Below are positions 1 through 64,000 of a DNA stretch of 64,000 nt, piece after piece. The DNA comes from Cytophagales bacterium (GTDB lineage Bacteria > Bacteroidota > Bacteroidia > Cytophagales > Cyclobacteriaceae): contig JAFLBQ010000010.1 of the NCBI GenBank assembly GCA_017303805.1, positions 49,742 through 113,741 on the forward strand. Direction: 5' to 3'. Position 1 is the first letter of the stretch. Every line of letters begins with the position of its first letter. The notes under the pieces are model-generated. The model saw only the letters and a list, made by a program, of their open reading frames with translations, was not told where the DNA came from and searched no databases. The position numbers and the translations under genes were made by a program.

Positions 1-887
1 TAGAAGCGGGTAAAAGTTATAAAATTGTTATTGAAGCTATTGAAACATTTGCTGATGCACAGGTGCAATTGGTTTGGGCAGCGCCAAAACCAGATTTGAA
101 AAAGCAAGCATTAGATGCCGCGCGCCAGGCCGATGTGGTAATTATGTGCATGGGTATTTCACCGCGCATGGAAGGCGAAGAAATGGATGTAATGATCGAT
201 GGTTTTCGTGGGGGCGATCGCACCCGCATTGATCTGCCTGAGGTACAACAACAACTCATCAAAGAAATTTATGCGCTGGGCAAACCGGTAGTACTGGTAT
301 TGCTGAATGGCAGTGCGCTGGCAGTAAATTGGGAGAATGAAAATATCCTTGCCATTGTCGAAGCATGGTATCCGGGCCAGGCAGCAGGTCAGGCCATTGC
401 CGATGTCTTGTTTGGTGATTACAATCCCGCTGGCCGTTTGCCGGTAACGTTTTATAAATCCGTTGCGGACTTACCACCTTTCGATGAATATAAAATCTCG
501 AATCAAACGTATCGCTATTATACCGGTACGCCCCTGTATCCGTTTGGCTACGGCTTAAGTTACACCACCTTTCAATATGCTGATCTTACCATCGATAAGA
601 CTAATTCCACATTGGTATCGGTTTCGGCCTTAGTAAAAAATACAGGAACTCTTGCCGGAGATGAGGTAGTACAAGTGTATCTTTCGACTCAATCAGATTC
701 AAGAAAACCACTGCGAGCTTTGGCAGCATTCCAACGTATCCATCTAAAACCAGGCGAGGTACAGCAAGTAAGCTTTATCCTCAACAACAAACAGATTGGC
801 GATCATCAGGTTGAGATCAGCATCGGTGGTGGTCAGCCAGATGTAAAAAACAATACAACATCGAACGTACTCAAGCGCATATTATAA
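1..887 (+). CDS. GH3 family beta-xylosidase/beta-glucosidase, C-terminal part (5' end outside window)
   Basis: The reading frame is open from base 3 to the stop at 885-887, so the gene begins upstream. The visible 294 or so residues are the C-terminal alpha/beta sandwich and fibronectin-III-like domain of a glycoside hydrolase family 3 enzyme. Landmarks are the MEGEEMDV and GGDRTRIDLP motifs, the segment GKPVVLVLLNGSAL, and the family signature PLYPFGYGLSYTTF followed by a FnIII fold ending in VEISIGGG. The MEGEE/GGDR spacing is typical of secreted GH3 beta-xylosidases and related beta-glucosidases; the catalytic nucleophile domain lies outside the window, so specificity cannot be fixed. The next gene starts 6 bp downstream, so it is cotranscribed with a pentonate pathway. 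This favours a role in releasing xylose (or glucose) from oligosaccharides in the periplasm. Confidence 0.9.
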   Translation, partial: EAGKSYKIVIEAIETFADAQVQLVWAAPKPDLKKQALDAARQADVVIMCMGISPRMEGEEMDVMIDGFRGGDRTRIDLPEVQQQLIKEIYALGKPVVLVLLNGSALAVNWENENILAIVEAWYPGQAAGQAIADVLFGDYNPAGRLPVTFYKSVADLPPFDEYKISNQTYRYYTGTPLYPFGYGLSYTTFQYADLTIDKTNSTLVSVSALVKNTGTLAGDEVVQVYLSTQSDSRKPLRALAAFQRIHLKPGEVQQVSFILNNKQIGDHQVEISIGGGQPDVKNNTTSNVLKRIL

Positions 888-893
888 ATCAAA

Positions 894-1730
894 ATGAAAA
901 TCTATCGAACTAAGGAAGGAATTATAATCGAACATGAAGGTAACTATTACCCGTCACCTAAATCCGATTGGGATGCATGTGTAAATCGTGCGAATCTCTT
1001 TACCACACTATTAAACGAGATAAAAAATTCAAAATCTGATGCCTCACTAAAGCAAACTATTGAAACGGAATTGCGCGCACCCATTGGCAAACAGGAGGTC
1101 TGGGCTTCAGGAGTTACGTACCTGCGAAGTCGTGAAGCACGGATGGAAGAATCGAAAGATGCCGGTGGTGGCGATTTTTACGCCCGCGTGTATGAAGCCG
1201 ACCGACCGGAATTATTTTTTAAAGCGCCTGCCTATCGCGTTGTCGGTGCGGGCGATAACGTTCGCATCCGTAAAGATTCAAAATGGAATGTACCGGAACC
1301 AGAACTTACGTTGTTCATCTGTTCCGCAGGAAGCATAGAAGGTTATACCGTGGGTAACGATATGTCTTCGCGTGATATTGAAGGCGAGAATCCACTTTAT
1401 TTACCACAGGCCAAATCGTACGATGGCTCAACTGCCATTGGCCCATGTTTGTTTGTAGCAGAAAAGCCCATCGCACCCGATGCAGTAATAAGCATAACCA
1501 TTCACCGTAAAGGGGAAACTGTTTTCTCGAATGAGATTTCGATAAACCGGATGAAACGCAAACACACCGAGCTTGTGGAGTATTTGTTTCGGGAGGTAAC
1601 ATTTCCACATGGAACGTACTTGATGACGGGTACAGGTATTGTTCCGCCTGATAGTTTTACACTCCAACCGGGTGATGTGATTAAAATAACAATTGAGAAT
1701 ATCGGTACGCTGGAGAATACAGTAGCTTAG
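894..1730 (+). CDS. Fumarylacetoacetate hydrolase-family 2-keto-3-deoxy-pentonate dehydratase (predicted)
   Basis: A 278-residue FAH-family protein. The metal-binding region is visible as EPELTLF (metal-ligand Glu) followed by [18 protein letters not shown] and the substrate loop [15 protein letters not shown] members act on 2-oxo acids with a divalent metal. Those found beside a pentonate dehydratase and an oxoglutarate-semialdehyde dehydrogenase dehydrate 2-keto-3-deoxy-D-xylonate (the same compound as 2-keto-3-deoxy-D-arabinonate) to 2-oxoglutarate semialdehyde, as XylX and KdaD do. Its length is close to the short KdaD type rather than the longer Caulobacter XylX. The next gene (start 1740) follows after 9 bp. 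The function comes from family plus context; an acylpyruvase or diketo-acid hydrolase is the main alternative. Confidence 0.8.
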
Positions 1731-1739
1731 GTTTTGAAT

Positions 1740-3329
1740 ATGAAAATTGAAGGAAAGCAAATTATAGGATTTGATCTCGTTGCGGCTGGTACTGAAACGT
1801 TTCAGTCGGTAAACCCGGCATTGGGCGCGAAGCTGGAGTATAAGTTTGTGAAGGCTACGGTTCAGGAAGCTAATATAGCTTGTGAAAAAGCCGCTGCTGC
1901 TTTTCAGTTGTACCGAAAAAAATCAGGTATTGAAAAGGCTGTATTTCTGGAAACCATTGCCGAAGAAATAAAAGCGCTGGACGATCAACTCATTGAAGTA
2001 TGTTGTACTGAAACAGCATTACCAAAAGCACGCATAGAAGGTGAACGTGGTCGCACCATGAATCAATTACTGCTGTTTGCTTCCATGCTACGCGAAGGCT
2101 CCTGGTTGGATGCCCGTATTGAAACAGCAGAGCCTAACCGCACACCGTTGCCGAAGCCTGACCTTCGGTATATGCATATTGGACTTGGTCCGGTGGTAGT
2201 TTTTGGTGCCAGTAATTTTCCACTTGCATTTTCAGTAGCCGGTGGCGATACCGCTTCGGCATTGGCTGCGGGTTGCCCGGTAATTGTAAAAGTTCATTCT
2301 GCACACCCGGCCACGGGCGAGTTAGTGGGAAGAGCCATTCAACAAGCAGCAAAAAAGACGAACATGCCTGATGGTGTATTTTCCATGTTGCATGGCGATG
2401 GCAGTGTGGTAGGCATCCAGTTGGTAAAACATAAACTGATTAAAGCAGTTGGATTAACCGGATCGTTTAAAGCGGGTAAAGCATTATTCGATGCTGCAGT
2501 AAAGCGCGATGAACCCATACCTGTGTATGCCGAGATGGGTAGCACCAATCCCGTGTTCATTCTTCCAGAAGCCATGCGTATTAACAAAGAAAAAATTGCG
2601 CAAGGTTATGCAGCATCGGTTACACAAGGTGTCGGACAATTTTGTACCAATCCAGGTTTGTTACTTTATCAAAAGGGCGATGGTGCAAAAGAATTTACCA
2701 TTCAGGTAAGAGAAGAGTTTGAAAAAACTTCCGGTGGTGCTATGCTTACGGAAACAATTTTTAAGTCGTATAGCGAAGGTGTGTCTCATCACGCTTCCAA
2801 ACAAGAGCTAGAAGTGTTGGCAAATGGTGTTCGGGTTGATGGTGTTAACCGCGCACATCCGGTGCTGTTTAAAACATCGGGTAAAGTGTTGGCTGCACTT
2901 AACGAATTAACAGAAGAAATATTCGGGCCTACCAGTGTAGTAGTAGAGATGAGTGCTAAAGATGAGGTATTGTCGATTGCACGGAATCTTTCAGGGCATC
3001 TTACTGCCACTGTGCACGGCACGGATGCAGATTTAATGGAGTACAAAGAGTTGCTGGAGATACTCGAACAGAAAGTTGGTCGCATTGTCATCAACGGATT
3101 TCCTACCGGTGTAGAAGTTTGCCATGCGATGGTACACGGTGGCCCGTATCCCTCTACTACCGATGGTAGAAGTACATCGGTTGGCACAGCTGCTATTTTT
3201 AGATTTACCCGTGCGGTTTGTTATCAAGGTCTTCCACAAGCATTGTTACCTGCAGAACTGAAAAATGAAAATCCCCTTAACATCTCGCGATTGGTGAATG
3301 GGGTGAGAACTAACAATCGAATCCAATAG
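1740..3329 (+). CDS. 2-oxoglutarate-semialdehyde dehydrogenase (KGSADH-type aldehyde dehydrogenase)
   Basis: A 529-residue aldehyde dehydrogenase of the KGSADH branch. It would oxidise 2,5-dioxopentanoate to 2-oxoglutarate with NAD(P)+, the last step of oxidative pentose or hexarate breakdown. The catalytic Cys302 lies in GQFCTNPG, the general-base Glu in YAEMGSTNP, and the cofactor segment is GPVVVFGASNFPLAF. I start the gene at the ATG at 1740; a TTG two codons earlier is possible but less likely. It sits between the FAH dehydratase and the IlvD/Edd dehydratase, the combination expected for a Weimberg-type route. It could instead serve hexarate or hydroxyproline breakdown, but no genes of those routes are nearby. 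Confidence 0.85.
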   Translation: MKIEGKQIIGFDLVAAGTETFQSVNPALGAKLEYKFVKATVQEANIACEKAAAAFQLYRKKSGIEKAVFLETIAEEIKALDDQLIEVCCTETALPKARIEGERGRTMNQLLLFASMLREGSWLDARIETAEPNRTPLPKPDLRYMHIGLGPVVVFGASNFPLAFSVAGGDTASALAAGCPVIVKVHSAHPATGELVGRAIQQAAKKTNMPDGVFSMLHGDGSVVGIQLVKHKLIKAVGLTGSFKAGKALFDAAVKRDEPIPVYAEMGSTNPVFILPEAMRINKEKIAQGYAASVTQGVGQFCTNPGLLLYQKGDGAKEFTIQVREEFEKTSGGAMLTETIFKSYSEGVSHHASKQELEVLANGVRVDGVNRAHPVLFKTSGKVLAALNELTEEIFGPTSVVVEMSAKDEVLSIARNLSGHLTATVHGTDADLMEYKELLEILEQKVGRIVINGFPTGVEVCHAMVHGGPYPSTTDGRSTSVGTAAIFRFTRAVCYQGLPQALLPAELKNENPLNISRLVNGVRTNNRIQ

Positions 3330-3371
3330 GTAATTAGAAGAAAAATAGAAAAATATAATACAGATAGTTTT

Positions 3372-5084
3372 ATGGCGTACAGAAGTTCAGAGTGGTTTGG
3401 CAAGAAAGATAAAATGGGTTTTATCTACAGAAGCTGGATGAAGAACCAGGGTTTCCCTGAAGACCTTTTTGATGGCCGACCGGTAATCGGAATTTGTAAT
3501 ACGTGGTCTGAACTTACACCGTGCAATGCACACTTGCGCGAAATAGCCGAATGGGTAAAGCGTGGCGTATATGAAGCCGGTGGTTTTCCGTTAGAGTTTC
3601 CCATCATGTCGCTGGGTGAAACGTTACTGAAACCAACCGCCATGTTGTTCAGAAACTTGGCCAGCATGGATGCTGAAGAATCCATTCGTGGCAACCCGAT
3701 TGATGGCGTGGTATTACTTACTGGTTGCGATAAAACTACACCTTCCACTTTAATGGGTGCGGCAAGTGTTGACTTGCCAACATTGGTTGTGCCCGGTGGT
3801 CCGATGTTGAATGGAAAATATCAAGGGAAAGATATCGGCTCAGGTACTTCGGTTTGGAAGTTTACCGATGATCTGAAAACTGGCAAGATTACCTACGATG
3901 AATATTCACATGCCGAAAGTTGTATGTCGCGCAGCCCCGGCCATTGCATGACGATGGGCACCGCTTCTACCATGGCCTGTATGGTTGAATCGTTGGGCAT
4001 GACGTTGCCGGGAGCCGCTGCAATACCGGCCGTGGATTCGCGCAAGAAAGTATTGGCGCAACTTTCTGGAAGAAGAATTGTAGAAATGGTGAAGGAAGAT
4101 TTGAAGATATCAAAGATTCTAACCCGCAAAGCATTTGAGAATGCCATCAAAGTAAATGCAGCTGTTGGTGGATCGTCCAACTTTTTAATTCACCTTACTG
4201 CCATTGCCGGCAGAATTGGTGTGGATCTGAATCTTGACGACTTCGATAAATTGGGTAGTAAAATTCCGTTGTTGTTGAACCTGATGCCATCGGGTAAATT
4301 TCTGATGGAAGATTTTTATTATGCGGGTGGACTGCCTGTAATCATCAGCCAACTGAAGGAGCATTTACACATGGATGCAATTACCGTGAATGGTAAAACA
4401 CACGGTGACAACATTGCGGGCCGCGATAACAATTATAACAAAGAAGTAATTGCAGATTATAAAAAGCCATTCATTCCCGAAGCCGGCATTGTAGTGTTGA
4501 AAGGGAATCTCGCGTTGAATGGTGCGGTGATCAAACCATCGGCAGCTACACCTGCGTTGATGAAACACAAAGGTCGTGCGGTGGTGTTTGAAGACATTGA
4601 GGATTACCACAGTCGTGTGGACGATCCCAACCTGGATATTGATGAGACTTGTGTAATGGTTTTAAAAATGGTTGGCCCGGTTGGTTATCCCGGTATGCCC
4701 GAAGTGGGTAACATGACATTACCTAAAAAGCTTTTGGACAAAGGCGTTACCGACATGGTGCGCATTTCAGATGGGCGCATGAGTGGCACTGCGTATGGTA
4801 CTGTGGTGTTGCACGTTTCCCCTGAGTCGGCCATTGGTGGTAACCTGGCATTGGTACAAAATGGTGATATGATTGAGTTGAATGTGGAATCAAAACTTAT
4901 TCACCTGCATGTTTCGGATGAAGAGCTGGAGAAACGCAGAAAAAACTGGAAGCAAGCTGAGCCGTTTGCCAATCGCGGTTATGTAAATCTGTATGTAAAA
5001 CACGTGCAGCAATCTGATAAGGGTGCTGACCTTGATTTTCTGGTTGGTAAGTCCGGCTCGAAAGTTGCCCGCGATTCACATTAA
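3372..5084 (+). CDS. IlvD/Edd-family sugar-acid (pentonate) dehydratase
   Basis: A 570-residue iron-sulfur dehydratase that removes water from an aldonic acid such as D-xylonate or L-arabinonate to give the 2-keto-3-deoxy acid. The three cluster-ligand cysteines are present at Cys51 (NTWSELTPCN), Cys119 (GCDKTTPST) and Cys192 (SPGHCMTMGT). This spacing equals that of the structurally known Rhizobium L-arabinonate dehydratase, shifted by 8 residues (family knowledge from memory). The C-terminal SDGRMSGTAYG motif is also intact. It lies 42 bp after the semialdehyde dehydrogenase and supplies the substrate of the FAH enzyme. Dihydroxyacid dehydratase (IlvD, branched-chain amino acids) is unlikely because no ilv genes are near and the sequence has the sugar-acid signature. 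Confidence 0.88.
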   Translation: MAYRSSEWFGKKDKMGFIYRSWMKNQGFPEDLFDGRPVIGICNTWSELTPCNAHLREIAEWVKRGVYEAGGFPLEFPIMSLGETLLKPTAMLFRNLASMDAEESIRGNPIDGVVLLTGCDKTTPSTLMGAASVDLPTLVVPGGPMLNGKYQGKDIGSGTSVWKFTDDLKTGKITYDEYSHAESCMSRSPGHCMTMGTASTMACMVESLGMTLPGAAAIPAVDSRKKVLAQLSGRRIVEMVKEDLKISKILTRKAFENAIKVNAAVGGSSNFLIHLTAIAGRIGVDLNLDDFDKLGSKIPLLLNLMPSGKFLMEDFYYAGGLPVIISQLKEHLHMDAITVNGKTHGDNIAGRDNNYNKEVIADYKKPFIPEAGIVVLKGNLALNGAVIKPSAATPALMKHKGRAVVFEDIEDYHSRVDDPNLDIDETCVMVLKMVGPVGYPGMPEVGNMTLPKKLLDKGVTDMVRISDGRMSGTAYGTVVLHVSPESAIGGNLALVQNGDMIELNVESKLIHLHVSDEELEKRRKNWKQAEPFANRGYVNLYVKHVQQSDKGADLDFLVGKSGSKVARDSH

Positions 5085-5105
5085 TAAATTTTGTTCCGCT
5101 ATTAA

Positions 5106-6215
<1,110 letters not shown>

Positions 6216-6258
6216 TCAACTCGTGTGCCGTGATGTTTACTTCTACCCATAGCACCGC

Positions 6259-7569
6259 ATGAGTTTTATTATTCTCGTTGCCTGCATTATTTGCCTTGTG
6301 CTATTAATCACGTGGGCAAAGATAAATCCCTTTCTGGCGTTTCTAGTAGTGGCTATGGTTGCGGGTATTGCTTTGGGGATTCCCTTGCAACAAATTTCGA
6401 AATCGGTTAACAAAGGTATTGGCGACACGCTCGGCTCCCTTGTTATTGTAATAGTATTGGGGGCCATGCTTGGCAAACTGGTAGCCGAAAGCGGAGCGGC
6501 CCAACGCATTGCCAGTGTGATGCAAAAAATATTTGGTGAGCGAAACCTGATCTGGGCCATGAGCCTTACGGGTTTTATCGTGGGCATTCCACTCTATTAT
6601 AATGTTGGATTTGTACTACTTATCCCGATTATTTTTTCGGTGGCTTATCGCTATAAACTTCCATTGGTGTACATTGGCTTGCCGATGATGGCCTCATTAT
6701 CGGTGATGCACGGATTCCTGCCACCGCATCCATCGCCCATTGCGCTGGTGATGCAGTTTAACGCCAGTATGGTAGTAACGTTTGGATATGGGATTATCAT
6801 TGCCATTCCGGCTATAATCCTGGCGGGACCGTTGTTTTCAGCAACCTTAAAGAAAATACCTTCCACCAATACGTTGAGCCTGGTAGTCGAAAAGAACGAA
6901 GCTGAGTTGCCGGGTATAGCGAATAGTTTAATCTCATCTTTATTACCTGTGATTATCATTGGTTTCGCCACCGTGCTGGCAGGTTTGGGTGAGGCAAACA
7001 GCTTATTGAATCGCATCCTCAATTTTCTGAGCGAACCGAACGTAGCCATGGCCTTCACCATTCTGATCGCCACTTATACACTTGGCATCCGCACCGGAAA
7101 AAGCCTTACTCAGATTATGACCGTGTATGGCGAGGCTGTAAAAGACATTGCCATGATTCTGTTAATTATTGGTAGTGCCGGTATTCTGAAACAGATTTTT
7201 GTAGATAGCGGTGTAAGCGCTGAGATAGCAAGCGTACTCAGTAACTTAACACTGCCACCTTTATTATTGGCCTGGTTGGTTACCGCTGTTTTACGATTAG
7301 CATTGGGCTCGGCAACTATTGCGGGCTTAACAGCAGCCGGAATTGTATATCCACTCACCTTGCAAAATGGTGTTGATCCGAATTTAATGGTTTTGGCTAT
7401 TGGAGCTGGAAGCTTGTTTTGCTCGCATGTAAATGATACTGCTTTCTGGTTATTTAAGGAATATTTTGGGTTGAGTATGAAAGATACATTCCGCTCGTGG
7501 ACGGTTATGGAAACACTGGTATCCATAATCGGATTAATTGGGGTGTTGATTTTAAATCAGTTTATATGA
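6259..7569 (+). CDS. GntP-family sugar-acid:H+ symporter
   Basis: A 436-residue integral membrane protein with about a dozen hydrophobic segments and the GntP signature region GIPLYYNVGFVLLIPI followed by HGFLPPHPSPIA. GntP permeases import gluconate, related aldonates or fructuronate across the inner membrane with protons. Its position directly after a pentonate dehydratase suggests that the imported acid is a pentonate (xylonate or arabinonate) formed in the periplasm. That would also explain why no cytoplasmic pentose dehydrogenase/lactonase pair is seen beside it. Substrate assignment is inference; gluconate or galactonate remain possible. Confidence 0.88.
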   Translation: MSFIILVACIICLVLLITWAKINPFLAFLVVAMVAGIALGIPLQQISKSVNKGIGDTLGSLVIVIVLGAMLGKLVAESGAAQRIASVMQKIFGERNLIWAMSLTGFIVGIPLYYNVGFVLLIPIIFSVAYRYKLPLVYIGLPMMASLSVMHGFLPPHPSPIALVMQFNASMVVTFGYGIIIAIPAIILAGPLFSATLKKIPSTNTLSLVVEKNEAELPGIANSLISSLLPVIIIGFATVLAGLGEANSLLNRILNFLSEPNVAMAFTILIATYTLGIRTGKSLTQIMTVYGEAVKDIAMILLIIGSAGILKQIFVDSGVSAEIASVLSNLTLPPLLLAWLVTAVLRLALGSATIAGLTAAGIVYPLTLQNGVDPNLMVLAIGAGSLFCSHVNDTAFWLFKEYFGLSMKDTFRSWTVMETLVSIIGLIGVLILNQFI

Positions 7570-7606
7570 GAATGGATAAGCGTACGCACAATTAGAATTT
7601 TGTGAT

Positions 7607-8782
7607 ATGATGAATACACCAAAAAAAATGCAATTCAATCTAAAGCTAACCGTATTGTGGCTTTTGTGTTGTGGCGTTCACCTTGCGATGGCGCAACCGC
7701 CACGGGGACCGTTAGTCATTTCCCCTCAAGTGCATGCCGATAAAACAGTTACGTTTCGGTATCTAGCGCCAAGAGCTGCGTTGGTAAAACTAAGCGGTCA
7801 ATTTTTGAAAGCTCCGGTAGAAATGGCAAAAGATTCCATCGGAATCTGGAGCATTACCGTTGGGCCGGTTAATCCTGATATTTATCCATACAGTTTTAAT
7901 GTAGATGGTGTAACGGTAATGGATCCGGCTAATGTAGCTTTCTTTCCCAACGAAAGATTTAAAGCCAGCCTGGTGGATGTGCCTGGTGACACACCGCTCA
8001 TTCACGCATTGCAGGATGTTCCGCATGGAACGATTACCTATGAGTATTATCCCTCTCTTGAAGAAAGCACCGGTTCGGTTGTTGTCTATACACCACCGGG
8101 TTATGACAAAAATTCATCAACACGCTATCCAGTGTTTTATCTCATCAGCGGCACCACGGATACGGAAGAAACTTTTTTCAAAGTGGGTAAAGTGAATTTT
8201 ATTCTCGATAACCTGATTGCCCAGGGAAAAGCAAAGCCCATGATTGTGGTAATGCCCTATGGCAATCCGATGGCGCGAATTGCTGAGCAGAATTTAGAGC
8301 CAAAGCCCGCTGATTTGATTTCGCGTGAAGGAGACGATGCGATCAGACGGGCTAAACTTTTTGAAAATGATTTGATCAATCAGGTAATTCCTTATATCGA
8401 AAAAAATTACAGAACAATTTCAGATAGAAATAGCCGTGCTATTGGTGGCTTCTCGCGCGGGGGCGGACAAACCTTGCGTGCCGGCTTTGGTAACCTGAAT
8501 ACGTTTGCCTGGATTTGTTCTTACAGTGCCGGACTTTCACCTGCCGAGATGGAATCGAACTACAAACACATTGGAGGTGATTCGAAGAAAACCAATGATC
8601 AGTTGAAGTTACTTTGGGTAAGCGTAGGTACCGAAGATTTTCTTTACAAAGGGAACATCGAGTTTATGGATTATCTGAAATCAAAAAATGTAAACTATAA
8701 AAGTTTGATTACAGGGGGCGGCCATACGTGGATGAACGTGAAAACGTATGTGGCAGAGACTGTGCAGTTGTTATTCAAATAA
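7607..8782 (+). CDS. Secreted CE1-like esterase with N-terminal E-set domain
   Basis: A 391-residue protein. The signal peptide ends near HLAMAQ; the ATG at 7607 is used, although the in-frame ATG at 7628 gives a more conventional signal peptide. An E-set domain (PDIYPYSFNVDG, about residues 45-125) precedes a CE1/esterase-D domain with VVYTPPGYDK, the nucleophile elbow GGFSRGGGQ (Ser283) and the His-bearing GGGHTWMN near the C-terminus. It lies 12 bp upstream of a close paralogue (8795), pointing to a tandem duplication. Probably removes acyl decorations from hemicellulose in the periplasm or outside the cell. The Arg after the nucleophile Ser differs from its paralogues. Confidence 0.83.
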   Translation: MMNTPKKMQFNLKLTVLWLLCCGVHLAMAQPPRGPLVISPQVHADKTVTFRYLAPRAALVKLSGQFLKAPVEMAKDSIGIWSITVGPVNPDIYPYSFNVDGVTVMDPANVAFFPNERFKASLVDVPGDTPLIHALQDVPHGTITYEYYPSLEESTGSVVVYTPPGYDKNSSTRYPVFYLISGTTDTEETFFKVGKVNFILDNLIAQGKAKPMIVVMPYGNPMARIAEQNLEPKPADLISREGDDAIRRAKLFENDLINQVIPYIEKNYRTISDRNSRAIGGFSRGGGQTLRAGFGNLNTFAWICSYSAGLSPAEMESNYKHIGGDSKKTNDQLKLLWVSVGTEDFLYKGNIEFMDYLKSKNVNYKSLITGGGHTWMNVKTYVAETVQLLFK

Positions 8783-8794
8783 AAACATTTTAGT

Positions 8795-9868
8795 ATGAAA
8801 CTAATTCTTCTAACACTGGTCATCAATTTATTTTCACTTCCAGCTTTTGCACAACGCCCTCCGGCAATTAGTTCGCCCGATGTACATGCGGATAACAGCA
8901 TTACCTTCAGCTATTTCAATAGCAATGCAAAACGTGTGTATGCGAGTGGTGAATTTCTGAACAAACCGGTTGCTATGGTACGAGACACAACGGGCATCTG
9001 GCGTGTAACCGTGCCACCAGTAACGCCCGATATTTACCCGTACAGTTTTTGGGTTGATAGTGTGCAAATGGCCGATCCGAATAACACGTACCTTTTTGCC
9101 AATGAACGCTTCAAGCGGAGTATTGTAGATGTGCCAGGTAACAAACCCCTTATTCATTCTTTGCAGAATGTGCCGCATGGCAAAGTATCGTATCGGTATT
9201 ACCAGTCAACCACATTGGGTACTACGCGTCAGTTACTGGTTTATACGCCATCCGGCTTTGAAGCAAACGGCAAGAAGAAATATCCGGTGCTGTATCTCAT
9301 ACATGGTGGATCGGATACAGAAGAGACCTGGACCAAAGTAGGTCGTGCTCATTTTATTGCCGATAACCTGATCGCACAAGGCAAAGCAACACCTATGATT
9401 ATTGTTATGCCTTATGGAAATGTTCGCCCTAACCCCATGGCCGACTTTACGAAGGATGTTATTCAGGACATCATTCCTTTCATTGAATCCAATTATCCGG
9501 TAATAAAAGAAAGCAAAGGCCGCGCAGTGGCTGGCTTCTCTGTGGGCGGAGGGCAAACACTTAACATTGGATTAACCAACACCGACAAGTTTGCCTATGT
9601 GTGTTCGTATGCACCTTATACTGCTACCGATGAGTTCAAAAACAATTTTACCAATTGGTTGCCCGATGCTGCCCGCATCAACAAGCAATTAAAACTATTT
9701 ACTATTAGCGTAGGCACAGAAGATTTTCTTTATGAAAGTGTGAAACAAAACATTGCGATGTTTAAAGAAAAGAAATTGAATGTTGAACCGTTGATTGTTT
9801 CCGGAGGGCATACCTGGATGAACTGTAAACTTTTTCTGGCGAACTCGTTGCAGCAGATTTTTAAATAA
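8795..9868 (+). CDS. Secreted CE1-like esterase with N-terminal E-set domain (paralogue of the preceding gene)
   Basis: A 357-residue protein with a signal peptide ending in LPAFAQ. It shares architecture and many motifs with the preceding gene: the E-set domain with PDIYPYSFWVDS, then the esterase domain with LVYTPSGFEA, nucleophile Ser249 in AGFSVGGGQ and the His motif SGGHTWMNCK. The gene starts 12 bp after its paralogue and is followed 7 bp later by a PPOX gene, so it is in the middle of an operon. The expected role is polysaccharide deacylation. The two copies have diverged enough that different acyl groups or linkage positions are plausible. Confidence 0.84.
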   Translation: MKLILLTLVINLFSLPAFAQRPPAISSPDVHADNSITFSYFNSNAKRVYASGEFLNKPVAMVRDTTGIWRVTVPPVTPDIYPYSFWVDSVQMADPNNTYLFANERFKRSIVDVPGNKPLIHSLQNVPHGKVSYRYYQSTTLGTTRQLLVYTPSGFEANGKKKYPVLYLIHGGSDTEETWTKVGRAHFIADNLIAQGKATPMIIVMPYGNVRPNPMADFTKDVIQDIIPFIESNYPVIKESKGRAVAGFSVGGGQTLNIGLTNTDKFAYVCSYAPYTATDEFKNNFTNWLPDAARINKQLKLFTISVGTEDFLYESVKQNIAMFKEKKLNVEPLIVSGGHTWMNCKLFLANSLQQIFK

Positions 9869-9875
9869 GAATACC

Positions 9876-10505
9876 ATGGAATGGAAATTCGAGAAAGTTA
9901 TTGCTACCGAGCAGGAGCTTCGTGGCCTTATGGGTTATCCCAGCGAAATAGTCACTCGAAAAACAATCAGCTACATTGATGAACACTGTAGAAGCTTCAT
10001 TGAAAATTCACCTTTCATTACTATCGCCACATCCGACCTGAAGGGGAATTTGGATGTATCGCCCAAAGGCGATCCGGCCGGGTTTGTAAAAATCCTTAAC
10101 TCCACTACGCTGGCCATACCAGACAGGCCAGGAAATAAGAAAGCCGATACGCTAACCAATGTTATTCAAAATCCACGCATTGGTTTAATCTTCCTCATTC
10201 CGGGTATAAATGAAACGTTGCGCATAAATGGCGATGCTAAAATTGTAACCGATAAGGAAGTACTCGATATGTTAGCCTGTAATGGTAAACCTCCGGCAAT
10301 GGCCATTATTGTACATGTAAAAGAAGCTTTTATGCATTGCGCAAAATGTATGATCCGTTCTAACCTGTGGAGAAAAATAGAAGATACGCAAGAACGTTCT
10401 GTGCCTTCTTTGGCTAAAGCCTTGGTTGATCATGGAAAACTTGATATGCCAGTCCAGCAGTTGGATGATATGATTAAGGATGATGAGAAAACTAATTTGT
10501 ATTAA
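9876..10505 (+). CDS. Pyridoxamine 5'-phosphate oxidase-family FMN-binding protein
   Basis: A 209-residue protein of the PPOX-like split-barrel family. It resembles the FMN-binding DR2398-type branch: PFITIATSDLKGNLDVSPKGDPAGF followed by DRPGNKKADTLTNVIQNP, and a C-terminal HCAKCMIRSNLW element. Such proteins bind a flavin and probably reduce or detoxify small molecules; the physiological substrate is not known for this branch. It ends a run of plus-strand genes, 7 bp after an esterase and convergent with the AraC gene. It has no obvious link to polysaccharide breakdown and may simply travel with the operon. Confidence 0.8.
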   Translation: MEWKFEKVIATEQELRGLMGYPSEIVTRKTISYIDEHCRSFIENSPFITIATSDLKGNLDVSPKGDPAGFVKILNSTTLAIPDRPGNKKADTLTNVIQNPRIGLIFLIPGINETLRINGDAKIVTDKEVLDMLACNGKPPAMAIIVHVKEAFMHCAKCMIRSNLWRKIEDTQERSVPSLAKALVDHGKLDMPVQQLDDMIKDDEKTNLY

Positions 10506-10530
10506 GTCGGTTCAATCAATTAAACGGACT
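10505..10530. terminator. Weak imperfect hairpin between convergent genes
   Basis: AGTCGGTT at 10505-10512 pairs with AACGGACT at 10523-10530 with one mismatch, over a 10-nt loop. It overlaps the ends of the PPOX gene and of the convergent AraC gene, where a shared terminator is expected. There is no clear T-run, so this is a weak call. Confidence 0.3.
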
Positions 10531-11388
10531 ATACTTCTTGCGATACTCCAGCGGACTGTAATGCGTAACGGCCTTAAACTGCCGGTTAAAATTGGAAAGC
10601 GTGCTGAATCCGCTATCGTAACAAACCTGCCAAACGTTGATGGTTTGGGTTGTTAATAATTTACAACTGTGGCCTACACGAACTTCAGTTACAAAATCGG
10701 AAAACGTTTTGTTGGCGTGCACTTTAAAGTATCGGCTAAAGGCACTGGGGCTCATGTTCGCAATAGCAGCTACATCTTCCAGCATAATTTTATCCCGAAA
10801 GTTTTTCATCACGTAAGCATACACCCGATTCATCCGGTCGGTTTCAGTTTCCTTCATCGAGTTGGAATATCCCTCTGTGGCCAGCAGTTTATACTCCGAT
10901 GATTGGGAGATAAGATTCAGCAGGTTAAGTAGAGTCAGTATCTGATCAAAATCAGAAACATTCAATACCTGATGCATCAGGTCGCTTACACGGTGGTGCG
11001 TTTCACCATAAATTTCAATTCCGCGATGTGCTACTTGTAAAAGCTGCTTCACTTTATACATCTCATTTTTTTGTAGCAGTTCTTTGCCTAAAAAATTTTC
11101 CGGGAAGTAGATCACAATCCCCTCTGTCATCAACTCCGGATTATCCATAAAGTATTCCTGATCACTCTGCCACAAGTGGGGCAGGTTAGGGCCGGTAAAT
11201 ACCAGGTCGCCTTTTTTAAATGGAGTAACATGATCGCCAATGAACCGGGTGCCGCTCCCTTTCAAAACCAAAAAAATCTGATACTCCGGATGAAAATGCC
11301 AGTTGGGATCGAAGTGCGGGGCCAGCAGATGCTTCGCTTCAAAAACACGATTTTCGGATATGGGCGATTTCTGAAGGGCTACTTTCAT
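10516..11388 (-). CDS. AraC-family transcriptional regulator with N-terminal cupin
   Basis: A 290-residue one-component regulator. The N-terminal half is a cupin ligand-binding domain (HFDPNWHFHPEYQIFLVLKG, then GDLVFTGPNLPHLW). The C-terminal 100 residues carry the two helix-turn-helix motifs of AraC proteins (MLEDVAAIANMSPSAFSRYFK and VCYDSGFSTLSNFNRQFK). It is divergent from the ThuA/copper gene cluster and convergent with the esterase operon, so it is the obvious candidate regulator of both sugar-catabolic blocks. GTCA repeats with near-helical phasing lie in the shared upstream region (11451-11540). The effector is probably a sugar or sugar acid; this is inferred from context only. Confidence 0.9.
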   Translation of the reverse strand: MKVALQKSPISENRVFEAKHLLAPHFDPNWHFHPEYQIFLVLKGSGTRFIGDHVTPFKKGDLVFTGPNLPHLWQSDQEYFMDNPELMTEGIVIYFPENFLGKELLQKNEMYKVKQLLQVAHRGIEIYGETHHRVSDLMHQVLNVSDFDQILTLLNLLNLISQSSEYKLLATEGYSNSMKETETDRMNRVYAYVMKNFRDKIMLEDVAAIANMSPSAFSRYFKVHANKTFSDFVTEVRVGHSCKLLTTQTINVWQVCYDSGFSTLSNFNRQFKAVTHYSPLEYRKKYSPFN

Positions 11389-11568
11389 GGGCTTATTTTT
11401 GGGTTGGTTTTGATAAAGGCGCTGGCGTTTCTAAAGGCTGGTACTTAATTGTCATATTTTGGGTTTAAAGCTAACTTTTATGTCAAAATAAAGTCATTTT
11501 TTGATAAAAAACAGCAAACGATTGCGGATTACTTAAGTCAACTTTAATGCTCTTAAAACCCTGATGCT
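11389..11568. promoter_or_regulatory. Divergent regulatory region with phased GTCA repeats
   Basis: This AT-rich gap lies between the AraC gene and the ThuA/copper operon. The tetramer GTCA, in the same orientation, begins at 11451, 11482, 11493 and 11537. The steps are 31, 11 and 44 bp, close to whole helical turns. The first two lie in the longer repeats TGTCATATT (11450) and TGTCAAAAT (11481). Spaced direct repeats are how AraC-type dimers usually bind. No consensus TTTG/TAnnTTTG promoter is evident, consistent with an activator-dependent start. Confidence 0.4.
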
Positions 11569-14500
11569 ATGCGATTTTTCTTCCTTTTCAGTCTTTGCTT
11601 TATAGTACTGGTAAGTTCCTGCGACAAGCCAACCAAAAGCCTGCGCAACGATTCCGGTAAACTTGAAATCTTGTTTCTGGGCCATGATAGCGAGCACCAT
11701 AATTCGGCTCAACTGTTGCCCTTGCTCGCTTCCCAACTTTCGTTGGAAGGAATAAGTTTTACGTACACCAGCAATCCGAACGATTTGAATGCTGACAATC
11801 TTGACAAGTACGATGCACTGATGATCTATGCCAATCACGATAGTATCACTACTTCGCAAGAGAGTGCACTACTCGCTTTCGTGGAAAAGGGACGAGGATT
11901 TATTCCAATACACTGCGCAAGTTGGTGTTTTCGAAATTCGCCAAAGTATATTGATCTGGTGGGCGGTCAGTTTTTAAAACACAAAGCCGATACGTTTACT
12001 ACTGAAATTGTAAAGAAAGATCATCCCATTACACAAGGGTTGCAACCTTTTTCAACCTGGGATGAAACCTATGTGCACGATAAACTGGCGGGTGATCTTA
12101 CTATATTAATGGAGCGCGTAGAGGGCGACCATCGCGAGCCATGGACATGGACAAAAGAATACGGAAAGGGAAGAGTATTTTATACTGCCTATGGCCACGA
12201 TGAACGCACATGGGATAACCCCGGCTTCCATGAACTGATGAAGCAGGGAATTTTGTGGGCTGTAGGTGCTGTGGCAAAACAAAAATGGGAGACATTCAGC
12301 AAGCAATTGCCCACGCTGGTGTATCGCGATGCCGAAGGAATTCCGAATTATGAAAAACGTAGTCCGGGCCCCCGGTATCAGGATCCGCTTACGCCAGAAG
12401 AATCTGCCAAACTTATTCAGGTGCCGGTTGGATTTGATTTGGAGTTGTTTGCTTCGGAGCCTGACATTATAAATCCCATTGCGATGGAGTGGGACGAAAG
12501 AGGAAGGCTGTGGGTAATAGAAACTGTTGATTATCCCAACACGGTGCTGGACGACAAAGGCGAAGGCGATGATCGGATAAAAATCTGTGAAGATACCGAT
12601 GGTGATGGCAAGGCCGATAAGTTTACCGTGTTTGCGGATAAATTAAATATCCCCACCAGCATGGTATTTAGTAATGGTGGTGTAATTGTTTCTCAGGCGC
12701 CACACTTCTTGTTCTTAAAAGATACCGATGGCGATGATAAAGCCGATGTTCGGAAAATAATAATAGATGGCTGGGGTGTATTTGATACACATGCAGGACC
12801 TTCCAACTTACAATATGGAATAGATAACCAAATCTGGGGTGTAGTAGGCTATTCAGGTTTTGAAGGAATAATTGCTGGCGAAAATCGTCAGTTCCGGCAA
12901 GGTATTTATCGCTTTAAGCCCGATGTATCAACGTTCGAATTTATGACAGGCACCAGCAACAACACCTGGGGCTTTGGTTTAACTGAGAACAACGATGTGT
13001 TTGCTTCAACGGCTAATAATACGCACAGTGTGTTCATGGGTTTTCCTAATAAAGCTTTGCGCGATGTGGAAGGCGTTCAATTAAATGGCAGCGCCAAGAT
13101 AGACGGTCACTATGCCATGCACGCCATCACCGACAAGGTACGCCAGGTAGATGTGTTTGGCGGGTTTACAGCCGCAGCAGGCCATCATTTTTATACAGCC
13201 CGTAATTATCCCGAACAATTCTGGAATAAGGTTGCCTTTGTGTGCGAGCCAACCGGCCACCTGGTACACATGGCACAGATCGAAAAGAAAGGTGCCGGCT
13301 TTATTGAAAAAGATGGTTGGAATTTATTTGCCGGTGCCGATGAGTGGGTGGCTCCCGTAGATGCAAAAGTGGGCCCCGATGGAGCGGTATGGGTATTGGA
13401 TTGGTATAACTTTATCATTCAACATAATCCCACCCCAACACCTGAACGTGGTGGCTTTGAAGGTGTGAATGGAAAAGGAAATGCTTATGAGAATCCGCTG
13501 CGCGATAAATCGCATGGCCGGGTGTGGCGTGTAGTGAGCAGACAAGCAAAAACAGTCAAGCCGCTTGCACTAAGTAAAGACGATCCGGATAAATTGATTA
13601 AAGAATTGAGTAATGATAACCAGTTATGGCGATTAACTGCACAACGGTTGTTGGTAGAACGCGGTAATCTGGATTTGTTATCGAAGTTGTTTGATCTGGC
13701 AAGCAATCAAACCGTAAATGAATTTGGTGATAACTATACTGCTATTCATGCACTCTGGACAATTGATGGACTCGGAGCTATCAGTAAAGATGATCAGGCT
13801 CAGGCTGTAGTTGAAAAAGCATTAACACATCCATCGGCAGGAGTAAGAAAAGCTGCCATTCAGATTTTATCTAAGTCCGGTTGGTCTGAGGAATTGGTTA
13901 CCAAATACAAATTACTTAACGATGAAGATGCTAACACCCGGTTGGCTGCGATTGTTTCTTTAATAGAGATCGCGCCATCCGAATCGCTTGGAGCAACTCT
14001 TTATCAGATCAGTACCGAAGAAAGTGTGAAGAATGACGAATGGTTATCGAAAGCCGTGTACGCAGTAGCGCATCAGCATCGCAAAGGTTTTTTGGCAGCC
14101 TTCAAAGCTTCGAATACAAATTATACTGGCCCCAAAGTAGAAGTAAGTACAACACCTGATGCCGCTGACTATAACGATTCGGCCTGGAAAACTTTTGATG
14201 TGCCTAAGTATATCGATCAAAATGTGGACGGTATTTTCTGGTTTAGAAGAGTAATTGATGTGCCGGCTGCCATGGTTGGTAAAAAAGCTGTGCTTTCCCT
14301 GGGGCCTATAAACGATTCTGATATAACCTACCTGAATGGAATTAAAGTTGGTGGTACCGACCGCAAGGTAAATGAAAAAAGAATTTACAACATAAAAGAG
14401 AATGTGTTGAAGCCAGGCAAAAATGTAATTGCCATTCGTGTAGAAGATATTGGTGGCCCTGGTGGTATTTATGGAAAACCTGAAGAAATGTTTTTACAAG

Positions 14501-15057
14501 TGGGCACACAAAAAATTGCATTGGCTGGTACCTGGAAGTTTGAAATGGATAGAAGCAGAAGGCCTCCCAATCAGAATCTTTTCTCAGGTACAACTATCGG
14601 GCAATTGTTTGCCGATAATAACCTCAGCAAAGTTGATTTGAGTGAAACAACAACTTCGGCAACTGGAGCAACAGTAATTAAACTGAAAGTAATCAAGAAC
14701 GAAATGAAGTACGATCTCAAAGAATTTACCGTAGAAGCCGGTAAACCTGTTGAGATTATTTTTGAAAATCCGGATTTCATGCAACACAATCTGGTGATAG
14801 GCCAGGTGGGTTCGCTGGAAACAATTGGTAAAGCGGCCGATAAAATGGCGAGCGATCCGCAGGGCGCAGAAAAACAATACGTACCACAACTGCCGGAAGT
14901 ACTTTTCTCCAGCAAGTTGGTTAATCCACAACAAACTGAAACACTAAAGTTTATTGCGCCCGCTAAAACGGGTGACTACCCGTATGTGTGTACATTCCCC
15001 GGCCATTGGTCTATTATGAATGGCGTGATGAAAGTTGTTCCGGCCAGGCCACTTTAA
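11569..15057 (+). CDS. Multidomain lipoprotein: ThuA / PVC-type dehydrogenase beta-propeller / HEAT / jelly roll / azurin-like blue-copper domain
   Basis: A 1162-residue exported lipoprotein (lipobox LVSSC, Cys18). Domains in order are as follows. A ThuA-like domain spans about residues 28-240. A large PVC-type 'membrane-bound dehydrogenase' beta-propeller spans about 285-660 and carries two calcium-loop-like segments, DTDGDGKAD and DTDGDDKAD. HEAT-like repeats follow to about 850. A jelly-roll sugar-binding-like domain lies around 862-1010. A C-terminal cupredoxin domain follows, with all type-1 copper ligands: His1073 (FMQHN), Cys1141, His1146 and Met1150 (CTFPGHWSIM, almost identical to the azurin loop). 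PVC-type propellers often end in a cytochrome c domain, but no CxxCH is present here. I infer an extracytoplasmic sugar-oxidising enzyme or scaffold with a built-in copper electron acceptor. It heads the operon with the epimerase 12 bp downstream. Confidence 0.82.
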   Translation: MRFFFLFSLCFIVLVSSCDKPTKSLRNDSGKLEILFLGHDSEHHNSAQLLPLLASQLSLEGISFTYTSNPNDLNADNLDKYDALMIYANHDSITTSQESALLAFVEKGRGFIPIHCASWCFRNSPKYIDLVGGQFLKHKADTFTTEIVKKDHPITQGLQPFSTWDETYVHDKLAGDLTILMERVEGDHREPWTWTKEYGKGRVFYTAYGHDERTWDNPGFHELMKQGILWAVGAVAKQKWETFSKQLPTLVYRDAEGIPNYEKRSPGPRYQDPLTPEESAKLIQVPVGFDLELFASEPDIINPIAMEWDERGRLWVIETVDYPNTVLDDKGEGDDRIKICEDTDGDGKADKFTVFADKLNIPTSMVFSNGGVIVSQAPHFLFLKDTDGDDKADVRKIIIDGWGVFDTHAGPSNLQYGIDNQIWGVVGYSGFEGIIAGENRQFRQGIYRFKPDVSTFEFMTGTSNNTWGFGLTENNDVFASTANNTHSVFMGFPNKALRDVEGVQLNGSAKIDGHYAMHAITDKVRQVDVFGGFTAAAGHHFYTARNYPEQFWNKVAFVCEPTGHLVHMAQIEKKGAGFIEKDGWNLFAGADEWVAPVDAKVGPDGAVWVLDWYNFIIQHNPTPTPERGGFEGVNGKGNAYENPLRDKSHGRVWRVVSRQAKTVKPLALSKDDPDKLIKELSNDNQLWRLTAQRLLVERGNLDLLSKLFDLASNQTVNEFGDNYTAIHALWTIDGLGAISKDDQAQAVVEKALTHPSAGVRKAAIQILSKSGWSEELVTKYKLLNDEDANTRLAAIVSLIEIAPSESLGATLYQISTEESVKNDEWLSKAVYAVAHQHRKGFLAAFKASNTNYTGPKVEVSTTPDAADYNDSAWKTFDVPKYIDQNVDGIFWFRRVIDVPAAMVGKKAVLSLGPINDSDITYLNGIKVGGTDRKVNEKRIYNIKENVLKPGKNVIAIRVEDIGGPGGIYGKPEEMFLQVGTQKIALAGTWKFEMDRSRRPPNQNLFSGTTIGQLFADNNLSKVDLSETTTSATGATVIKLKVIKNEMKYDLKEFTVEAGKPVEIIFENPDFMQHNLVIGQVGSLETIGKAADKMASDPQGAEKQYVPQLPEVLFSSKLVNPQQTETLKFIAPAKTGDYPYVCTFPGHWSIMNGVMKVVPARPL

Positions 15058-15069
15058 TCAATTCAAAAC

Positions 15070-15930
15070 ATGAGTTTGAATGTAAAGTTTGGCGTAAGTA
15101 CCTGGTTGTGGACTTCGCCTTTCACTACAGAAACCATTGAGTTGTTTCCCAAGATCAAAGCGATGGGTTTCGATGCAGTTGAAATTCCGGTAGAGTATCC
15201 GGAAAAGATTGATGCCAAAAAAGTAAAGGCAGCTTTGGATCAGCACGGACTGGAAGCGATTGTGTGTGGTGCGTTTGGTCCCACCCGCGATTTAACAAAC
15301 GATGATCCGGCTGTGCATGAAACCTGTTTTCAATACATTGTACAATGCCTTGATTTCTGCAATGCGTGGGACGCAAAGTTTTTTGCCGGCCCCATGTATT
15401 CGGCTGTAGGTAAAGCACGAATGGTATCGGCTGAGCAGCGAAAAAAAGAATGGGATCGGGCCGTTGCTAACCTTCACAAAGTAAGTAAGCTGGCGCAGGA
15501 GCGCGATTTGGAAATTGCCTTGGAGCCGTTGAATCGCTTCGAGTCGGATATGATTAATACAGCCGAAGATGTGTTGCGTTTAGTGAATGATGTAAACCAT
15601 CCGGCTGCAAAAATTATGTTGGATGGATTTCACATGGCCATTGAAGAACGTAACATTGAGTTGGCCATTACCTCCGTAGGGGGAAGACTCATTCATCTTC
15701 AGGTTGCTGAAAATTACCGCGGTACACCGGGTACGGGCCAAACTCCCTGGAATTCTTTTAAACAGGGATTACAAAACATTAATTATAAAGGTGTGGTTTC
15801 TATCGAAAGCTTTACACCCGAAGTAAAAGAACTGGCCGGTGCGGTTTGCATCTGGAAAAATCTTGCATTATCGCAAGATGGATTTGCACAGGATGGTCTT
15901 CATTTTTTGAAAAAATTATTAAACGATTAA
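15070..15930 (+). CDS. Sugar isomerase/epimerase, xylose-isomerase-like TIM barrel
   Basis: A 286-residue AP-endonuclease-2-type TIM barrel resembling D-tagatose/D-psicose 3-epimerases and IolE/IolI proteins. The four expected metal ligands appear in order: Glu in LEIALEPLNRFES, Asp in IMLDGFHM, His in LIHLQVAENYRGTPGTG, and Glu in VVSIESF. There is no signal peptide, so it is cytoplasmic. It lies 12 bp after the ThuA/copper lipoprotein and 3 bp before a Gfo/Idh oxidoreductase. Pairings of this kind process keto-sugars formed by oxidation of a sugar ring. A 3-epimerase or a keto-sugar isomerase is the likely activity; the substrate is not determined. Confidence 0.82.
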   Translation: MSLNVKFGVSTWLWTSPFTTETIELFPKIKAMGFDAVEIPVEYPEKIDAKKVKAALDQHGLEAIVCGAFGPTRDLTNDDPAVHETCFQYIVQCLDFCNAWDAKFFAGPMYSAVGKARMVSAEQRKKEWDRAVANLHKVSKLAQERDLEIALEPLNRFESDMINTAEDVLRLVNDVNHPAAKIMLDGFHMAIEERNIELAITSVGGRLIHLQVAENYRGTPGTGQTPWNSFKQGLQNINYKGVVSIESFTPEVKELAGAVCIWKNLALSQDGFAQDGLHFLKKLLND

Positions 15931-15933
15931 CAC

Positions 15934-18997
<3,064 letters not shown>

Positions 18998-19018
18998 AAT
19001 GTGATCTTACTTACGCGT

Positions 19019-20035
19019 ATGAAAGTGCTTGCATGTACCAAACCTGGTGAACTTGAGTATAAGGAAGCAGTCATTCCCGTGTTGCAGAAAGATCAGGCTA
19101 TCATTAAAATAAAGCGTGTTGGTATTTGCGGAACTGATCTGCATGCGTTTGAAGGAACACAACCATACTTCACGTATCCACGCATTTTGGGCCACGAACT
19201 TTCTGGCGAATTGGTTGATGCGGGTAATGCTGTTGGCTTTACTGAAGGCGAAAATGTTACGATTATACCTTACTTTAACTGTGGAAACTGCATTGCCTGC
19301 TTGCGCGGTAAACCGAATTGCTGTGCAAGCATGAAAGTTTGTGGAGTGCATGTTGATGGTGGAATGGCAGAGTATCTTTCGGTACCTTCTACATCGCTGG
19401 TGCATAGTGCCGGATTGAGTACGGATGAATTGGCATTGGTAGAACCGCTTGCAATTGGCGCACATGGTGTAAGGCGTGCTTTGGTAGAAGAAGATGAATT
19501 TGTACTGGTGATAGGGGCGGGCCCGATTGGACTGGGAACGATGGAGTTTGCCCGGATAGCGGGCGGTAGGGTGATCGCACTCGATATTAATCAACAACGG
19601 TTAAACTACTGCCGCGAACAGTTAAATGTTCAACATACTGTGCATGCATCAGCAGATGTTACAAATACCTTGCGCGAGATTACCAATGGTAATATACCCA
19701 CCGTGGTGATTGATGCTACGGGTAGCTTAAAAGCAATCAACAATGGGTTTCAATACCTGGCACACGGTGGACGGTATGTGCTGATTGGTTTGCAGAAAGG
19801 CGATATTTCGTTTAGCCATCCTGAATTTCACAAGCGTGAGGCTACTGTAATGAGTAGTCGCAACGCTACCCGTCAGGACTTTGACCTTGTAATCAATTCC
19901 ATAAAGGCTGAAAAGATAAACCCAACGGCTTACATTACGCATCGGGTTGGTTTTGATACTGTGCGTGATGAATTTGCGAACTGGCTAAATCCTGAAACTG
20001 GTGTTATTAAAGCGATGATCGAATTTAATTCATAA
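19019..20035 (+). CDS. Zinc-dependent medium-chain (sugar-)alcohol dehydrogenase
   Basis: A 338-residue MDR-family dehydrogenase, started at the ATG at 19019 rather than the GTG at 19001. Catalytic zinc ligands are Cys37 in GICGTDLH and His59-Glu60 in LGHELSGE. The structural zinc site is the cysteine cluster Cys88, Cys91, Cys94 and Cys102 in NCGNCIACLRGKPNCC. The NAD-binding glycines are in VIGAGPIGLG. The family includes sorbitol, threonine and galactonate/gulonate 5-dehydrogenases. Position between the double esterase and the fucosidase (5-bp gap) suggests a sugar or sugar-acid substrate, such as fucose, galactonate or a pentose. It could supply the missing pentose oxidation step, but nothing in the sequence proves this. 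Confidence 0.85.
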   Translation: MKVLACTKPGELEYKEAVIPVLQKDQAIIKIKRVGICGTDLHAFEGTQPYFTYPRILGHELSGELVDAGNAVGFTEGENVTIIPYFNCGNCIACLRGKPNCCASMKVCGVHVDGGMAEYLSVPSTSLVHSAGLSTDELALVEPLAIGAHGVRRALVEEDEFVLVIGAGPIGLGTMEFARIAGGRVIALDINQQRLNYCREQLNVQHTVHASADVTNTLREITNGNIPTVVIDATGSLKAINNGFQYLAHGGRYVLIGLQKGDISFSHPEFHKREATVMSSRNATRQDFDLVINSIKAEKINPTAYITHRVGFDTVRDEFANWLNPETGVIKAMIEFNS

Positions 20036-20040
20036 AGTAA

Positions 20041-22494
20041 ATGCAAAAATTGTTTTTGCTGATATTCATTTTCGTAGCCACCGCAGTTTGTGCGCAGTCT
20101 GGTAATGAAATGAAGTTGTGGTACAACCAACCAGCAGGTGATAGTTGGGAGAGCGCATTACCTATTGGCAACGGGCGTTTAGGCGCTATGGTATATGGAA
20201 ACGTAGCAGAAGAAATTCTTCAACTGAATGAGCATACGGTGTGGAGTGGGAGTCCTAACCGAAATGATAACCCAGCGGCTTTGGCTGCTTTGCCAGAATT
20301 GAGACGGCTTATATTTGCGGGCAAACAAAAAGAAGCCGAGCAACTGGCCAACGAAGTTATCATTTCTAAAAAATCGCACGGGCAAATGTTTCAACCGGTG
20401 GGAAGTCTTCATCTTTTGTTTCCGGAACATAAAAATTATACAAACTACTATCGGGAACTTGATATAGAGAAAGCAATTTCGAAAACAACTTATACTGTGG
20501 GTTCGGTTACCTACACCCGCGAAACACTTGCATCTTTTTCCGATCAGATAATTGTGGTGCGGCTTACTGCTTCTAAGCCAGGCAACATCTCTTTTGTTGC
20601 GAAAGGATCAACACCACAAACCCGAGCTCAGATAAAAATTTTGAACAACAACGAGGTAATACTATCCGGTACCACCAGCGATCATGAAGGTGTGGAAGGT
20701 AAAATCAGATTTAGAGGAATTATCAGAATAAAACCTGAAGGTGGAAAGTTAACATCCACAGATTCAACGCTTGTGGTAAGTAAGGCTAATGCAGTTACAC
20801 TTTATATTTCAATCGCTACCAACTTTGTTAATTATAACGACATCAGTGGAAACGAAAATGAAAGAGTAGCGACACCTTTAAATACAGCTTTTGCTAAATC
20901 GTTCAGTCAGATTCAAAAAGCGCATATAGCTGCTTATCAAAAATATTTTAATCGTGTAAAACTAGATTTAGGTACTACGGCAGCAGCCAAACTTCCAACT
21001 GATGAACGATTAAAAAACTTCCGCTCCACAAACGATCCGCATTTGGCAGCGCTTTATTTTCAATATGGTCGTTACTTACTTATTTCATCATCGCAGCCAA
21101 GCGGTCAACCTGCCAACTTGCAAGGCATCTGGAATCGCAGTATGAAACCCGCATGGGATAGCAAGTACACCATTAACATCAATGCTGAAATGAATTACTG
21201 GCCTGCAGAAAAAACCAATCTTGCTGAATTGCATGAACCGTTTCTTCAGTTGGTAAAGGAGTTGGCGGAAACAGGCAAAGAAACCGCGCGGGTGATGTAT
21301 GGCGCACGCGGCTGGACAGCGCATCACAATACCGATATCTGGCGTATAACCGGGGCGGTAGATGCTGCCTTCTGGGGTGCCTGGCCAATGGGTGGTGGCT
21401 GGACGAGTCAACATTTGTGGGAACACTATTTATATAATGGTGATAAGACTTATCTGGAATCGGTTTATCCGATTTTAAAAGGTGCTGCACTTTTCTATGC
21501 CGATTTTCTCATCGAGCATCCAACCAACAAATGGTTGGTTATTAATCCGGATATGTCGCCCGAAAATGCACCGGCAGCGCATCAGGGGTCTTCGTTGGAT
21601 GTGGGCACCACTATGAGTAATCAGATTGTGTTTGATGCATTTACAACGGTGATAACCGCAGCACAAATACTCAACCGCGATCAATCATTTGCAGATTCGT
21701 TAAAACAAATGCGCGACCGGTTACCACCCATGCACATTGGTAAACACGGACAATTGCAGGAATGGCTGGAAGATATTGACGATCCGAACGATAAACATAG
21801 ACACATCTCGCATTTGTATGGATTATTTCCATCCAACCAGATCTCTCCATACCGCACTCCTGCTTTGTATTCAGCAGCACGGACTACGCTACAACATCGG
21901 GGTGATGTTTCAACCGGTTGGAGCATGGGTTGGAAAGTTAACTGGTGGGCGCGGTTATTGGATGGTAACCACGCATTCAAGCTGATACAAGATCAACTTA
22001 GCCCGGTAGGCAGCAACGAAGGTGGTGGTGGCACCTATACTAATTTATTCGATGCCCATCCACCTTTTCAGATTGATGGAAACTTTGGTTGCACAGCTGG
22101 TATTGCTGAAATGTTGATGCAAAGTGCAGATGGATCGATTCACCTGCTTCCGGCTTTGCCAGATGCATGGCCTTCAGGATCGGTATCTGGCCTTCGTGCA
22201 AGAGGAGGTTTTGAAATAGTGGAAATGAAATGGCAGGATAAAGAGCTTGTAAGACTGGTGATTAAATCCTCTTTAGGAGGCAACTTGCGCATACGTGTAC
22301 CCAATTCCGTTTCAACAACGAATGAAAAATTGACAGCCGCTTCAGGCACAAATCCAAATCCATTCTATTATGTTGAAACAACGCCAGCTCCTGTTCTAAA
22401 GAGCCCGGCACCGATTCCCTTCGGGGCTCCTCAATTATTGATGTTCGATCTTGCAACAGAGGCCGGTAAGAGTTACACCTTTATTAATCCCTGA
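20041..22494 (+). CDS. GH95 family alpha-L-fucosidase (or alpha-L-galactosidase)
   Basis: An 817-residue secreted glycoside hydrolase with a signal peptide ending in TAVCAQ and the length typical of GH95. The N-terminal domain begins with the family hallmark LWYNQPAGDSWESALPIGNG, followed by LQLNEHTVWSG. The catalytic (alpha/alpha)6 barrel contains NLQGIWNRSMKPAWDSKY followed by ININAEMNYWPA. GH95 inverting enzymes remove terminal alpha-1,2-L-fucose, or L-galactose, for example from xyloglucan side chains or related plant glycans. It closes the operon; a hairpin terminator follows 24 bp after the stop. With the esterases and the GH3 enzyme it points to a decorated hemicellulose. Confidence 0.9.
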   Translation: MQKLFLLIFIFVATAVCAQSGNEMKLWYNQPAGDSWESALPIGNGRLGAMVYGNVAEEILQLNEHTVWSGSPNRNDNPAALAALPELRRLIFAGKQKEAEQLANEVIISKKSHGQMFQPVGSLHLLFPEHKNYTNYYRELDIEKAISKTTYTVGSVTYTRETLASFSDQIIVVRLTASKPGNISFVAKGSTPQTRAQIKILNNNEVILSGTTSDHEGVEGKIRFRGIIRIKPEGGKLTSTDSTLVVSKANAVTLYISIATNFVNYNDISGNENERVATPLNTAFAKSFSQIQKAHIAAYQKYFNRVKLDLGTTAAAKLPTDERLKNFRSTNDPHLAALYFQYGRYLLISSSQPSGQPANLQGIWNRSMKPAWDSKYTININAEMNYWPAEKTNLAELHEPFLQLVKELAETGKETARVMYGARGWTAHHNTDIWRITGAVDAAFWGAWPMGGGWTSQHLWEHYLYNGDKTYLESVYPILKGAALFYADFLIEHPTNKWLVINPDMSPENAPAAHQGSSLDVGTTMSNQIVFDAFTTVITAAQILNRDQSFADSLKQMRDRLPPMHIGKHGQLQEWLEDIDDPNDKHRHISHLYGLFPSNQISPYRTPALYSAARTTLQHRGDVSTGWSMGWKVNWWARLLDGNHAFKLIQDQLSPVGSNEGGGGTYTNLFDAHPPFQIDGNFGCTAGIAEMLMQSADGSIHLLPALPDAWPSGSVSGLRARGGFEIVEMKWQDKELVRLVIKSSLGGNLRIRVPNSVSTTNEKLTAASGTNPNPFYYVETTPAPVLKSPAPIPFGAPQLLMFDLATEAGKSYTFINP

Positions 22495-22517
22495 GCGAAA
22501 ATTTACTTTAAACAAAA

Positions 22518-22551
22518 AAAACCGCTAAATCTGAATGATTTAAGCGGTTTT
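22518..22551. terminator. Bidirectional hairpin terminator (GH95 operon / tRNA-Glu)
   Basis: The arms AAAACCGCT-AAATC and GATTTAAGCGGTTTT pair over 14 bp with a single bulged base and a 5-nt loop. A-run and T-run flanks on both sides suit termination in both directions: the fucosidase operon on the plus strand and the tRNA on the minus strand. Confidence 0.75.
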
Positions 22552-22562
22552 AAGATTCTTTG

Positions 22563-22634
22563 TAGTCCGTACGGGAATCGAACCCGTGTTACCAGAATGA
22601 AAATCTGGTGTCCTAACCCCTAGACGAACGGACC
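22563..22634 (-). tRNA. tRNA-Glu (anticodon UUC)
   Basis: Read on the minus strand, 72 nt fold into a full cloverleaf. The acceptor arm is GGTCCGT/ACGGACT with a G-U first pair. The D arm is GTCT/GGAC, the anticodon stem CCAGA/TCTGG with loop TTTTCAT (anticodon TTC), and the T arm ACGGG/CCCGT with loop TTCGATT. The discriminator base is A. The 3' CCA is not encoded (ACA follows), so CCA is added after transcription. Confidence 0.97.
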
Positions 22635-22653
22635 GTTCTAAAAATTGGAGCCG

Positions 22654-22684
22654 CAAAGATAATTTCATGTTCTGCAATTGCAAA
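22654..22684 (-). promoter_or_regulatory. Consensus Bacteroidota promoter for tRNA-Glu
   Basis: On the minus strand the sequence reads TTTG, then exactly 19 bp, then TATCTTTG. This is a full match to the Bacteroidota sigma-ABfr -33/-7 consensus (TTTG / TAnnTTTG). Transcription would start about 10 bp before the mature tRNA 5' end at 22634. Confidence 0.8.
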
Positions 22685-22723
22685 CGTAACCGTTAAAAAA
22701 TGTTAGCCCAATCGGGTTTATTC

Positions 22724-22755
22724 ATTGGTTTTAGCAACAAGGAAGTATATTTTTG
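22724..22755 (+). promoter_or_regulatory. Probable promoter of the GAPDH gene
   Basis: The -7 element TATTTTTG (22748-22755) matches TAnnTTTG exactly. An ATTG at 22724-22727 stands in for the -33 TTTG, with a 20-bp spacer. A start near 22762 would leave a leader of about 20 nt before the ATG at 22783. Confidence 0.45.
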
Positions 22756-22770
22756 GCATCGCAATTTTAA

Positions 22771-23781
<1,011 letters not shown>

Positions 23782-23802
23782 GCTACTCAATTTGAAATAG
23801 TC

Positions 23803-23833
23803 AAAGGTTGACCGGCATCGGTCAACCTTTTTT
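23803..23833. terminator. Hairpin terminator after GAPDH
   Basis: Perfect 11-bp arms AAAGGTTGACC and GGTCAACCTTT with a 6-nt loop, followed by further Ts on the plus strand and preceded by As. It ends GAPDH transcription and overlaps the end of the convergent LysR gene. Confidence 0.85.
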
Positions 23834-24755
23834 ATGCGTAGTCGCTTATCCATCCAAAGTGATTTGCAAGTACTTCTTGCTTTTCTGAAGTTACATACTC
23901 GGCAAAGGCCTTAGCTACAGGGGAGAATTTTTTACCCCTAACCCAAATCAGTTGCCATGTAGATTGAATGGGTAAACCCTTTACGGGAATAAGTTGCAAC
24001 TCGCCATGAATCACTTCAGACCGGATTCCAATTAAAGGCATTATGGAATAACCTAGGCCGGCTAACACAGCTTGCTTAACTGCTTCATTAGAAGTAAGCT
24101 CCATCTTTTTTCTAACCTTGATTTTATACTTATTAAAAAAACGCTCCATGGTTTGCCGGGTTCCGGAACCCGGTTCTCTGAAGATTAAAGGCAACTGCTC
24201 GAAAATCTTCCTATTGGTTATTGGTTTTTTAAACGCCTGACCGCTACCTACCAGATAAAGTTGATTGGGCATTAATTCAATTTTTTCAACTTGAATAGTA
24301 TCCGGTAAAATGGAGACTAATGAAAAATCAACTTCATTCTTTTCCAGACTTTCAATTACGAGGGCTTTGTTGGTTACATCCAAAACAATTTCTATATCCG
24401 GATTCTTTTGAAGAAATCCCGATAGGATATACGGAATTACATATTTACCAGTAGAAACCACCGAAACCTTCAGCCGCCCAGAAAGTTTGCCATAAAAAGC
24501 TGTTGTTTTATAGTCGATGGCTTGCACTTCTTGTAAAATTCTATCGGCCGCTGCGGCTATTTCTTGTCCAAACTCTGTAATGAAAAGCTTCCGGCCCACC
24601 ACTTCCGTAAGCGGAATGGAGAATTGATCTTGAAAATTTTTTAACTGAATAGATACTGCTGGTTGGGTTAAGTGCAACTTTTCTGAAGCCTTGGTAATGC
24701 TTTGATGTTGAGCTACCTGCAGGAATACTTGTAGCTGGTGAAGTGTGTATTTCAT
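23832..24755 (-). CDS. LysR-family regulator, CbbR/CmpR-like
   Basis: A 307-residue LysR-type regulator. The winged helix-turn-helix occupies residues 1-60 (LHQLQVFLQVAQHQSITKASEKLHLTQPAVSIQLK). The effector domain contains LPLIFREPGSGTRQTMERFF; the REPGSGTR segment is typical of the CbbR/CmpR/CcmR branch, which controls carbon fixation and bicarbonate transport genes. It is divergent from an isocitrate dehydrogenase operon that ends with a bicarbonate permease. A perfect palindrome starts only 2 bp upstream of its start codon, which implies autoregulation. The effector is plausibly a carbon metabolite such as 2-oxoglutarate or a photorespiratory-type intermediate, by analogy only. Confidence 0.88.
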   Translation of the reverse strand: MKYTLHQLQVFLQVAQHQSITKASEKLHLTQPAVSIQLKNFQDQFSIPLTEVVGRKLFITEFGQEIAAAADRILQEVQAIDYKTTAFYGKLSGRLKVSVVSTGKYVIPYILSGFLQKNPDIEIVLDVTNKALVIESLEKNEVDFSLVSILPDTIQVEKIELMPNQLYLVGSGQAFKKPITNRKIFEQLPLIFREPGSGTRQTMERFFNKYKIKVRKKMELTSNEAVKQAVLAGLGYSIMPLIGIRSEVIHGELQLIPVKGLPIQSTWQLIWVRGKKFSPVAKAFAEYVTSEKQEVLANHFGWISDYA

Positions 24756-24757
24756 AA

Positions 24758-24786
24758 ATTTTTATTATAATATCTATAATAAAAAT
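24758..24786. promoter_or_regulatory. Perfect palindrome, probable LysR operator
   Basis: The 12-bp arms ATTTTTATTATA and TATAATAAAAAT are perfectly inverted around a 5-bp spacer (ATATC). The core ATTATA-N5-TATAAT has the T-N11-A form of LysR recognition sites. It begins 2 bp from the LysR start codon. Its centre (24772) is about 56 bp upstream of the likely start of the divergent operon, for which CACTTTTG (24814-24821) is a near-consensus -7 without a -33 element. That suits an activated promoter. Confidence 0.7.
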
Positions 24787-24832
24787 AAATTAAAATTTAT
24801 GATTTAATCACATCACTTTTGCAAAAAAAAAT

Positions 24833-26266
24833 ATGCAACGAATTACAATCGCAAAAGGAGATGGTATAGGTCCAGAAATTATGGATGCAACGCTTCGGAT
24901 AATTCTGGCGGCAGGTGCTAAAATAGAAGTTGATGAAATTGAAGTAGGAGAGAAGGTTTACCTGGCTGGAAATACGGCCGGAATTGCAAAGGAAGCTTGG
25001 GATATTATCAGGAAGAACAAAGTTTTTTTAAAAGCACCAATCACCACACCGCAAGGTGGCGGATACAAAAGCTTGAATGTAACCACGCGGAAGTTCCTCG
25101 GCTTGTATTCAAATGTTCGCCCGTGCCGTAGTTTTCACCCCTTTGTTAATACGAAACATCCTGTTATGGATGTAGTAATCATTCGGGAGAATGAAGAGGA
25201 TTTGTATGCAGGTATTGAGCACCAGCAAACGGATGAAGTGGTACAGTGCCTAAAATTGATTAGCAGACCTGGTTGCGAAAAAATTGTTCGTTATGCATTT
25301 GAGTATGCAAAGCAATATGGTCGTAAGAAAGTTACCTGCTTTACCAAGGATAATATCATGAAACAAACAGATGGCTTGTTTCACTTGGTGTTTGATGAAA
25401 TAGGAGCAGAGTACCCTGAGTTGGAGAAAGAACATTGGATAATTGATATCGGTGCTGCGAAATTGGCTGATACACCCGAAGCATTCGATGTAATTGTAAT
25501 GCCCAATTTATATGGTGATATTCTTTCGGATGTGACCGCCCAGATAGCTGGTTCGGTTGGCTTAGCAGGTTCAGCTAATATAGGAGAAGAGTGTTCGATG
25601 TTCGAGGCCATTCACGGATCTGCACCACGCAGAGCCGGGCAAAACCTGGCGAACCCCTCAGGCTTGTTGCAAGGTGCTATTCTGATGCTCAACCACCTCG
25701 GACAAACAGATATTGCAGAGATAGTGCAAAATGCGTGGCTAAAAACTATAGAGGAAGGTATTCATACTTACGATATATTTAAAGAAGGAGTAAGTAAAAA
25801 GAAGGTGGGCACGAGCGAATTTGCAGAAGCTGTAATTGCCAACTTAAAAAGGAAACCCGCTATACTCACTCCTGTAAGTTATGCCAAAGGTTCAGCTCTG
25901 AAACTTCCTAAATATCAGCGTAAGCAACCAGCCAGAAAGGAGTTAGTGGGTGTTGATGTTTTTGTTCATTGGCCTGGTACAGATGCAAATGAATTGGCAA
26001 AGCAAGTAGAAGATTTAGGTGGTAAAGAGCTAACACTTTCCATGATTACCAATCGTGGTATAAAAGTTTGGCCCGATGGTTTTAAAGAAACTTTTTGCAC
26101 CGATCATTGGCGGTGCCGCTTTAAGCCTGCATCGGGCACTCTTCAAAAATCTCTAATTATACATTTGCTCACAAGGGCTATTGAGAAAAATATAGATACC
26201 ATTAAAACCGAGAATCTCTACACGTTCAATGGTAAGCCAGCTTTTTCATTAGGTCAGGGTCAATAA
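24833..26266 (+). CDS. icd: NADP-dependent isocitrate dehydrogenase with C-terminal extension
   Basis: A 477-residue member of the isocitrate/isopropylmalate dehydrogenase family. Landmarks are ITIAKGDGIGPEIMDA, the substrate loop segment SLNVTTRKFLGLYSNVRP, VVIIRENEEDLYAG, the metal-binding MPNLYGDILSDVTAQIAG, and the cofactor segment EAIHGSAPRRAGQNLANP. The catalytic domain ends near residue 340; an extra alpha/beta domain of about 120 residues follows, as in the longer Thermus-type enzymes. It converts isocitrate to 2-oxoglutarate plus CO2, reversibly. It is first in an operon with a small unknown protein and an SbtA-type bicarbonate permease, which raises the possibility of a CO2-linked role. 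Confidence 0.9.
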   Translation: MQRITIAKGDGIGPEIMDATLRIILAAGAKIEVDEIEVGEKVYLAGNTAGIAKEAWDIIRKNKVFLKAPITTPQGGGYKSLNVTTRKFLGLYSNVRPCRSFHPFVNTKHPVMDVVIIRENEEDLYAGIEHQQTDEVVQCLKLISRPGCEKIVRYAFEYAKQYGRKKVTCFTKDNIMKQTDGLFHLVFDEIGAEYPELEKEHWIIDIGAAKLADTPEAFDVIVMPNLYGDILSDVTAQIAGSVGLAGSANIGEECSMFEAIHGSAPRRAGQNLANPSGLLQGAILMLNHLGQTDIAEIVQNAWLKTIEEGIHTYDIFKEGVSKKKVGTSEFAEAVIANLKRKPAILTPVSYAKGSALKLPKYQRKQPARKELVGVDVFVHWPGTDANELAKQVEDLGGKELTLSMITNRGIKVWPDGFKETFCTDHWRCRFKPASGTLQKSLIIHLLTRAIEKNIDTIKTENLYTFNGKPAFSLGQGQ

Positions 26267-26290
26267 CGAAAATTTAAACTACAATATAAC

Positions 26291-26578
26291 ATGAAAAAGC
26301 CACACAGCTTTAAATTGGTTAATGGAAAATTTGCTGCACATGATGTTCGCAAAATTCTTATGGAAATGATTCAAAGCAAAATCAATTACCATACAAGAGA
26401 AATTTTTAGTCTGGAGGAACGGGGTGGAGATACGACACATTCAGAGAAACGTGTTGTTCAATTAAGAAAATCAGCAGAAACACTGAAGAAGGTACTTAGC
26501 AAGGCAGAGGCTAAAGGTTCTAATCTTAGTGTTACTGTGCAGGTAGAAATTGAGTTCCTAGATTATAAGGTCTATTAA
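26291..26578 (+). CDS. Small uncharacterised protein between icd and sbtA
   Basis: A 95-residue cytoplasmic protein I do not recognise. It is rich in Lys and Glu, predicted mostly helical (roughly residues 18-78), and ends in a beta-like stretch, SVTVQVEIEFLDYKVY. There is no signal peptide, membrane segment, metal motif or Cys. It starts 24 bp after the isocitrate dehydrogenase and lies 43 bp before the bicarbonate permease. In cyanobacteria sbtA is often followed by the PII-like regulator sbtB, but this protein shows no PII features, so I do not equate them. A regulatory partner of either neighbour is a fair guess. Confidence 0.65.
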   Translation: MKKPHSFKLVNGKFAAHDVRKILMEMIQSKINYHTREIFSLEERGGDTTHSEKRVVQLRKSAETLKKVLSKAEAKGSNLSVTVQVEIEFLDYKVY

Positions 26579-26621
26579 GCACAACTCAAGTATTAACATT
26601 TCAAGCTAATCCTAATACAAA

Positions 26622-27581
26622 TTGAATTTTGAACTAATCTTAGACAATCTTACGAACCCGGCATTATTATTTTTTGCGCTTGGGATTTTAGCGGTACGAT
26701 TGAAAAGTGATTTAGAAATTCCGCCAAACTCTTCGAAATTTATTTCGCTGTATCTTTTATTTTCGATTGGATTTAAAGGTGGTCAAGAGTTGGCTCATAG
26801 TGAGTTTTCATGGATCATTATTTGGTCTATCCTTTTTGGTATAGCTATTGCTTGCATCATTCCCCTTTATACGTTTTACATCTTAAGGCAGAAACTTTCT
26901 ATTGCAGATGCAGGTGCCGTTGCTGCTGCATACGGATCCGTTAGTGCGGTTACGTTTGTAACAGCAGTTTCATTTTTAGAAGTTCAGCAACTTACTTTCG
27001 GAGGTCATATGGTGGCCGTTATGGCCCTAATGGAGGCTCCTGCAATTATTATTGGTGTAATTTTAATTCGATTTTATTCAGGTGAACAAACTGAGGTGAG
27101 GTTGAGAACCGTTGTGAAGCATTCGCTTACAAACGGAAGTGTATTAATGATTGTTGGGAGTCTTATAATCGGTTGGTTAGCGAGCGATCAGCAAGCGCAA
27201 GGAATCAAACCATTTACCACTGACATCTTTAAAGGTTTTTTGGCAATATTTTTATTGGATATGGGGATTATAAGTGGTCGTAAATTGCACGATTTTTTTA
27301 AGTCGGGCCGGTTTACTTCTTTGTTTGCATTGTTAATTCCCCTAATCAACGGAGTTGCAGTGGCATGGTTAAGTGGATTGGTTACACACGAAATAGGTAA
27401 TCGTTTTATATTTGCGGTTTTGGCGGCCAGTGCTTCTTACATTGCTGTTCCAGCTGCTATGAAAATAGCAGCTCCACAAGCTAACCCGGGAATCTTTTTG
27501 CCCATGACGTTGGTTGTGACTTTCCCCTTTAATATCACCTTGGGAATGCCCATTTACCTTTTAGTAATAAATCAAACATGA
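26622..27581 (+). CDS. sbtA: SbtA-family sodium-dependent bicarbonate permease
   Basis: A 319-residue inner-membrane protein with about ten hydrophobic segments. The N-terminus (NLTNPALLFFALGIL, then SDLEIP, then SIGFKGGQELAHS) closely resembles the start of cyanobacterial SbtA, which imports bicarbonate with Na+. The C-terminal half has YIAVPAAMKIAAPQANPG. An in-frame stop at 26613-26615 rules out any upstream ATG, so translation must start at the TTG at 26622, unless most of the conserved N-terminus is lost. It is last in the icd operon, followed at once by a strong hairpin. It probably supplies bicarbonate for anaplerotic or carboxylation reactions. Confidence 0.88.
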   Translation: MNFELILDNLTNPALLFFALGILAVRLKSDLEIPPNSSKFISLYLLFSIGFKGGQELAHSEFSWIIIWSILFGIAIACIIPLYTFYILRQKLSIADAGAVAAAYGSVSAVTFVTAVSFLEVQQLTFGGHMVAVMALMEAPAIIIGVILIRFYSGEQTEVRLRTVVKHSLTNGSVLMIVGSLIIGWLASDQQAQGIKPFTTDIFKGFLAIFLLDMGIISGRKLHDFFKSGRFTSLFALLIPLINGVAVAWLSGLVTHEIGNRFIFAVLAASASYIAVPAAMKIAAPQANPGIFLPMTLVVTFPFNITLGMPIYLLVINQT

Positions 27582-27583
27582 CT

Positions 27584-27617
27584 TTCCGGGGTTTCATTCC
27601 AGCATGAAACCCCGGAA
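27584..27617. terminator. Strong 14-bp hairpin, bidirectional terminator
   Basis: Perfect 14-bp arms TTCCGGGGTTTCAT and ATGAAACCCCGGAA with a 6-nt loop (TCCAGC). It starts 3 bp after the sbtA stop and lies 12 bp from the end of the convergent RND gene, so it probably serves both operons. There is no long T-run. Confidence 0.8.
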
Positions 27618-27629
27618 GGCCTTACCTGA

Positions 27630-30600
27630 CTATTTTTTTATTCGAGGTGGAATAAGTTTATAAACCACCGGTGTAACCACCCTCGAAAGCAAAGTAGAAC
27701 TTACCAATCCTCCAATCAAGACAATAGCCAGTGGCGATATTAACGGATTGGATGAAAGTGCAATTGGCAACAAGCCACCAATGGCTGTAAGCGATGTTAA
27801 GATGATGGGCAGAAAGCGGATTTCGCCTGCTTCGCGAATAGCCTCTTCCAACGTTTTGCCTTGTTCGCGCAACTGATTGGTAAAATCAACAAGCAAGATT
27901 GTATTCTTTACCTCGATGCCGGCCAGTGCAATAAGCCCCACAATGGCAACAAACGATAATGAATTGCCTGTAAACAGCAGCGCCAGCACAGCCCCCACAA
28001 TCCCTAACGGAATTACAGATAGCACAATAAGCGTACTTTTAAAGGTGCGAAACTCTAAGATCAACACGGCAATAAATAAAAAGACGGTAACAATAATTAC
28101 TTTTTCAAATCCGCCAAACGATTCTTGCCGGCTTTCTACTTCGCCACCCATTCTAAACGAGTAGCCATTGGGCAATGGCATGTTGTTCATTTGTTTTTCT
28201 ACGGTTGCGATTACGTTGCCAGCCAAAAAATTCTTGTCCACAAAAGCAGTAACCGAAACCATGCGCACCTTATCGAAGTGGTTGATGTTAAGCGGAGTGG
28301 TTTCTAACCGCAAGTCGGCTACTTGGGCCAACGGTATAGCCCGGCCGCTTGCATTATTTACAAATACATTTTGCAAGGCATCTAATGTGGGTGTGCCCGG
28401 ATTATTTTTGGTTACAAGGATTGCAATTTCATCTCCGTTCTCGTCTTGAAATTTGCCAACGTTCAATCCGGCAACAGCCAGCCGCACCGTACGATCAATG
28501 GCCAGCGTTGACACGCCCAGCATGCGGGCTTTCTCTTTATGGATAGCTACTTTTATATCGGATTTCAGATGCGTTACCGGGTTGGTAATATAAATGGTAC
28601 CCGGTGTTGTGGTAAGCATTGTTTCAACTTTTGCTGCCAGGTTGCGCAGGGTATCCAGGTTATCGCCAAACAAGCGAACTTCTACGGGTGCATTAATGGG
28701 TGGACCTTGTTCAAAATTTTTAACTTCAACTTTGGCTCCGGGGTAGGGGGTCCATTGGTTTCGTAACCGCTCTATTAACTGCAATTTTTTTTCAGACCGA
28801 ATGTTTTCATGCAACTGCACAAAGATTTGTGTGTAGTCGGTACGTTCGTTTTCCGGAATCACATTATAGTAAATGCGCGGATTACCCTTGCCCACGTTCG
28901 ATGCAAAATATTTTATTTCTGGATGTGTGGTTAACTCAACTTCTACCAACCGCGTAATACTATCGGTGTAAGCCAGGTTAGATTGCAGGGGAGTTGTTAT
29001 ATCCATCAGGAACTGCGGCTTCTCACTAGCCGGAAACAAACTGAATCCGATAACCGGAAATAACTGCAAGGAACCAATAAAAATCGCAAGTGCGATAACG
29101 ATCGTCCACCAGGGTTTGGCCAATGCTTTGTCCAGCAGTGGCGCATAGCTGCCATGGATAATCTTTTTCAAGCCACGCATAAACAGGTTCCCATCGGGGT
29201 GGCCATGCTTTTCTTTTAACAGGCGGCTGGAAAGAAATGGAATAATGGTAAGTGAAACCACCATAGAGGCCAACACCGAAGTGATGACACCCATTGGTAA
29301 GCTCCGGATAAACTCACCGGCCGCTTCGGGCATAAACACCAACGGCAAAAATGCAATGATAAGTGTGGCGGTACAACCCACTACTGCAAGCCCAATTTGC
29401 GAGGTGGCCTTGAGCGTAGCTTCTAACCGGGTATGTCCTTCCAATATCCACCGTTCAATATTTTCAACCACCACAATGCTGTCATCTACCAAAAGGCCAA
29501 GGGCAACCACCAGCCCTACGATGCTCAGTTGATTGAGGTTGTAGCCCAGCACATTCATAAACACTATGCCAATTGCTAACGAAAGCGGAATGGAGATCAT
29601 TACAATAATGGCCGCACGCTGGCCAAGTGGAAGCAGGGTAATGGCCACCAGCAAAATGGCAAGCATGAAATCAAAGCCAAGGCCACGCAGGCGTTTGTTT
29701 ACATTGTCGGCCTGGTCGAAGTGATGCACCAGGTCTATATTACCCGGCAACTCTTTTTTAAAATCGGCTATTGCCTTGCAATAAATCTCCTGTGTCTTCG
29801 AAATGTTTTCGCCTTCTTTTTGCGCTGCGGTTACAAACAAACTGCGATAGCCGTTTAAGCGCGTAATGTGGGTTGCTTCTTCAAAAGAAGGATACACCTC
29901 GGCAACATCTTGCAATAAGATATTCTTTCCGTTGGCCGAAAATACAATAGTGGTTTTTATTTCCTGGTAGTCTTTATAATTACCACTGGTTTTTACGTTA
30001 AACGATTTGGTACCGGCATTTACATTTCCACCCGGAATGCTGGCCATCTCACTTTGTAAAGAGCCTAACACAGCATCAACCGGAATTCGCATGTTCGCCA
30101 GCTTTTCAAGTTTCAAATCAACGCGTACGATTTTATCGGGCAAGCCATGTATGCGCACGCGTTTCAATTGCTTTATTTGTTCCAGCTTCGTTTGCAAAGC
30201 TTCGGCTTGTTGGCGTAGGCTTTCGCGCGAAGCGTTTTCCGATACCAGCGCAATCTGAACTACATTCACATCGGAAGGTGTTACTTTACGCACCTCAATG
30301 CTCGCCAGGTTTTGCGGAAGTTCATCGCGCAAAGCATTTACCTCGCGCACTAACTCCGAATATTTCTCATCCACATCACTCTCGTAGTTGTATTCCACCA
30401 ACAACACAGCCACGCCATCGCTTATGTTGGTTTTAATACGTTTAATGTCTTCCAGTTCAGATACCACGCGTTCCAGCGGTTCGGCAACCAACTCTTCCAT
30501 GTCTTTAGGGCTTGCGCCCGGATACACCACCACGATAGGAAACTGGGGTGCATGCAGTTCGGGATCTTCCGAGCGGGGCATATTTAAAATGGTGGTAACC

Positions 30601-30674
30601 CCCAGGGCTACAATCATTAAAAAGATTACCAGCGTAAACTGATAATTCTTTACTGCGTATGCTGAGATTTTCAT
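27630..30674 (-). CDS. RND efflux pump inner-membrane permease (AcrB/HAE1-like)
   Basis: A 1014-residue transporter with the RND layout: TM1 at the N-terminus, two large periplasmic loops and two groups of TM helices. The proton-relay Asp pair is in TM4 (VVALGLLVDDSIVVVENIERW). The start MKISAYAVKNYQFTLVIFL and the motif PRSEDPEL are typical of the subgroup found with TriABC/MexJK-like pumps. It is 5 bp downstream of the membrane-fusion protein, last in a tetR-tolC-mfp-rnd operon. It would export hydrophobic drugs, detergents or similar compounds; no metal-export signature is obvious. Confidence 0.93.
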   Translation of the reverse strand: MKISAYAVKNYQFTLVIFLMIVALGVTTILNMPRSEDPELHAPQFPIVVVYPGASPKDMEELVAEPLERVVSELEDIKRIKTNISDGVAVLLVEYNYESDVDEKYSELVREVNALRDELPQNLASIEVRKVTPSDVNVVQIALVSENASRESLRQQAEALQTKLEQIKQLKRVRIHGLPDKIVRVDLKLEKLANMRIPVDAVLGSLQSEMASIPGGNVNAGTKSFNVKTSGNYKDYQEIKTTIVFSANGKNILLQDVAEVYPSFEEATHITRLNGYRSLFVTAAQKEGENISKTQEIYCKAIADFKKELPGNIDLVHHFDQADNVNKRLRGLGFDFMLAILLVAITLLPLGQRAAIIVMISIPLSLAIGIVFMNVLGYNLNQLSIVGLVVALGLLVDDSIVVVENIERWILEGHTRLEATLKATSQIGLAVVGCTATLIIAFLPLVFMPEAAGEFIRSLPMGVITSVLASMVVSLTIIPFLSSRLLKEKHGHPDGNLFMRGLKKIIHGSYAPLLDKALAKPWWTIVIALAIFIGSLQLFPVIGFSLFPASEKPQFLMDITTPLQSNLAYTDSITRLVEVELTTHPEIKYFASNVGKGNPRIYYNVIPENERTDYTQIFVQLHENIRSEKKLQLIERLRNQWTPYPGAKVEVKNFEQGPPINAPVEVRLFGDNLDTLRNLAAKVETMLTTTPGTIYITNPVTHLKSDIKVAIHKEKARMLGVSTLAIDRTVRLAVAGLNVGKFQDENGDEIAILVTKNNPGTPTLDALQNVFVNNASGRAIPLAQVADLRLETTPLNINHFDKVRMVSVTAFVDKNFLAGNVIATVEKQMNNMPLPNGYSFRMGGEVESRQESFGGFEKVIIVTVFLFIAVLILEFRTFKSTLIVLSVIPLGIVGAVLALLFTGNSLSFVAIVGLIALAGIEVKNTILLVDFTNQLREQGKTLEEAIREAGEIRFLPIILTSLTAIGGLLPIALSSNPLISPLAIVLIGGLVSSTLLSRVVTPVVYKLIPPRIKK

Positions 30675-30679
30675 AACCC

Positions 30680-31726
30680 TTAGCGACTGATGATGGTAAG
30701 CTCAGATCCGTCTTTCAAGTAAGCGCTGCCACTCACAATCACTTGCTGGCCATCTGCCAGCCCACCCGAAATCAAAACAGAATTTTTTTCGATGCCTATT
30801 ACCGCTACCGGGGTTTTAACTGCTTTGCCGTCTTGTGCAATAAACACGTACCCGGCATTGGCATTGCCATCCAGCAAGGCTTCATAAGGTAGTTTCCAAA
30901 CTTGTTGATTGCGGGCGGCACGCAGGGTAGCCGTGCCAACCAAACCCGCAGCCAATTGTTGCTCCTGTTCAACCACGGTAATTTCAACTTGCAGCGCACC
31001 ATTGTACGCATCTACCGCAGCTGATTTTTTGCTAACAACACCTTTCCAGATTTTTCCCGGCAAGGCATCGGCAGTTATCGTAGCCTTGTCGCCCGGTTCA
31101 ATAATAGCCCACTCCCGATCGGCCACACCTACTTTTAAGATCCAGTGCTGCGACCCGGCTCCATTCGTTTGCAAAACCGGACTTCCCGATGTGATAACCT
31201 GTCCTTCCTGGACAAATTTGCGTAACACGTTGCCGCTTCGTATTGCCCGGATTTCGGAGTAGCTGCGATTGAACCTCGCACTTTGCAATTGTTGCGATGC
31301 CACCTCCCATGCAGTGCGTGCATTTTGAAATTGCTCTAAGGTGGCAACACTGTCTTTATAAAGATTTTGCGCCCGGTTAAAATCGCGGGTAGCTTTTTCA
31401 AAAGCTAATTCGGCTTGCGTTACCTGTGCATTTATTTCCGTAAGGTGTAGCGTAGCCAATAGCTGACCAGCGCGTATTGCATCACCTTCTTTTACAAAGA
31501 TCTTATCAATTACACCTCCAACTTTAAAGGAGAGCAGGGTTTCGTCATCGGTTGTAAACTGGCCGGCTGCTTTGATTTCCGGTTGCAGCAGATAAGACGT
31601 GGCAGTAATTACCTGCACCGGAATTTGTGTGCGGGGACTGCTTGTTTCTTCGGGTTGGGGCGCACGGCAGGCTTGCAGCACTACCAAAAGTGAAATTACA
31701 GTAAATGAGATTTTCATATCGGACAT
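30680..31726 (-). CDS. RND efflux periplasmic adaptor (membrane-fusion) lipoprotein
   Basis: A 348-residue HlyD/AcrA-type adaptor with a lipobox ending VVLQAC (Cys20), anchoring it to the membrane. Landmarks are the lipoyl half-motif VGGVIDKIFVKEGDAIRAGQLLA, a coiled-coil hairpin around residues 100-150, and the beta-barrel region with TLRAARNQQVW. It links the RND pump to the TolC-like channel across the periplasm. It lies 17 bp after tolC and 5 bp before the pump. An in-frame ATG three codons later (31717) is an alternative start. Confidence 0.92.
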   Translation of the reverse strand: MSDMKISFTVISLLVVLQACRAPQPEETSSPRTQIPVQVITATSYLLQPEIKAAGQFTTDDETLLSFKVGGVIDKIFVKEGDAIRAGQLLATLHLTEINAQVTQAELAFEKATRDFNRAQNLYKDSVATLEQFQNARTAWEVASQQLQSARFNRSYSEIRAIRSGNVLRKFVQEGQVITSGSPVLQTNGAGSQHWILKVGVADREWAIIEPGDKATITADALPGKIWKGVVSKKSAAVDAYNGALQVEITVVEQEQQLAAGLVGTATLRAARNQQVWKLPYEALLDGNANAGYVFIAQDGKAVKTPVAVIGIEKNSVLISGGLADGQQVIVSGSAYLKDGSELTIISR

Positions 31727-31743
31727 TTAGTTATTGATAAGTT

Positions 31744-33102
31744 TTATTCTGGTAATGGGATTGCCGCGGTTTCGCGTTCAAGATTAGCCGTGGCTATAAG
31801 TATTTTGTACTGCGAAACGGCCATGAGCAATTGCGCTGCTGTAAGTTGGGCGCGCGCATCAATCGATTCAATAAAAGTACTGGCGCCTTCTTTATATCCT
31901 TTTTCAATCAGGCGTTCGTAACTCTGGGCTGCGTCTAATTGTTTTTGAGCCGAGAGGTAGTTTTGCCGTGCCGTTAGCAATGCGTTGTACGAAGTACTTA
32001 TACTTAAGTCGAGTTGGGTGGCAACCTGTTGATTTGTAAGTTCACTGGTACGGACTTCCAGTTTAGATTGGGCTATTTTGTTGCGATTGGTAAAGCCGGC
32101 AAACAAGGGCATTTCCAGTTGCACGCCTAATAAATAGTAATTGGCGTTTTGATTGTACCGCATGCGCTCGGCCTGCGCACCCAAATCGGCAAACGCGCTT
32201 ACGCGAGGGGTCCATACGTGGCGATTCATAGCTACAATGGTTTGCTGAATTGTAGTTGCTGTTTCCAGTTGTTTAAGTTCTTCGCGCTGAGCAGCGTTTG
32301 CTTCGGGCAGGGTTTGTAAAAGTGTTGGGCCATCCACCGGGTAGTTGCTATCAATTAAACTTTGCCCATCGCGATTGAGCAAAAAGTTAAAATAGAGTTT
32401 AGCATTTTCTGCCTGGCGGGTAGCATCGGCAAGTTGGGCTTTCATGTTTTCCAACTCACTCTGCGAGCGCAGGATGTAGGCCGGCAATCCTTTTCCGTTT
32501 GCCAGCAGGGCTTCGTTCACACGTTTACTTTCTTCGGCCCGCGTAAGGGCACTCTCGTAAATTTTTATGCTTTGCAACGCAGCCAAATAATTGAAATAAG
32601 CCACCTTAATATTTCGAAGTAACTCGCGCTTGTAAATGGCCACTTCATAACCCTGCATAACGGTTTGCTGCGTCTTTATTTTTTTATTGTAGATCAGGTC
32701 TGTATTTACAAGCGGCATGGAGGTTCGGGCGCGTACATCATAAAAGTCGCGGGGAAAAAAATTCTGATTAACGTTTTCGATGGTTGGAAAATTGGAGCTT
32801 CCCGTTAATTGATTGAGGGTGGTGTAAACCGGGTTTAATAAATCACCTACCGGAAAACTGATGCTCCGGCCTCCGTCACCTGTAGTATAGTTACCTAACA
32901 ACGTAATGCTGGGGCTAAACATGCCGTTGGCAATTTTAAGAGCCAGCATGGCTTTCTCTAAGGCAATGTTTTTTTGCTGTAACACCAGGTTGTTTTTCAA
33001 ACCCTCTGCCAGGTAGCCGTCCAGCGGAGGTTGCGCAAAACTTAATACCGAACTCAGACTAAATAGGGCGATTATCAGGCCGTTAATGAATAGTGTTTTC
33101 AT
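31744..33102 (-). CDS. TolC-family outer-membrane efflux channel
   Basis: A 452-residue protein with a signal peptide ending in VLSFAQ and two long helical OEP repeats containing heptad patterns (for example around residues 180-245 and 390-435). It forms the outer-membrane exit duct of the adjacent RND system. It starts 33 bp after tetR; a palindromic operator fills that gap almost up to the start codon. The order channel-adaptor-pump is common in Bacteroidota. Confidence 0.92.
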   Translation of the reverse strand: MKTLFINGLIIALFSLSSVLSFAQPPLDGYLAEGLKNNLVLQQKNIALEKAMLALKIANGMFSPSITLLGNYTTGDGGRSISFPVGDLLNPVYTTLNQLTGSSNFPTIENVNQNFFPRDFYDVRARTSMPLVNTDLIYNKKIKTQQTVMQGYEVAIYKRELLRNIKVAYFNYLAALQSIKIYESALTRAEESKRVNEALLANGKGLPAYILRSQSELENMKAQLADATRQAENAKLYFNFLLNRDGQSLIDSNYPVDGPTLLQTLPEANAAQREELKQLETATTIQQTIVAMNRHVWTPRVSAFADLGAQAERMRYNQNANYYLLGVQLEMPLFAGFTNRNKIAQSKLEVRTSELTNQQVATQLDLSISTSYNALLTARQNYLSAQKQLDAAQSYERLIEKGYKEGASTFIESIDARAQLTAAQLLMAVSQYKILIATANLERETAAIPLPE

Positions 33103-33104
33103 AG

Positions 33105-33117
33105 TGAACAGTGTTCA
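33105..33117. promoter_or_regulatory. TetR operator 1 (between tetR and tolC)
   Basis: The perfect palindrome TGAACA-G-TGTTCA lies 2 bp upstream of the tolC start codon. Its first 11 bases recur upstream of tetR (33799-33811), so both are probably bound by the neighbouring TetR protein. Confidence 0.65.
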
Positions 33118-33135
33118 TTTTAGAGAAAAATTTTT

Positions 33136-33771
33136 TTAGGTTTTTAGTTTTTCGGCAACGGTTACAAAGGTTTCGAATGTGGACGACATGAGTTGATCCA
33201 GGTTCAAATCGCTAAACTTGGCAGCGCCCACATGCTCCAGGTGTCCGGTTAAACGCAGGGTACACAAGCCATGCATCATGCTCCAGATCATAAAAGACAT
33301 TTGCTCCGCATTAAATCCGGTAAAGTAGCCAACGGTTTGGCATTCTTTAACGGTTTGCAAAAGTATATCAAACGCGCGGTCGCCTTCATCCCATTCTTCA
33401 AAGCAATTGGCCACGTGCTTTAAAGGCTCTTCCATATTGAACAAAAGGGTGTAGATATCAGGGTTTTGCAAGGCAAATTGAATGTACGCCCGGCCCATGC
33501 CTTTCAATCGCTCAAACGGGTGGTTGATATGATTTAACACTTCAAAATGACCCACCAACAGTTTAAACCCTTCGCGGTGAAGGGCATGTACTATTTCGTT
33601 TTTATCTTTATAGTACAGATAAATCGTTGCCGGACTGTATTCTATTTTATCGGCAATGGCCCGAATAGAAGTTGCCTCCAATCCCTTTTCTGCAAACAGT
33701 GTTTTGGCGGCATCTAAGATCTCCCGTTTCAGGTCTTCCTTGTGGCGTTCTTTTCTTTCGGCTACTCCCAT
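33136..33771 (-). CDS. TetR-family repressor of the RND efflux operon
   Basis: A 211-residue regulator. The DNA-binding domain occupies residues 10-60 (ILDAAKTLFAEKGLEATSIRAIADKIEYSPATIYLYYKDK), with a helical ligand domain after it. I start at the ATG at 33771 (MGVAERKERHKED). A longer frame to 33840 would translate through the palindromic operator at 33799-33811 and adds an unrelated peptide. It is the first gene of the efflux operon and should repress it until a pump substrate binds. Two near-identical palindromes, one upstream of tetR and one upstream of tolC, fit autoregulation. Confidence 0.9.
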   Translation of the reverse strand: MGVAERKERHKEDLKREILDAAKTLFAEKGLEATSIRAIADKIEYSPATIYLYYKDKNEIVHALHREGFKLLVGHFEVLNHINHPFERLKGMGRAYIQFALQNPDIYTLLFNMEEPLKHVANCFEEWDEGDRAFDILLQTVKECQTVGYFTGFNAEQMSFMIWSMMHGLCTLRLTGHLEHVGAAKFSDLNLDQLMSSTFETFVTVAEKLKT

Positions 33772-33791
33772 GATGTTTGCAAAGAAAACGG

Positions 33792-33818
33792 AAAATACTG
33801 AACAGTGTTTAGTATTTT
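33792..33818. promoter_or_regulatory. TetR operator 2 (upstream of tetR)
   Basis: An imperfect palindrome with 13-bp arms and one mismatch, centred on G33805; its core TGAACAGTGTTTA (33799-33811) differs in one base from operator 1. It lies 21-47 bp upstream of the tetR start, where it would overlap the promoter of the efflux operon. Confidence 0.7.
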
Positions 33819-33973
33819 TTAATTTTTTTTGTGAATGCACTAATGGAGGTTAAAAACAAGGTTTTTTTTTAGGAGGCCCCACTTAAATTAAAAATCATGG
33901 CCCCAATGGGTTGTTATTATTCGGGCAATTTTCGGATTTGAAAACCCCCGCAGATATTTACACCTTTAGTGAT

Positions 33974-35884
33974 ATGAGCGTAAGGAGTAAATGTGTGTTG
34001 ACTGGAATTTTAGTGCTGGTAGTAATAGCTGGCAGCGATTTGTGGGCACAAACTGCCGTTACTACCGATTTGGTAGAAGAAAGGATTTTCTTATTGAACG
34101 ACCTGGAGTTTCTCCTCGATCCCACCAATCAGGTAACATTTGATCAGATCAATTCTCCGCACTACCAAAATCAATTTGTTCGCAGAAGTGGCTATCAGAA
34201 TAAAGACTACCGTTCGGGCGAGTCGTACTGGATTCGGTTTGCAGTTAATCATGTACGCACCGAGAAGGTGTGGCTGATAGAGTTTTACGATCAGACCATC
34301 GATCACGTAGAAGCCTACATTCCCCGGCCCGATGGCGGGCATGACAGGCGCGTGATGGGCGATGCCTATCCGTTTAACCAGCGCACCTATGCCCATAAAA
34401 ATTTCGAAGTGCAATTGTATCCCTTCGAGCCCTCGGTACAGTATTATTATTTCAAAGTAAAGTCGCACGAGTTTGCAGACATCCGCATAGCCTTTCGGTC
34501 GGCTAATCGGTTTATCTCTTACGCACTTAACGAATATTTTTTGTTTGGCACCTTTTACGGAATGATTTTGATTATTGCACTGTACAACTTCCTTGTGTTT
34601 CTGGCTATTCGGGAGATTAAGTACATCTACTATATATTTTATATAGTGAGTGTAGCGCTCTATGCCATTAGCCTGGATGGCGTTGGCTTTCAATACCTAT
34701 GGCCCAACTTTCCGCAATGGAACGATTATGCCTCGGGTATTTTCCTTTACTCCGTTATGCTATGGGCGCTTATTTTTACCCGCAGGTTTTTAAGTACCCG
34801 CACCAAAAGCCCCCGGCTCGATCTGGCCTTAAAGATTATGATTGGTGTGCGCACTGCCGTGTTTCTTTTCGAATTGTTTTTTTATCCCGAGTTTTTTGCC
34901 TTCCGGTTTATCGAAATCATTCCGCTTTCGCTGATTTATTTTTCAGGGGTTTATGTGCTTACCCGCGGGTACCGGCCGGCCCGGTATTTTGTTATTGCAT
35001 TTGGCCTGCTTTTGATCGGGTTCTTTATTCGCACCCTGGTATTTTTTAACATCATTGCACTTACCACCGTATCGCACTACAGCCTGCACTTCAGCTTTGT
35101 AATCGAAATGCTGTTTCTAACCTTTGCCTTGGGCGATCGCATCACCATTCTAAAGGATAACCGCGATCGGGCTTTGCGCAGAATCATTCATCAGCACGAA
35201 GTAAACATGGCGTTGAAGGATAAAGTTACCCGCGAGTTAGAGGAAAAGGTACAAGAACGTACAGCCGAGCTGAACCAGAAAAACGAAGAGTTGGCGGCCA
35301 GCAATACCCGACTTGTACAGCAAACACACGAGATTAACCAAATCAATTCTGTTCTTGATCTGGATAACTGGAAACTCAAGAACAAGATAAAAGTGGTGTT
35401 GGAAGAGCGGTTATTGGATAAAACGATGGATTACGATGAATTCAAAACACTTTACCCGGATGCTCTTGCCTGTTATCGGTTTTTAGAAGAGTTAAAATGG
35501 CAACATGGCTTTGCATGCGGTAAGTGTGGCAACTCGAAATACTTTGAGGGCACCCAGAAGTTTGCGCGCAGGTGCACGCGCTGCGGGTACAACGAGTCCA
35601 TTACTGCCTACACGCTCTTTCAAGGTCTTAAGTTTCCGATTGAGAAAGCCTTCTACATTGCCTACCTGGCTGTGGCTGGAAAAAAATCGATAACGCTGGA
35701 AGCTCTGGCCCTTCAACTGGAAATTGGGGTAAACGCAGTGTGGGGCTTCCGCAAGAAAGTGCACGACCGCATCGACCATCTTTCTCAAACCGGTACGGCT
35801 GTGCAGATTTCAAGGTGGGAGGAGGTAATTCTTGATCGGAAGCACTCCAAACCAGCAAAAAGCGCGGTCAAAATGCAGCACTAG
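33974..35884 (+). CDS. 7TM-DISM membrane sensor fused to an IS1595-transposase-type zinc ribbon/HTH
   Basis: A 636-residue protein, started at the ATG at 33974, which opens a signal peptide ending in SDLWAQ. Residues 30-175 or so are a periplasmic 7TMR-DISMED2-like beta domain (GESYWIRFAVNH, then YYYFKVKSHEF). Residues 185-390 form seven membrane helices. A coiled coil covers about 395-475 (ELEEKVQERTAELNQKNEEL). The C-terminus is not a kinase or LytTR domain. Instead DEFKTLYPDALACYRFLEELKW leads into a zinc ribbon with Cys515/Cys518 and Cys534/Cys537, then a helix-turn-helix region (KKSITLEALALQLEIGVNAVW). This matches the N-terminal module of IS1595/ISXO2 transposases. The DDE catalytic domain is absent. 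I infer a membrane-tethered regulator of the SusCD locus that follows 248 bp downstream. Confidence 0.82.
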   Translation: MSVRSKCVLTGILVLVVIAGSDLWAQTAVTTDLVEERIFLLNDLEFLLDPTNQVTFDQINSPHYQNQFVRRSGYQNKDYRSGESYWIRFAVNHVRTEKVWLIEFYDQTIDHVEAYIPRPDGGHDRRVMGDAYPFNQRTYAHKNFEVQLYPFEPSVQYYYFKVKSHEFADIRIAFRSANRFISYALNEYFLFGTFYGMILIIALYNFLVFLAIREIKYIYYIFYIVSVALYAISLDGVGFQYLWPNFPQWNDYASGIFLYSVMLWALIFTRRFLSTRTKSPRLDLALKIMIGVRTAVFLFELFFYPEFFAFRFIEIIPLSLIYFSGVYVLTRGYRPARYFVIAFGLLLIGFFIRTLVFFNIIALTTVSHYSLHFSFVIEMLFLTFALGDRITILKDNRDRALRRIIHQHEVNMALKDKVTRELEEKVQERTAELNQKNEELAASNTRLVQQTHEINQINSVLDLDNWKLKNKIKVVLEERLLDKTMDYDEFKTLYPDALACYRFLEELKWQHGFACGKCGNSKYFEGTQKFARRCTRCGYNESITAYTLFQGLKFPIEKAFYIAYLAVAGKKSITLEALALQLEIGVNAVWGFRKKVHDRIDHLSQTGTAVQISRWEEVILDRKHSKPAKSAVKMQH

Positions 35885-36132
35885 AAATCGATTTCTGAAT
35901 TTCAGCGTTTGGAAAGGTTTTCGGCTAAATGTTTTTATTCCGAAAATTTGTTCCCCAGTATCGGCAAATTGTGCCTGAAATCGTTTGTAATCAATGTTTT
36001 TATTAGATAAAAAAGGCAAAATTGCAACTCCCAGTTTGCGGTATCAATTTGCCTTGTTTCGGGTAAAATATTACTTGTTATAGTTGCTTTTATCAAAATT
36101 AGCTAAGCGAATAACTAAAATATCGCCTGCTT
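35883..36132 (+). promoter_or_regulatory. Upstream region of susC with repeated operator-like motifs
   Basis: This gap between the membrane regulator and susC contains several repeats. A perfect 14-bp palindrome AGAAATCGATTTCT (35883-35896) overlaps the regulator's stop codon. A 12-bp direct repeat AATGTTTTTATT lies at 35928-35939 and 35993-36004. GGCAAATTG-like motifs lie at 35963-35971 (plus), 36015-36024 (plus, one extra A) and 36045-36053 (minus). TATAGTTG at 36079-36086 is a 7/8 match to the -7 promoter box. Confidence 0.45.
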
Positions 36133-39100
36133 ATGATAAGAAAACTACTATTAACTACTTTGTTTTCAGCGTTTTTGCTGGGAACAGCATTAGCACAAGA
36201 CCGGGTTGTTTCAGGTAGGGTAACCTCTTCTGACGATGGCTCAGCGCTTCCGGGAGTAAGTGTGTTGGTACAAGGTACAACTAAAGGTACTGCAACAGAT
36301 GCCAACGGTTCTTATTCTCTAACCTTAAATCAGGGCGAGAATACCCTGGTTTTTAGTTTTATCGGGTATAAAACGGTTGTAATTCCGGTAGGCTCACAAT
36401 CAACCCTCGATATTTCGCTTCAAACAGATATTACGGCTCTGGAGGAAGTGGTAGTAGTAGGGTACGGAGTGCAGAAGGAAAAAGACCTGACCTCAGCTAT
36501 CAAAACCATCCGCTCGGAAGAACTTTCCAAAACTCCTCAAGGCCAGGCAATGCAGGCTTTGCAAGGTAAAGTTCCGGGCTTGCAAATAGTTAATAATGGT
36601 GCCCCGGGAGTTTCGCCCACAGTACGCATTCGTGGTATCGGCTCATTTCCTGGGTCGGGTAATACCAATCCATTATATGTAGTAGATGGAATGTTTTTCG
36701 ATAACATCGATTTTCTGAATCCATCTGATATCGAGTCGATCTCGGTTATGAAAGATGCTTCGGCTGCTGCCATTTATGGAGTGCGTGCAGCAAACGGGGT
36801 GGTGTTGATTACCACCAAATCGGGTAATAAAAATATGGCACCCGAAATTACCTACGAAGGCTACTACGGAACTCAGATTGCACAGAACGTATTGAAGATG
36901 GCAAACGCAGAGCAGTTTACCAACATGGCTCTTGAGTCCGGAGTACCGGCCGATGCCCAATACATTCAAAATGCAATGCAGCGCTATGGTCGTAGCCGCG
37001 TAAATCCCAACGTGCCTGATGTAAATACAGATTGGTACAAAGAAATTTTAAGACCGGCCGGCATTCAAAACCACAGTATTAACCTTGCCGGTGGCGATAA
37101 GAAAGCAACCTATGCCGTAGGTACCAACTATTTTGGTCAAGATGGTATTCTTGATATGAAAAACAGCTACGAGCGGTTTAACCTGCGCATGAAGGTAGAT
37201 TACAATGCAACAGACTGGTTAACAGTTGGCGGTAATGTAATCATCAGCAACGCCACTAAATACGATGCAGCCGCTTCAGCCTGGAACGTAGCCTACTTTG
37301 CCGTTCCGGTAATGCCTGTTTTTGATGAACAAAACATTAACGCAGTGCCCACCCGCTACGCCAGTGCACAAACACTCGGCTATCGCGATGGCAAGAACCC
37401 ATTCCCCTACATGGACTTTTCGCAAAACATGCAGCGCATTCGCAAAGTGTTGGCCAATTTCTATGTGAAGTTCGATCTGATGCCGGAAACTCCCAATAAG
37501 TTGACTTTCATGTCTTCTTATAATAACGGTTCTACTTACCTCAACACCCGCAATGTGGGCTTGCCTTATTTTGTGAGCGATGCCTTGCAACGCAATGTTT
37601 CATCTATCTCGAAAAGCAACGATACCTACTTCAACCAGATTTGGGATAACGTACTAACTTTTAACGAATCGTTTGGCGATCATAACATTACGGCTATGGC
37701 CGGTGCTTCCTTCCGCGATGAAGCATGGGAATTTTTGACTGCGTCTGCAACCGACCTGATTACACCCGACCAGATTAATTCGTGGTACATTAGCCGAACC
37801 AATGCACCCGCCAATACCCGCACTACCTACGATGACGGTACGCGTCAATACGGAATGTCTTACTTCGGTCGGGTTGCCTATAACTTCAAAGACAAATACC
37901 TGCTGTATGGAACCATGCGTGCCGATGGTACAAGCAAGTACCAGGAAAAATGGGGTTACTTCCCCAGCGTAGGTGCCGGTTGGGTAGTTTCTGAAGAAAG
38001 CTTTATGAACTTGCCTGCCATCAATTACCTTAAATTACGGGGTAGCTGGGGCCGCTTAGGAAACAGCAGCGTTGCTGCCAGCGATGGAAGCTTTACCACC
38101 AGCACAGTGAACGTAGCGATTGACGGAGTGCAGCGTGCAGGTTCGCTTGCCAGCAACACCTTTACCTATTTAAAATGGGAGGTTGTAGAAGAAACCAATG
38201 TGGGCTTAACTGCCAATGTACTTAATAACAAACTCAGCATAGATGCCGACTATTTTATCCGCGATACGAAAGACGCGGTAATTCCGGTACAAGTACCCTT
38301 AACAGGCGGTACTGTAAGACGCCAGGTAGGTGTTATTCGCAATTCAGGCTTTGAACTGGCCTTGAACTGGAACGATAATATTGGCTCCGACATCAAATAC
38401 AATGTGGGTGTTAATATTGGTACGCTTAAAAATCAGGCGCGCGATCTTTATGGTCAGGAATACATTGACGGTGGCTCTGCCGAGTTTCGTCAGCGCACCA
38501 TAATCGGCAACCCGCTTGCTGCCTTCTATGGTTACGAAGTATTGGGTGTTTACCAGACTGCCGAAGAAGTGGCAGCCGATCCTACTGCAGTAGCTCAAGG
38601 TGGTATTGTACCGGGCGACTTTAAATACAAAGATCAAAATGGCGATGGTGTAATAAACGATGCCGACCGCGTGGTGCTGGGTTCTTACCTGCCCAAGTTT
38701 AGCTACGGTGTTAACCTGGGTGCGAGCTACAGAAACTTCGACCTTTCAGTTAACCTGATGGGACAAAACGGTAATAAAATTCTAAACCGCAAGCGCGGAG
38801 AAATTATCTGGACACCCGATGGCAACATGGATGCAGACCTTGCTACCAACCGGTGGCACGGTGCAGGCACTTCCAATAAGTACCCATCGGCAGCAGGCTT
38901 GCGCAAAAGCTGGAACCAGAAAATGAGCGATTACTTCGTGGAAGACGGCTCGTTCTTCCGGATTCAAAATATAAGTCTTGCGTACAACCTGCGCGGCAAA
39001 GAGTTGTTGGGTATCAAAGTTCCGCAAACCCGCATTTCGTTTACAGCCGAGCGCCCACTTACCGTATTCAAGTACAACGGCTTTAACCCCGAAGTGGAGA

Positions 39101-39168
39101 ACGGCATCGATACGCAAACCTACCCGATACCGGCTGTTTATACCGTGGGTCTGAATGTTAAATTTTAA
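36133..39168 (+). CDS. susC: SusC/RagA-family TonB-dependent outer-membrane transporter
   Basis: A 1011-residue TonB-dependent receptor with a signal peptide ending in GTALAQ. A carboxypeptidase-regulatory-like domain spans about residues 24-100 (VSGRVTSSDDGSALPGVSV). The SusC-type motif EEVVVVGYG (residues 104-112) follows, then the plug (VRIRGIGSF, NPLYVVDGMF, KDASAAAIYG) and a 22-strand barrel to the end. It imports oligosaccharides bound by the SusD partner, which starts 14 bp downstream. The rest of the locus (GH144 and GH3) suggests beta-1,2-gluco-oligosaccharides as cargo. It has no N-terminal anti-sigma-interaction (STN) domain, so it is probably not itself an ECF-sigma transducer. 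Confidence 0.95.
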   Translation: MIRKLLLTTLFSAFLLGTALAQDRVVSGRVTSSDDGSALPGVSVLVQGTTKGTATDANGSYSLTLNQGENTLVFSFIGYKTVVIPVGSQSTLDISLQTDITALEEVVVVGYGVQKEKDLTSAIKTIRSEELSKTPQGQAMQALQGKVPGLQIVNNGAPGVSPTVRIRGIGSFPGSGNTNPLYVVDGMFFDNIDFLNPSDIESISVMKDASAAAIYGVRAANGVVLITTKSGNKNMAPEITYEGYYGTQIAQNVLKMANAEQFTNMALESGVPADAQYIQNAMQRYGRSRVNPNVPDVNTDWYKEILRPAGIQNHSINLAGGDKKATYAVGTNYFGQDGILDMKNSYERFNLRMKVDYNATDWLTVGGNVIISNATKYDAAASAWNVAYFAVPVMPVFDEQNINAVPTRYASAQTLGYRDGKNPFPYMDFSQNMQRIRKVLANFYVKFDLMPETPNKLTFMSSYNNGSTYLNTRNVGLPYFVSDALQRNVSSISKSNDTYFNQIWDNVLTFNESFGDHNITAMAGASFRDEAWEFLTASATDLITPDQINSWYISRTNAPANTRTTYDDGTRQYGMSYFGRVAYNFKDKYLLYGTMRADGTSKYQEKWGYFPSVGAGWVVSEESFMNLPAINYLKLRGSWGRLGNSSVAASDGSFTTSTVNVAIDGVQRAGSLASNTFTYLKWEVVEETNVGLTANVLNNKLSIDADYFIRDTKDAVIPVQVPLTGGTVRRQVGVIRNSGFELALNWNDNIGSDIKYNVGVNIGTLKNQARDLYGQEYIDGGSAEFRQRTIIGNPLAAFYGYEVLGVYQTAEEVAADPTAVAQGGIVPGDFKYKDQNGDGVINDADRVVLGSYLPKFSYGVNLGASYRNFDLSVNLMGQNGNKILNRKRGEIIWTPDGNMDADLATNRWHGAGTSNKYPSAAGLRKSWNQKMSDYFVEDGSFFRIQNISLAYNLRGKELLGIKVPQTRISFTAERPLTVFKYNGFNPEVENGIDTQTYPIPAVYTVGLNVKF

Positions 39169-39182
39169 TTAAAGACACAGTT

Positions 39183-40724
39183 ATGAAAATGACTAATAAA
39201 TTTTTAAAAGCAGTAGCATTCGGAGCAGTTCTGTTCTCGGCTACGTCCTGTCATGACTTATTGAACGAGCCACCTGAAAACACTTCGTTTGTGGCCGATA
39301 CCGACTACACCAACACCGACAACATGATTTTACCGTTGTTGGGTGCCTATGGAAATTTCTATAGCCGTGGTTGGGAAGATTTTCCGCTTATTTCGGTGCG
39401 TGGCGATGATGTGAATGCCGGTGGCCTGGGCGATCAGCAACCGTATGCCGATACTGATAATTATACCTACGACCAGGGTTATTGGATGTACAATTCGGTT
39501 TGGCAGAATTTTTTCGGTGATATTATCCGGTTTCATTCTGCTATGGAACAAATTGCCTTGTACAAAGTACATGCGCCTAACCCGGCTGTGGCCGATCAAT
39601 ACATTGCCGAAATAAAAGTGTTGCGGGCGTTTATGTTGCTCAACTTATCGCGCGTGTGGGGTAAAGTTTTTATTCCAACTTCCTCCGATCCGTCCGAGAT
39701 TCTGGTAGCTAACCTGGCAACCAAAGACGAAGTGATGCAACATATTTCGGAGCAGATGGATCAGGCAATTCCGTTATTACCAAACCTTCGCCCCAACCAG
39801 CGCACCGATGTGCGTGGCGGAGTAACACGGCATACGGCATTAGCTATTAAGGCACTGGCTAACCTTGAATTAAAGAACTACCAGGGCGTGGCCGATGCAA
39901 CCTCGCAAATCATTAGTTCCAACCTGTTCACGTTGCATAGCGATTACTATCAATTATTCAAGCTGGCCGGTAAGTTGAACAACGAAAATTTACTGGAACT
40001 TCAGTATTCAGATTTTGGCCAGGGTTCCGGTCCTAACATTTCGTACTTGTTTGCATTCTTTGGTCCGCAAAACTGGACTCCGCAAGTTACAGGCTCGGGC
40101 GGTGGCTGGGGTTTTTATGAACCCAGCATGAAGTACATCAAGTTTATGCTTGATCGTAACGAAACTGTGCGCTTAGAAACGAGTGTAATTTTTACTAACC
40201 GCGGTATCAATGCCATCAAAGCAGATCCTAATTATGCCACCTTGCCTGCATGGATAACCAATACCACTCGTGAAAATGATCGCTTTAACGATTACCCACG
40301 GGCTATGTTTGCCAGTGGTAAGCATTACCTGCCCTCTACGCAGCTTACTACGGGGCGCACCGATTACGGTACCAATAAAAACTTTACCTGCATCCGGTAC
40401 TCAGAAATTCTGTTAATGCATGCCGAAGCATTAACCCGTGGTGCAACCAGTTCGGCTATGACGGCCGATGCGGCTGTTAACCTGGTGCGCAACCGCGTAA
40501 GTTTGAGCAGCCTGAGCAGCGTTACCTCACAACAGGTAATGGACGAAAAATTTGCTGAGTTAGCAATGGAGTGGGGAACACGCTACTACGACCTGATCCG
40601 GTTAGGTAACCTGAACGAGCTGAACTACGATGGCAGAACGTTTACGGCAAATAAAACTTATTTGCCATACCCACAAAATCAGATAGACCAGTTGCCTGCT
40701 TTGCGCACCGCCAACAATAACTAA
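39183..40724 (+). CDS. susD: SusD/RagB-family glycan-binding lipoprotein
   Basis: A 513-residue surface lipoprotein (lipobox FSATSC, Cys23) with the SusD tetratricopeptide-like helical fold: the N-terminal motif LLNEPPENTSF, AEIKVLRAFMLLNLSRVWG, and the C-terminal signature CIRYSEILLMHAEAL followed by MEWGTRYYDLIRLG. It caps the SusC barrel and binds the incoming glycan. It is cotranscribed with susC and with the double-LamG lipoprotein 20 bp downstream. Confidence 0.95.
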   Translation: MKMTNKFLKAVAFGAVLFSATSCHDLLNEPPENTSFVADTDYTNTDNMILPLLGAYGNFYSRGWEDFPLISVRGDDVNAGGLGDQQPYADTDNYTYDQGYWMYNSVWQNFFGDIIRFHSAMEQIALYKVHAPNPAVADQYIAEIKVLRAFMLLNLSRVWGKVFIPTSSDPSEILVANLATKDEVMQHISEQMDQAIPLLPNLRPNQRTDVRGGVTRHTALAIKALANLELKNYQGVADATSQIISSNLFTLHSDYYQLFKLAGKLNNENLLELQYSDFGQGSGPNISYLFAFFGPQNWTPQVTGSGGGWGFYEPSMKYIKFMLDRNETVRLETSVIFTNRGINAIKADPNYATLPAWITNTTRENDRFNDYPRAMFASGKHYLPSTQLTTGRTDYGTNKNFTCIRYSEILLMHAEALTRGATSSAMTADAAVNLVRNRVSLSSLSSVTSQQVMDEKFAELAMEWGTRYYDLIRLGNLNELNYDGRTFTANKTYLPYPQNQIDQLPALRTANNN

Positions 40725-40744
40725 GCAATCTCAATTAAAAGAAA

Positions 40745-42481
40745 ATGAGTATGAGAACAATTAAGAATATACTGGCAGCCATCACGATTCTGGGTATGGT
40801 GGGTGCTTGTAACGAGGGGATTGACCCAATTAGTGCAGTGGCACCCGGGCCAGACGAAACGGCACCGGTAATTACCGTAACCTATCCGAATGAAGGCACT
40901 GAAATTAAGGTTGCCGAAACCCTTATTTCTATCAATATCAAGTTTGAAGTAACAGACGATATTGAAATCAAGAACATCGTAGTAAAAATGGATGGCAACA
41001 ATGTGGCCACCTTCACCGATTTTCCGGATTACCGCAGGGCAGTAAAAGACGTGCTGTACGATGGGCTAACAACAGGCGAGCATGTGCTTAGCATTGTGGC
41101 TACCGATATGGAAAACAAGGTAACTACCCGCAACATTAACTTTGAAAAGAAACCGCCTTATATTCCGATTTTTGCAGGTGAGATTTTCTACATGCCTTTT
41201 GATGGAATCTATACTGAGCTGATTAGTATTACCAACCCTACAGTGGTTGGCTCGCCTCAGTTTGCTGGCGAAGGAAAGCGAGGCGGCAATGCGTACAAAG
41301 GTGTAACCAATGCGTATTTGACTTACCCAACAGCGGGTTTGTTGGGCACGGAGTTTAGCGCTTCTTTCTGGATGAAAGTGGATGCAAATCCGGATAGAGC
41401 CGGGGTATTGGTTGCCGGCCCTCCCGGTATTAATACCCGCACACAAGGCTTCCGCTTCTTCCGCGAAAATGCAGGTGGTAAGCAACGCTTCAAGTTAAAT
41501 GTGGGTAATGGTACCAGCGACTTTTGGTTTGACGGGGGCGCGAATGCCGATGTTGTTCCCAATACGAATGAATGGGTTCACTTTGCCTTCTCCATCTCGG
41601 CTACCAATGCTGCGGTATATATCAACGGCCAGGTAGCTTCGCAAGGGCCGCTTACAGGCGGTGTAAACTGGGCAGGCTGCGATGTGTTGTCTATTATGTC
41701 GGGTGCTACGCGCTTTACGGAATGGGGCCACTTGTCGGATCAGAGTAAAATGGATGAGTTGCGCTTGTTCAACAAAGCGCTTACGCAAGCCGATGTATTG
41801 GCTATTATTGGCAGCGACTACACACCTAAGTATGCAGGTGAAGTACTTTACATGCCATTCAACACCGACTTTAGCGATTTGGTGGGCGGCTCTACTGTTA
41901 CCACGGTAGGATCACCCGCACTGGCCGGCCAGGGCAAAGCCGGTGGTAACTCTTACAAAGGAGTTGCTAATTCATATCTTATTTATCCTACCACTAACCT
42001 TACCAAAACAAATCAATTCAGTGCCGTATTCTGGATGAAGGTAAATGCATCGCCAGATCGGGCCGGTATTTTGGTAATGGGCCCTCCCGGAGATAACATC
42101 CGCACGCATGGGTTCCGCTTCTTCCGCGAAAATGCAGGCGGTAAGCAGCGATTTAAATTAAACGTGGGCAATGGTACGGCCGACAGTTGGTTTGATGGCG
42201 GCACCGCTGCCGATGTAGATCCAGCCGGAAACCCGTGGGTGCATTTGGCTTTCACTATTTCAGGTTCGCAGTGTACGGTTTATATCAACGGGGTAATTGC
42301 ATCGCAGGGAGCACTTCCCGTTGGTGTTAGCTGGGCTGGTTGCGATGTACTTTCCATTATGTCGGGTGCACCCCGCTTTATGGAGTGGGGCCACCTTTCA
42401 GATGAAAGCTTTATGGATGAATTACGGATTTTTGATAAAGCACTTACACAAGCCGAAGTTCAGACTATAATGAACGAGTAA
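40745..42481 (+). CDS. Surface lipoprotein with Ig-like domain and two tandem LamG domains (SusE/F position)
   Basis: A 578-residue lipoprotein (Cys22 in MVGAC). Residues 40-135 look like a bacterial Ig-like domain (APVITVTYPNEGTEI). Two concanavalin-A-like LamG domains follow, at about 142-355 and 362-578. They are close copies: both contain FRFFRENAGGKQRFKLNVGN, AGCDVLSIMSGA and MDELR with FNKALTQA or FDKALTQA. This is a recent in-frame duplication of about 660 bp. The gene takes the SusE/SusF place after susD and probably encodes a glycan-binding protein on the cell surface. Two hairpins follow the stop codon. Confidence 0.88.
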   Translation: MSMRTIKNILAAITILGMVGACNEGIDPISAVAPGPDETAPVITVTYPNEGTEIKVAETLISINIKFEVTDDIEIKNIVVKMDGNNVATFTDFPDYRRAVKDVLYDGLTTGEHVLSIVATDMENKVTTRNINFEKKPPYIPIFAGEIFYMPFDGIYTELISITNPTVVGSPQFAGEGKRGGNAYKGVTNAYLTYPTAGLLGTEFSASFWMKVDANPDRAGVLVAGPPGINTRTQGFRFFRENAGGKQRFKLNVGNGTSDFWFDGGANADVVPNTNEWVHFAFSISATNAAVYINGQVASQGPLTGGVNWAGCDVLSIMSGATRFTEWGHLSDQSKMDELRLFNKALTQADVLAIIGSDYTPKYAGEVLYMPFNTDFSDLVGGSTVTTVGSPALAGQGKAGGNSYKGVANSYLIYPTTNLTKTNQFSAVFWMKVNASPDRAGILVMGPPGDNIRTHGFRFFRENAGGKQRFKLNVGNGTADSWFDGGTAADVDPAGNPWVHLAFTISGSQCTVYINGVIASQGALPVGVSWAGCDVLSIMSGAPRFMEWGHLSDESFMDELRIFDKALTQAEVQTIMNE

Positions 42482-42490
42482 GTGCGTATT

Positions 42491-42523
42491 GAAAGAGTGT
42501 GATGGGCTTGCTCATCTCTTTTC
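42491..42523 (+). terminator. Hairpin terminator after the susC-susD-LamG unit
   Basis: GATGGGC (42501-42507) pairs with GCTCATC (42510-42516) with one G-U. AAAGA (42492-42496) pairs with TCTTT (42517-42521) below a small bulge. T-rich sequence follows (TTTCTGGTTTATTTAG). It lies 10 bp after the stop and would end or attenuate transcription before the enzyme genes. Confidence 0.6.
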
Positions 42524-42559
42524 TGGTTTATTTAGTTTTTGTTGTTTAGGAGTTGTTTC

Positions 42560-42588
42560 AAAGAGGATACCGGTAAGGTATCCTCTTT
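42560..42588 (+). terminator. Perfect 12-bp hairpin just upstream of the GH144 start
   Basis: AAAGAGGATACC (42560-42571) and GGTATCCTCTTT (42577-42588) are perfectly complementary over a 5-nt loop. The hairpin ends 7 bp before the ATG at 42596, so it could act as a terminator/attenuator, an RNA-stability element for the downstream mRNA, or a control on translation start. Confidence 0.6.
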
Positions 42589-42595
42589 CCTTACT

Positions 42596-44575
42596 ATGGT
42601 TATGGTGCAGCGATTTATTTTATTCGTTCTTTTAGTTTGGCTGGGTCTGTTTTCGGGGTGTAAAGAAGATGATGCTCCGGCCAGCCTCGTATTAACGGAT
42701 GTATTTGTTGGCTCAACCAAACTAGATCTTTCTGGTGCTGCCATCACCAATATCCCAACCGATGCAGCCCTCCTGCTTTCGTTCTCGGTACCGGTTACCA
42801 CCACCTCGGCTGCCAGCGCCATTCTGCTTGCTTCCAATGGTAAAAGTGTAGCCGTATCGTTAAGTTTTTTGAGCGACAGCAAGCAGGTGTTGGTGCAACC
42901 GGTAGGGGCATTAGCTCAAAGCACCAACTATACGCTTTCTATAACCGATCAATTGAAAGGATCCGGTGGCGCAACATTTCAGGCGCAGGCAATTAATTTT
43001 AAAACGGTGCCGGGCAGCCTGGTTCTTCTTGCCACACGCTTTAATGGGCAAGCTGCTACTTCGCTGCGGGTAACCAATATAGCCATAGCAGGCCTCCAGG
43101 TAGAATACGATTTTTCTGTTCCACTTAATCCGGCTACGGTTTCTAATTCGGTTTTCAGAGTTACCGGACCAACCGTAGTGGCCGTGGCTACCGAGTTATA
43201 CAACGATAACAAATCAGTAAGGGTAACCACCAGTTCCAATCTTCAATACCTAAGTAAATACCAGGCTACCATCTCCAATGCATTAAGGGGCGCGGAAGGA
43301 CAATCGTTAGCTGCCTTGCAGCGTGATTTTTTTACTGCGGTGGATACTGCACCTAAGTTTCCTATTATAACCGATGAAGCATTGCTCACCTTGGTGCAGC
43401 AACAAACCTTCCGCTACTTTTGGGACTTTGCACATGCAGCCAGCGGTATGGCGCGCGAGCGCAATACTTCGGGTGATTTGGTTACCAGTGGCGGATCTGG
43501 TTTTGGCCTCATGGCAATTATTGTTGGTATTGAGCGCGGCTTTATCTCGCGCACACAAGGCGTTGAGCGGCTCACTAAAATCATAACCTTTCTCGAAACG
43601 GCCGATCGCTTTCATGGTGCCTGGCCACATTGGCTAAACGGTACCACCGGAAAAGTAATTCCATTTGGCGCTAACGACAACGGTGGCGACCTGGTAGAAA
43701 CCGCGTTTCTGGTGCAGGGTCTTCTTACCGTTCGACAATACCTGCAGGCAGTTGATGCTACTGAAAATAATTTAAAGAATCGGATCACAGCACTGTACCA
43801 GGGTGTTGAGTGGGATTGGTACCGCAGAGGAGGGCAGAATGTACTCTACTGGCACTGGTCGCCCGATAAAGAATGGACCATGAATTTGCAGATAAAAGGT
43901 TGGAACGAAGCTTTGGTTGTATATGTGTTGGCGGCTGCATCCACTACCCATACAATTCCAAAAGCAGTGTATGATGCCGGCTGGGCCAGCAATGGCGCCA
44001 TGCAAAACGGTAATCAATACGAGGGCATTACCTTGCCGCTGGGTTATGCGTATGGCGGCCCGTTATTTTTATCGCAGTATTCTTTTCTTGGAATAGACCC
44101 ACGCACTTTATCCGATGCGTATTGCACAAATTATTTTACACAAAACAAAAATCATACACGTATTAACCGGGCGTATTGTATTCGCAACCCAAAAGATTTT
44201 GTGGGGTACAGTGCTCAAAACTGGGGGCTTACCGCGAGCGATAATCACCAGGGTTATAATGCCCATTCGCCCACCAACGATTTAGGAGTAATTACACCCA
44301 CGGCAGCGTTATCGGCATTCCCATTTACGCCCGATGAGTCGATGGAAGCGTTAAAGTTTTTTTATTACACACTGGGCGATAAGCTTTGGGGCACCTACGG
44401 TTTTTACGATGCATTTAGTATTACCGAAGGGTGGTATGCAAATTCTTATTTGGCCATCGATCAGGGCCCCATTGTTATAATGATTGAAAATTACCGCACG
44501 GGACTACTCTGGAATTTATTTATGTCGGCACCGGAAGTCCAGGCCGGATTGAATAAACTTGGTTTTACGTATTGA
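42596..44575 (+). CDS. GH144-like endo-beta-1,2-glucanase lipoprotein with two Ig-like (Big_5) domains
   Basis: A 659-residue lipoprotein (Cys22 in GLFSGC), started at the ATG at 42596; an ATG two codons on is equivalent. Two Big_5 Ig-like domains fill residues 25-250 or so. The C-terminal domain (about 260-659) belongs to the 'glucoamylase' Pfam family that includes GH144 endo-beta-1,2-glucanases: QQTFRYFWDFAHAASGMARER, FGLMAIIVGIERGFI, ETAFLVQGLL, YWHWSPDKEW, ASDNHQGYNAHSPTNDLGVI, and DAFSITEGWYANSYLAIDQGP. GH144 enzymes cut linear beta-1,2-glucan to sophoro-oligosaccharides. The following gene is a GH3 beta-glucosidase, the known partner in beta-1,2-glucan use. A different beta-glucan substrate remains possible. 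Confidence 0.85.
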   Translation: MVMVQRFILFVLLVWLGLFSGCKEDDAPASLVLTDVFVGSTKLDLSGAAITNIPTDAALLLSFSVPVTTTSAASAILLASNGKSVAVSLSFLSDSKQVLVQPVGALAQSTNYTLSITDQLKGSGGATFQAQAINFKTVPGSLVLLATRFNGQAATSLRVTNIAIAGLQVEYDFSVPLNPATVSNSVFRVTGPTVVAVATELYNDNKSVRVTTSSNLQYLSKYQATISNALRGAEGQSLAALQRDFFTAVDTAPKFPIITDEALLTLVQQQTFRYFWDFAHAASGMARERNTSGDLVTSGGSGFGLMAIIVGIERGFISRTQGVERLTKIITFLETADRFHGAWPHWLNGTTGKVIPFGANDNGGDLVETAFLVQGLLTVRQYLQAVDATENNLKNRITALYQGVEWDWYRRGGQNVLYWHWSPDKEWTMNLQIKGWNEALVVYVLAAASTTHTIPKAVYDAGWASNGAMQNGNQYEGITLPLGYAYGGPLFLSQYSFLGIDPRTLSDAYCTNYFTQNKNHTRINRAYCIRNPKDFVGYSAQNWGLTASDNHQGYNAHSPTNDLGVITPTAALSAFPFTPDESMEALKFFYYTLGDKLWGTYGFYDAFSITEGWYANSYLAIDQGPIVIMIENYRTGLLWNLFMSAPEVQAGLNKLGFTY

Positions 44576-44602
44576 AAATTGATTGACAAAAAATTTAATC
44601 TT

Positions 44603-46876
44603 ATGAAGTTCTTTTATCTGCTGTTACTTGTGGTGGTCCTTGCAGCGTGCAGTGGCCCCGGGCAAAAAAAATCTGCGCTGGATGCGCGCGTAGATTCTTT
44701 GTTAAACCTGATGACGCTTGATGAAAAAATTGGCCAGTTAAACTTGCCCTCGGCCGGTCAGTTTACAACAGGTGCTGCCGAAAACTCCGACATTGCAAAA
44801 AAAATTGAGCAAGGCCAGGTGGGTGGGTTATTTAATATTAAACGCGTAGCGGCCATTCGCGAAATGCAGCAGATAGCGGTTGAAAAGAGCAGATTAAAAA
44901 TTCCCTTGCTGTTTGGGATGGATGTGATACACGGGTATGAGAGCGTATTTCCGATTCCGTTGGGGTTAAGTTGCAGTTGGGATATGGAGTTGGTAGAGCG
45001 CAGCGCCCGCATTGCAGCTACCGAGGCCAGTGCCGATGGAATCAACTGGACATTTTCGCCCATGTTGGATTTATCGCGCGATCCGCGGTGGGGCCGCATC
45101 TCCGAAGGCAATGGCGAAGACACCTACCTGAGTGCACAAATTGCCAAAGCCATGGTGCGAGGCTACCAGGGCAATGATCTGGCGGCTAACAACACCATCA
45201 TGTCGTGCGTCAAACACTTTGCATTGTACGGGGCGGCAGAAGCGGGCCGCGATTATAACACTACCGACATGAGCCGGTATAGAATGTACAACGAATACTT
45301 TCCGCCATACCACGCAGCAGTGGAGGCTGGTGCCGGAAGTTTTATGGCCTCGTTTAACGAGATTGATGGTATTCCGGCTACAGCCAATAAGTGGTTGCTT
45401 ACCGATGTGTTGCGCAAGCAATGGGGCTTTAATGGGTTTATTGTTTCTGACTACACAGGTGTAAGCGAAATGATAGCCCACGGCATTGGCGATTTGCAAA
45501 CTGTTTCGGCAAAAGCCGTAGCGGCCGGGTTAGACATGGATATGGTAAGCGAAGGCTTACTCACCACGCTCAGGAAATCGGTAGAAGAAGGAAAGATAAC
45601 CGAACAGCAAATTACAGAAGCTTGCCGTAGAATTCTGAAAGCCAAGTTTCAACTGGGTTTGTTGGATGATCCTTACAAGTACTGCAACGAAGACCGCGCG
45701 AAGGCCGAAGTGTACTCGGCAGCCCACAGGGCTGAAGCGCGCAAGGCGGCAACCGAAAGTTTTGTTTTATTAAAAAACGATAACAGCATTTTACCCTTGC
45801 AAAAAAAGGGAACCATTGCCGTGGTAGGTCCTTTGGCCAACAACCGGGAAAACATGACGGGCACGTGGAGTGTGGCGGCTCGGTTTTCTGAGTCGGTTTC
45901 GGTATTGGAAGGGTTAACCAGTGCGGTGGGAGCAACTGCTAAAATTGTGTATGCGCGCGGCTCTAATTTACACGAAGATGCAGCCATTGAAGAACGGGCA
46001 ACCCTGTTTGGCAAATCGTTAAATCGCGATAAGCGCACAGCCGAGGAGATGCGTAACGAAGCCGTACGAATAGCCCGCACGGCAGACGTAATTGTTGCCG
46101 TGGTAGGCGAGGGGGCCGAAATGACCGGAGAGGCCAGCAGTGTTACCAGCCTGGAGTTACCACAAACTCAACGCGAGTTACTGAAAGCCCTGTTGCAAAC
46201 CGGCAAGCCTGTGGTAGCCGTGTTATTTACAGGGCGGCCATTGGTTTTAAAGTGGGAGCAGGAAAATGTACCCGCTATTTTGAATGTGTGGTTTGGTGGA
46301 AGTGAAGCCGGAGATGCGATTGCCGATGTCGTGTTCGGTGCTGTGAACCCATCTGGTAAGTTAACCACTACCTTTCCGCAAAATGTAGGGCAGGTGCCAC
46401 TGTACTATGCACATAAAAATACCGGCCGGCCTTTAAGTGGCCCGTGGTTCCAAAAGTTTCAATCCAACTACATTGATGTTTCTAACGAACCTGTTTACCC
46501 GTTTGGATTCGGATTGAGTTATGCCGCGTTTATCTATGGCGATGTGAAGTTGAGCAAGAGCACCATGGCAGCTTCCGACAAGCTTAAGGTAACGGTAGAT
46601 GTAACCAACGTGGGCAAGTACGATGGAGCTGAGGTGGTTCAGCTTTACATCCGCGATTGGGTAGGTTCGGTAACGCGCCCGGTAAAAGAATTAAAAGGCT
46701 TTAAGAAAGTTTGGATTAAAGCCGGGGAAACAAAAACCGTGGCATTTGAAATTACGACACAAGACCTATCTTTTTATAACTACGACTTGCAATGGGTTGC
46801 CGAACCGGGTGAATTCAGTGCACTGGTAGGTGGTAATTCGCGCGATGTAAAGGAAACAAAGTTTACACTTCAATAA
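44603..46876 (+). CDS. GH3 beta-glucosidase lipoprotein, probably acting on sophoro-oligosaccharides
   Basis: A 757-residue GH3 enzyme with a lipobox VLAAC, started at the ATG at 44603. The N-terminal TIM barrel contains IPLLFGMDVIHGYESVFPIPLG and the nucleophile Asp in GFIVSDYTGVSEM (about residue 283). Then come the alpha/beta sandwich (ESFVLLKNDNSILPL) and a FnIII-like domain starting after VYPFGFGLSYAAF. The family removes terminal beta-linked glucose. It follows the GH144 gene by 27 bp. Homologues in Bacteroides beta-1,2-glucan loci cleave sophorose-type oligosaccharides, so this pair probably finishes the degradation in the periplasm. Direct evidence for beta-1,2 specificity is not visible. 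Confidence 0.92.
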   Translation: MKFFYLLLLVVVLAACSGPGQKKSALDARVDSLLNLMTLDEKIGQLNLPSAGQFTTGAAENSDIAKKIEQGQVGGLFNIKRVAAIREMQQIAVEKSRLKIPLLFGMDVIHGYESVFPIPLGLSCSWDMELVERSARIAATEASADGINWTFSPMLDLSRDPRWGRISEGNGEDTYLSAQIAKAMVRGYQGNDLAANNTIMSCVKHFALYGAAEAGRDYNTTDMSRYRMYNEYFPPYHAAVEAGAGSFMASFNEIDGIPATANKWLLTDVLRKQWGFNGFIVSDYTGVSEMIAHGIGDLQTVSAKAVAAGLDMDMVSEGLLTTLRKSVEEGKITEQQITEACRRILKAKFQLGLLDDPYKYCNEDRAKAEVYSAAHRAEARKAATESFVLLKNDNSILPLQKKGTIAVVGPLANNRENMTGTWSVAARFSESVSVLEGLTSAVGATAKIVYARGSNLHEDAAIEERATLFGKSLNRDKRTAEEMRNEAVRIARTADVIVAVVGEGAEMTGEASSVTSLELPQTQRELLKALLQTGKPVVAVLFTGRPLVLKWEQENVPAILNVWFGGSEAGDAIADVVFGAVNPSGKLTTTFPQNVGQVPLYYAHKNTGRPLSGPWFQKFQSNYIDVSNEPVYPFGFGLSYAAFIYGDVKLSKSTMAASDKLKVTVDVTNVGKYDGAEVVQLYIRDWVGSVTRPVKELKGFKKVWIKAGETKTVAFEITTQDLSFYNYDLQWVAEPGEFSALVGGNSRDVKETKFTLQ

Positions 46877-46934
46877 ACAAGAGGCAGTAAGCAGGTAGAG
46901 AATTTAGAGTGGCGAGCCGGCTGGCAAACCATTT

Positions 46935-47903
46935 CTATTTCTTTTTCTTTTTACCACCGCCTTTTTGCTTCGTCATACCGCCATGCACTCCGCTGGTAGA
47001 GCGTGGCTTGGGGTTATCGGCTTTAAAGTTTTCGGCATGCGTGGTAACCTTGGGTTTGTAGGCATGTTTAATCTGAATGATGCGCGCAATCCCAAACGAT
47101 ACAGAGAGAAAAATTTCTCTGCGCGGCCCGTATAAGTCGGGGGCCCCCGGATTACCGTTTACATCGGCCGGGCCGCTTGGGTTTTTGAGTTCACTCAGGT
47201 AGGCAGACTTCCGGGTATCAAAAATTCCAAAGTTGGCACGGCCATCAAAGTTTATACTCCAATCATCGTTCAAATCGAAATCGCTACGCAACCCAACCGA
47301 GCCAAACAATTGAAACGCATTGAATTTGCTTTTGGGTACATATACTTCTTTGTTGAGGCGTGGTACAAACACCCCATCGTAAACAATTTCGTAGCCGGGC
47401 GTTGTGGGTACACTAATGCCATTGGGGTATTTGATTTTGGTAGCTCCGCTGGGTGTATTAATGGTTAGGGTTTCCTGGCCGGCTATGAGTAAACTCGGGG
47501 CCACGGCCGCTACAATACTCATTCTAAAAAACGACATATCGTTAACGTGCAATTTTAACGATACCGGCAAACTAATGTAATTCATTTGAACATCGCGCGT
47601 GCCCACTTCACCACCTGTAGTATTTTTAATAACAAATTTTTGACCTACCTGGGTATAGTTGGGGGTAAACAAAATACCATGACCTACGCGGTCGTACCCA
47701 TACGAAAAACCCACCGGAGTAGCACGAATCGTAAACTTGCCATAAAAGCGCGGGTCTCTTTGTAACCCCTGATCAACCGTAAAGGGAAAATTAAAGCCGC
47801 CAAAAATGCCATACGCCTCTACATCCTGCGCCAAAGCAGGCAGATTTAAAAGCAAGCCCAACAAAATGCCTACAGACAGAATTTTTGACGAACGACTTAT
47901 CAA
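46935..47903 (-). CDS. Outer-membrane beta-barrel protein with lysine-rich tail
   Basis: A 322-residue protein with a signal peptide ending in LPALAQ and alternating hydrophobic strands typical of a PorT-like barrel (MNYISLPVSLKLHVND, FQLFGSVGLRSDFDLNDDW, IFLSVSFGIARI). After the last strand a basic, disordered tail of about 45 residues ends in KGGGKKKKK, which is unusual for an outer-membrane protein. It faces away from the LTA-synthase-like gene. Function unknown; the tail might contact LPS, peptidoglycan or nucleic acid. Confidence 0.75.
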   Translation of the reverse strand: MISRSSKILSVGILLGLLLNLPALAQDVEAYGIFGGFNFPFTVDQGLQRDPRFYGKFTIRATPVGFSYGYDRVGHGILFTPNYTQVGQKFVIKNTTGGEVGTRDVQMNYISLPVSLKLHVNDMSFFRMSIVAAVAPSLLIAGQETLTINTPSGATKIKYPNGISVPTTPGYEIVYDGVFVPRLNKEVYVPKSKFNAFQLFGSVGLRSDFDLNDDWSINFDGRANFGIFDTRKSAYLSELKNPSGPADVNGNPGAPDLYGPRREIFLSVSFGIARIIQIKHAYKPKVTTHAENFKADNPKPRSTSGVHGGMTKQKGGGKKKKK

Positions 47904-48055
47904 AACAGGTTACTTTAATAGGTTTTTAGGGTAGTATAACTATCAAAATTACGATAATTGAAGCGAATTTGCATTAGCCCAAAAGGCAATATGCGGGCAA
48001 TACCGGGGTTCGTTTTCCTGAATTATGGGGATTTGCAGCGTCAGTTCGGCAAAAC

Positions 48056-48085
48056 CTTGCTTTTACACTAAATTCGCTACCTTTT
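48056..48085 (+). promoter_or_regulatory. Probable promoter of the LTA-synthase-like gene
   Basis: CTTG (48056-48059), an 18-bp spacer and TACCTTTT (48078-48085) match the -33/-7 consensus at most positions. The start would be only a few bases before the ATG at 48097, giving a very short leader. Confidence 0.35.
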
Positions 48086-48096
48086 AAGAGTTACAA

Positions 48097-50061
48097 ATGC
48101 CGCTAAGTACCTTTCGGGATCGGTTTTTTACCAACTGGCAACTAAAGACAAATAGCTACTGGGCCTTGCTGAAAAGCCTTGGGTTAGCCATGCTGCTGTA
48201 CACGCTTGCCCGCCTGGTTTTCTACCTCTTCAATTACCCTTTTTTTGCACACGTTCCGGTTGGCCGTTTTTTTACCATAGCAGCCGGAGGGTTAAGGTTC
48301 GATCTGGCCGCAGTGCTCTATTCTAATGCACTGTTTATTTTGTTGTTTATTCTTCCGCTTAAAGCGCGCTTTGCCGCATGGTACCAACGCGCATTGCAAT
48401 GGCTCTTTATAAGCGTAAATGCGCTGGCCCTGGCCGTAAATATTGCCGATAGTGTTTACTACCCGTTTACGTTGCGCAGAACTACACTAAGTGTAGTTAG
48501 CCAGTTTAAGAACGAACAAAACCTGCTTTTACTTTTTGGCCGGTTTATGATCGATTACTGGTATGCCTTTATAGTGTGGGCCTTATTAGTTTGGTTGCTG
48601 ATAGGGTTGTATAAAAAAATAAAATACGATGGGCCACAAACAAAGCCTGCCTGGTTGTTCTATGGATTATCGGTGGCGGCCATGCCGTTGGTTGTTTACT
48701 TATTTATTGGAGGCGCGCGTGGGGGTTTTCTGCACAGCACCCGGCCGATTACACTAAGCAATGCGGCCGCTTATACAAAAGATCCAAAGGAGATTAACCT
48801 GGTGTTGAACACACCCTTTGCGTTGATGCGCACCGCTAAAGCCAACGTAATCAAACGCGCGAATTATTTTTCAAACGAAGAGACTACGGCTATTTATACA
48901 CCGGTACATGTACCAGCCGATACATTGCCAATGAATTACCACAATGTGGTAATTATTATTCTGGAAAGTTTCTCGAAAGAGTTTGTGGGCCGCTACAATT
49001 ACTGGCTGGATAACGGAAACTACACCGGTTACACTCCGTTTTTAGATTCGCTCATTGGTGTTAGCCGTGGGTACGAGTTTTCGTTGGCCAATGGGCGCAA
49101 GTCTATAGATGCCATGCCCTCGGTTATTTGCAGCATACCTTCCATTGAAGTGCCGTATGTGCTTTCGCACTTTTCGGGTAACCGAATTAATAGTTTGGCA
49201 AGTTTACTTAAAGAGAAAGGTTACCGAACAGCCTTCTTTCATGGAGCCCCCAATGGCTCAATGGGTTTCGATGCCTTTGCGCGGCTGAGTGGCTTTGATG
49301 AATATTACGGCAAAGATGAATACAACAACAATACCGATTACGATGGGATCTGGGGAATTTGGGATGAACCCTTTCTGCAGTACGTAGCCAGTACGGTAAG
49401 TACGTTTAAAGAACCTTTCTTTACCACGTTCTTCTCAGTTTCATCGCATCATCCGTACAAGTTACCTGCGGGCTATCAAAACAACTACAGAAAAGGCCCC
49501 GAGCCGATTTACGAAACCATACAATATACCGATGATGCGTTGCGAAAATTTTTTAAGACGGCTGCAACCAAACCATGGTTCGCCAACACGTTGTTTGTTA
49601 TTACTGCCGATCACGCCTCTGCGGTTATTGGTCACCGCGAGTACAATTCGTTGTGGGGTTATTTTTCGATACCGGTTTTCTTTTTTAAACCCGGTGCCGG
49701 TTGGGGTAGTTTTGAGCCAACCCTGGTTCAACAAATAGATATAATGCCCACCGTGTTAGGTTACCTGCATTACGATAAACCCTACGTTGCGTTTGGCCGC
49801 AATGCGTTTGAAAAGAAAGACCGGCCGTTTGCTTTTAATTACCTCGACCAACGCTACCAGGCATTTCAGGGCGATTACCTTTTGCAGTTTGATGGCACCG
49901 CCCCGGTTGCGCTCTACAACTTTAAAAGCGATAAACTTTTGCAGACCAACTTGCTTACGGATTTGCCCGACACAGTACAGGTAATGGAGCGCAGGCTGAA
50001 GGCATTTATTCAGCAATACAATAACCGGATGGTGGCTGATAGTTTAACGGTTCAATTCTAA
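48097..50061 (+). CDS. LTA-synthase-like membrane phosphotransferase/sulfatase-fold protein
   Basis: A 654-residue protein. Five hydrophobic segments in residues 20-205 are followed by a periplasmic sulfatase-fold domain. Metal-site motifs are VVIIILESFSKEF and ITADHASAV with downstream GHREYN. In lipoteichoic-acid synthases the nucleophile is a Thr; here the matching segment NGRKSIDAMPS offers a Ser. Gram-negative members transfer phosphoglycerol or phosphoethanolamine to envelope glycans or lipids. Its stop overlaps the stop of the convergent gene by 4 bp. Its substrate is unknown. Confidence 0.88.
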   Translation: MPLSTFRDRFFTNWQLKTNSYWALLKSLGLAMLLYTLARLVFYLFNYPFFAHVPVGRFFTIAAGGLRFDLAAVLYSNALFILLFILPLKARFAAWYQRALQWLFISVNALALAVNIADSVYYPFTLRRTTLSVVSQFKNEQNLLLLFGRFMIDYWYAFIVWALLVWLLIGLYKKIKYDGPQTKPAWLFYGLSVAAMPLVVYLFIGGARGGFLHSTRPITLSNAAAYTKDPKEINLVLNTPFALMRTAKANVIKRANYFSNEETTAIYTPVHVPADTLPMNYHNVVIIILESFSKEFVGRYNYWLDNGNYTGYTPFLDSLIGVSRGYEFSLANGRKSIDAMPSVICSIPSIEVPYVLSHFSGNRINSLASLLKEKGYRTAFFHGAPNGSMGFDAFARLSGFDEYYGKDEYNNNTDYDGIWGIWDEPFLQYVASTVSTFKEPFFTTFFSVSSHHPYKLPAGYQNNYRKGPEPIYETIQYTDDALRKFFKTAATKPWFANTLFVITADHASAVIGHREYNSLWGYFSIPVFFFKPGAGWGSFEPTLVQQIDIMPTVLGYLHYDKPYVAFGRNAFEKKDRPFAFNYLDQRYQAFQGDYLLQFDGTAPVALYNFKSDKLLQTNLLTDLPDTVQVMERRLKAFIQQYNNRMVADSLTVQF

Positions 50062-50795
50062 TAAGAACCCACCAGCGTTTTAAGTGCCAGCGCTGTAAAG
50101 TTAAGCTGAATAATTACCATGCTGGTGTTGGCACGGTTTGTCTGGTAGGTAACAAACCCATTGTTATCTACTTGTACCGAGTTGCGCACCACATACTTTA
50201 CTTCATCGCCCCACAAGTACAGCACGCGTAGCTGAAAACCGGCTGCAGAATTTTTTTTAGGATTGGTATAAAACCCGGCACCAAGACCGTAGTTAAGGCC
50301 GGTATCTTTTACGTTATTAATTACCTCGCGCTGGTCGGTATTAAAAATTATATCTACCACGTTCTTATCTATTTTGGTAGTAGAATTAAAAAGTTTTAGC
50401 CCCAGCAGCCCATCGGCAAAAGGAATTATCCGGTTTTTTTCGTGGCGTGGTTTCAAGCGTGCCAGGGCGTTCCATGTAAATACATTATGAGAAGTTTTTA
50501 GAGGTGGGGCGCTGGCGGTGCCTTTTTGTTTTTCGTTGCCATAAGTAAAATACCCAAAGTCGAGGCCCAATAAAATGGGCGAAGGTTTTTTTTCGCCTAA
50601 CGGGCTAAGCACCAGGCCGGCATTAAGCCCGTACCCAAGGTTGCCGAACGAGTTTTCAATAACTTTTCGAAACTCCTGCGAAGGTACCGCCACCTGGGCG
50701 CCACCAAAAAACTGAATGGTAGAAAACCGAATCGAGTCTTGTGCGCAGGTAAGCCCGGCCAACAGCATACAACCTATTAATGCCGGGTACTTCAT
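50058..50795 (-). CDS. Putative outer-membrane beta-barrel protein
   Basis: A 245-residue exported protein with a signal peptide ending in LTCAQ. It shows barrel-like strands (SFGNLGYGLNAGLVLSP, LLGLDFGYFTY, NYGLGAGFYT, GFQLRVLYLWGDEV) and a C-terminal hydrophobic strand (MVIIQLNFTALALKTL). I do not recognise a specific family. It lies 2 bp after yebC on the same strand and may be cotranscribed. It overlaps the end of the convergent LTA-synthase-like gene. Confidence 0.7.
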   Translation of the reverse strand: MKYPALIGCMLLAGLTCAQDSIRFSTIQFFGGAQVAVPSQEFRKVIENSFGNLGYGLNAGLVLSPLGEKKPSPILLGLDFGYFTYGNEKQKGTASAPPLKTSHNVFTWNALARLKPRHEKNRIIPFADGLLGLKLFNSTTKIDKNVVDIIFNTDQREVINNVKDTGLNYGLGAGFYTNPKKNSAAGFQLRVLYLWGDEVKYVVRNSVQVDNNGFVTYQTNRANTSMVIIQLNFTALALKTLVGSY

Positions 50796-50797
50796 GG

Positions 50798-51505
50798 TTA
50801 AGCCAGGTTGTGATAAACGTTTTGAACATCGTCATCTGCCTCCAGCGCGCTAATGCATTCCATTACTTCGTCTTGATCGGCTTCACTAAGTTCTTTGGTA
50901 GTGGTGGGTATGTAGTACAGTTCAGAGCTTTTTGGCTCCCAGCCTTTGGATTCCAAAAATTTCTGCATCTGGCCGAAATCGGCAAACTTGGTGTAAACGA
51001 TTATCTCTTCTTCATCTTGCTGAATGTCTTCGGCCCCGGCATCGATCAGATCTAACTCCACTTCATCCAGGTTTAATTTAGCAGGATCGAATTTAAATAC
51101 GCCCCGGTGCTCGAACATAAACATAACCGAGCCGGAGTTGCCCATGCTACCGCCATTTTTTGAAAAGTGCAAGCGTACATTGGCTACGGTGCGGGTAGGG
51201 TTATCGGTAGCGCAGGCCACAATTACCGGCACACCGTGCGGGGCATACCCTTCGTAAACCAGTTCTTGAAAGTCTTTCTCTTCTTTGCTGGAGGCCCGCT
51301 TGATGGCTGCCTCTACCCGGTCTTTGGGCATGTTTACACCTTTGGCATTTTGAATAGCCATACGCAGGCGCGGGTTGTTATCCGGGTTTGGTCCCGATTG
51401 TTTTACCGCAATAGCAATGTCTTTACCAATGCGGGTAAATGCCTTCGCCATTTTATCAAAGCGGGCAAACATTTTGTGCTTTCTCTTTTCGAATATCCTA
51501 CCCAT
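50798..51505 (-). CDS. yebC: YebC/PmpR-family protein
   Basis: A 235-residue protein of the TACO1/YebC family, started at the ATG at 51505; the frame remains open to 51607 but the extra segment is not family-like. Landmarks are ARFDKMAKAFTRIGKDIAIAVKQSGPNPDNNPRLRMAIQNAK, MPKDRVEAAIKRA and VYEGYAPHGVPVIVACATDNPTRTVANVR. Long annotated as a transcription regulator, the family is now also linked to ribosome function at proline stretches. The C-terminal ALEADDDVQNVYHNLA is intact. Confidence 0.95.
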   Translation of the reverse strand: MGRIFEKRKHKMFARFDKMAKAFTRIGKDIAIAVKQSGPNPDNNPRLRMAIQNAKGVNMPKDRVEAAIKRASSKEEKDFQELVYEGYAPHGVPVIVACATDNPTRTVANVRLHFSKNGGSMGNSGSVMFMFEHRGVFKFDPAKLNLDEVELDLIDAGAEDIQQDEEEIIVYTKFADFGQMQKFLESKGWEPKSSELYYIPTTTKELSEADQDEVMECISALEADDDVQNVYHNLA

Positions 51506-51719
51506 AGTAAACTTAAATTTGGGGTTGTAAAAATAGAAAATTGATGCAAGGATGCCAGTATTAATATTGCCCGCCTGCGAACATTTTAGTTCGAAAATGA
51601 ATGCCACGGAGTTAAAATCGTGGGGATTTTAATCAATTGGGCCGGATTGCAGCGTGGTATAATTCGTGGTGGGCCGTAACCATTTTACCATTTCAAAGTA
51701 TTGCTTCAAACCTTACCTC

Positions 51720-54134
51720 ATGCTTCAAAATTACCTTACCTCCATCTGGCGTTACATCAGCCGTAACCGCGCATTTACCATTATCAACTTTCTGGGCCTG
51801 GTAATTGGTATGACTGCTTTTATACTTATTGCTGAATTTGTATTGCACGAATTCAGTTACGATAATTTCTGGCAGAGCAGCCAGTCGATTTACCGCCTGC
51901 ATCTGGATCGGTACGATAAAGGCGAGCTCTCTACCCAATGGGCTTCGGGGTGTGCGGGTATCGGGCCCGACCTGAAAGCCAACTTTCCGGAGGTTAAACA
52001 ATTTGTGCGCATGTCGCACACCAATACGTTGCTGGCGTATGGTGATACCTACTTTCGCGAAGAGCATGTGTACTTTACCAGCCAGGGTTTTTTTGAAGTG
52101 TTTGGATATTCGTTAACGGAAGGAGTTGACTCAACAGCTTTAAAGGGCCCCAACAAGATTGTACTCTCGCAAACGTTGGCCCACAAATACTTTGGCAACG
52201 AAAACCCGGTGGGCAAAACCCTTCGCAACAATGGCCGCTACGATCTGGAAGTTACGGGCGTGTTCAACGACTTGCCGGCCACTTCGCACATGCAGGTAGA
52301 TGCCATGATTTCGTTTGCAACTTTTGCCAAGCTTGTTGGTATGAACAACGAGAGTGAGGTGAACCAATGGCAGTGGGATGGATTTCTTACCTACATTTTG
52401 TTGAATGAGAATGCCAGCGCAAGTGACCTGCAAGCGAAACTTCCGGCTTTTGTAGAGAAGCGCGAAGGCGAGGAGTTAAAGCAGTACAATGCCGGAATGA
52501 TATTTTCTTTAATGCCGGTGTCAGCTATTCATCTCGATTCGCACTTTATTGGCGAGTTTAAAGCAAACGGCAACCGCGATTCAGTTTATTTTCTTTTAAT
52601 TGTAGCCGGTTTGATTCTGATCATTGCATGGATTAATTACATCAATCTATCAACCGCCAAATCGATTGAACGGGCCCGCGAAGTAGGTGTGCGCAAAGTG
52701 ATGGGCAGTGTAAGGGGCCAATTGATTCAACAATTTTTGATAGAGGCCGTTTTACTGAATTCATTAGCCGTGCTGGCGGCAGTAGGTTTTGTAATTGCAC
52801 TTACCCCGTGGTTTAGCAACCTCGCTGGCCGCGAAATAGGCTATGCGTTGTTTACCCAAGGGGTATTCTGGGCGTGGATGGCTGTAATGATTTTTGGCGG
52901 TGCCTTACTATCTGGCCTTTACCCGGCATTTGTATTGTCAGGCTTTAAACCGGTAGAAGTACTGAAGGGAAGATTTAAGAATACAAACCAAGGTGTATTC
53001 TTCCGTAAAGGAATGGTGGTGCTTCAATTTATGGCATCGGTTGCCTTGATTGTGGGCACGTTCACTGTTTACAATCAGATTCAATTTATGCGAAATCAAA
53101 AACTGGGTGTAAACATAGATCAAACATTAATAATGCGTTCGCCAAACGTGGTAGATTCTACCTATGCCAGTAAACTAAATGTATTTAAAAATGCTTTGCT
53201 CGGTTACCCAGAAGTCAGCGCAGTAAGTGCTTCCACATTTATTCCGGGCGCCTCGCCCGATTGGAACGCAGGCGGCATCCGCAGGTTAAGCCAGCGGGAA
53301 GACGAACAAAAGCAGTACCGGGTAATTATGATGGATCAAGACTTCATCCCTTCGTATGGAATTGAAGTAGTAACCGGCCGGGCTTTTTCGGGCGAAGTTG
53401 CCAACGAGCGCAAGAATGTAATCCTCAACGAATCGGCTGCCCGCCACATGGGTTTCGAAAAACCCGATCTGGCCATCGATGATCAGATCTATTTTTGGGG
53501 CGATACCTTCCGCATTGTGGGGGTTGTAAAGAATTATCGCCAGCAGTCGTTGAAGTCTGAATTTGAGCCGTTGATTTTCCGGTACAACAAAGCGCCAGGC
53601 GGTTATTATTCAATAAAGTTCAACACCGCCAACGTGCACCAATCCATCGCAAAATTTGAAACACACTGGAAGGAGTTGTTTCCTGGAAATCCATTCGCCT
53701 ACTTTTTTCTGGACGATCATTACAACAAACAGTACCAGGCCGATCAACAATTTGGAAAAGTGTTTGGATTGTTTTCTGCGTTGGCAATTTTTATTGCATG
53801 CCTCGGCTTGTTCGGTCTTTCTTCACTCACAGCCATTCAGCGCACTAAAGAGATTGGAGTTCGCAAAGTGTTAGGGGCTTCGGTTCCGGGCATTCTTACA
53901 TTGGTAAGCCGCGATTACCTGGTTCTGATGGGATTGGCCATTGTACTTGCCACACCCATTAGCTGGTGGATTATGGATAGCTGGTTACAGGGATTTGCAA
54001 ACCGAATTTCACTGGTCTGGTGGATTTTTGCTTTGCCGAGCTTGCTTGTGATTCTTATTGCCTTGCTTACCGTAAGCCTGCATACGTGGCGCGCAGCCCG
54101 AACCAATCCGGCAACGGCACTACGGTACGAGTAA
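51720..54134 (+). CDS. FtsX/MacB-type ABC transporter permease (two-module)
   Basis: An 804-residue permease, started at the ATG at 51720 (MLQNYLTSIWRYISRNRAF). It has two MacB-PCD/FtsX modules: TM1, a periplasmic domain (about 50-285) and three TMs ending near residue 420, then a repeat (430-804) with the sequence AIQRTKEIGVRKVLGASV. The first half has RAREVGVRKVMGS at the same place. Such permeases are abundant in Bacteroidota and are usually partnered with separately encoded ATPases; none is adjacent here. They probably act in mechanotransmission or export of peptides or lipids at the inner membrane. Confidence 0.9.
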   Translation: MLQNYLTSIWRYISRNRAFTIINFLGLVIGMTAFILIAEFVLHEFSYDNFWQSSQSIYRLHLDRYDKGELSTQWASGCAGIGPDLKANFPEVKQFVRMSHTNTLLAYGDTYFREEHVYFTSQGFFEVFGYSLTEGVDSTALKGPNKIVLSQTLAHKYFGNENPVGKTLRNNGRYDLEVTGVFNDLPATSHMQVDAMISFATFAKLVGMNNESEVNQWQWDGFLTYILLNENASASDLQAKLPAFVEKREGEELKQYNAGMIFSLMPVSAIHLDSHFIGEFKANGNRDSVYFLLIVAGLILIIAWINYINLSTAKSIERAREVGVRKVMGSVRGQLIQQFLIEAVLLNSLAVLAAVGFVIALTPWFSNLAGREIGYALFTQGVFWAWMAVMIFGGALLSGLYPAFVLSGFKPVEVLKGRFKNTNQGVFFRKGMVVLQFMASVALIVGTFTVYNQIQFMRNQKLGVNIDQTLIMRSPNVVDSTYASKLNVFKNALLGYPEVSAVSASTFIPGASPDWNAGGIRRLSQREDEQKQYRVIMMDQDFIPSYGIEVVTGRAFSGEVANERKNVILNESAARHMGFEKPDLAIDDQIYFWGDTFRIVGVVKNYRQQSLKSEFEPLIFRYNKAPGGYYSIKFNTANVHQSIAKFETHWKELFPGNPFAYFFLDDHYNKQYQADQQFGKVFGLFSALAIFIACLGLFGLSSLTAIQRTKEIGVRKVLGASVPGILTLVSRDYLVLMGLAIVLATPISWWIMDSWLQGFANRISLVWWIFALPSLLVILIALLTVSLHTWRAARTNPATALRYE

Positions 54135-54223
54135 GACTTTAAAACTCAGCAGTAAAGCCGGCCCGACAACATCTGCGTTTATGTGGCTGGTTTGTTCTTT
54201 GTCAAGATAAAATTGTAGTTTTC

Positions 54224-55591
54224 ATGAAATTGAAAACTATGAAATACCTGCATATAATTCTTGTTACAATTAGCTCGGTAGTTTATAGCCAGCAGGTTAG
54301 TGACTCGCGCCAGCGCGAAATTGTTTTCACCTCGGTAAATGTGATACCGATGGATACGGAGCAAGTCGTGCAAAACCAAACGGTAGTGGTTAAGGATGGT
54401 AAGATATTGGCTATCGGAAAAAATTTAAAGTATAGCAAAACAGCATTGGTAATCGATGCCAAAGGTAAATACCTGATTCCAGGCTTGGCGGAAATGCATG
54501 CACACGTGCCCCCCAACGATAACCTCGATGCCCACAAGGAAGTGTTGTTTCTGTTTGCCGCAAATGGAATTACAACCATTCGGGGGATGCTCGGGCACCC
54601 CAGCCACATTACGTTGCGATCCAAAATAAATTCGGGCGAAGTTTTTGGTCCACGCTTTTATACCACCGGCCCATCGTTTAATGGGTTGAGTGTAAAGACC
54701 GCTGAACGCGGAGCCGAAATGGTTCGTGAACAAAAAGCAGCCGGCTATGATTTTCTAAAACTGCATCCCGGACTTACCAAAGAAACCTTTGCAGCCGTCA
54801 GTGCAACTGCTAACGAAGTAAAAATTCCGTTTGCAGGCCATGTGTCGTACGGAGTAGGGGTGTGGCGCGCCATCGATGCCGGCTATTCGTCTATCGATCA
54901 CCTGGATGGTTTTGTTGAGGCGCTGGTGCCGGGCATTGAAATGATACCCGAGCAACAGGCCGGATTGTTTGGAATGTTTGTAGCCGAAAAGGCAGATGAA
55001 GCCGGCATACCCCGGTTGATGCGCGAGCTGAAAGCGAAAAACATTTGGGTAGTGCCCACACAATCATTGGCCGACAGATGGTTTGATGCCCGGTACACAG
55101 GCGAGCTGTTTCTGAAAGACCCGGATAGCAAATACATGGATAAGCAAATCGTAACTCAATGGATTGATTCAAAAAAGAATCTGATGGCAAACCCACAGTA
55201 CGATGCTGCCAAAATTGAAAACTTTATAAAACTAAGACGCAAACTTATTCTTGCATGCCAACAAAATGGGGTTGGCTTACTGTTGGGATGCGATGCACCG
55301 CAGGTTTTTAATGTGCCCGGGTTTTCCACACACAATGAATTAAAATATTTGGTTGACTCCGGACTTACACCGTATCAGGCCTTGCGCACCGGTACGGTAA
55401 ACGTGGCTACTTACCTTAACCTGAATAATGCCGGCACAATTAAACCCGGTAACATTGCCGATTTAATTTTAATTGATGGCAACCCGTTGACTGATGTTAC
55501 CAATACCAAAAAGATTTCGGGAGTAATGGTACGCGGCCAATGGCTTTCGAAAACTGAAATTGAGGCCGGGTTGAAGAAACTGGAGAAATAG
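54224..55591 (+). CDS. Secreted amidohydrolase (imidazolonepropionase/prolidase-like)
   Basis: A 455-residue metal-dependent hydrolase with a signal peptide ending in VVYSQ. The first ATG at 54224 is used; ATG 54239 is also possible. Metal-site motifs of the amidohydrolase superfamily are MHAHVPP (HxH), the Lys in FLKLHPG, GHVSYG, SIDHLDG and the Asp in LLGCDAPQ. The C-terminal segment GTVNVATYLNLNNAGTIKPGNIADLILIDGNPL is typical. It would hydrolyse a dipeptide, cyclic amide or related compound in the periplasm. No pathway genes are adjacent. Confidence 0.88.
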   Translation: MKLKTMKYLHIILVTISSVVYSQQVSDSRQREIVFTSVNVIPMDTEQVVQNQTVVVKDGKILAIGKNLKYSKTALVIDAKGKYLIPGLAEMHAHVPPNDNLDAHKEVLFLFAANGITTIRGMLGHPSHITLRSKINSGEVFGPRFYTTGPSFNGLSVKTAERGAEMVREQKAAGYDFLKLHPGLTKETFAAVSATANEVKIPFAGHVSYGVGVWRAIDAGYSSIDHLDGFVEALVPGIEMIPEQQAGLFGMFVAEKADEAGIPRLMRELKAKNIWVVPTQSLADRWFDARYTGELFLKDPDSKYMDKQIVTQWIDSKKNLMANPQYDAAKIENFIKLRRKLILACQQNGVGLLLGCDAPQVFNVPGFSTHNELKYLVDSGLTPYQALRTGTVNVATYLNLNNAGTIKPGNIADLILIDGNPLTDVTNTKKISGVMVRGQWLSKTEIEAGLKKLEK

Positions 55592-55691
55592 TTTACTGGC
55601 TACTGATTTCTTGTTTCTGGTTTTGAAATCGTTTCTTTACAAAAAAGTCTGTACTAACCAGCAACCAGTAGCTTAGCACCCCGAAACCTGA

Positions 55692-56441
55692 ATGCATCTT
55701 TTTTCCTTCACTCTTACCTACTCCGAGATTGTCATCATCCTCAGTGTAGCCTTGCTTACCGGCATGGCAAAAACAGGCGTGCACGGGGCGGGCATGTTAT
55801 CTGTACCATTGCTTGCTGTTGTCTTTGGTGGTCAGCTCTCCAGCGGGGTGCTATTGCCCATGCTTATAATGGCCGATGTGTTTGGTGTGTGGTACTACCA
55901 TCGCCATGCCTCGTGGCAGCACCTTAAAATTTTGTTTCCGTGGGCAGCCGCAGGTGTGGTAGCCGGCACCGTGTTGGGAAGTTACCTCAACGACTCTGTT
56001 TTTAAATTCGTGATGGCAGTTACCATTATTGTAAGCGTGGTGATTATGATTTGGTTGGAACGCTTGAGCCCGGATCGGATTCCGAAACAAAAAGCCTTTG
56101 CAGCGGCTACCGGTGTTGCGGGTGGTTTTACTTCGATGGTAGGCAACCTGGCCGGCTCTGTTATGAGTGTGTACCTACTTTCAGTGCGCTTACCAAAAAA
56201 TGCATTTATAGGCACAACCGCCTGGTTCTTTTTGGTGGTAAATTGGTTTAAGGTTCCGTTTCATGTGTTTGCCTGGCGCACCATTACCTGGCATACTGTA
56301 TTGCTCGACCTGCTCACGCTACCGGTTATTTTGGTTGGTGCCTGGCTAGGAATTGTAATTGTAAAGCAACTGAGCGACACCATGTACCGGTGGTTTATAA
56401 TTGTAATGACGCTGATTGCAGCCGGAGCCATGATGATCTAA
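55692..56441 (+). CDS. TSUP-family (TauE/SafE) membrane permease
   Basis: A 249-residue integral membrane protein with about eight hydrophobic segments and the TSUP features GMAKTGVHGAGMLSVPLLA near the N-terminus and GVAGGFTSMVGNLAGSVMSVYLL in the second half. The family moves sulfite, sulfoacetate or other small organosulfur or organic anions. It stands alone between an amidohydrolase and a cupin gene, and the substrate cannot be read from context. Confidence 0.88.
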   Translation: MHLFSFTLTYSEIVIILSVALLTGMAKTGVHGAGMLSVPLLAVVFGGQLSSGVLLPMLIMADVFGVWYYHRHASWQHLKILFPWAAAGVVAGTVLGSYLNDSVFKFVMAVTIIVSVVIMIWLERLSPDRIPKQKAFAAATGVAGGFTSMVGNLAGSVMSVYLLSVRLPKNAFIGTTAWFFLVVNWFKVPFHVFAWRTITWHTVLLDLLTLPVILVGAWLGIVIVKQLSDTMYRWFIIVMTLIAAGAMMI

Positions 56442-56568
56442 GTAGTAAAAAAACGCCCGCAGACGTTAAAAGACCTTCTGATTTTATACCTTACTTTTCT
56501 TTACGTTCTTTACATCACCGTAGAGTGTACGTATTGCAACTGGCAGATCAACCTCAAATGAACAAACC

Positions 56569-56931
56569 ATGACCACCATTAACATCGTAGAAAAATTCAA
56601 CCTCTTTTCTGAAACCTGGACGCCAAAGATCGTTAGCGAACTGAATGGGCAATATGTTAAGCTTGCTAAAATAAAAGATGAGTTTGTTTGGCATAGTCAC
56701 GAAAATGAAGATGAGTTATTTATGGTGTTCAAAGGCACCTTACACATGCACTTTCGTGATCGGGTAGAAACCGTTCGCGAAGGCGAGATGATTGTAGTTC
56801 CGAAAGGCGTGGAGCATAACCCCCGTACTAATGGCGAAGAAGTGTGGGTGCTTTTGTTTGAGCCCAAAGCCACTGCCCACACGGGTAACGTAGAACATGC
56901 CCGTACAGTACACAATCAGAAATGGATTTGA
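56569..56931 (+). CDS. Cupin-domain protein
   Basis: A 120-residue single-domain cupin. Metal-ligand motifs are WHSHENEDELFMVFKGTLHMHF (first cupin motif: two His and one Glu) and the third His in PKGVEHNPR. Small cupins of this kind bind a transition metal and may act as isomerases, dioxygenases or ligand sensors. It lies 10 bp before an exported TIM-barrel protein and is probably in its operon. No function is assigned. Confidence 0.85.
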   Translation: MTTINIVEKFNLFSETWTPKIVSELNGQYVKLAKIKDEFVWHSHENEDELFMVFKGTLHMHFRDRVETVREGEMIVVPKGVEHNPRTNGEEVWVLLFEPKATAHTGNVEHARTVHNQKWI

Positions 56932-56941
56932 TTTTTAATTC

Positions 56942-57775
56942 ATGCGGATACTCCTTTGCATCCTTCTTTCGCTCCATGTGTTACAGGCTCAACCCGAGGT
57001 GGGTGTGGCGGTCTCAATAAAAGAAGCGGGCACCACGCACGCAGCCGGATTTGGTTTTTTAGTAGCAACCGTACCCGAGGTTATATCGCCCGCTGCAAGC
57101 GATCAGGAATTTGCAACCCGGCTTCGCGAGTTAGAGCAACTGAAAACTCCGGTATATGCACTAAATATTTTTATCCCTGCTGAAATAAAGTTGGTAGGTG
57201 CAACTACCGATGAAGGGAAAATTATCGATTACACACAAAAAGTTTTTGAGCGCTGCCGGCAGGCCAACATAAAATTGATTGTGTGGGGTAGTGGTGGCGC
57301 GCGCAAAATACCCACAGATTTTTCCAAGGCGGAGGCGACAACTCAGTTTATTGAAATAGCACGCAAAGTGGCCGATCAAGCAGCGCAACAAGGCATTGTG
57401 CTGGCGTTAGAAAATTTAAACACCACCGAAACCAACTTTATCAATACCGTTGCCGAAGCGCTGGAGATTGTAAAAGCCGTAAACCGGAAAAACTTTCGGC
57501 TGTGTGCTGATATTTACCACATGTTGCGCGAAGGCGAGCCGGCAGCAACCTTGCTTCGATGCAAAGGGTACCTGGTGCACATCGACCTGGCCGAGAAAGA
57601 GAACCGCAGCGCACCCGGTGTGCATCGCGAAGATTTTACCGCGTACCTGAAGGCATTAAAGAAAATTAAGTACAGCGGTAAGTTGGTGCTGGAATGCCGT
57701 TGGGATAATTGGGTTGCACAAGCAGGCCCGTCCCGGTTATATTTACAACAACAGATCGATCAGGTATGGAAATAA
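56942..57775 (+). CDS. Exported sugar-isomerase-like TIM-barrel protein
   Basis: A 277-residue AP-endonuclease-2/xylose-isomerase-like TIM barrel preceded by a signal peptide ending in HVLQAQ, so it acts outside the cytoplasm. Metal-ligand candidates are Glu in GIVLALENLNTTETN, Asp/His in CADIYHMLREG, His in LVHIDLAEKENRSAPG and Glu in LVLECRWDN. The family normally isomerises, epimerises or hydrolyses (keto-)sugars. The last 10 bp overlap the start of the SGNH hydrolase gene, indicating translational coupling. Confidence 0.82.
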   Translation: MRILLCILLSLHVLQAQPEVGVAVSIKEAGTTHAAGFGFLVATVPEVISPAASDQEFATRLRELEQLKTPVYALNIFIPAEIKLVGATTDEGKIIDYTQKVFERCRQANIKLIVWGSGGARKIPTDFSKAEATTQFIEIARKVADQAAQQGIVLALENLNTTETNFINTVAEALEIVKAVNRKNFRLCADIYHMLREGEPAATLLRCKGYLVHIDLAEKENRSAPGVHREDFTAYLKALKKIKYSGKLVLECRWDNWVAQAGPSRLYLQQQIDQVWK

Positions 57776-58416
57776 AGCGCTGTATTTTTACCCTGTTGCT
57801 TGCGAACATGCTCTTGTTCCTTCAGGCACAAGATCCACTTCGCTTCCGCGATGAGATCAATGCTCTGCTACAGGGCGACTCTGCAATTGATAGAAACCGG
57901 GTGGTATTATTTACGGGCAGCAGCAGCATTCGGCTGTGGCCGGATTTGAAGGCCAGCTTTCCAAAGCACAACACGCTTAACCGCGGCTTTGGCGGTTCGG
58001 AGATGAGCGACCTGCTGTATTATGCATCCAGCCTTATTCTTGCTTACAAGCCGGAGAAAATTTTTATTTACGAAGGCGACAATGATTTGAATGCCGGTAA
58101 GTCGGCTGAAGAGATACTTACAACAGCAAACCAATTGCTGCAACGCATCCGTAAAGAACTGCCTGCCTGCAAAGTAATTTTTATTGCAGCCAAGCCTAGC
58201 CCGGCCCGGTGGCAATTAAAAGCTAAGTATGAAAACTTTAATGTAAAACTGGCAGCCTGGACTAAAACTCAATCGCAGGTATATTTTGCTGACATCTGGA
58301 AGCCGATGTTAGATAAAAATGGAGCCCCGATGCAAAACTTATTTTTGGAAGATAACCTGCACATGAATGAGCAGGGGTATGCCATTTGGACAAAGGTTTT
58401 AGTGAAATTCCTATAG
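57766..58416 (+). CDS. Secreted SGNH/GDSL-family esterase
   Basis: A 216-residue exported hydrolase, started at the ATG at 57766, which overlaps the upstream stop by 10 bp; the signal peptide ends in LLFLQAQ. Block I is VVLFTGSSSIRLW (Ser in the GSSS variant of GDS), block II has the Gly in NRGFGGSEMSD, block III is YEGDNDLNAGK (GxND) and block V is the Asp/His in LEDNLHMNEQGY. All four SGNH residues are thus present. Such enzymes remove acetyl groups from polysaccharides or lipids. It is coupled to the exported TIM barrel. Confidence 0.87.
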   Translation: MEIKRCIFTLLLANMLLFLQAQDPLRFRDEINALLQGDSAIDRNRVVLFTGSSSIRLWPDLKASFPKHNTLNRGFGGSEMSDLLYYASSLILAYKPEKIFIYEGDNDLNAGKSAEEILTTANQLLQRIRKELPACKVIFIAAKPSPARWQLKAKYENFNVKLAAWTKTQSQVYFADIWKPMLDKNGAPMQNLFLEDNLHMNEQGYAIWTKVLVKFL

Positions 58417-58427
58417 CTATCTACACC

Positions 58428-59189
58428 TTGAAATTGTTTTTTAACCGCACACCATTTTTTAAGATTTCGAAAATCGGTCTTGCCCTGTTTAGCAGCATGT
58501 TGCTTTGCCTGGGTTCGATGCAGGCGCAAGACAACCTGGAGATGCGCGTGCCACGGGCTATTTCGCATTTAAGTGCCTCTAACAAATTAATCATTCGCAC
58601 TACCCACGCGCCTAAGCACAATGTGTTTCAGAAAGTACTTTGTTTTAAGCACGGTTGCAGGCGTGCGGCCGCCTGGAAGCGCGCACAAAAAGCCCGCAGA
58701 TTTGATGAGTACCAGGATGTTCCTCAGCTAAGAAAATCAAAACACAAGCCGGCACCGGAAGATCCAATAATTCATATTACCGAACCACCAGTGCCCAAAC
58801 CCGATACAGCAGATATTAAAAAGAAAGTAGCGCCACCCAAACCCGTAGAGCGCAAGTTTGTGTTAAGCGATGTCTTGTTCGATGTGAACAGTCCAACTAT
58901 AAAGAAAGAAGTAACCAAACAGTTAGACACCCTGGTAAATCTGTTAAGAAAGAATGAACGCTTGCTGGTGCACATTGTAGGCCACACCGATAACACCGGG
59001 CGCGAGGCTTACAACCAGCGGCTATCCACCAGCCGGGCCGAAGCAGTTGGGCTTTATCTTATGGACAATGGCATTGCTATTGGGCGAATTACCTTTGAAG
59101 GCAAAGGCAGCAGCGAACCTATTGCCGACAATACCTTTGATGAAGGCCGTAGAAAAAACAGACGCGTGGAAATTATTCTGAAAGAATGA
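58428..59189 (+). CDS. OmpA-family peptidoglycan-binding protein
   Basis: About 253 residues, started at the TTG at 58428, 11 bp after the preceding stop, which yields a full signal peptide ending in SMQAQ. An ATG at 58386 overlaps the previous gene, and one at 58497 cuts the signal peptide short. The middle (about 25-150) is basic and Pro-rich, with PVPKPD and PPKPVERK. The C-terminal OmpA domain (about 145-253) has VLFDVNSPTIKKE, LLVHIVGHTDNTG, NQRLSTSRAEAV and EGRRKNRRVEI. It would anchor the outer membrane to peptidoglycan. The basic linker lacks a barrel. Confidence 0.82.
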   Translation: MKLFFNRTPFFKISKIGLALFSSMLLCLGSMQAQDNLEMRVPRAISHLSASNKLIIRTTHAPKHNVFQKVLCFKHGCRRAAAWKRAQKARRFDEYQDVPQLRKSKHKPAPEDPIIHITEPPVPKPDTADIKKKVAPPKPVERKFVLSDVLFDVNSPTIKKEVTKQLDTLVNLLRKNERLLVHIVGHTDNTGREAYNQRLSTSRAEAVGLYLMDNGIAIGRITFEGKGSSEPIADNTFDEGRRKNRRVEIILKE

Positions 59190-59267
59190 GGTGAACCAAG
59201 TTTGCCGGCCGGTTGAATCGTGTGACCATCCACACATATATTGCCAGTGCTGCCTATCTTTGACTTG

Positions 59268-60635
59268 ATGAAAAAGTGGGTGTTTCTTTTTTGCATACTG
59301 GTGCCGGCATGGTATGGCTGCGATGAGGACGCACCCGTAACCCCCGAAACCGAAAGTCCGCCCAACCCGGTAGATTGGACTGATCTGACCCACGGAAACA
59401 AAACGCCTCCAACTTACGAAGTTGTATTTCCGCAGCAACAGGTAAACACAATGGAGATTGTGTTGGGTGCAACCCGCTGGGCCGAAGTGCAGGAAGACAT
59501 GCGCTACCTTTATGGTTTCAAGTTTGGTGCTGCACAAGGTTCCGGGCAACCCGGCTTCCCCAGTGGCGAGCCGGTGTATGTGCCAGTGTCGGTTAAATTT
59601 AATGGAAAAGAGTGGTACAAGGTAGGCTTCCGCCTGAAGGGGAACTCTACCTTGAGCCAGAGTTGGCGCAACGGCATTTATAAACTTCCGTTTCGGCTTA
59701 ACTTCGATCGTTTCGAAGATCAATTTCCGCAAATAAAAAATCAGCGCTTTAATGGATTTAAAGAGTTGTCGTTTTCGCCCGGTGCAAATGATGCCTCGCT
59801 GTTGCGCGAAAAGTTAGGTGCAGATATTTTCAGGGCTGCCGGAATACCCAGTGCGCAAACCGCCTTTTATAAAGTGTACATCGATTTTGGTACAGGCCTA
59901 ACCTATTGTGGCGTTTACACTGTTGTGGAAGTGGTGGATGATACCCTGGTGAAGGAGTACTTTGGTAACGACAACGGTAATATATATAAACCCGAAAGCA
60001 CGTTTCAGAGTTTTGTGCTTTCGGAATTTGAAAAGAAGAATAATAAAACCGATGCCGATTACAGCGATGTAGTTAACCTGATTTCGGTTTTGAATAGCTC
60101 AGTACGAACTACTAACCCGCCCCAATGGCGCCAGAACCTGGAAGCCATTTTTGATGCGGATCATTTTATGAAATGGCTGGCCATCAATACTACCATGCAA
60201 AACTGGGATACCTACGGGCGTATGGCCCACAATTATTACCTGTACAACCATTCGGCCACCGGCCTTACGTGGATACCCTGGGATAATAATGAATCGCTTT
60301 CGAACCGCGGCAACTCGCCATTAACTATAGGCCTTGAAAATGTGGATAGCAAGTGGCCACTCATTCGCAATTTGATGAGCGACCCTGTCTATGCAGAGCG
60401 GTACCGCACCCACATGCAAGAATTTTTGACTACGGTATTTACTGCCGAAACTTTTAATGCGCGGGCCGATGCGTACTACAACCTGATCTCACCTTTTGTA
60501 CTTGGGCCCCAGGAAACAGAGCGCGGCAAATATTCGCAGTTAGCAAACCTTACCGCATTTGTAAATGCACAGCCGGCTTTGAAGAAGCACGTAGCTGCGC
60601 GGATCGTAGCGGCAAAAACGTACCTGGAGCAATGA
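59268..60635 (+). CDS. CotH-kinase-family lipoprotein
   Basis: A 455-residue lipoprotein, started at the ATG at 59268 (lipobox PAWYGC). It belongs to the CotH family: WYKVGFRLKGNSTLSQSW, FKELSFSPGANDASLLREKLGADIFRAAG, YCGVYTVVEVVDD, GNIYKPE and the metal-site WIPWDNNESLS. Bacillus CotH is an atypical protein kinase; bacterial surface members often carry extra carbohydrate- or cell-attachment domains, but this one is short. Its function in the envelope is unknown. Confidence 0.88.
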   Translation: MKKWVFLFCILVPAWYGCDEDAPVTPETESPPNPVDWTDLTHGNKTPPTYEVVFPQQQVNTMEIVLGATRWAEVQEDMRYLYGFKFGAAQGSGQPGFPSGEPVYVPVSVKFNGKEWYKVGFRLKGNSTLSQSWRNGIYKLPFRLNFDRFEDQFPQIKNQRFNGFKELSFSPGANDASLLREKLGADIFRAAGIPSAQTAFYKVYIDFGTGLTYCGVYTVVEVVDDTLVKEYFGNDNGNIYKPESTFQSFVLSEFEKKNNKTDADYSDVVNLISVLNSSVRTTNPPQWRQNLEAIFDADHFMKWLAINTTMQNWDTYGRMAHNYYLYNHSATGLTWIPWDNNESLSNRGNSPLTIGLENVDSKWPLIRNLMSDPVYAERYRTHMQEFLTTVFTAETFNARADAYYNLISPFVLGPQETERGKYSQLANLTAFVNAQPALKKHVAARIVAAKTYLEQ

Positions 60636-60741
60636 ATTGCCGGCAGGATTGTAAAGTTTCTTACTCCTTACTGGTTAAGTTTGAAAATAAATACGGCAAC
60701 CTGTAACAAACAGAGCCGGGTTGAAGTCTGGCCGTTATCCT

Positions 60742-61956
60742 ATGATTCGAAAAATAATAAATGCCTTTGGCCTGGCCTTCGGCAACATTCGCGCTAACCT
60801 GTTTCATACCGTGCTTTCGGTGTTGGGTATTATAATAGGAGTAGGCGCGTTGGTCTCAATTCTTTCGCTCATCGATGGCATGGAAGAACTTGCCCGCAAC
60901 CAAATCAGCCAGACCACTTCGCTTAATGGCATTATGGTGCAACCGGAAACTTATCGCAATGTGAATGGAGTACGCATAAAAAAGGATTCGGTTCCGGTTA
61001 TTAGCTATCCGATTTTTAATGAAGTAAACGCGGCTCTTACCAGGCCGGTAGTGGCGCACTTGCGCTCCGCCACGGCAGGCGAAGTTACTTTCGCTGAAAA
61101 AGTGATCGGTGCCAACTTGTTGGCCGTAACATCAACATTGGAACCCGGTGTGAAGGTAGGTATGGGCAATGCCTTTACGGAGCAAGATGTAGTTAACCAG
61201 CAACCTTTGGTTATAGTAAATGCTGCATTTCTAAAGCAAACCAACTTACAGCCAGCAGATGCCGTGGGCCAATCGCTAAAAGTGCATAGCCGGTGGCTGA
61301 AAATTAGCGGCTTCGTAGCCGGAGAGGCAGTGAAGGTACCCACGCTGTACTTCCCTATTACCTTGTTAACCGAACCTGAATTGCAGGTCGCGCCACCCGA
61401 TGTAATTTATCAGGCGAGCATAACCGAAGATGTACCCCTTATAAAGGCCACACTAACTGATTGGCTTGCCGCACGCTTTAATACCGGGGCTCATTCTTTT
61501 AAGATAAGCACCAACGAATTTCGGGTTGAGCAGGTAACAAAAGGGTTTTTACTTTTTAGAATTATTATGGGATTGATTGTAGGCATTTCGGTAGTAGTAG
61601 GTGGTATTGGGATAATGAATGTATTGCTCATTTCGGTAAACGAGCGCACAGCCGAGATTGGCGTGCGCAAAGCGGTGGGCGCCAACAGACGCGATATTAC
61701 TTTGTTATTCCTGGCCGAGTCGGTAACGGTATCGGCTTTTGGTAGCCTGGTGGGTTTGCTCTTTGGTATTGGCACCACCATGATAATTATCCCCATTGTG
61801 CGGGCACTTACAGAAATGCCATTTCAGGCCGCTTATACCCTCAATACAATCTTAGTAATCACCATTGTGTCGTTGGTGGTCGGTGTTGTGTTTGGCACCT
61901 ATCCGGCCCTGCGGGCGGCCCGCCTTAATCCGGTAGATGCCATTCGGCATGAGTAA
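60742..61956 (+). CDS. MacB/FtsX-type ABC transporter permease (single-module)
   Basis: A 404-residue permease, started at the ATG at 60742. TM1 is in residues 15-40 (LSVLGIIIGVGALVSIL), a periplasmic MacB-PCD domain spans about 45-255, and three C-terminal TMs include GISVVVGGIGIMNVLL, ERTAEIGVRKAVGANRRDI and the final PALRAARLNPVDAIRHE. The layout is that of the membrane half of MacB-type exporters; the ATPase is not adjacent. It is unrelated in operon structure to the larger permease at 51720. Confidence 0.92.
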   Translation: MIRKIINAFGLAFGNIRANLFHTVLSVLGIIIGVGALVSILSLIDGMEELARNQISQTTSLNGIMVQPETYRNVNGVRIKKDSVPVISYPIFNEVNAALTRPVVAHLRSATAGEVTFAEKVIGANLLAVTSTLEPGVKVGMGNAFTEQDVVNQQPLVIVNAAFLKQTNLQPADAVGQSLKVHSRWLKISGFVAGEAVKVPTLYFPITLLTEPELQVAPPDVIYQASITEDVPLIKATLTDWLAARFNTGAHSFKISTNEFRVEQVTKGFLLFRIIMGLIVGISVVVGGIGIMNVLLISVNERTAEIGVRKAVGANRRDITLLFLAESVTVSAFGSLVGLLFGIGTTMIIIPIVRALTEMPFQAAYTLNTILVITIVSLVVGVVFGTYPALRAARLNPVDAIRHE

Positions 61957-62097
61957 ATTTTGTAGTTGCTGATTAGGGGTTGGGTAGGCCCAGGTTGTCT
62001 ATCATCAAAATTGATTGATATGAAATGGCCGGTGCTACACCAAACGGGCAAGATTATCCTGGCCATTCATGTGACCCAACACAAAAATTACAAACTC

Positions 62098-62766
62098 ATG
62101 AAAACCTTTTCTCTTTTGATCTTTCTTCTGGTTGCGGGCGCAGTGCAAGCCCAGGAAATTCAAACCTTATTTGGTCGCGGCAGCGGCACCGGTGGCTATG
62201 TAGCGCTGGCCAATAAATTCTCCACCTTCAATGGCGACTTTGCTAACCTGAATGAAGTTTATGGCGGGGTGTTTATTAACCGAAGGTGGTTGGTAGGAAT
62301 GGGCTTTGCAGCTTCCACCAACGACATTCGGGTACCCATTCAATACAGTGTAAACCCCGCGGTACCGATGACTTACCAGTACGGCCAGGGTGGTTTGATG
62401 CTTGAGCGGGTGTTAAGCTCTAACCGGTCGATACACCTGGTTGCCAACTTATTTAGTGGCGTGGGCTTTACCGCACAATATTATCGCCCCCAATGGGATG
62501 AGTGGGATAGCTGGCGCGACTACCACAACACCACACACGATGAAAACTGGTTTTATGTGTTGGAGCCCGGAGCGCAATTAGAGATGAATTTATTTCGATG
62601 GCTGCGGTTTAGCCCGGGCGTGTCGTACCGCAAAACCTATGGCAGCAATGGCAATGGCCTGGGCGATCGTGAACTCACCAACTGGTCGTACAACCTTACG
62701 TTAAAGATTGGTTCGTTTGGCAAACGCCACCGGGCGCGGCATAGCTCCGAAACTATTTCGAACTAG
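62098..62766 (+). CDS. Small outer-membrane beta-barrel protein
   Basis: A 222-residue exported protein, started at the ATG at 62098, which gives a signal peptide ending in AVQAQ; the frame extends upstream without family features. Alternating aromatic strands (WLVGMGFAASTN, LVANLFSGVGFTAQYY, GAQLEMNLFRWLRFSPGVSYRKTYG, YNLTLKIGSF) indicate an 8-to-10-strand barrel. No specific family is recognised. Confidence 0.72.
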   Translation: MKTFSLLIFLLVAGAVQAQEIQTLFGRGSGTGGYVALANKFSTFNGDFANLNEVYGGVFINRRWLVGMGFAASTNDIRVPIQYSVNPAVPMTYQYGQGGLMLERVLSSNRSIHLVANLFSGVGFTAQYYRPQWDEWDSWRDYHNTTHDENWFYVLEPGAQLEMNLFRWLRFSPGVSYRKTYGSNGNGLGDRELTNWSYNLTLKIGSFGKRHRARHSSETISN

Positions 62767-62851
62767 TTGCCGCATGAGGGTACGCACTACTCTTGCAGCG
62801 TTAGAGTCGTTAACTAATTTTTAGCGTCAAGGGAATGGGTCAAGGCTGGAA

Positions 62852-62878
62852 ATAAATCGGAGCGCAGTCGCTATTTAT
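62852..62878. other. Bulged hairpin between barrel gene and msrB
   Basis: ATAAAT-CGG-AGCG and CGCT-ATTTAT pair over 10 bp with a 3-nt bulge and a CAGT loop. It may be the terminator of the upstream gene or part of a dispersed repeat; no T-run follows. Confidence 0.3.
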
Positions 62879-62913
62879 AACAGGGTTATTACATTTACTA
62901 AAAATGTATAGCC

Positions 62914-63360
62914 ATGAAATGGATTGACGTATTGCAATATGCCGGCAAAGGAAATGAAGCGCCACCCCGCAGAGTTGAAAAAACTGATGCGGAGTGGCGC
63001 GCGCTTTTAAGTGAAGAGGAATTTTATATTACCCGCAGAAAGGGCACCGAGCGCGCCTTTACGGGTGCCTACTGCGAAGCCCACGAGCCAGGCTTGTATG
63101 CGTGCCGGTGTTGTGGTACGGTGCTCTTCGACTCGCGCACCAAGTTTGAGTCGGGTACAGGCTGGCCCAGCTTTACGGTGCCCGTAGAAACTAATGTAAT
63201 AAAGTACACCAAAGACACGAGCCACGGTATGATACGCGTGGAGGTAGAGTGCAATGTGTGCGACTGCCACTTGGGTCATGTTTTTCCGGATGGTCCGCCC
63301 CCAACCGGGTTGCGGTATTGCATTAACTCGGCATCGGTTACGCTGGTAGCGGAAGGTTAA
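62914..63360 (+). CDS. msrB: Peptide-methionine (R)-S-oxide reductase
   Basis: A 148-residue MsrB of standard length that reduces methionine-R-sulfoxide in proteins. The zinc-binding cysteine pairs are in YACRCCG and ECNVCDCHLGHVF. The substrate-binding segment is FESGTGWPSF and the catalytic Cys is in LRYCINSASV. There is no signal peptide, so it is cytoplasmic. It is the last protein-coding gene in the window. Confidence 0.97.
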   Translation: MKWIDVLQYAGKGNEAPPRRVEKTDAEWRALLSEEEFYITRRKGTERAFTGAYCEAHEPGLYACRCCGTVLFDSRTKFESGTGWPSFTVPVETNVIKYTKDTSHGMIRVEVECNVCDCHLGHVFPDGPPPTGLRYCINSASVTLVAEG

Positions 63361-63478
63361 GTTTAGTTTAGAAGGGTGCCACCTTTAACGACCCGGATGA
63401 GCTCTTTTTTATTCGGAAGGAAGCGTTTGGGGTCTGATTAGTTTCGGCTTCAACGCTGCCAAATGTGTGTAGTATCAA

Positions 63479-63790
63479 AAAATTCAACTAACCTGTAGCT
63501 CCGTAGGAGCGATACTGAATGGAGATTGATCCGCATTGTCCTGAGGCAGAGACAATGCGTGAAGAAGTCCTGTCTGCAGGGCAGCCGAATGTTTATAGCA
63601 TCGAAAATTCAACTAACCTGTAGCTCCGTAGGAGCGATATGAAATGGAGATTGATCTACATCGTCCTGAGGCAGAGACGATGCGTGAGGAAGTCCCGGCT
63701 GCAGCGCAGCCAAATGTTTATAGCATCGAAAATTCAACTAACCTGTAGCTCCGTAGGAGCGATACTGAATAGGAATGGTTGAATATGCAT
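63479..63790. repeat. 125-bp tandem intergenic repeat (two full copies plus a truncated third)
   Basis: Copies start at 63479, 63604 and 63729, an exact 125-bp period; the third decays after about 50 bp, and a degraded end of an earlier unit is visible at 63454-63478. Each unit begins AAAATTCAACTAACCTGTAG and carries three hairpins. The first is GCTCC-GTA-GGAGC, invariant in all copies. The second is a 7-to-9-bp stem around CTGAGGCAGA. The third is GGCTGC-AGC-GCAGCC, imperfect in copy 1. In the second stem T63537-A63554 of copy 1 becomes C63662-G63679 in copy 2, a compensatory change. No coding frame runs through it, and the 118 bp before it (63361-63478) show nothing else. Confidence 0.9.
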
Positions 63791-64000
63791 CGTTCTGAGG
63801 TCGAGATGTTGCAATCCAAAAATTAATAGTTGAATGACTAAAATTGTGTACGTATTAATTATATAATGTAAATCATTAGTGGCCATTAAAAATATTTAAA
63901 ACGTTCTTTGAAATCTTGATTTACAAGGGTTTAGAATCTTAAACTGACGGTGACGATTTGAACCATAGATTCGAGAAAAATCGAATTTATGCACACTGGC
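63791..64000 (+). other. AT-rich leader-like region with boxA-like motif and strong hairpin
   Basis: No gene is seen. An AT-rich stretch (63840-63902) leads into GTTCTTTGAAA (63903-63913), which matches boxA antitermination elements found in rRNA and some CRISPR leaders. About 50 bp later a 10-bp stem ATAGATTCGA/TCGAATTTAT (one G-U) closes a GAAAAA loop at 63965-63990. The window ends 10 bp further on, so what is transcribed downstream cannot be seen. Confidence 0.45.

Follow-up and report, generated by a model that had tools for sequence, protein, structure and literature searches.

A proposed membrane-bound glycan regulator with a transposase-derived output in Cyclobacteriaceae

Receptors of the 7TMR-DISM type, such as RetS, join a DISMED2 ectodomain to a seven-helix (7TM) membrane domain, and their known outputs are kinases, cyclases, phosphatases and similar modules. 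For glycan loci of Bacteroidota, the cited sections of PMC3878776 name three controls: SusR-like proteins, HTCS and ECF/anti-sigma systems. SusR is described there as a membrane protein at a glycan locus, with a periplasmic sensor and a cytoplasmic C-terminal DNA-binding part that bears no significant similarity to that of other known factors, and as an activator; predicted SusR-type operators consist of a pair of direct repeats whose centres are separated by 67 or 77 bp, whereas HTCS, likewise membrane-bound glycan regulators with direct-repeat operators, have repeats that average 21 bp apart (PMC3878776, same sections). Here we analysed a window of 64 kb from a Cytophagales bacterium (contig JAFLBQ010000010.1), in which the open frame 33974-35884 (plus strand) encodes a protein of 636 amino acids. 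Like RetS it carries a DISMED2 ectodomain and a 7TM domain; unlike the known receptors of this type, its output is a transposase-derived module. Its parts are as follows.

33974..35884, plus strand: 7TM-DISM sensor / IS1595 zinc-ribbon-HTH fusion, proposed PUL regulator (ORF, Pfam, NCBIfam)
33974..34048, plus strand: hydrophobic N-terminus, probable signal peptide, residues 1-25 (from sequence)
34100..34489, plus strand: 7TMR-DISMED2 extracytoplasmic domain, residues 43-172 (Pfam PF07696, 2.4e-24)
34532..35140, plus strand: 7TMR-DISM_7TM membrane domain, residues 187-389 (Pfam PF07695, 9.6e-46)
35141..35413, plus strand: long signalling helix / coiled coil, residues 390-480 (predicted model)
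35468..35590, plus strand: IS1595-type zinc ribbon, residues 499-539, Cys515/518/534/537 (Pfam PF12760)
35639..35788, plus strand: three-helix unit that includes a helix-turn-helix, residues 556-605, homologous to the N-terminal part of IS1595 transposases (profile matches, AlphaFold2 models; weak fold matches)

The domain make-up was computed directly: 7TMR-DISMED2, 7TMR-DISM_7TM and Zn_ribbon_IS1595 each exceed their own Pfam curated cut-off, the last (PF12760, residues 499-539) with E 1.9e-7 and 31.3 bits against a cut-off of 25.4, and DDE_Tnp_IS1595 (PF12762) is absent from the protein in a scan to E 1. Apart from the signal peptide, Pfam thus confirms the layout that a sequence-only reading of this DNA had claimed, namely DISMED2, 7TM and zinc ribbon with no DDE domain. 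The same reading had proposed a domesticated transposase domain and had named a ribbon of a non-DNA-binding family as the outcome that counts against it; the ribbon found is that of IS1595, above its curated cut-off, and a profile built from such tails matches IS1595 transposases at their N-terminus. A Pfam scan of the 636 residues returned no histidine kinase, receiver or AraC-type HTH, the domains of HTCS, and no Sigma70 region 4 or FecR domain. The IS1595 (ISXO2) transposases, whose domain layout agrees with the cited part of the Merlin paper (PMC8101967), similarly begin with a zinc ribbon and an HTH part, the tail profile covering approximately their first 130 residues; they differ in possessing a DDE domain, while in the regulator the module lacks it and stands at the C-terminal end of a receptor. 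In the genome of the window the module is found a single time, the tail matching itself alone.

Structure prediction is consistent with this architecture. The full-length AlphaFold2 model, from a 30-sequence alignment, has a mean pLDDT of 80 and places in order a beta-rich ectodomain, the membrane helices, one continuous helix (370-480) where a coiled coil had been claimed, a zinc-ribbon-like segment and a three-helix unit; confidence falls below 50 at residues 1-25 and, within the long helix, at residues 464-483. Modelled alone, the tail reaches a mean pLDDT of 81, above 90 across much of its core, and the three-helix unit ends in a helix-turn-helix whose last helix stops at residue 605, with 31 residues remaining. 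This bears out the HTH-like segment likened beforehand to the N-terminus of IS1595/ISXO2 transposases, with a weak match of the stretch after the ribbon to the NCBIfam IS1595 transposase model (profile 3-52 of 215; E 9e-4, 19.1 bits vs a cut-off of 75) and weak matches of the tail HTH to known folds. Cys515/518/534/537 are invariant in 30/30 sequences of one alignment. In Foldseek, the ectodomain of the full model resembles the periplasmic domain of RetS (3jyb/2xbz, E 7.3e-4). Judging from the domain families, the sensor would be periplasmic and the tail cytoplasmic, and residues 1-25 are a probable signal peptide. The regulator ends at 35884, 248 bp ahead of the susC start at 36133 on the same strand, exactly as first described, and a set of glycan genes follows.

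36133..39168, plus strand: susC-like TonB-dependent transporter, without the N-terminal extension found beside FecR genes (ORFs, Pfam)
39183..40724, plus strand: susD-like protein (ORFs, Pfam)
40745..42481, plus strand: Big_7 and two laminin-G-like domains, glycan-binding candidate (Pfam)
42539..44575, plus strand: PF10091 enzyme, near the solved endo-beta-1,2-glucanase 5gzh (Pfam; E 1.8e-156)
44579..46876, plus strand: GH3 enzyme, near 3u48 and 5xxl (Pfam, structure-relative search)

Because the PF10091 enzyme lies near 5gzh and the GH3 enzyme near 3u48 and 5xxl, the latter presumably of beta-1,2 specificity, beta-1,2-glucan is the likely substrate of the locus. On the other side of the regulator, genes judged from their ORFs to be RND pump-, membrane-fusion protein-, TolC- and TetR-like occupy 27630-33840 on the minus strand, a minus-strand RND-like set common to 4 of the best 80 of 173 relatives.

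Is this arrangement conserved? At E 1e-20, tail-bearing or 7TM relatives occur in 134/196 genomes of the source's family, many found through the tail and others as tail-less 7TM proteins only. One scan of named genomes gave 173 relatives of the regulator; among the best 80 of these, whose titles point to Cyclobacteriaceae and allied groups (e.g. Chryseolinea, Roseivirga, Fulvivirga), the matches extend to query residue 597 at least, except in one protein clipped by a contig end. All four zinc cysteines are retained by 118 of the 119 proteins examined (among which are two pairs whose last 500 residues are identical, each pair being a single gene drawn from two collections), the exception being that same clipped protein, and in 39 near genomes 16 of 22 PF12760 matches sit in open frames of 626-718 aa. 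In the 81 loci made up of the best 80 of 173 relatives and the window, two of which end without a following gene on their contig, SusC follows immediately in 69 and lies at most four genes away in 73; gene 2 is SusD in 58, gene 3 the LamG cluster in 55 and gene 4 the PF10091 cluster in 54, and the upstream neighbours vary. No SusC was found among the genes listed for four regulator-bearing loci (L050, L093, L094 and L103), in the last of which, from Fulvivirga sediminis, two relatives of the regulator stand head to head (7742-11755). By comparison, SusC was the next gene in none of 20 tail-less 7TM-DISM relatives, picked among the matches listed in the family scan, and stood two genes before in three. 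Four fusions found elsewhere in the order or class, outside this family, three of them (all except L206) covered by the Pfam scan, are placed 1-3 genes ahead of SusC and SusD. The fusion is thus conserved in relatives and mostly sits directly ahead of susC, the opposite of the lack of conservation that had been named as a sign against the proposal.

The gap between regulator and susC holds four elements.

35928..35946, plus strand: box A, upstream direct repeat AATGTTTTTATTCCGAAAA (box pattern scan)
35984..36001, plus strand: conserved element TTTGTAATCAATGTTTTT, the only exact copy in the 4.29-Mb genome (gap comparison, genome search)
35993..36014, plus strand: box B, downstream direct repeat, near-palindromic, 65 bp from box A (box pattern scan)
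36024..36039, no strand assigned: imperfect inverted repeat GCAACTCCCAGTTTGC, GCAACT(C/T)CC(A/T)GTTTGC, downstream of box B (alignment)

Boxes A and B start 205 and 140 bp ahead of the susC start codon, and the inverted repeat is kept in the window and the six close relatives aligned. Box patterns were derived and counted on the same gaps, with shuffles, the other strand and other spacings as controls. Among the 69 regulator-susC gaps from the best 80 of 173 relatives plus the window, the element TTTGWAATCAATGTTTTT occurs with at most one mismatch in 24 (0/345 shuffles); allowing two mismatches, the genome holds 4 matches vs 2 for the reversed control. The core [ACG][AT]TGTTTTT is found twice or more in 33 of the same gaps (5/690 shuffles), its pairs being spaced by 64-66 bp in 32 of the 33, and no such pairs occur on the other strand of the 69 gaps. 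A looser form, which also covers the Roseivirga/Fulvivirga branch, is paired at 64-66 bp in 49/69 gaps, against 24/690 shuffles, at most 4/69 for any other 3-bp spacing window tried between 40 and 99 bp, and 0/69 on the other strand. By the box pattern, 35928 and 35993 are the only two sites in the 64-kb window; if one mismatch is allowed, a similar pattern has a further hit at 8770-8788, minus strand.

Paralogs of the regulator, set into groups 1-3 by identity among the matches listed, extend the pattern. Group 2 (approximately 36-39% identical) comprises nine loci among the matches listed, stands directly ahead of susC in all nine, and is accompanied in each by a GH30-cluster gene; the nearest solved relative of the member scanned is 5ngk, a beta-1,6-glucanase, and the loci would probably serve beta-1,6-glucan. 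Their box is a different one: [GC]CGTATCA occurs twice, 78-81 bp apart, in 9/9 gaps vs 0/900 shuffles, a pattern widened from GCGTATCA after viewing the alignment and counted on gaps some of which look like near-copies (L140, L141); the exact GCGTATCA is paired in 5/9. By eye, several group-2 boxes read TTG-N6-AAGCG-TATCA where a distant group-1 branch reads TTG-N6-AAGCG-CAATA, a likeness with a difference that is expected of one DNA-binding family with shifted specificity. Group 3 (approximately 27-32% identical, among the matches listed) adjoins GH10, GH43, GH115, GH97 and esterase clusters, that is, xylan loci. Pattern search of the group-3 gaps found no boxes. In nine of these loci (L142, L143, L146, L148, L149, L151, L165, L171 and L172) ATGAAATCGGTTGCAT and variants, which resemble the LacI operator, lie ahead of SusC, GH115 or other genes; inspection by eye also shows similar letters next to the boxes in some of the gaps of groups 1 and 2. 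Groups 2 and 3 form one clade apiece, each with its own kind of locus.

How might such a protein act? We consider it highly probable that it is an inner-membrane one-component regulator of the adjacent locus, whose domesticated IS1595 head sits on the paired boxes, most likely activating susCD. The DISMED2 ectodomain and seven-helix bundle would respond to a sugar, with a beta-1,2-gluco-oligosaccharide as the probable ligand, or to a loaded partner, and the ligand-induced change would travel along the long helix (370-480), presumably dimeric, to the cytoplasmic zinc-ribbon/HTH module, putatively derived from the DNA-binding N-terminus of an IS1595 transposase that has lost its catalytic domain. 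A dimer, or a pair of dimers, may then occupy the two direct-repeat boxes, 65 bp apart, and so bound would most likely activate susCD and the glycan enzymes. Binding to the boxes, dimerisation, the ligand and the sign of regulation are here what we infer from the computed features. The main alternative on the last point, that the regulator binds the boxes as a repressor and is relieved by its ligand, seems unlikely: by eye, no clear promoter was found in the gap alignment of the window and six close relatives, which leaves room for it, yet operator sites 140-205 bp before a start codon, as the boxes are here, are more usual for activators. SusR, with similar spacing, also activates, according to the cited sections of PMC3878776. 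The spacing of predicted SusR/SusR2 sites in Bacteroides (67 or 77 bp, PMC3878776, same sections) is near but unequal to the 64-66 and 78-81 bp of the putative sites here, both being paired direct repeats, and SusR/SusR2 have a plan that the present protein would share, by the orientation deduced from its domain families: a membrane protein that senses in the periplasm and meets DNA at its cytoplasmic end. Because of this SusR-like spacing and membrane layout, we propose, by analogy, that the regulator works like SusR.

The loci that lack the regulator offer a comparison. The glucanase was found at E 1e-80 in 114/196 family genomes, the best hit listed being of the long kind in 97; 73 of these carry a group-1 regulator and 24 do not. 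Regulator and glucanase are at most 15 kb apart in 67 of the 73 genomes, on different contigs in five and far apart in one; in all, 80 genomes have the regulator, seven of them falling outside the 97. In the regulator-less loci of 13 of the 24 genomes, no TGTTTTT boxes were found ahead of susC, and the looser pair is absent from 13/13 gaps, from 13/13 stretches of 500 bp before susC and from all 57 intergenic stretches of at least 80 bp; nine of these gaps, in the same nine loci as the FecR-like gene described next, are only 21-155 bp long. In 9/13 a FecR-like gene immediately precedes susC and the stretch also holds a sigma-like gene, Sigma70 region 4 and FecR being checked by Pfam in two loci and the others assigned by BLAST clusters; of the rest, one has a Reg_prop/Y_Y_Y protein before susC and three have other genes. 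FecR/ECF-sigma systems, whose proteins are unrelated to the regulator, thus occupy the same slot ahead of susC in glucanase loci of this kind, which agrees, by comparison, with the idea that the regulator stands in for ECF/anti-sigma control. The SusC beside them is also longer: 1119-1178 aa in 10/13 regulator-less loci, the nine FecR loci included, against at most 1067 aa in 69 loci beside the regulator (best 80 of 173 relatives plus the window). In one regulator-less SusC scanned, CarbopepD_reg_2 starts at residue 137 rather than at 26 as in the window's; the additional N-terminus, in which Pfam named no domain, therefore suggests the signalling extension of anti-sigma systems. The association of regulator, box pair and FecR is a correlation, since the lineages differ in other ways too.

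These comparisons also bear on the reading in which the boxes belong to another transcription factor, on which the membrane protein acts by contact, its tail binding protein or RNA. Zinc ribbons do bind proteins and RNA as well, the fold match of the tail is weak, and the LacI-operator-like sequence recurs in group 3 xylan loci, with similar letters flanking boxes in some of the gaps of groups 1 and 2. Nonetheless, the box differs between the regulator's two paralog groups, no box pair was seen in the 13 loci of this kind that lack the regulator, and the zinc ribbon and HTH part stay together as in transposases; we thus regard this reading as quite improbable, more so than repression, and retain that of a regulator that itself binds the boxes.

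The origin of the tail was explored with a profile built from 28 diverse tails and searched in 395 Bacteroidota genomes, of which 54 hit at E 1e-8 or better. The matching frames are of two kinds, fusions of approximately 620-720 aa with the match at the C-terminus and proteins of approximately 290-345 aa that match around residues 3-130, together with shorter frames; among three of the 290-345-aa proteins scanned, DDE_Tnp_IS1595 scored above its cut-off in two and below it in one. In a tree of 71 tails (51 fusion rows and 20 others; 125 columns, many forks unresolved) the fusion tails group together within the transposases, with one 137-aa standalone protein as the only intruder, and a single clade of all 51 was not rejected (p-AU 0.494). 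The tree therefore agrees with one capture of the IS1595 module but does not prove it. Nearest outside the fusions are paralogs in one other genome, missing the usual catalytic aspartates, and next a transposase clipped by a contig end with two aspartates kept in the part present, catalytic positions being judged by eye against the usual motifs. That the fusion is the fossil of a transposon insertion with a functionless tail, as descent from a mobile element family might suggest, can practically be dismissed given the conservation of the tail (Cys in 118/119) and the two clades, groups 2 and 3, with their own loci. Overall, we suggest as likely that a whole class of seven-helix receptors captured the IS1595 DNA-binding head, apparently in a single event, and that its members spread as swappable one-component switches to loci of three kinds: beta-1,2-glucan, xylan and GH30, the last probably for beta-1,6-glucan. 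They would trade places with ECF-sigma/anti-sigma modules at one and the same locus and act through SusR-like paired sites separated by six to seven helical turns.

Our literature search, with subscription papers mostly outside its scope, found no published description of a 7TM-DISM/IS1595 zinc-ribbon fusion, which agrees with the earlier remark that no described example of this control logic was known to the reader; the words 7TM and transposase are absent from the main text of PMC3878776 and from that of a review of hemicellulase regulation (PMC10766802). It seems to be a type of glycan switch not described before, and we propose a regulator of glycan use that is bound to the membrane and has a new output, derived from a transposase. 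If so, a receptor would contact DNA itself by means of a domesticated transposase domain from bacteria, and Bacteroidota would possess a further design of glycan-locus control beside the SusR-like, HTCS and ECF/anti-sigma ones (PMC3878776, cited sections). The swap of control logic is directly testable, because the same kind of locus exists with and without the regulator, the sequence before susC differing. This also suggests that membrane-tethered regulators, whichever fold they use to bind DNA, may have long-spaced paired operators as a common property. Given their zinc ribbon, such fusions are probably liable to annotation as transposases.

Two further sets of tail-like proteins were observed. 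Frames of 137, 185 and 150 aa (L186 1194-1607, L188 1477-2034 and L191 1501-1953), in which Pfam shows the zinc ribbon only, may be standalone regulators or transposase fragments. One genome (G388) has nine loci (L220-L228), each encoding one IS1595-like protein, 304-332 aa long and 50-93% alike across the set; their N-terminal part is very near the sensor-fused tails (E approximately 1e-48) and their catalytic part, by eye, is without the usual two aspartates, so that they possibly represent a second, soluble domestication.
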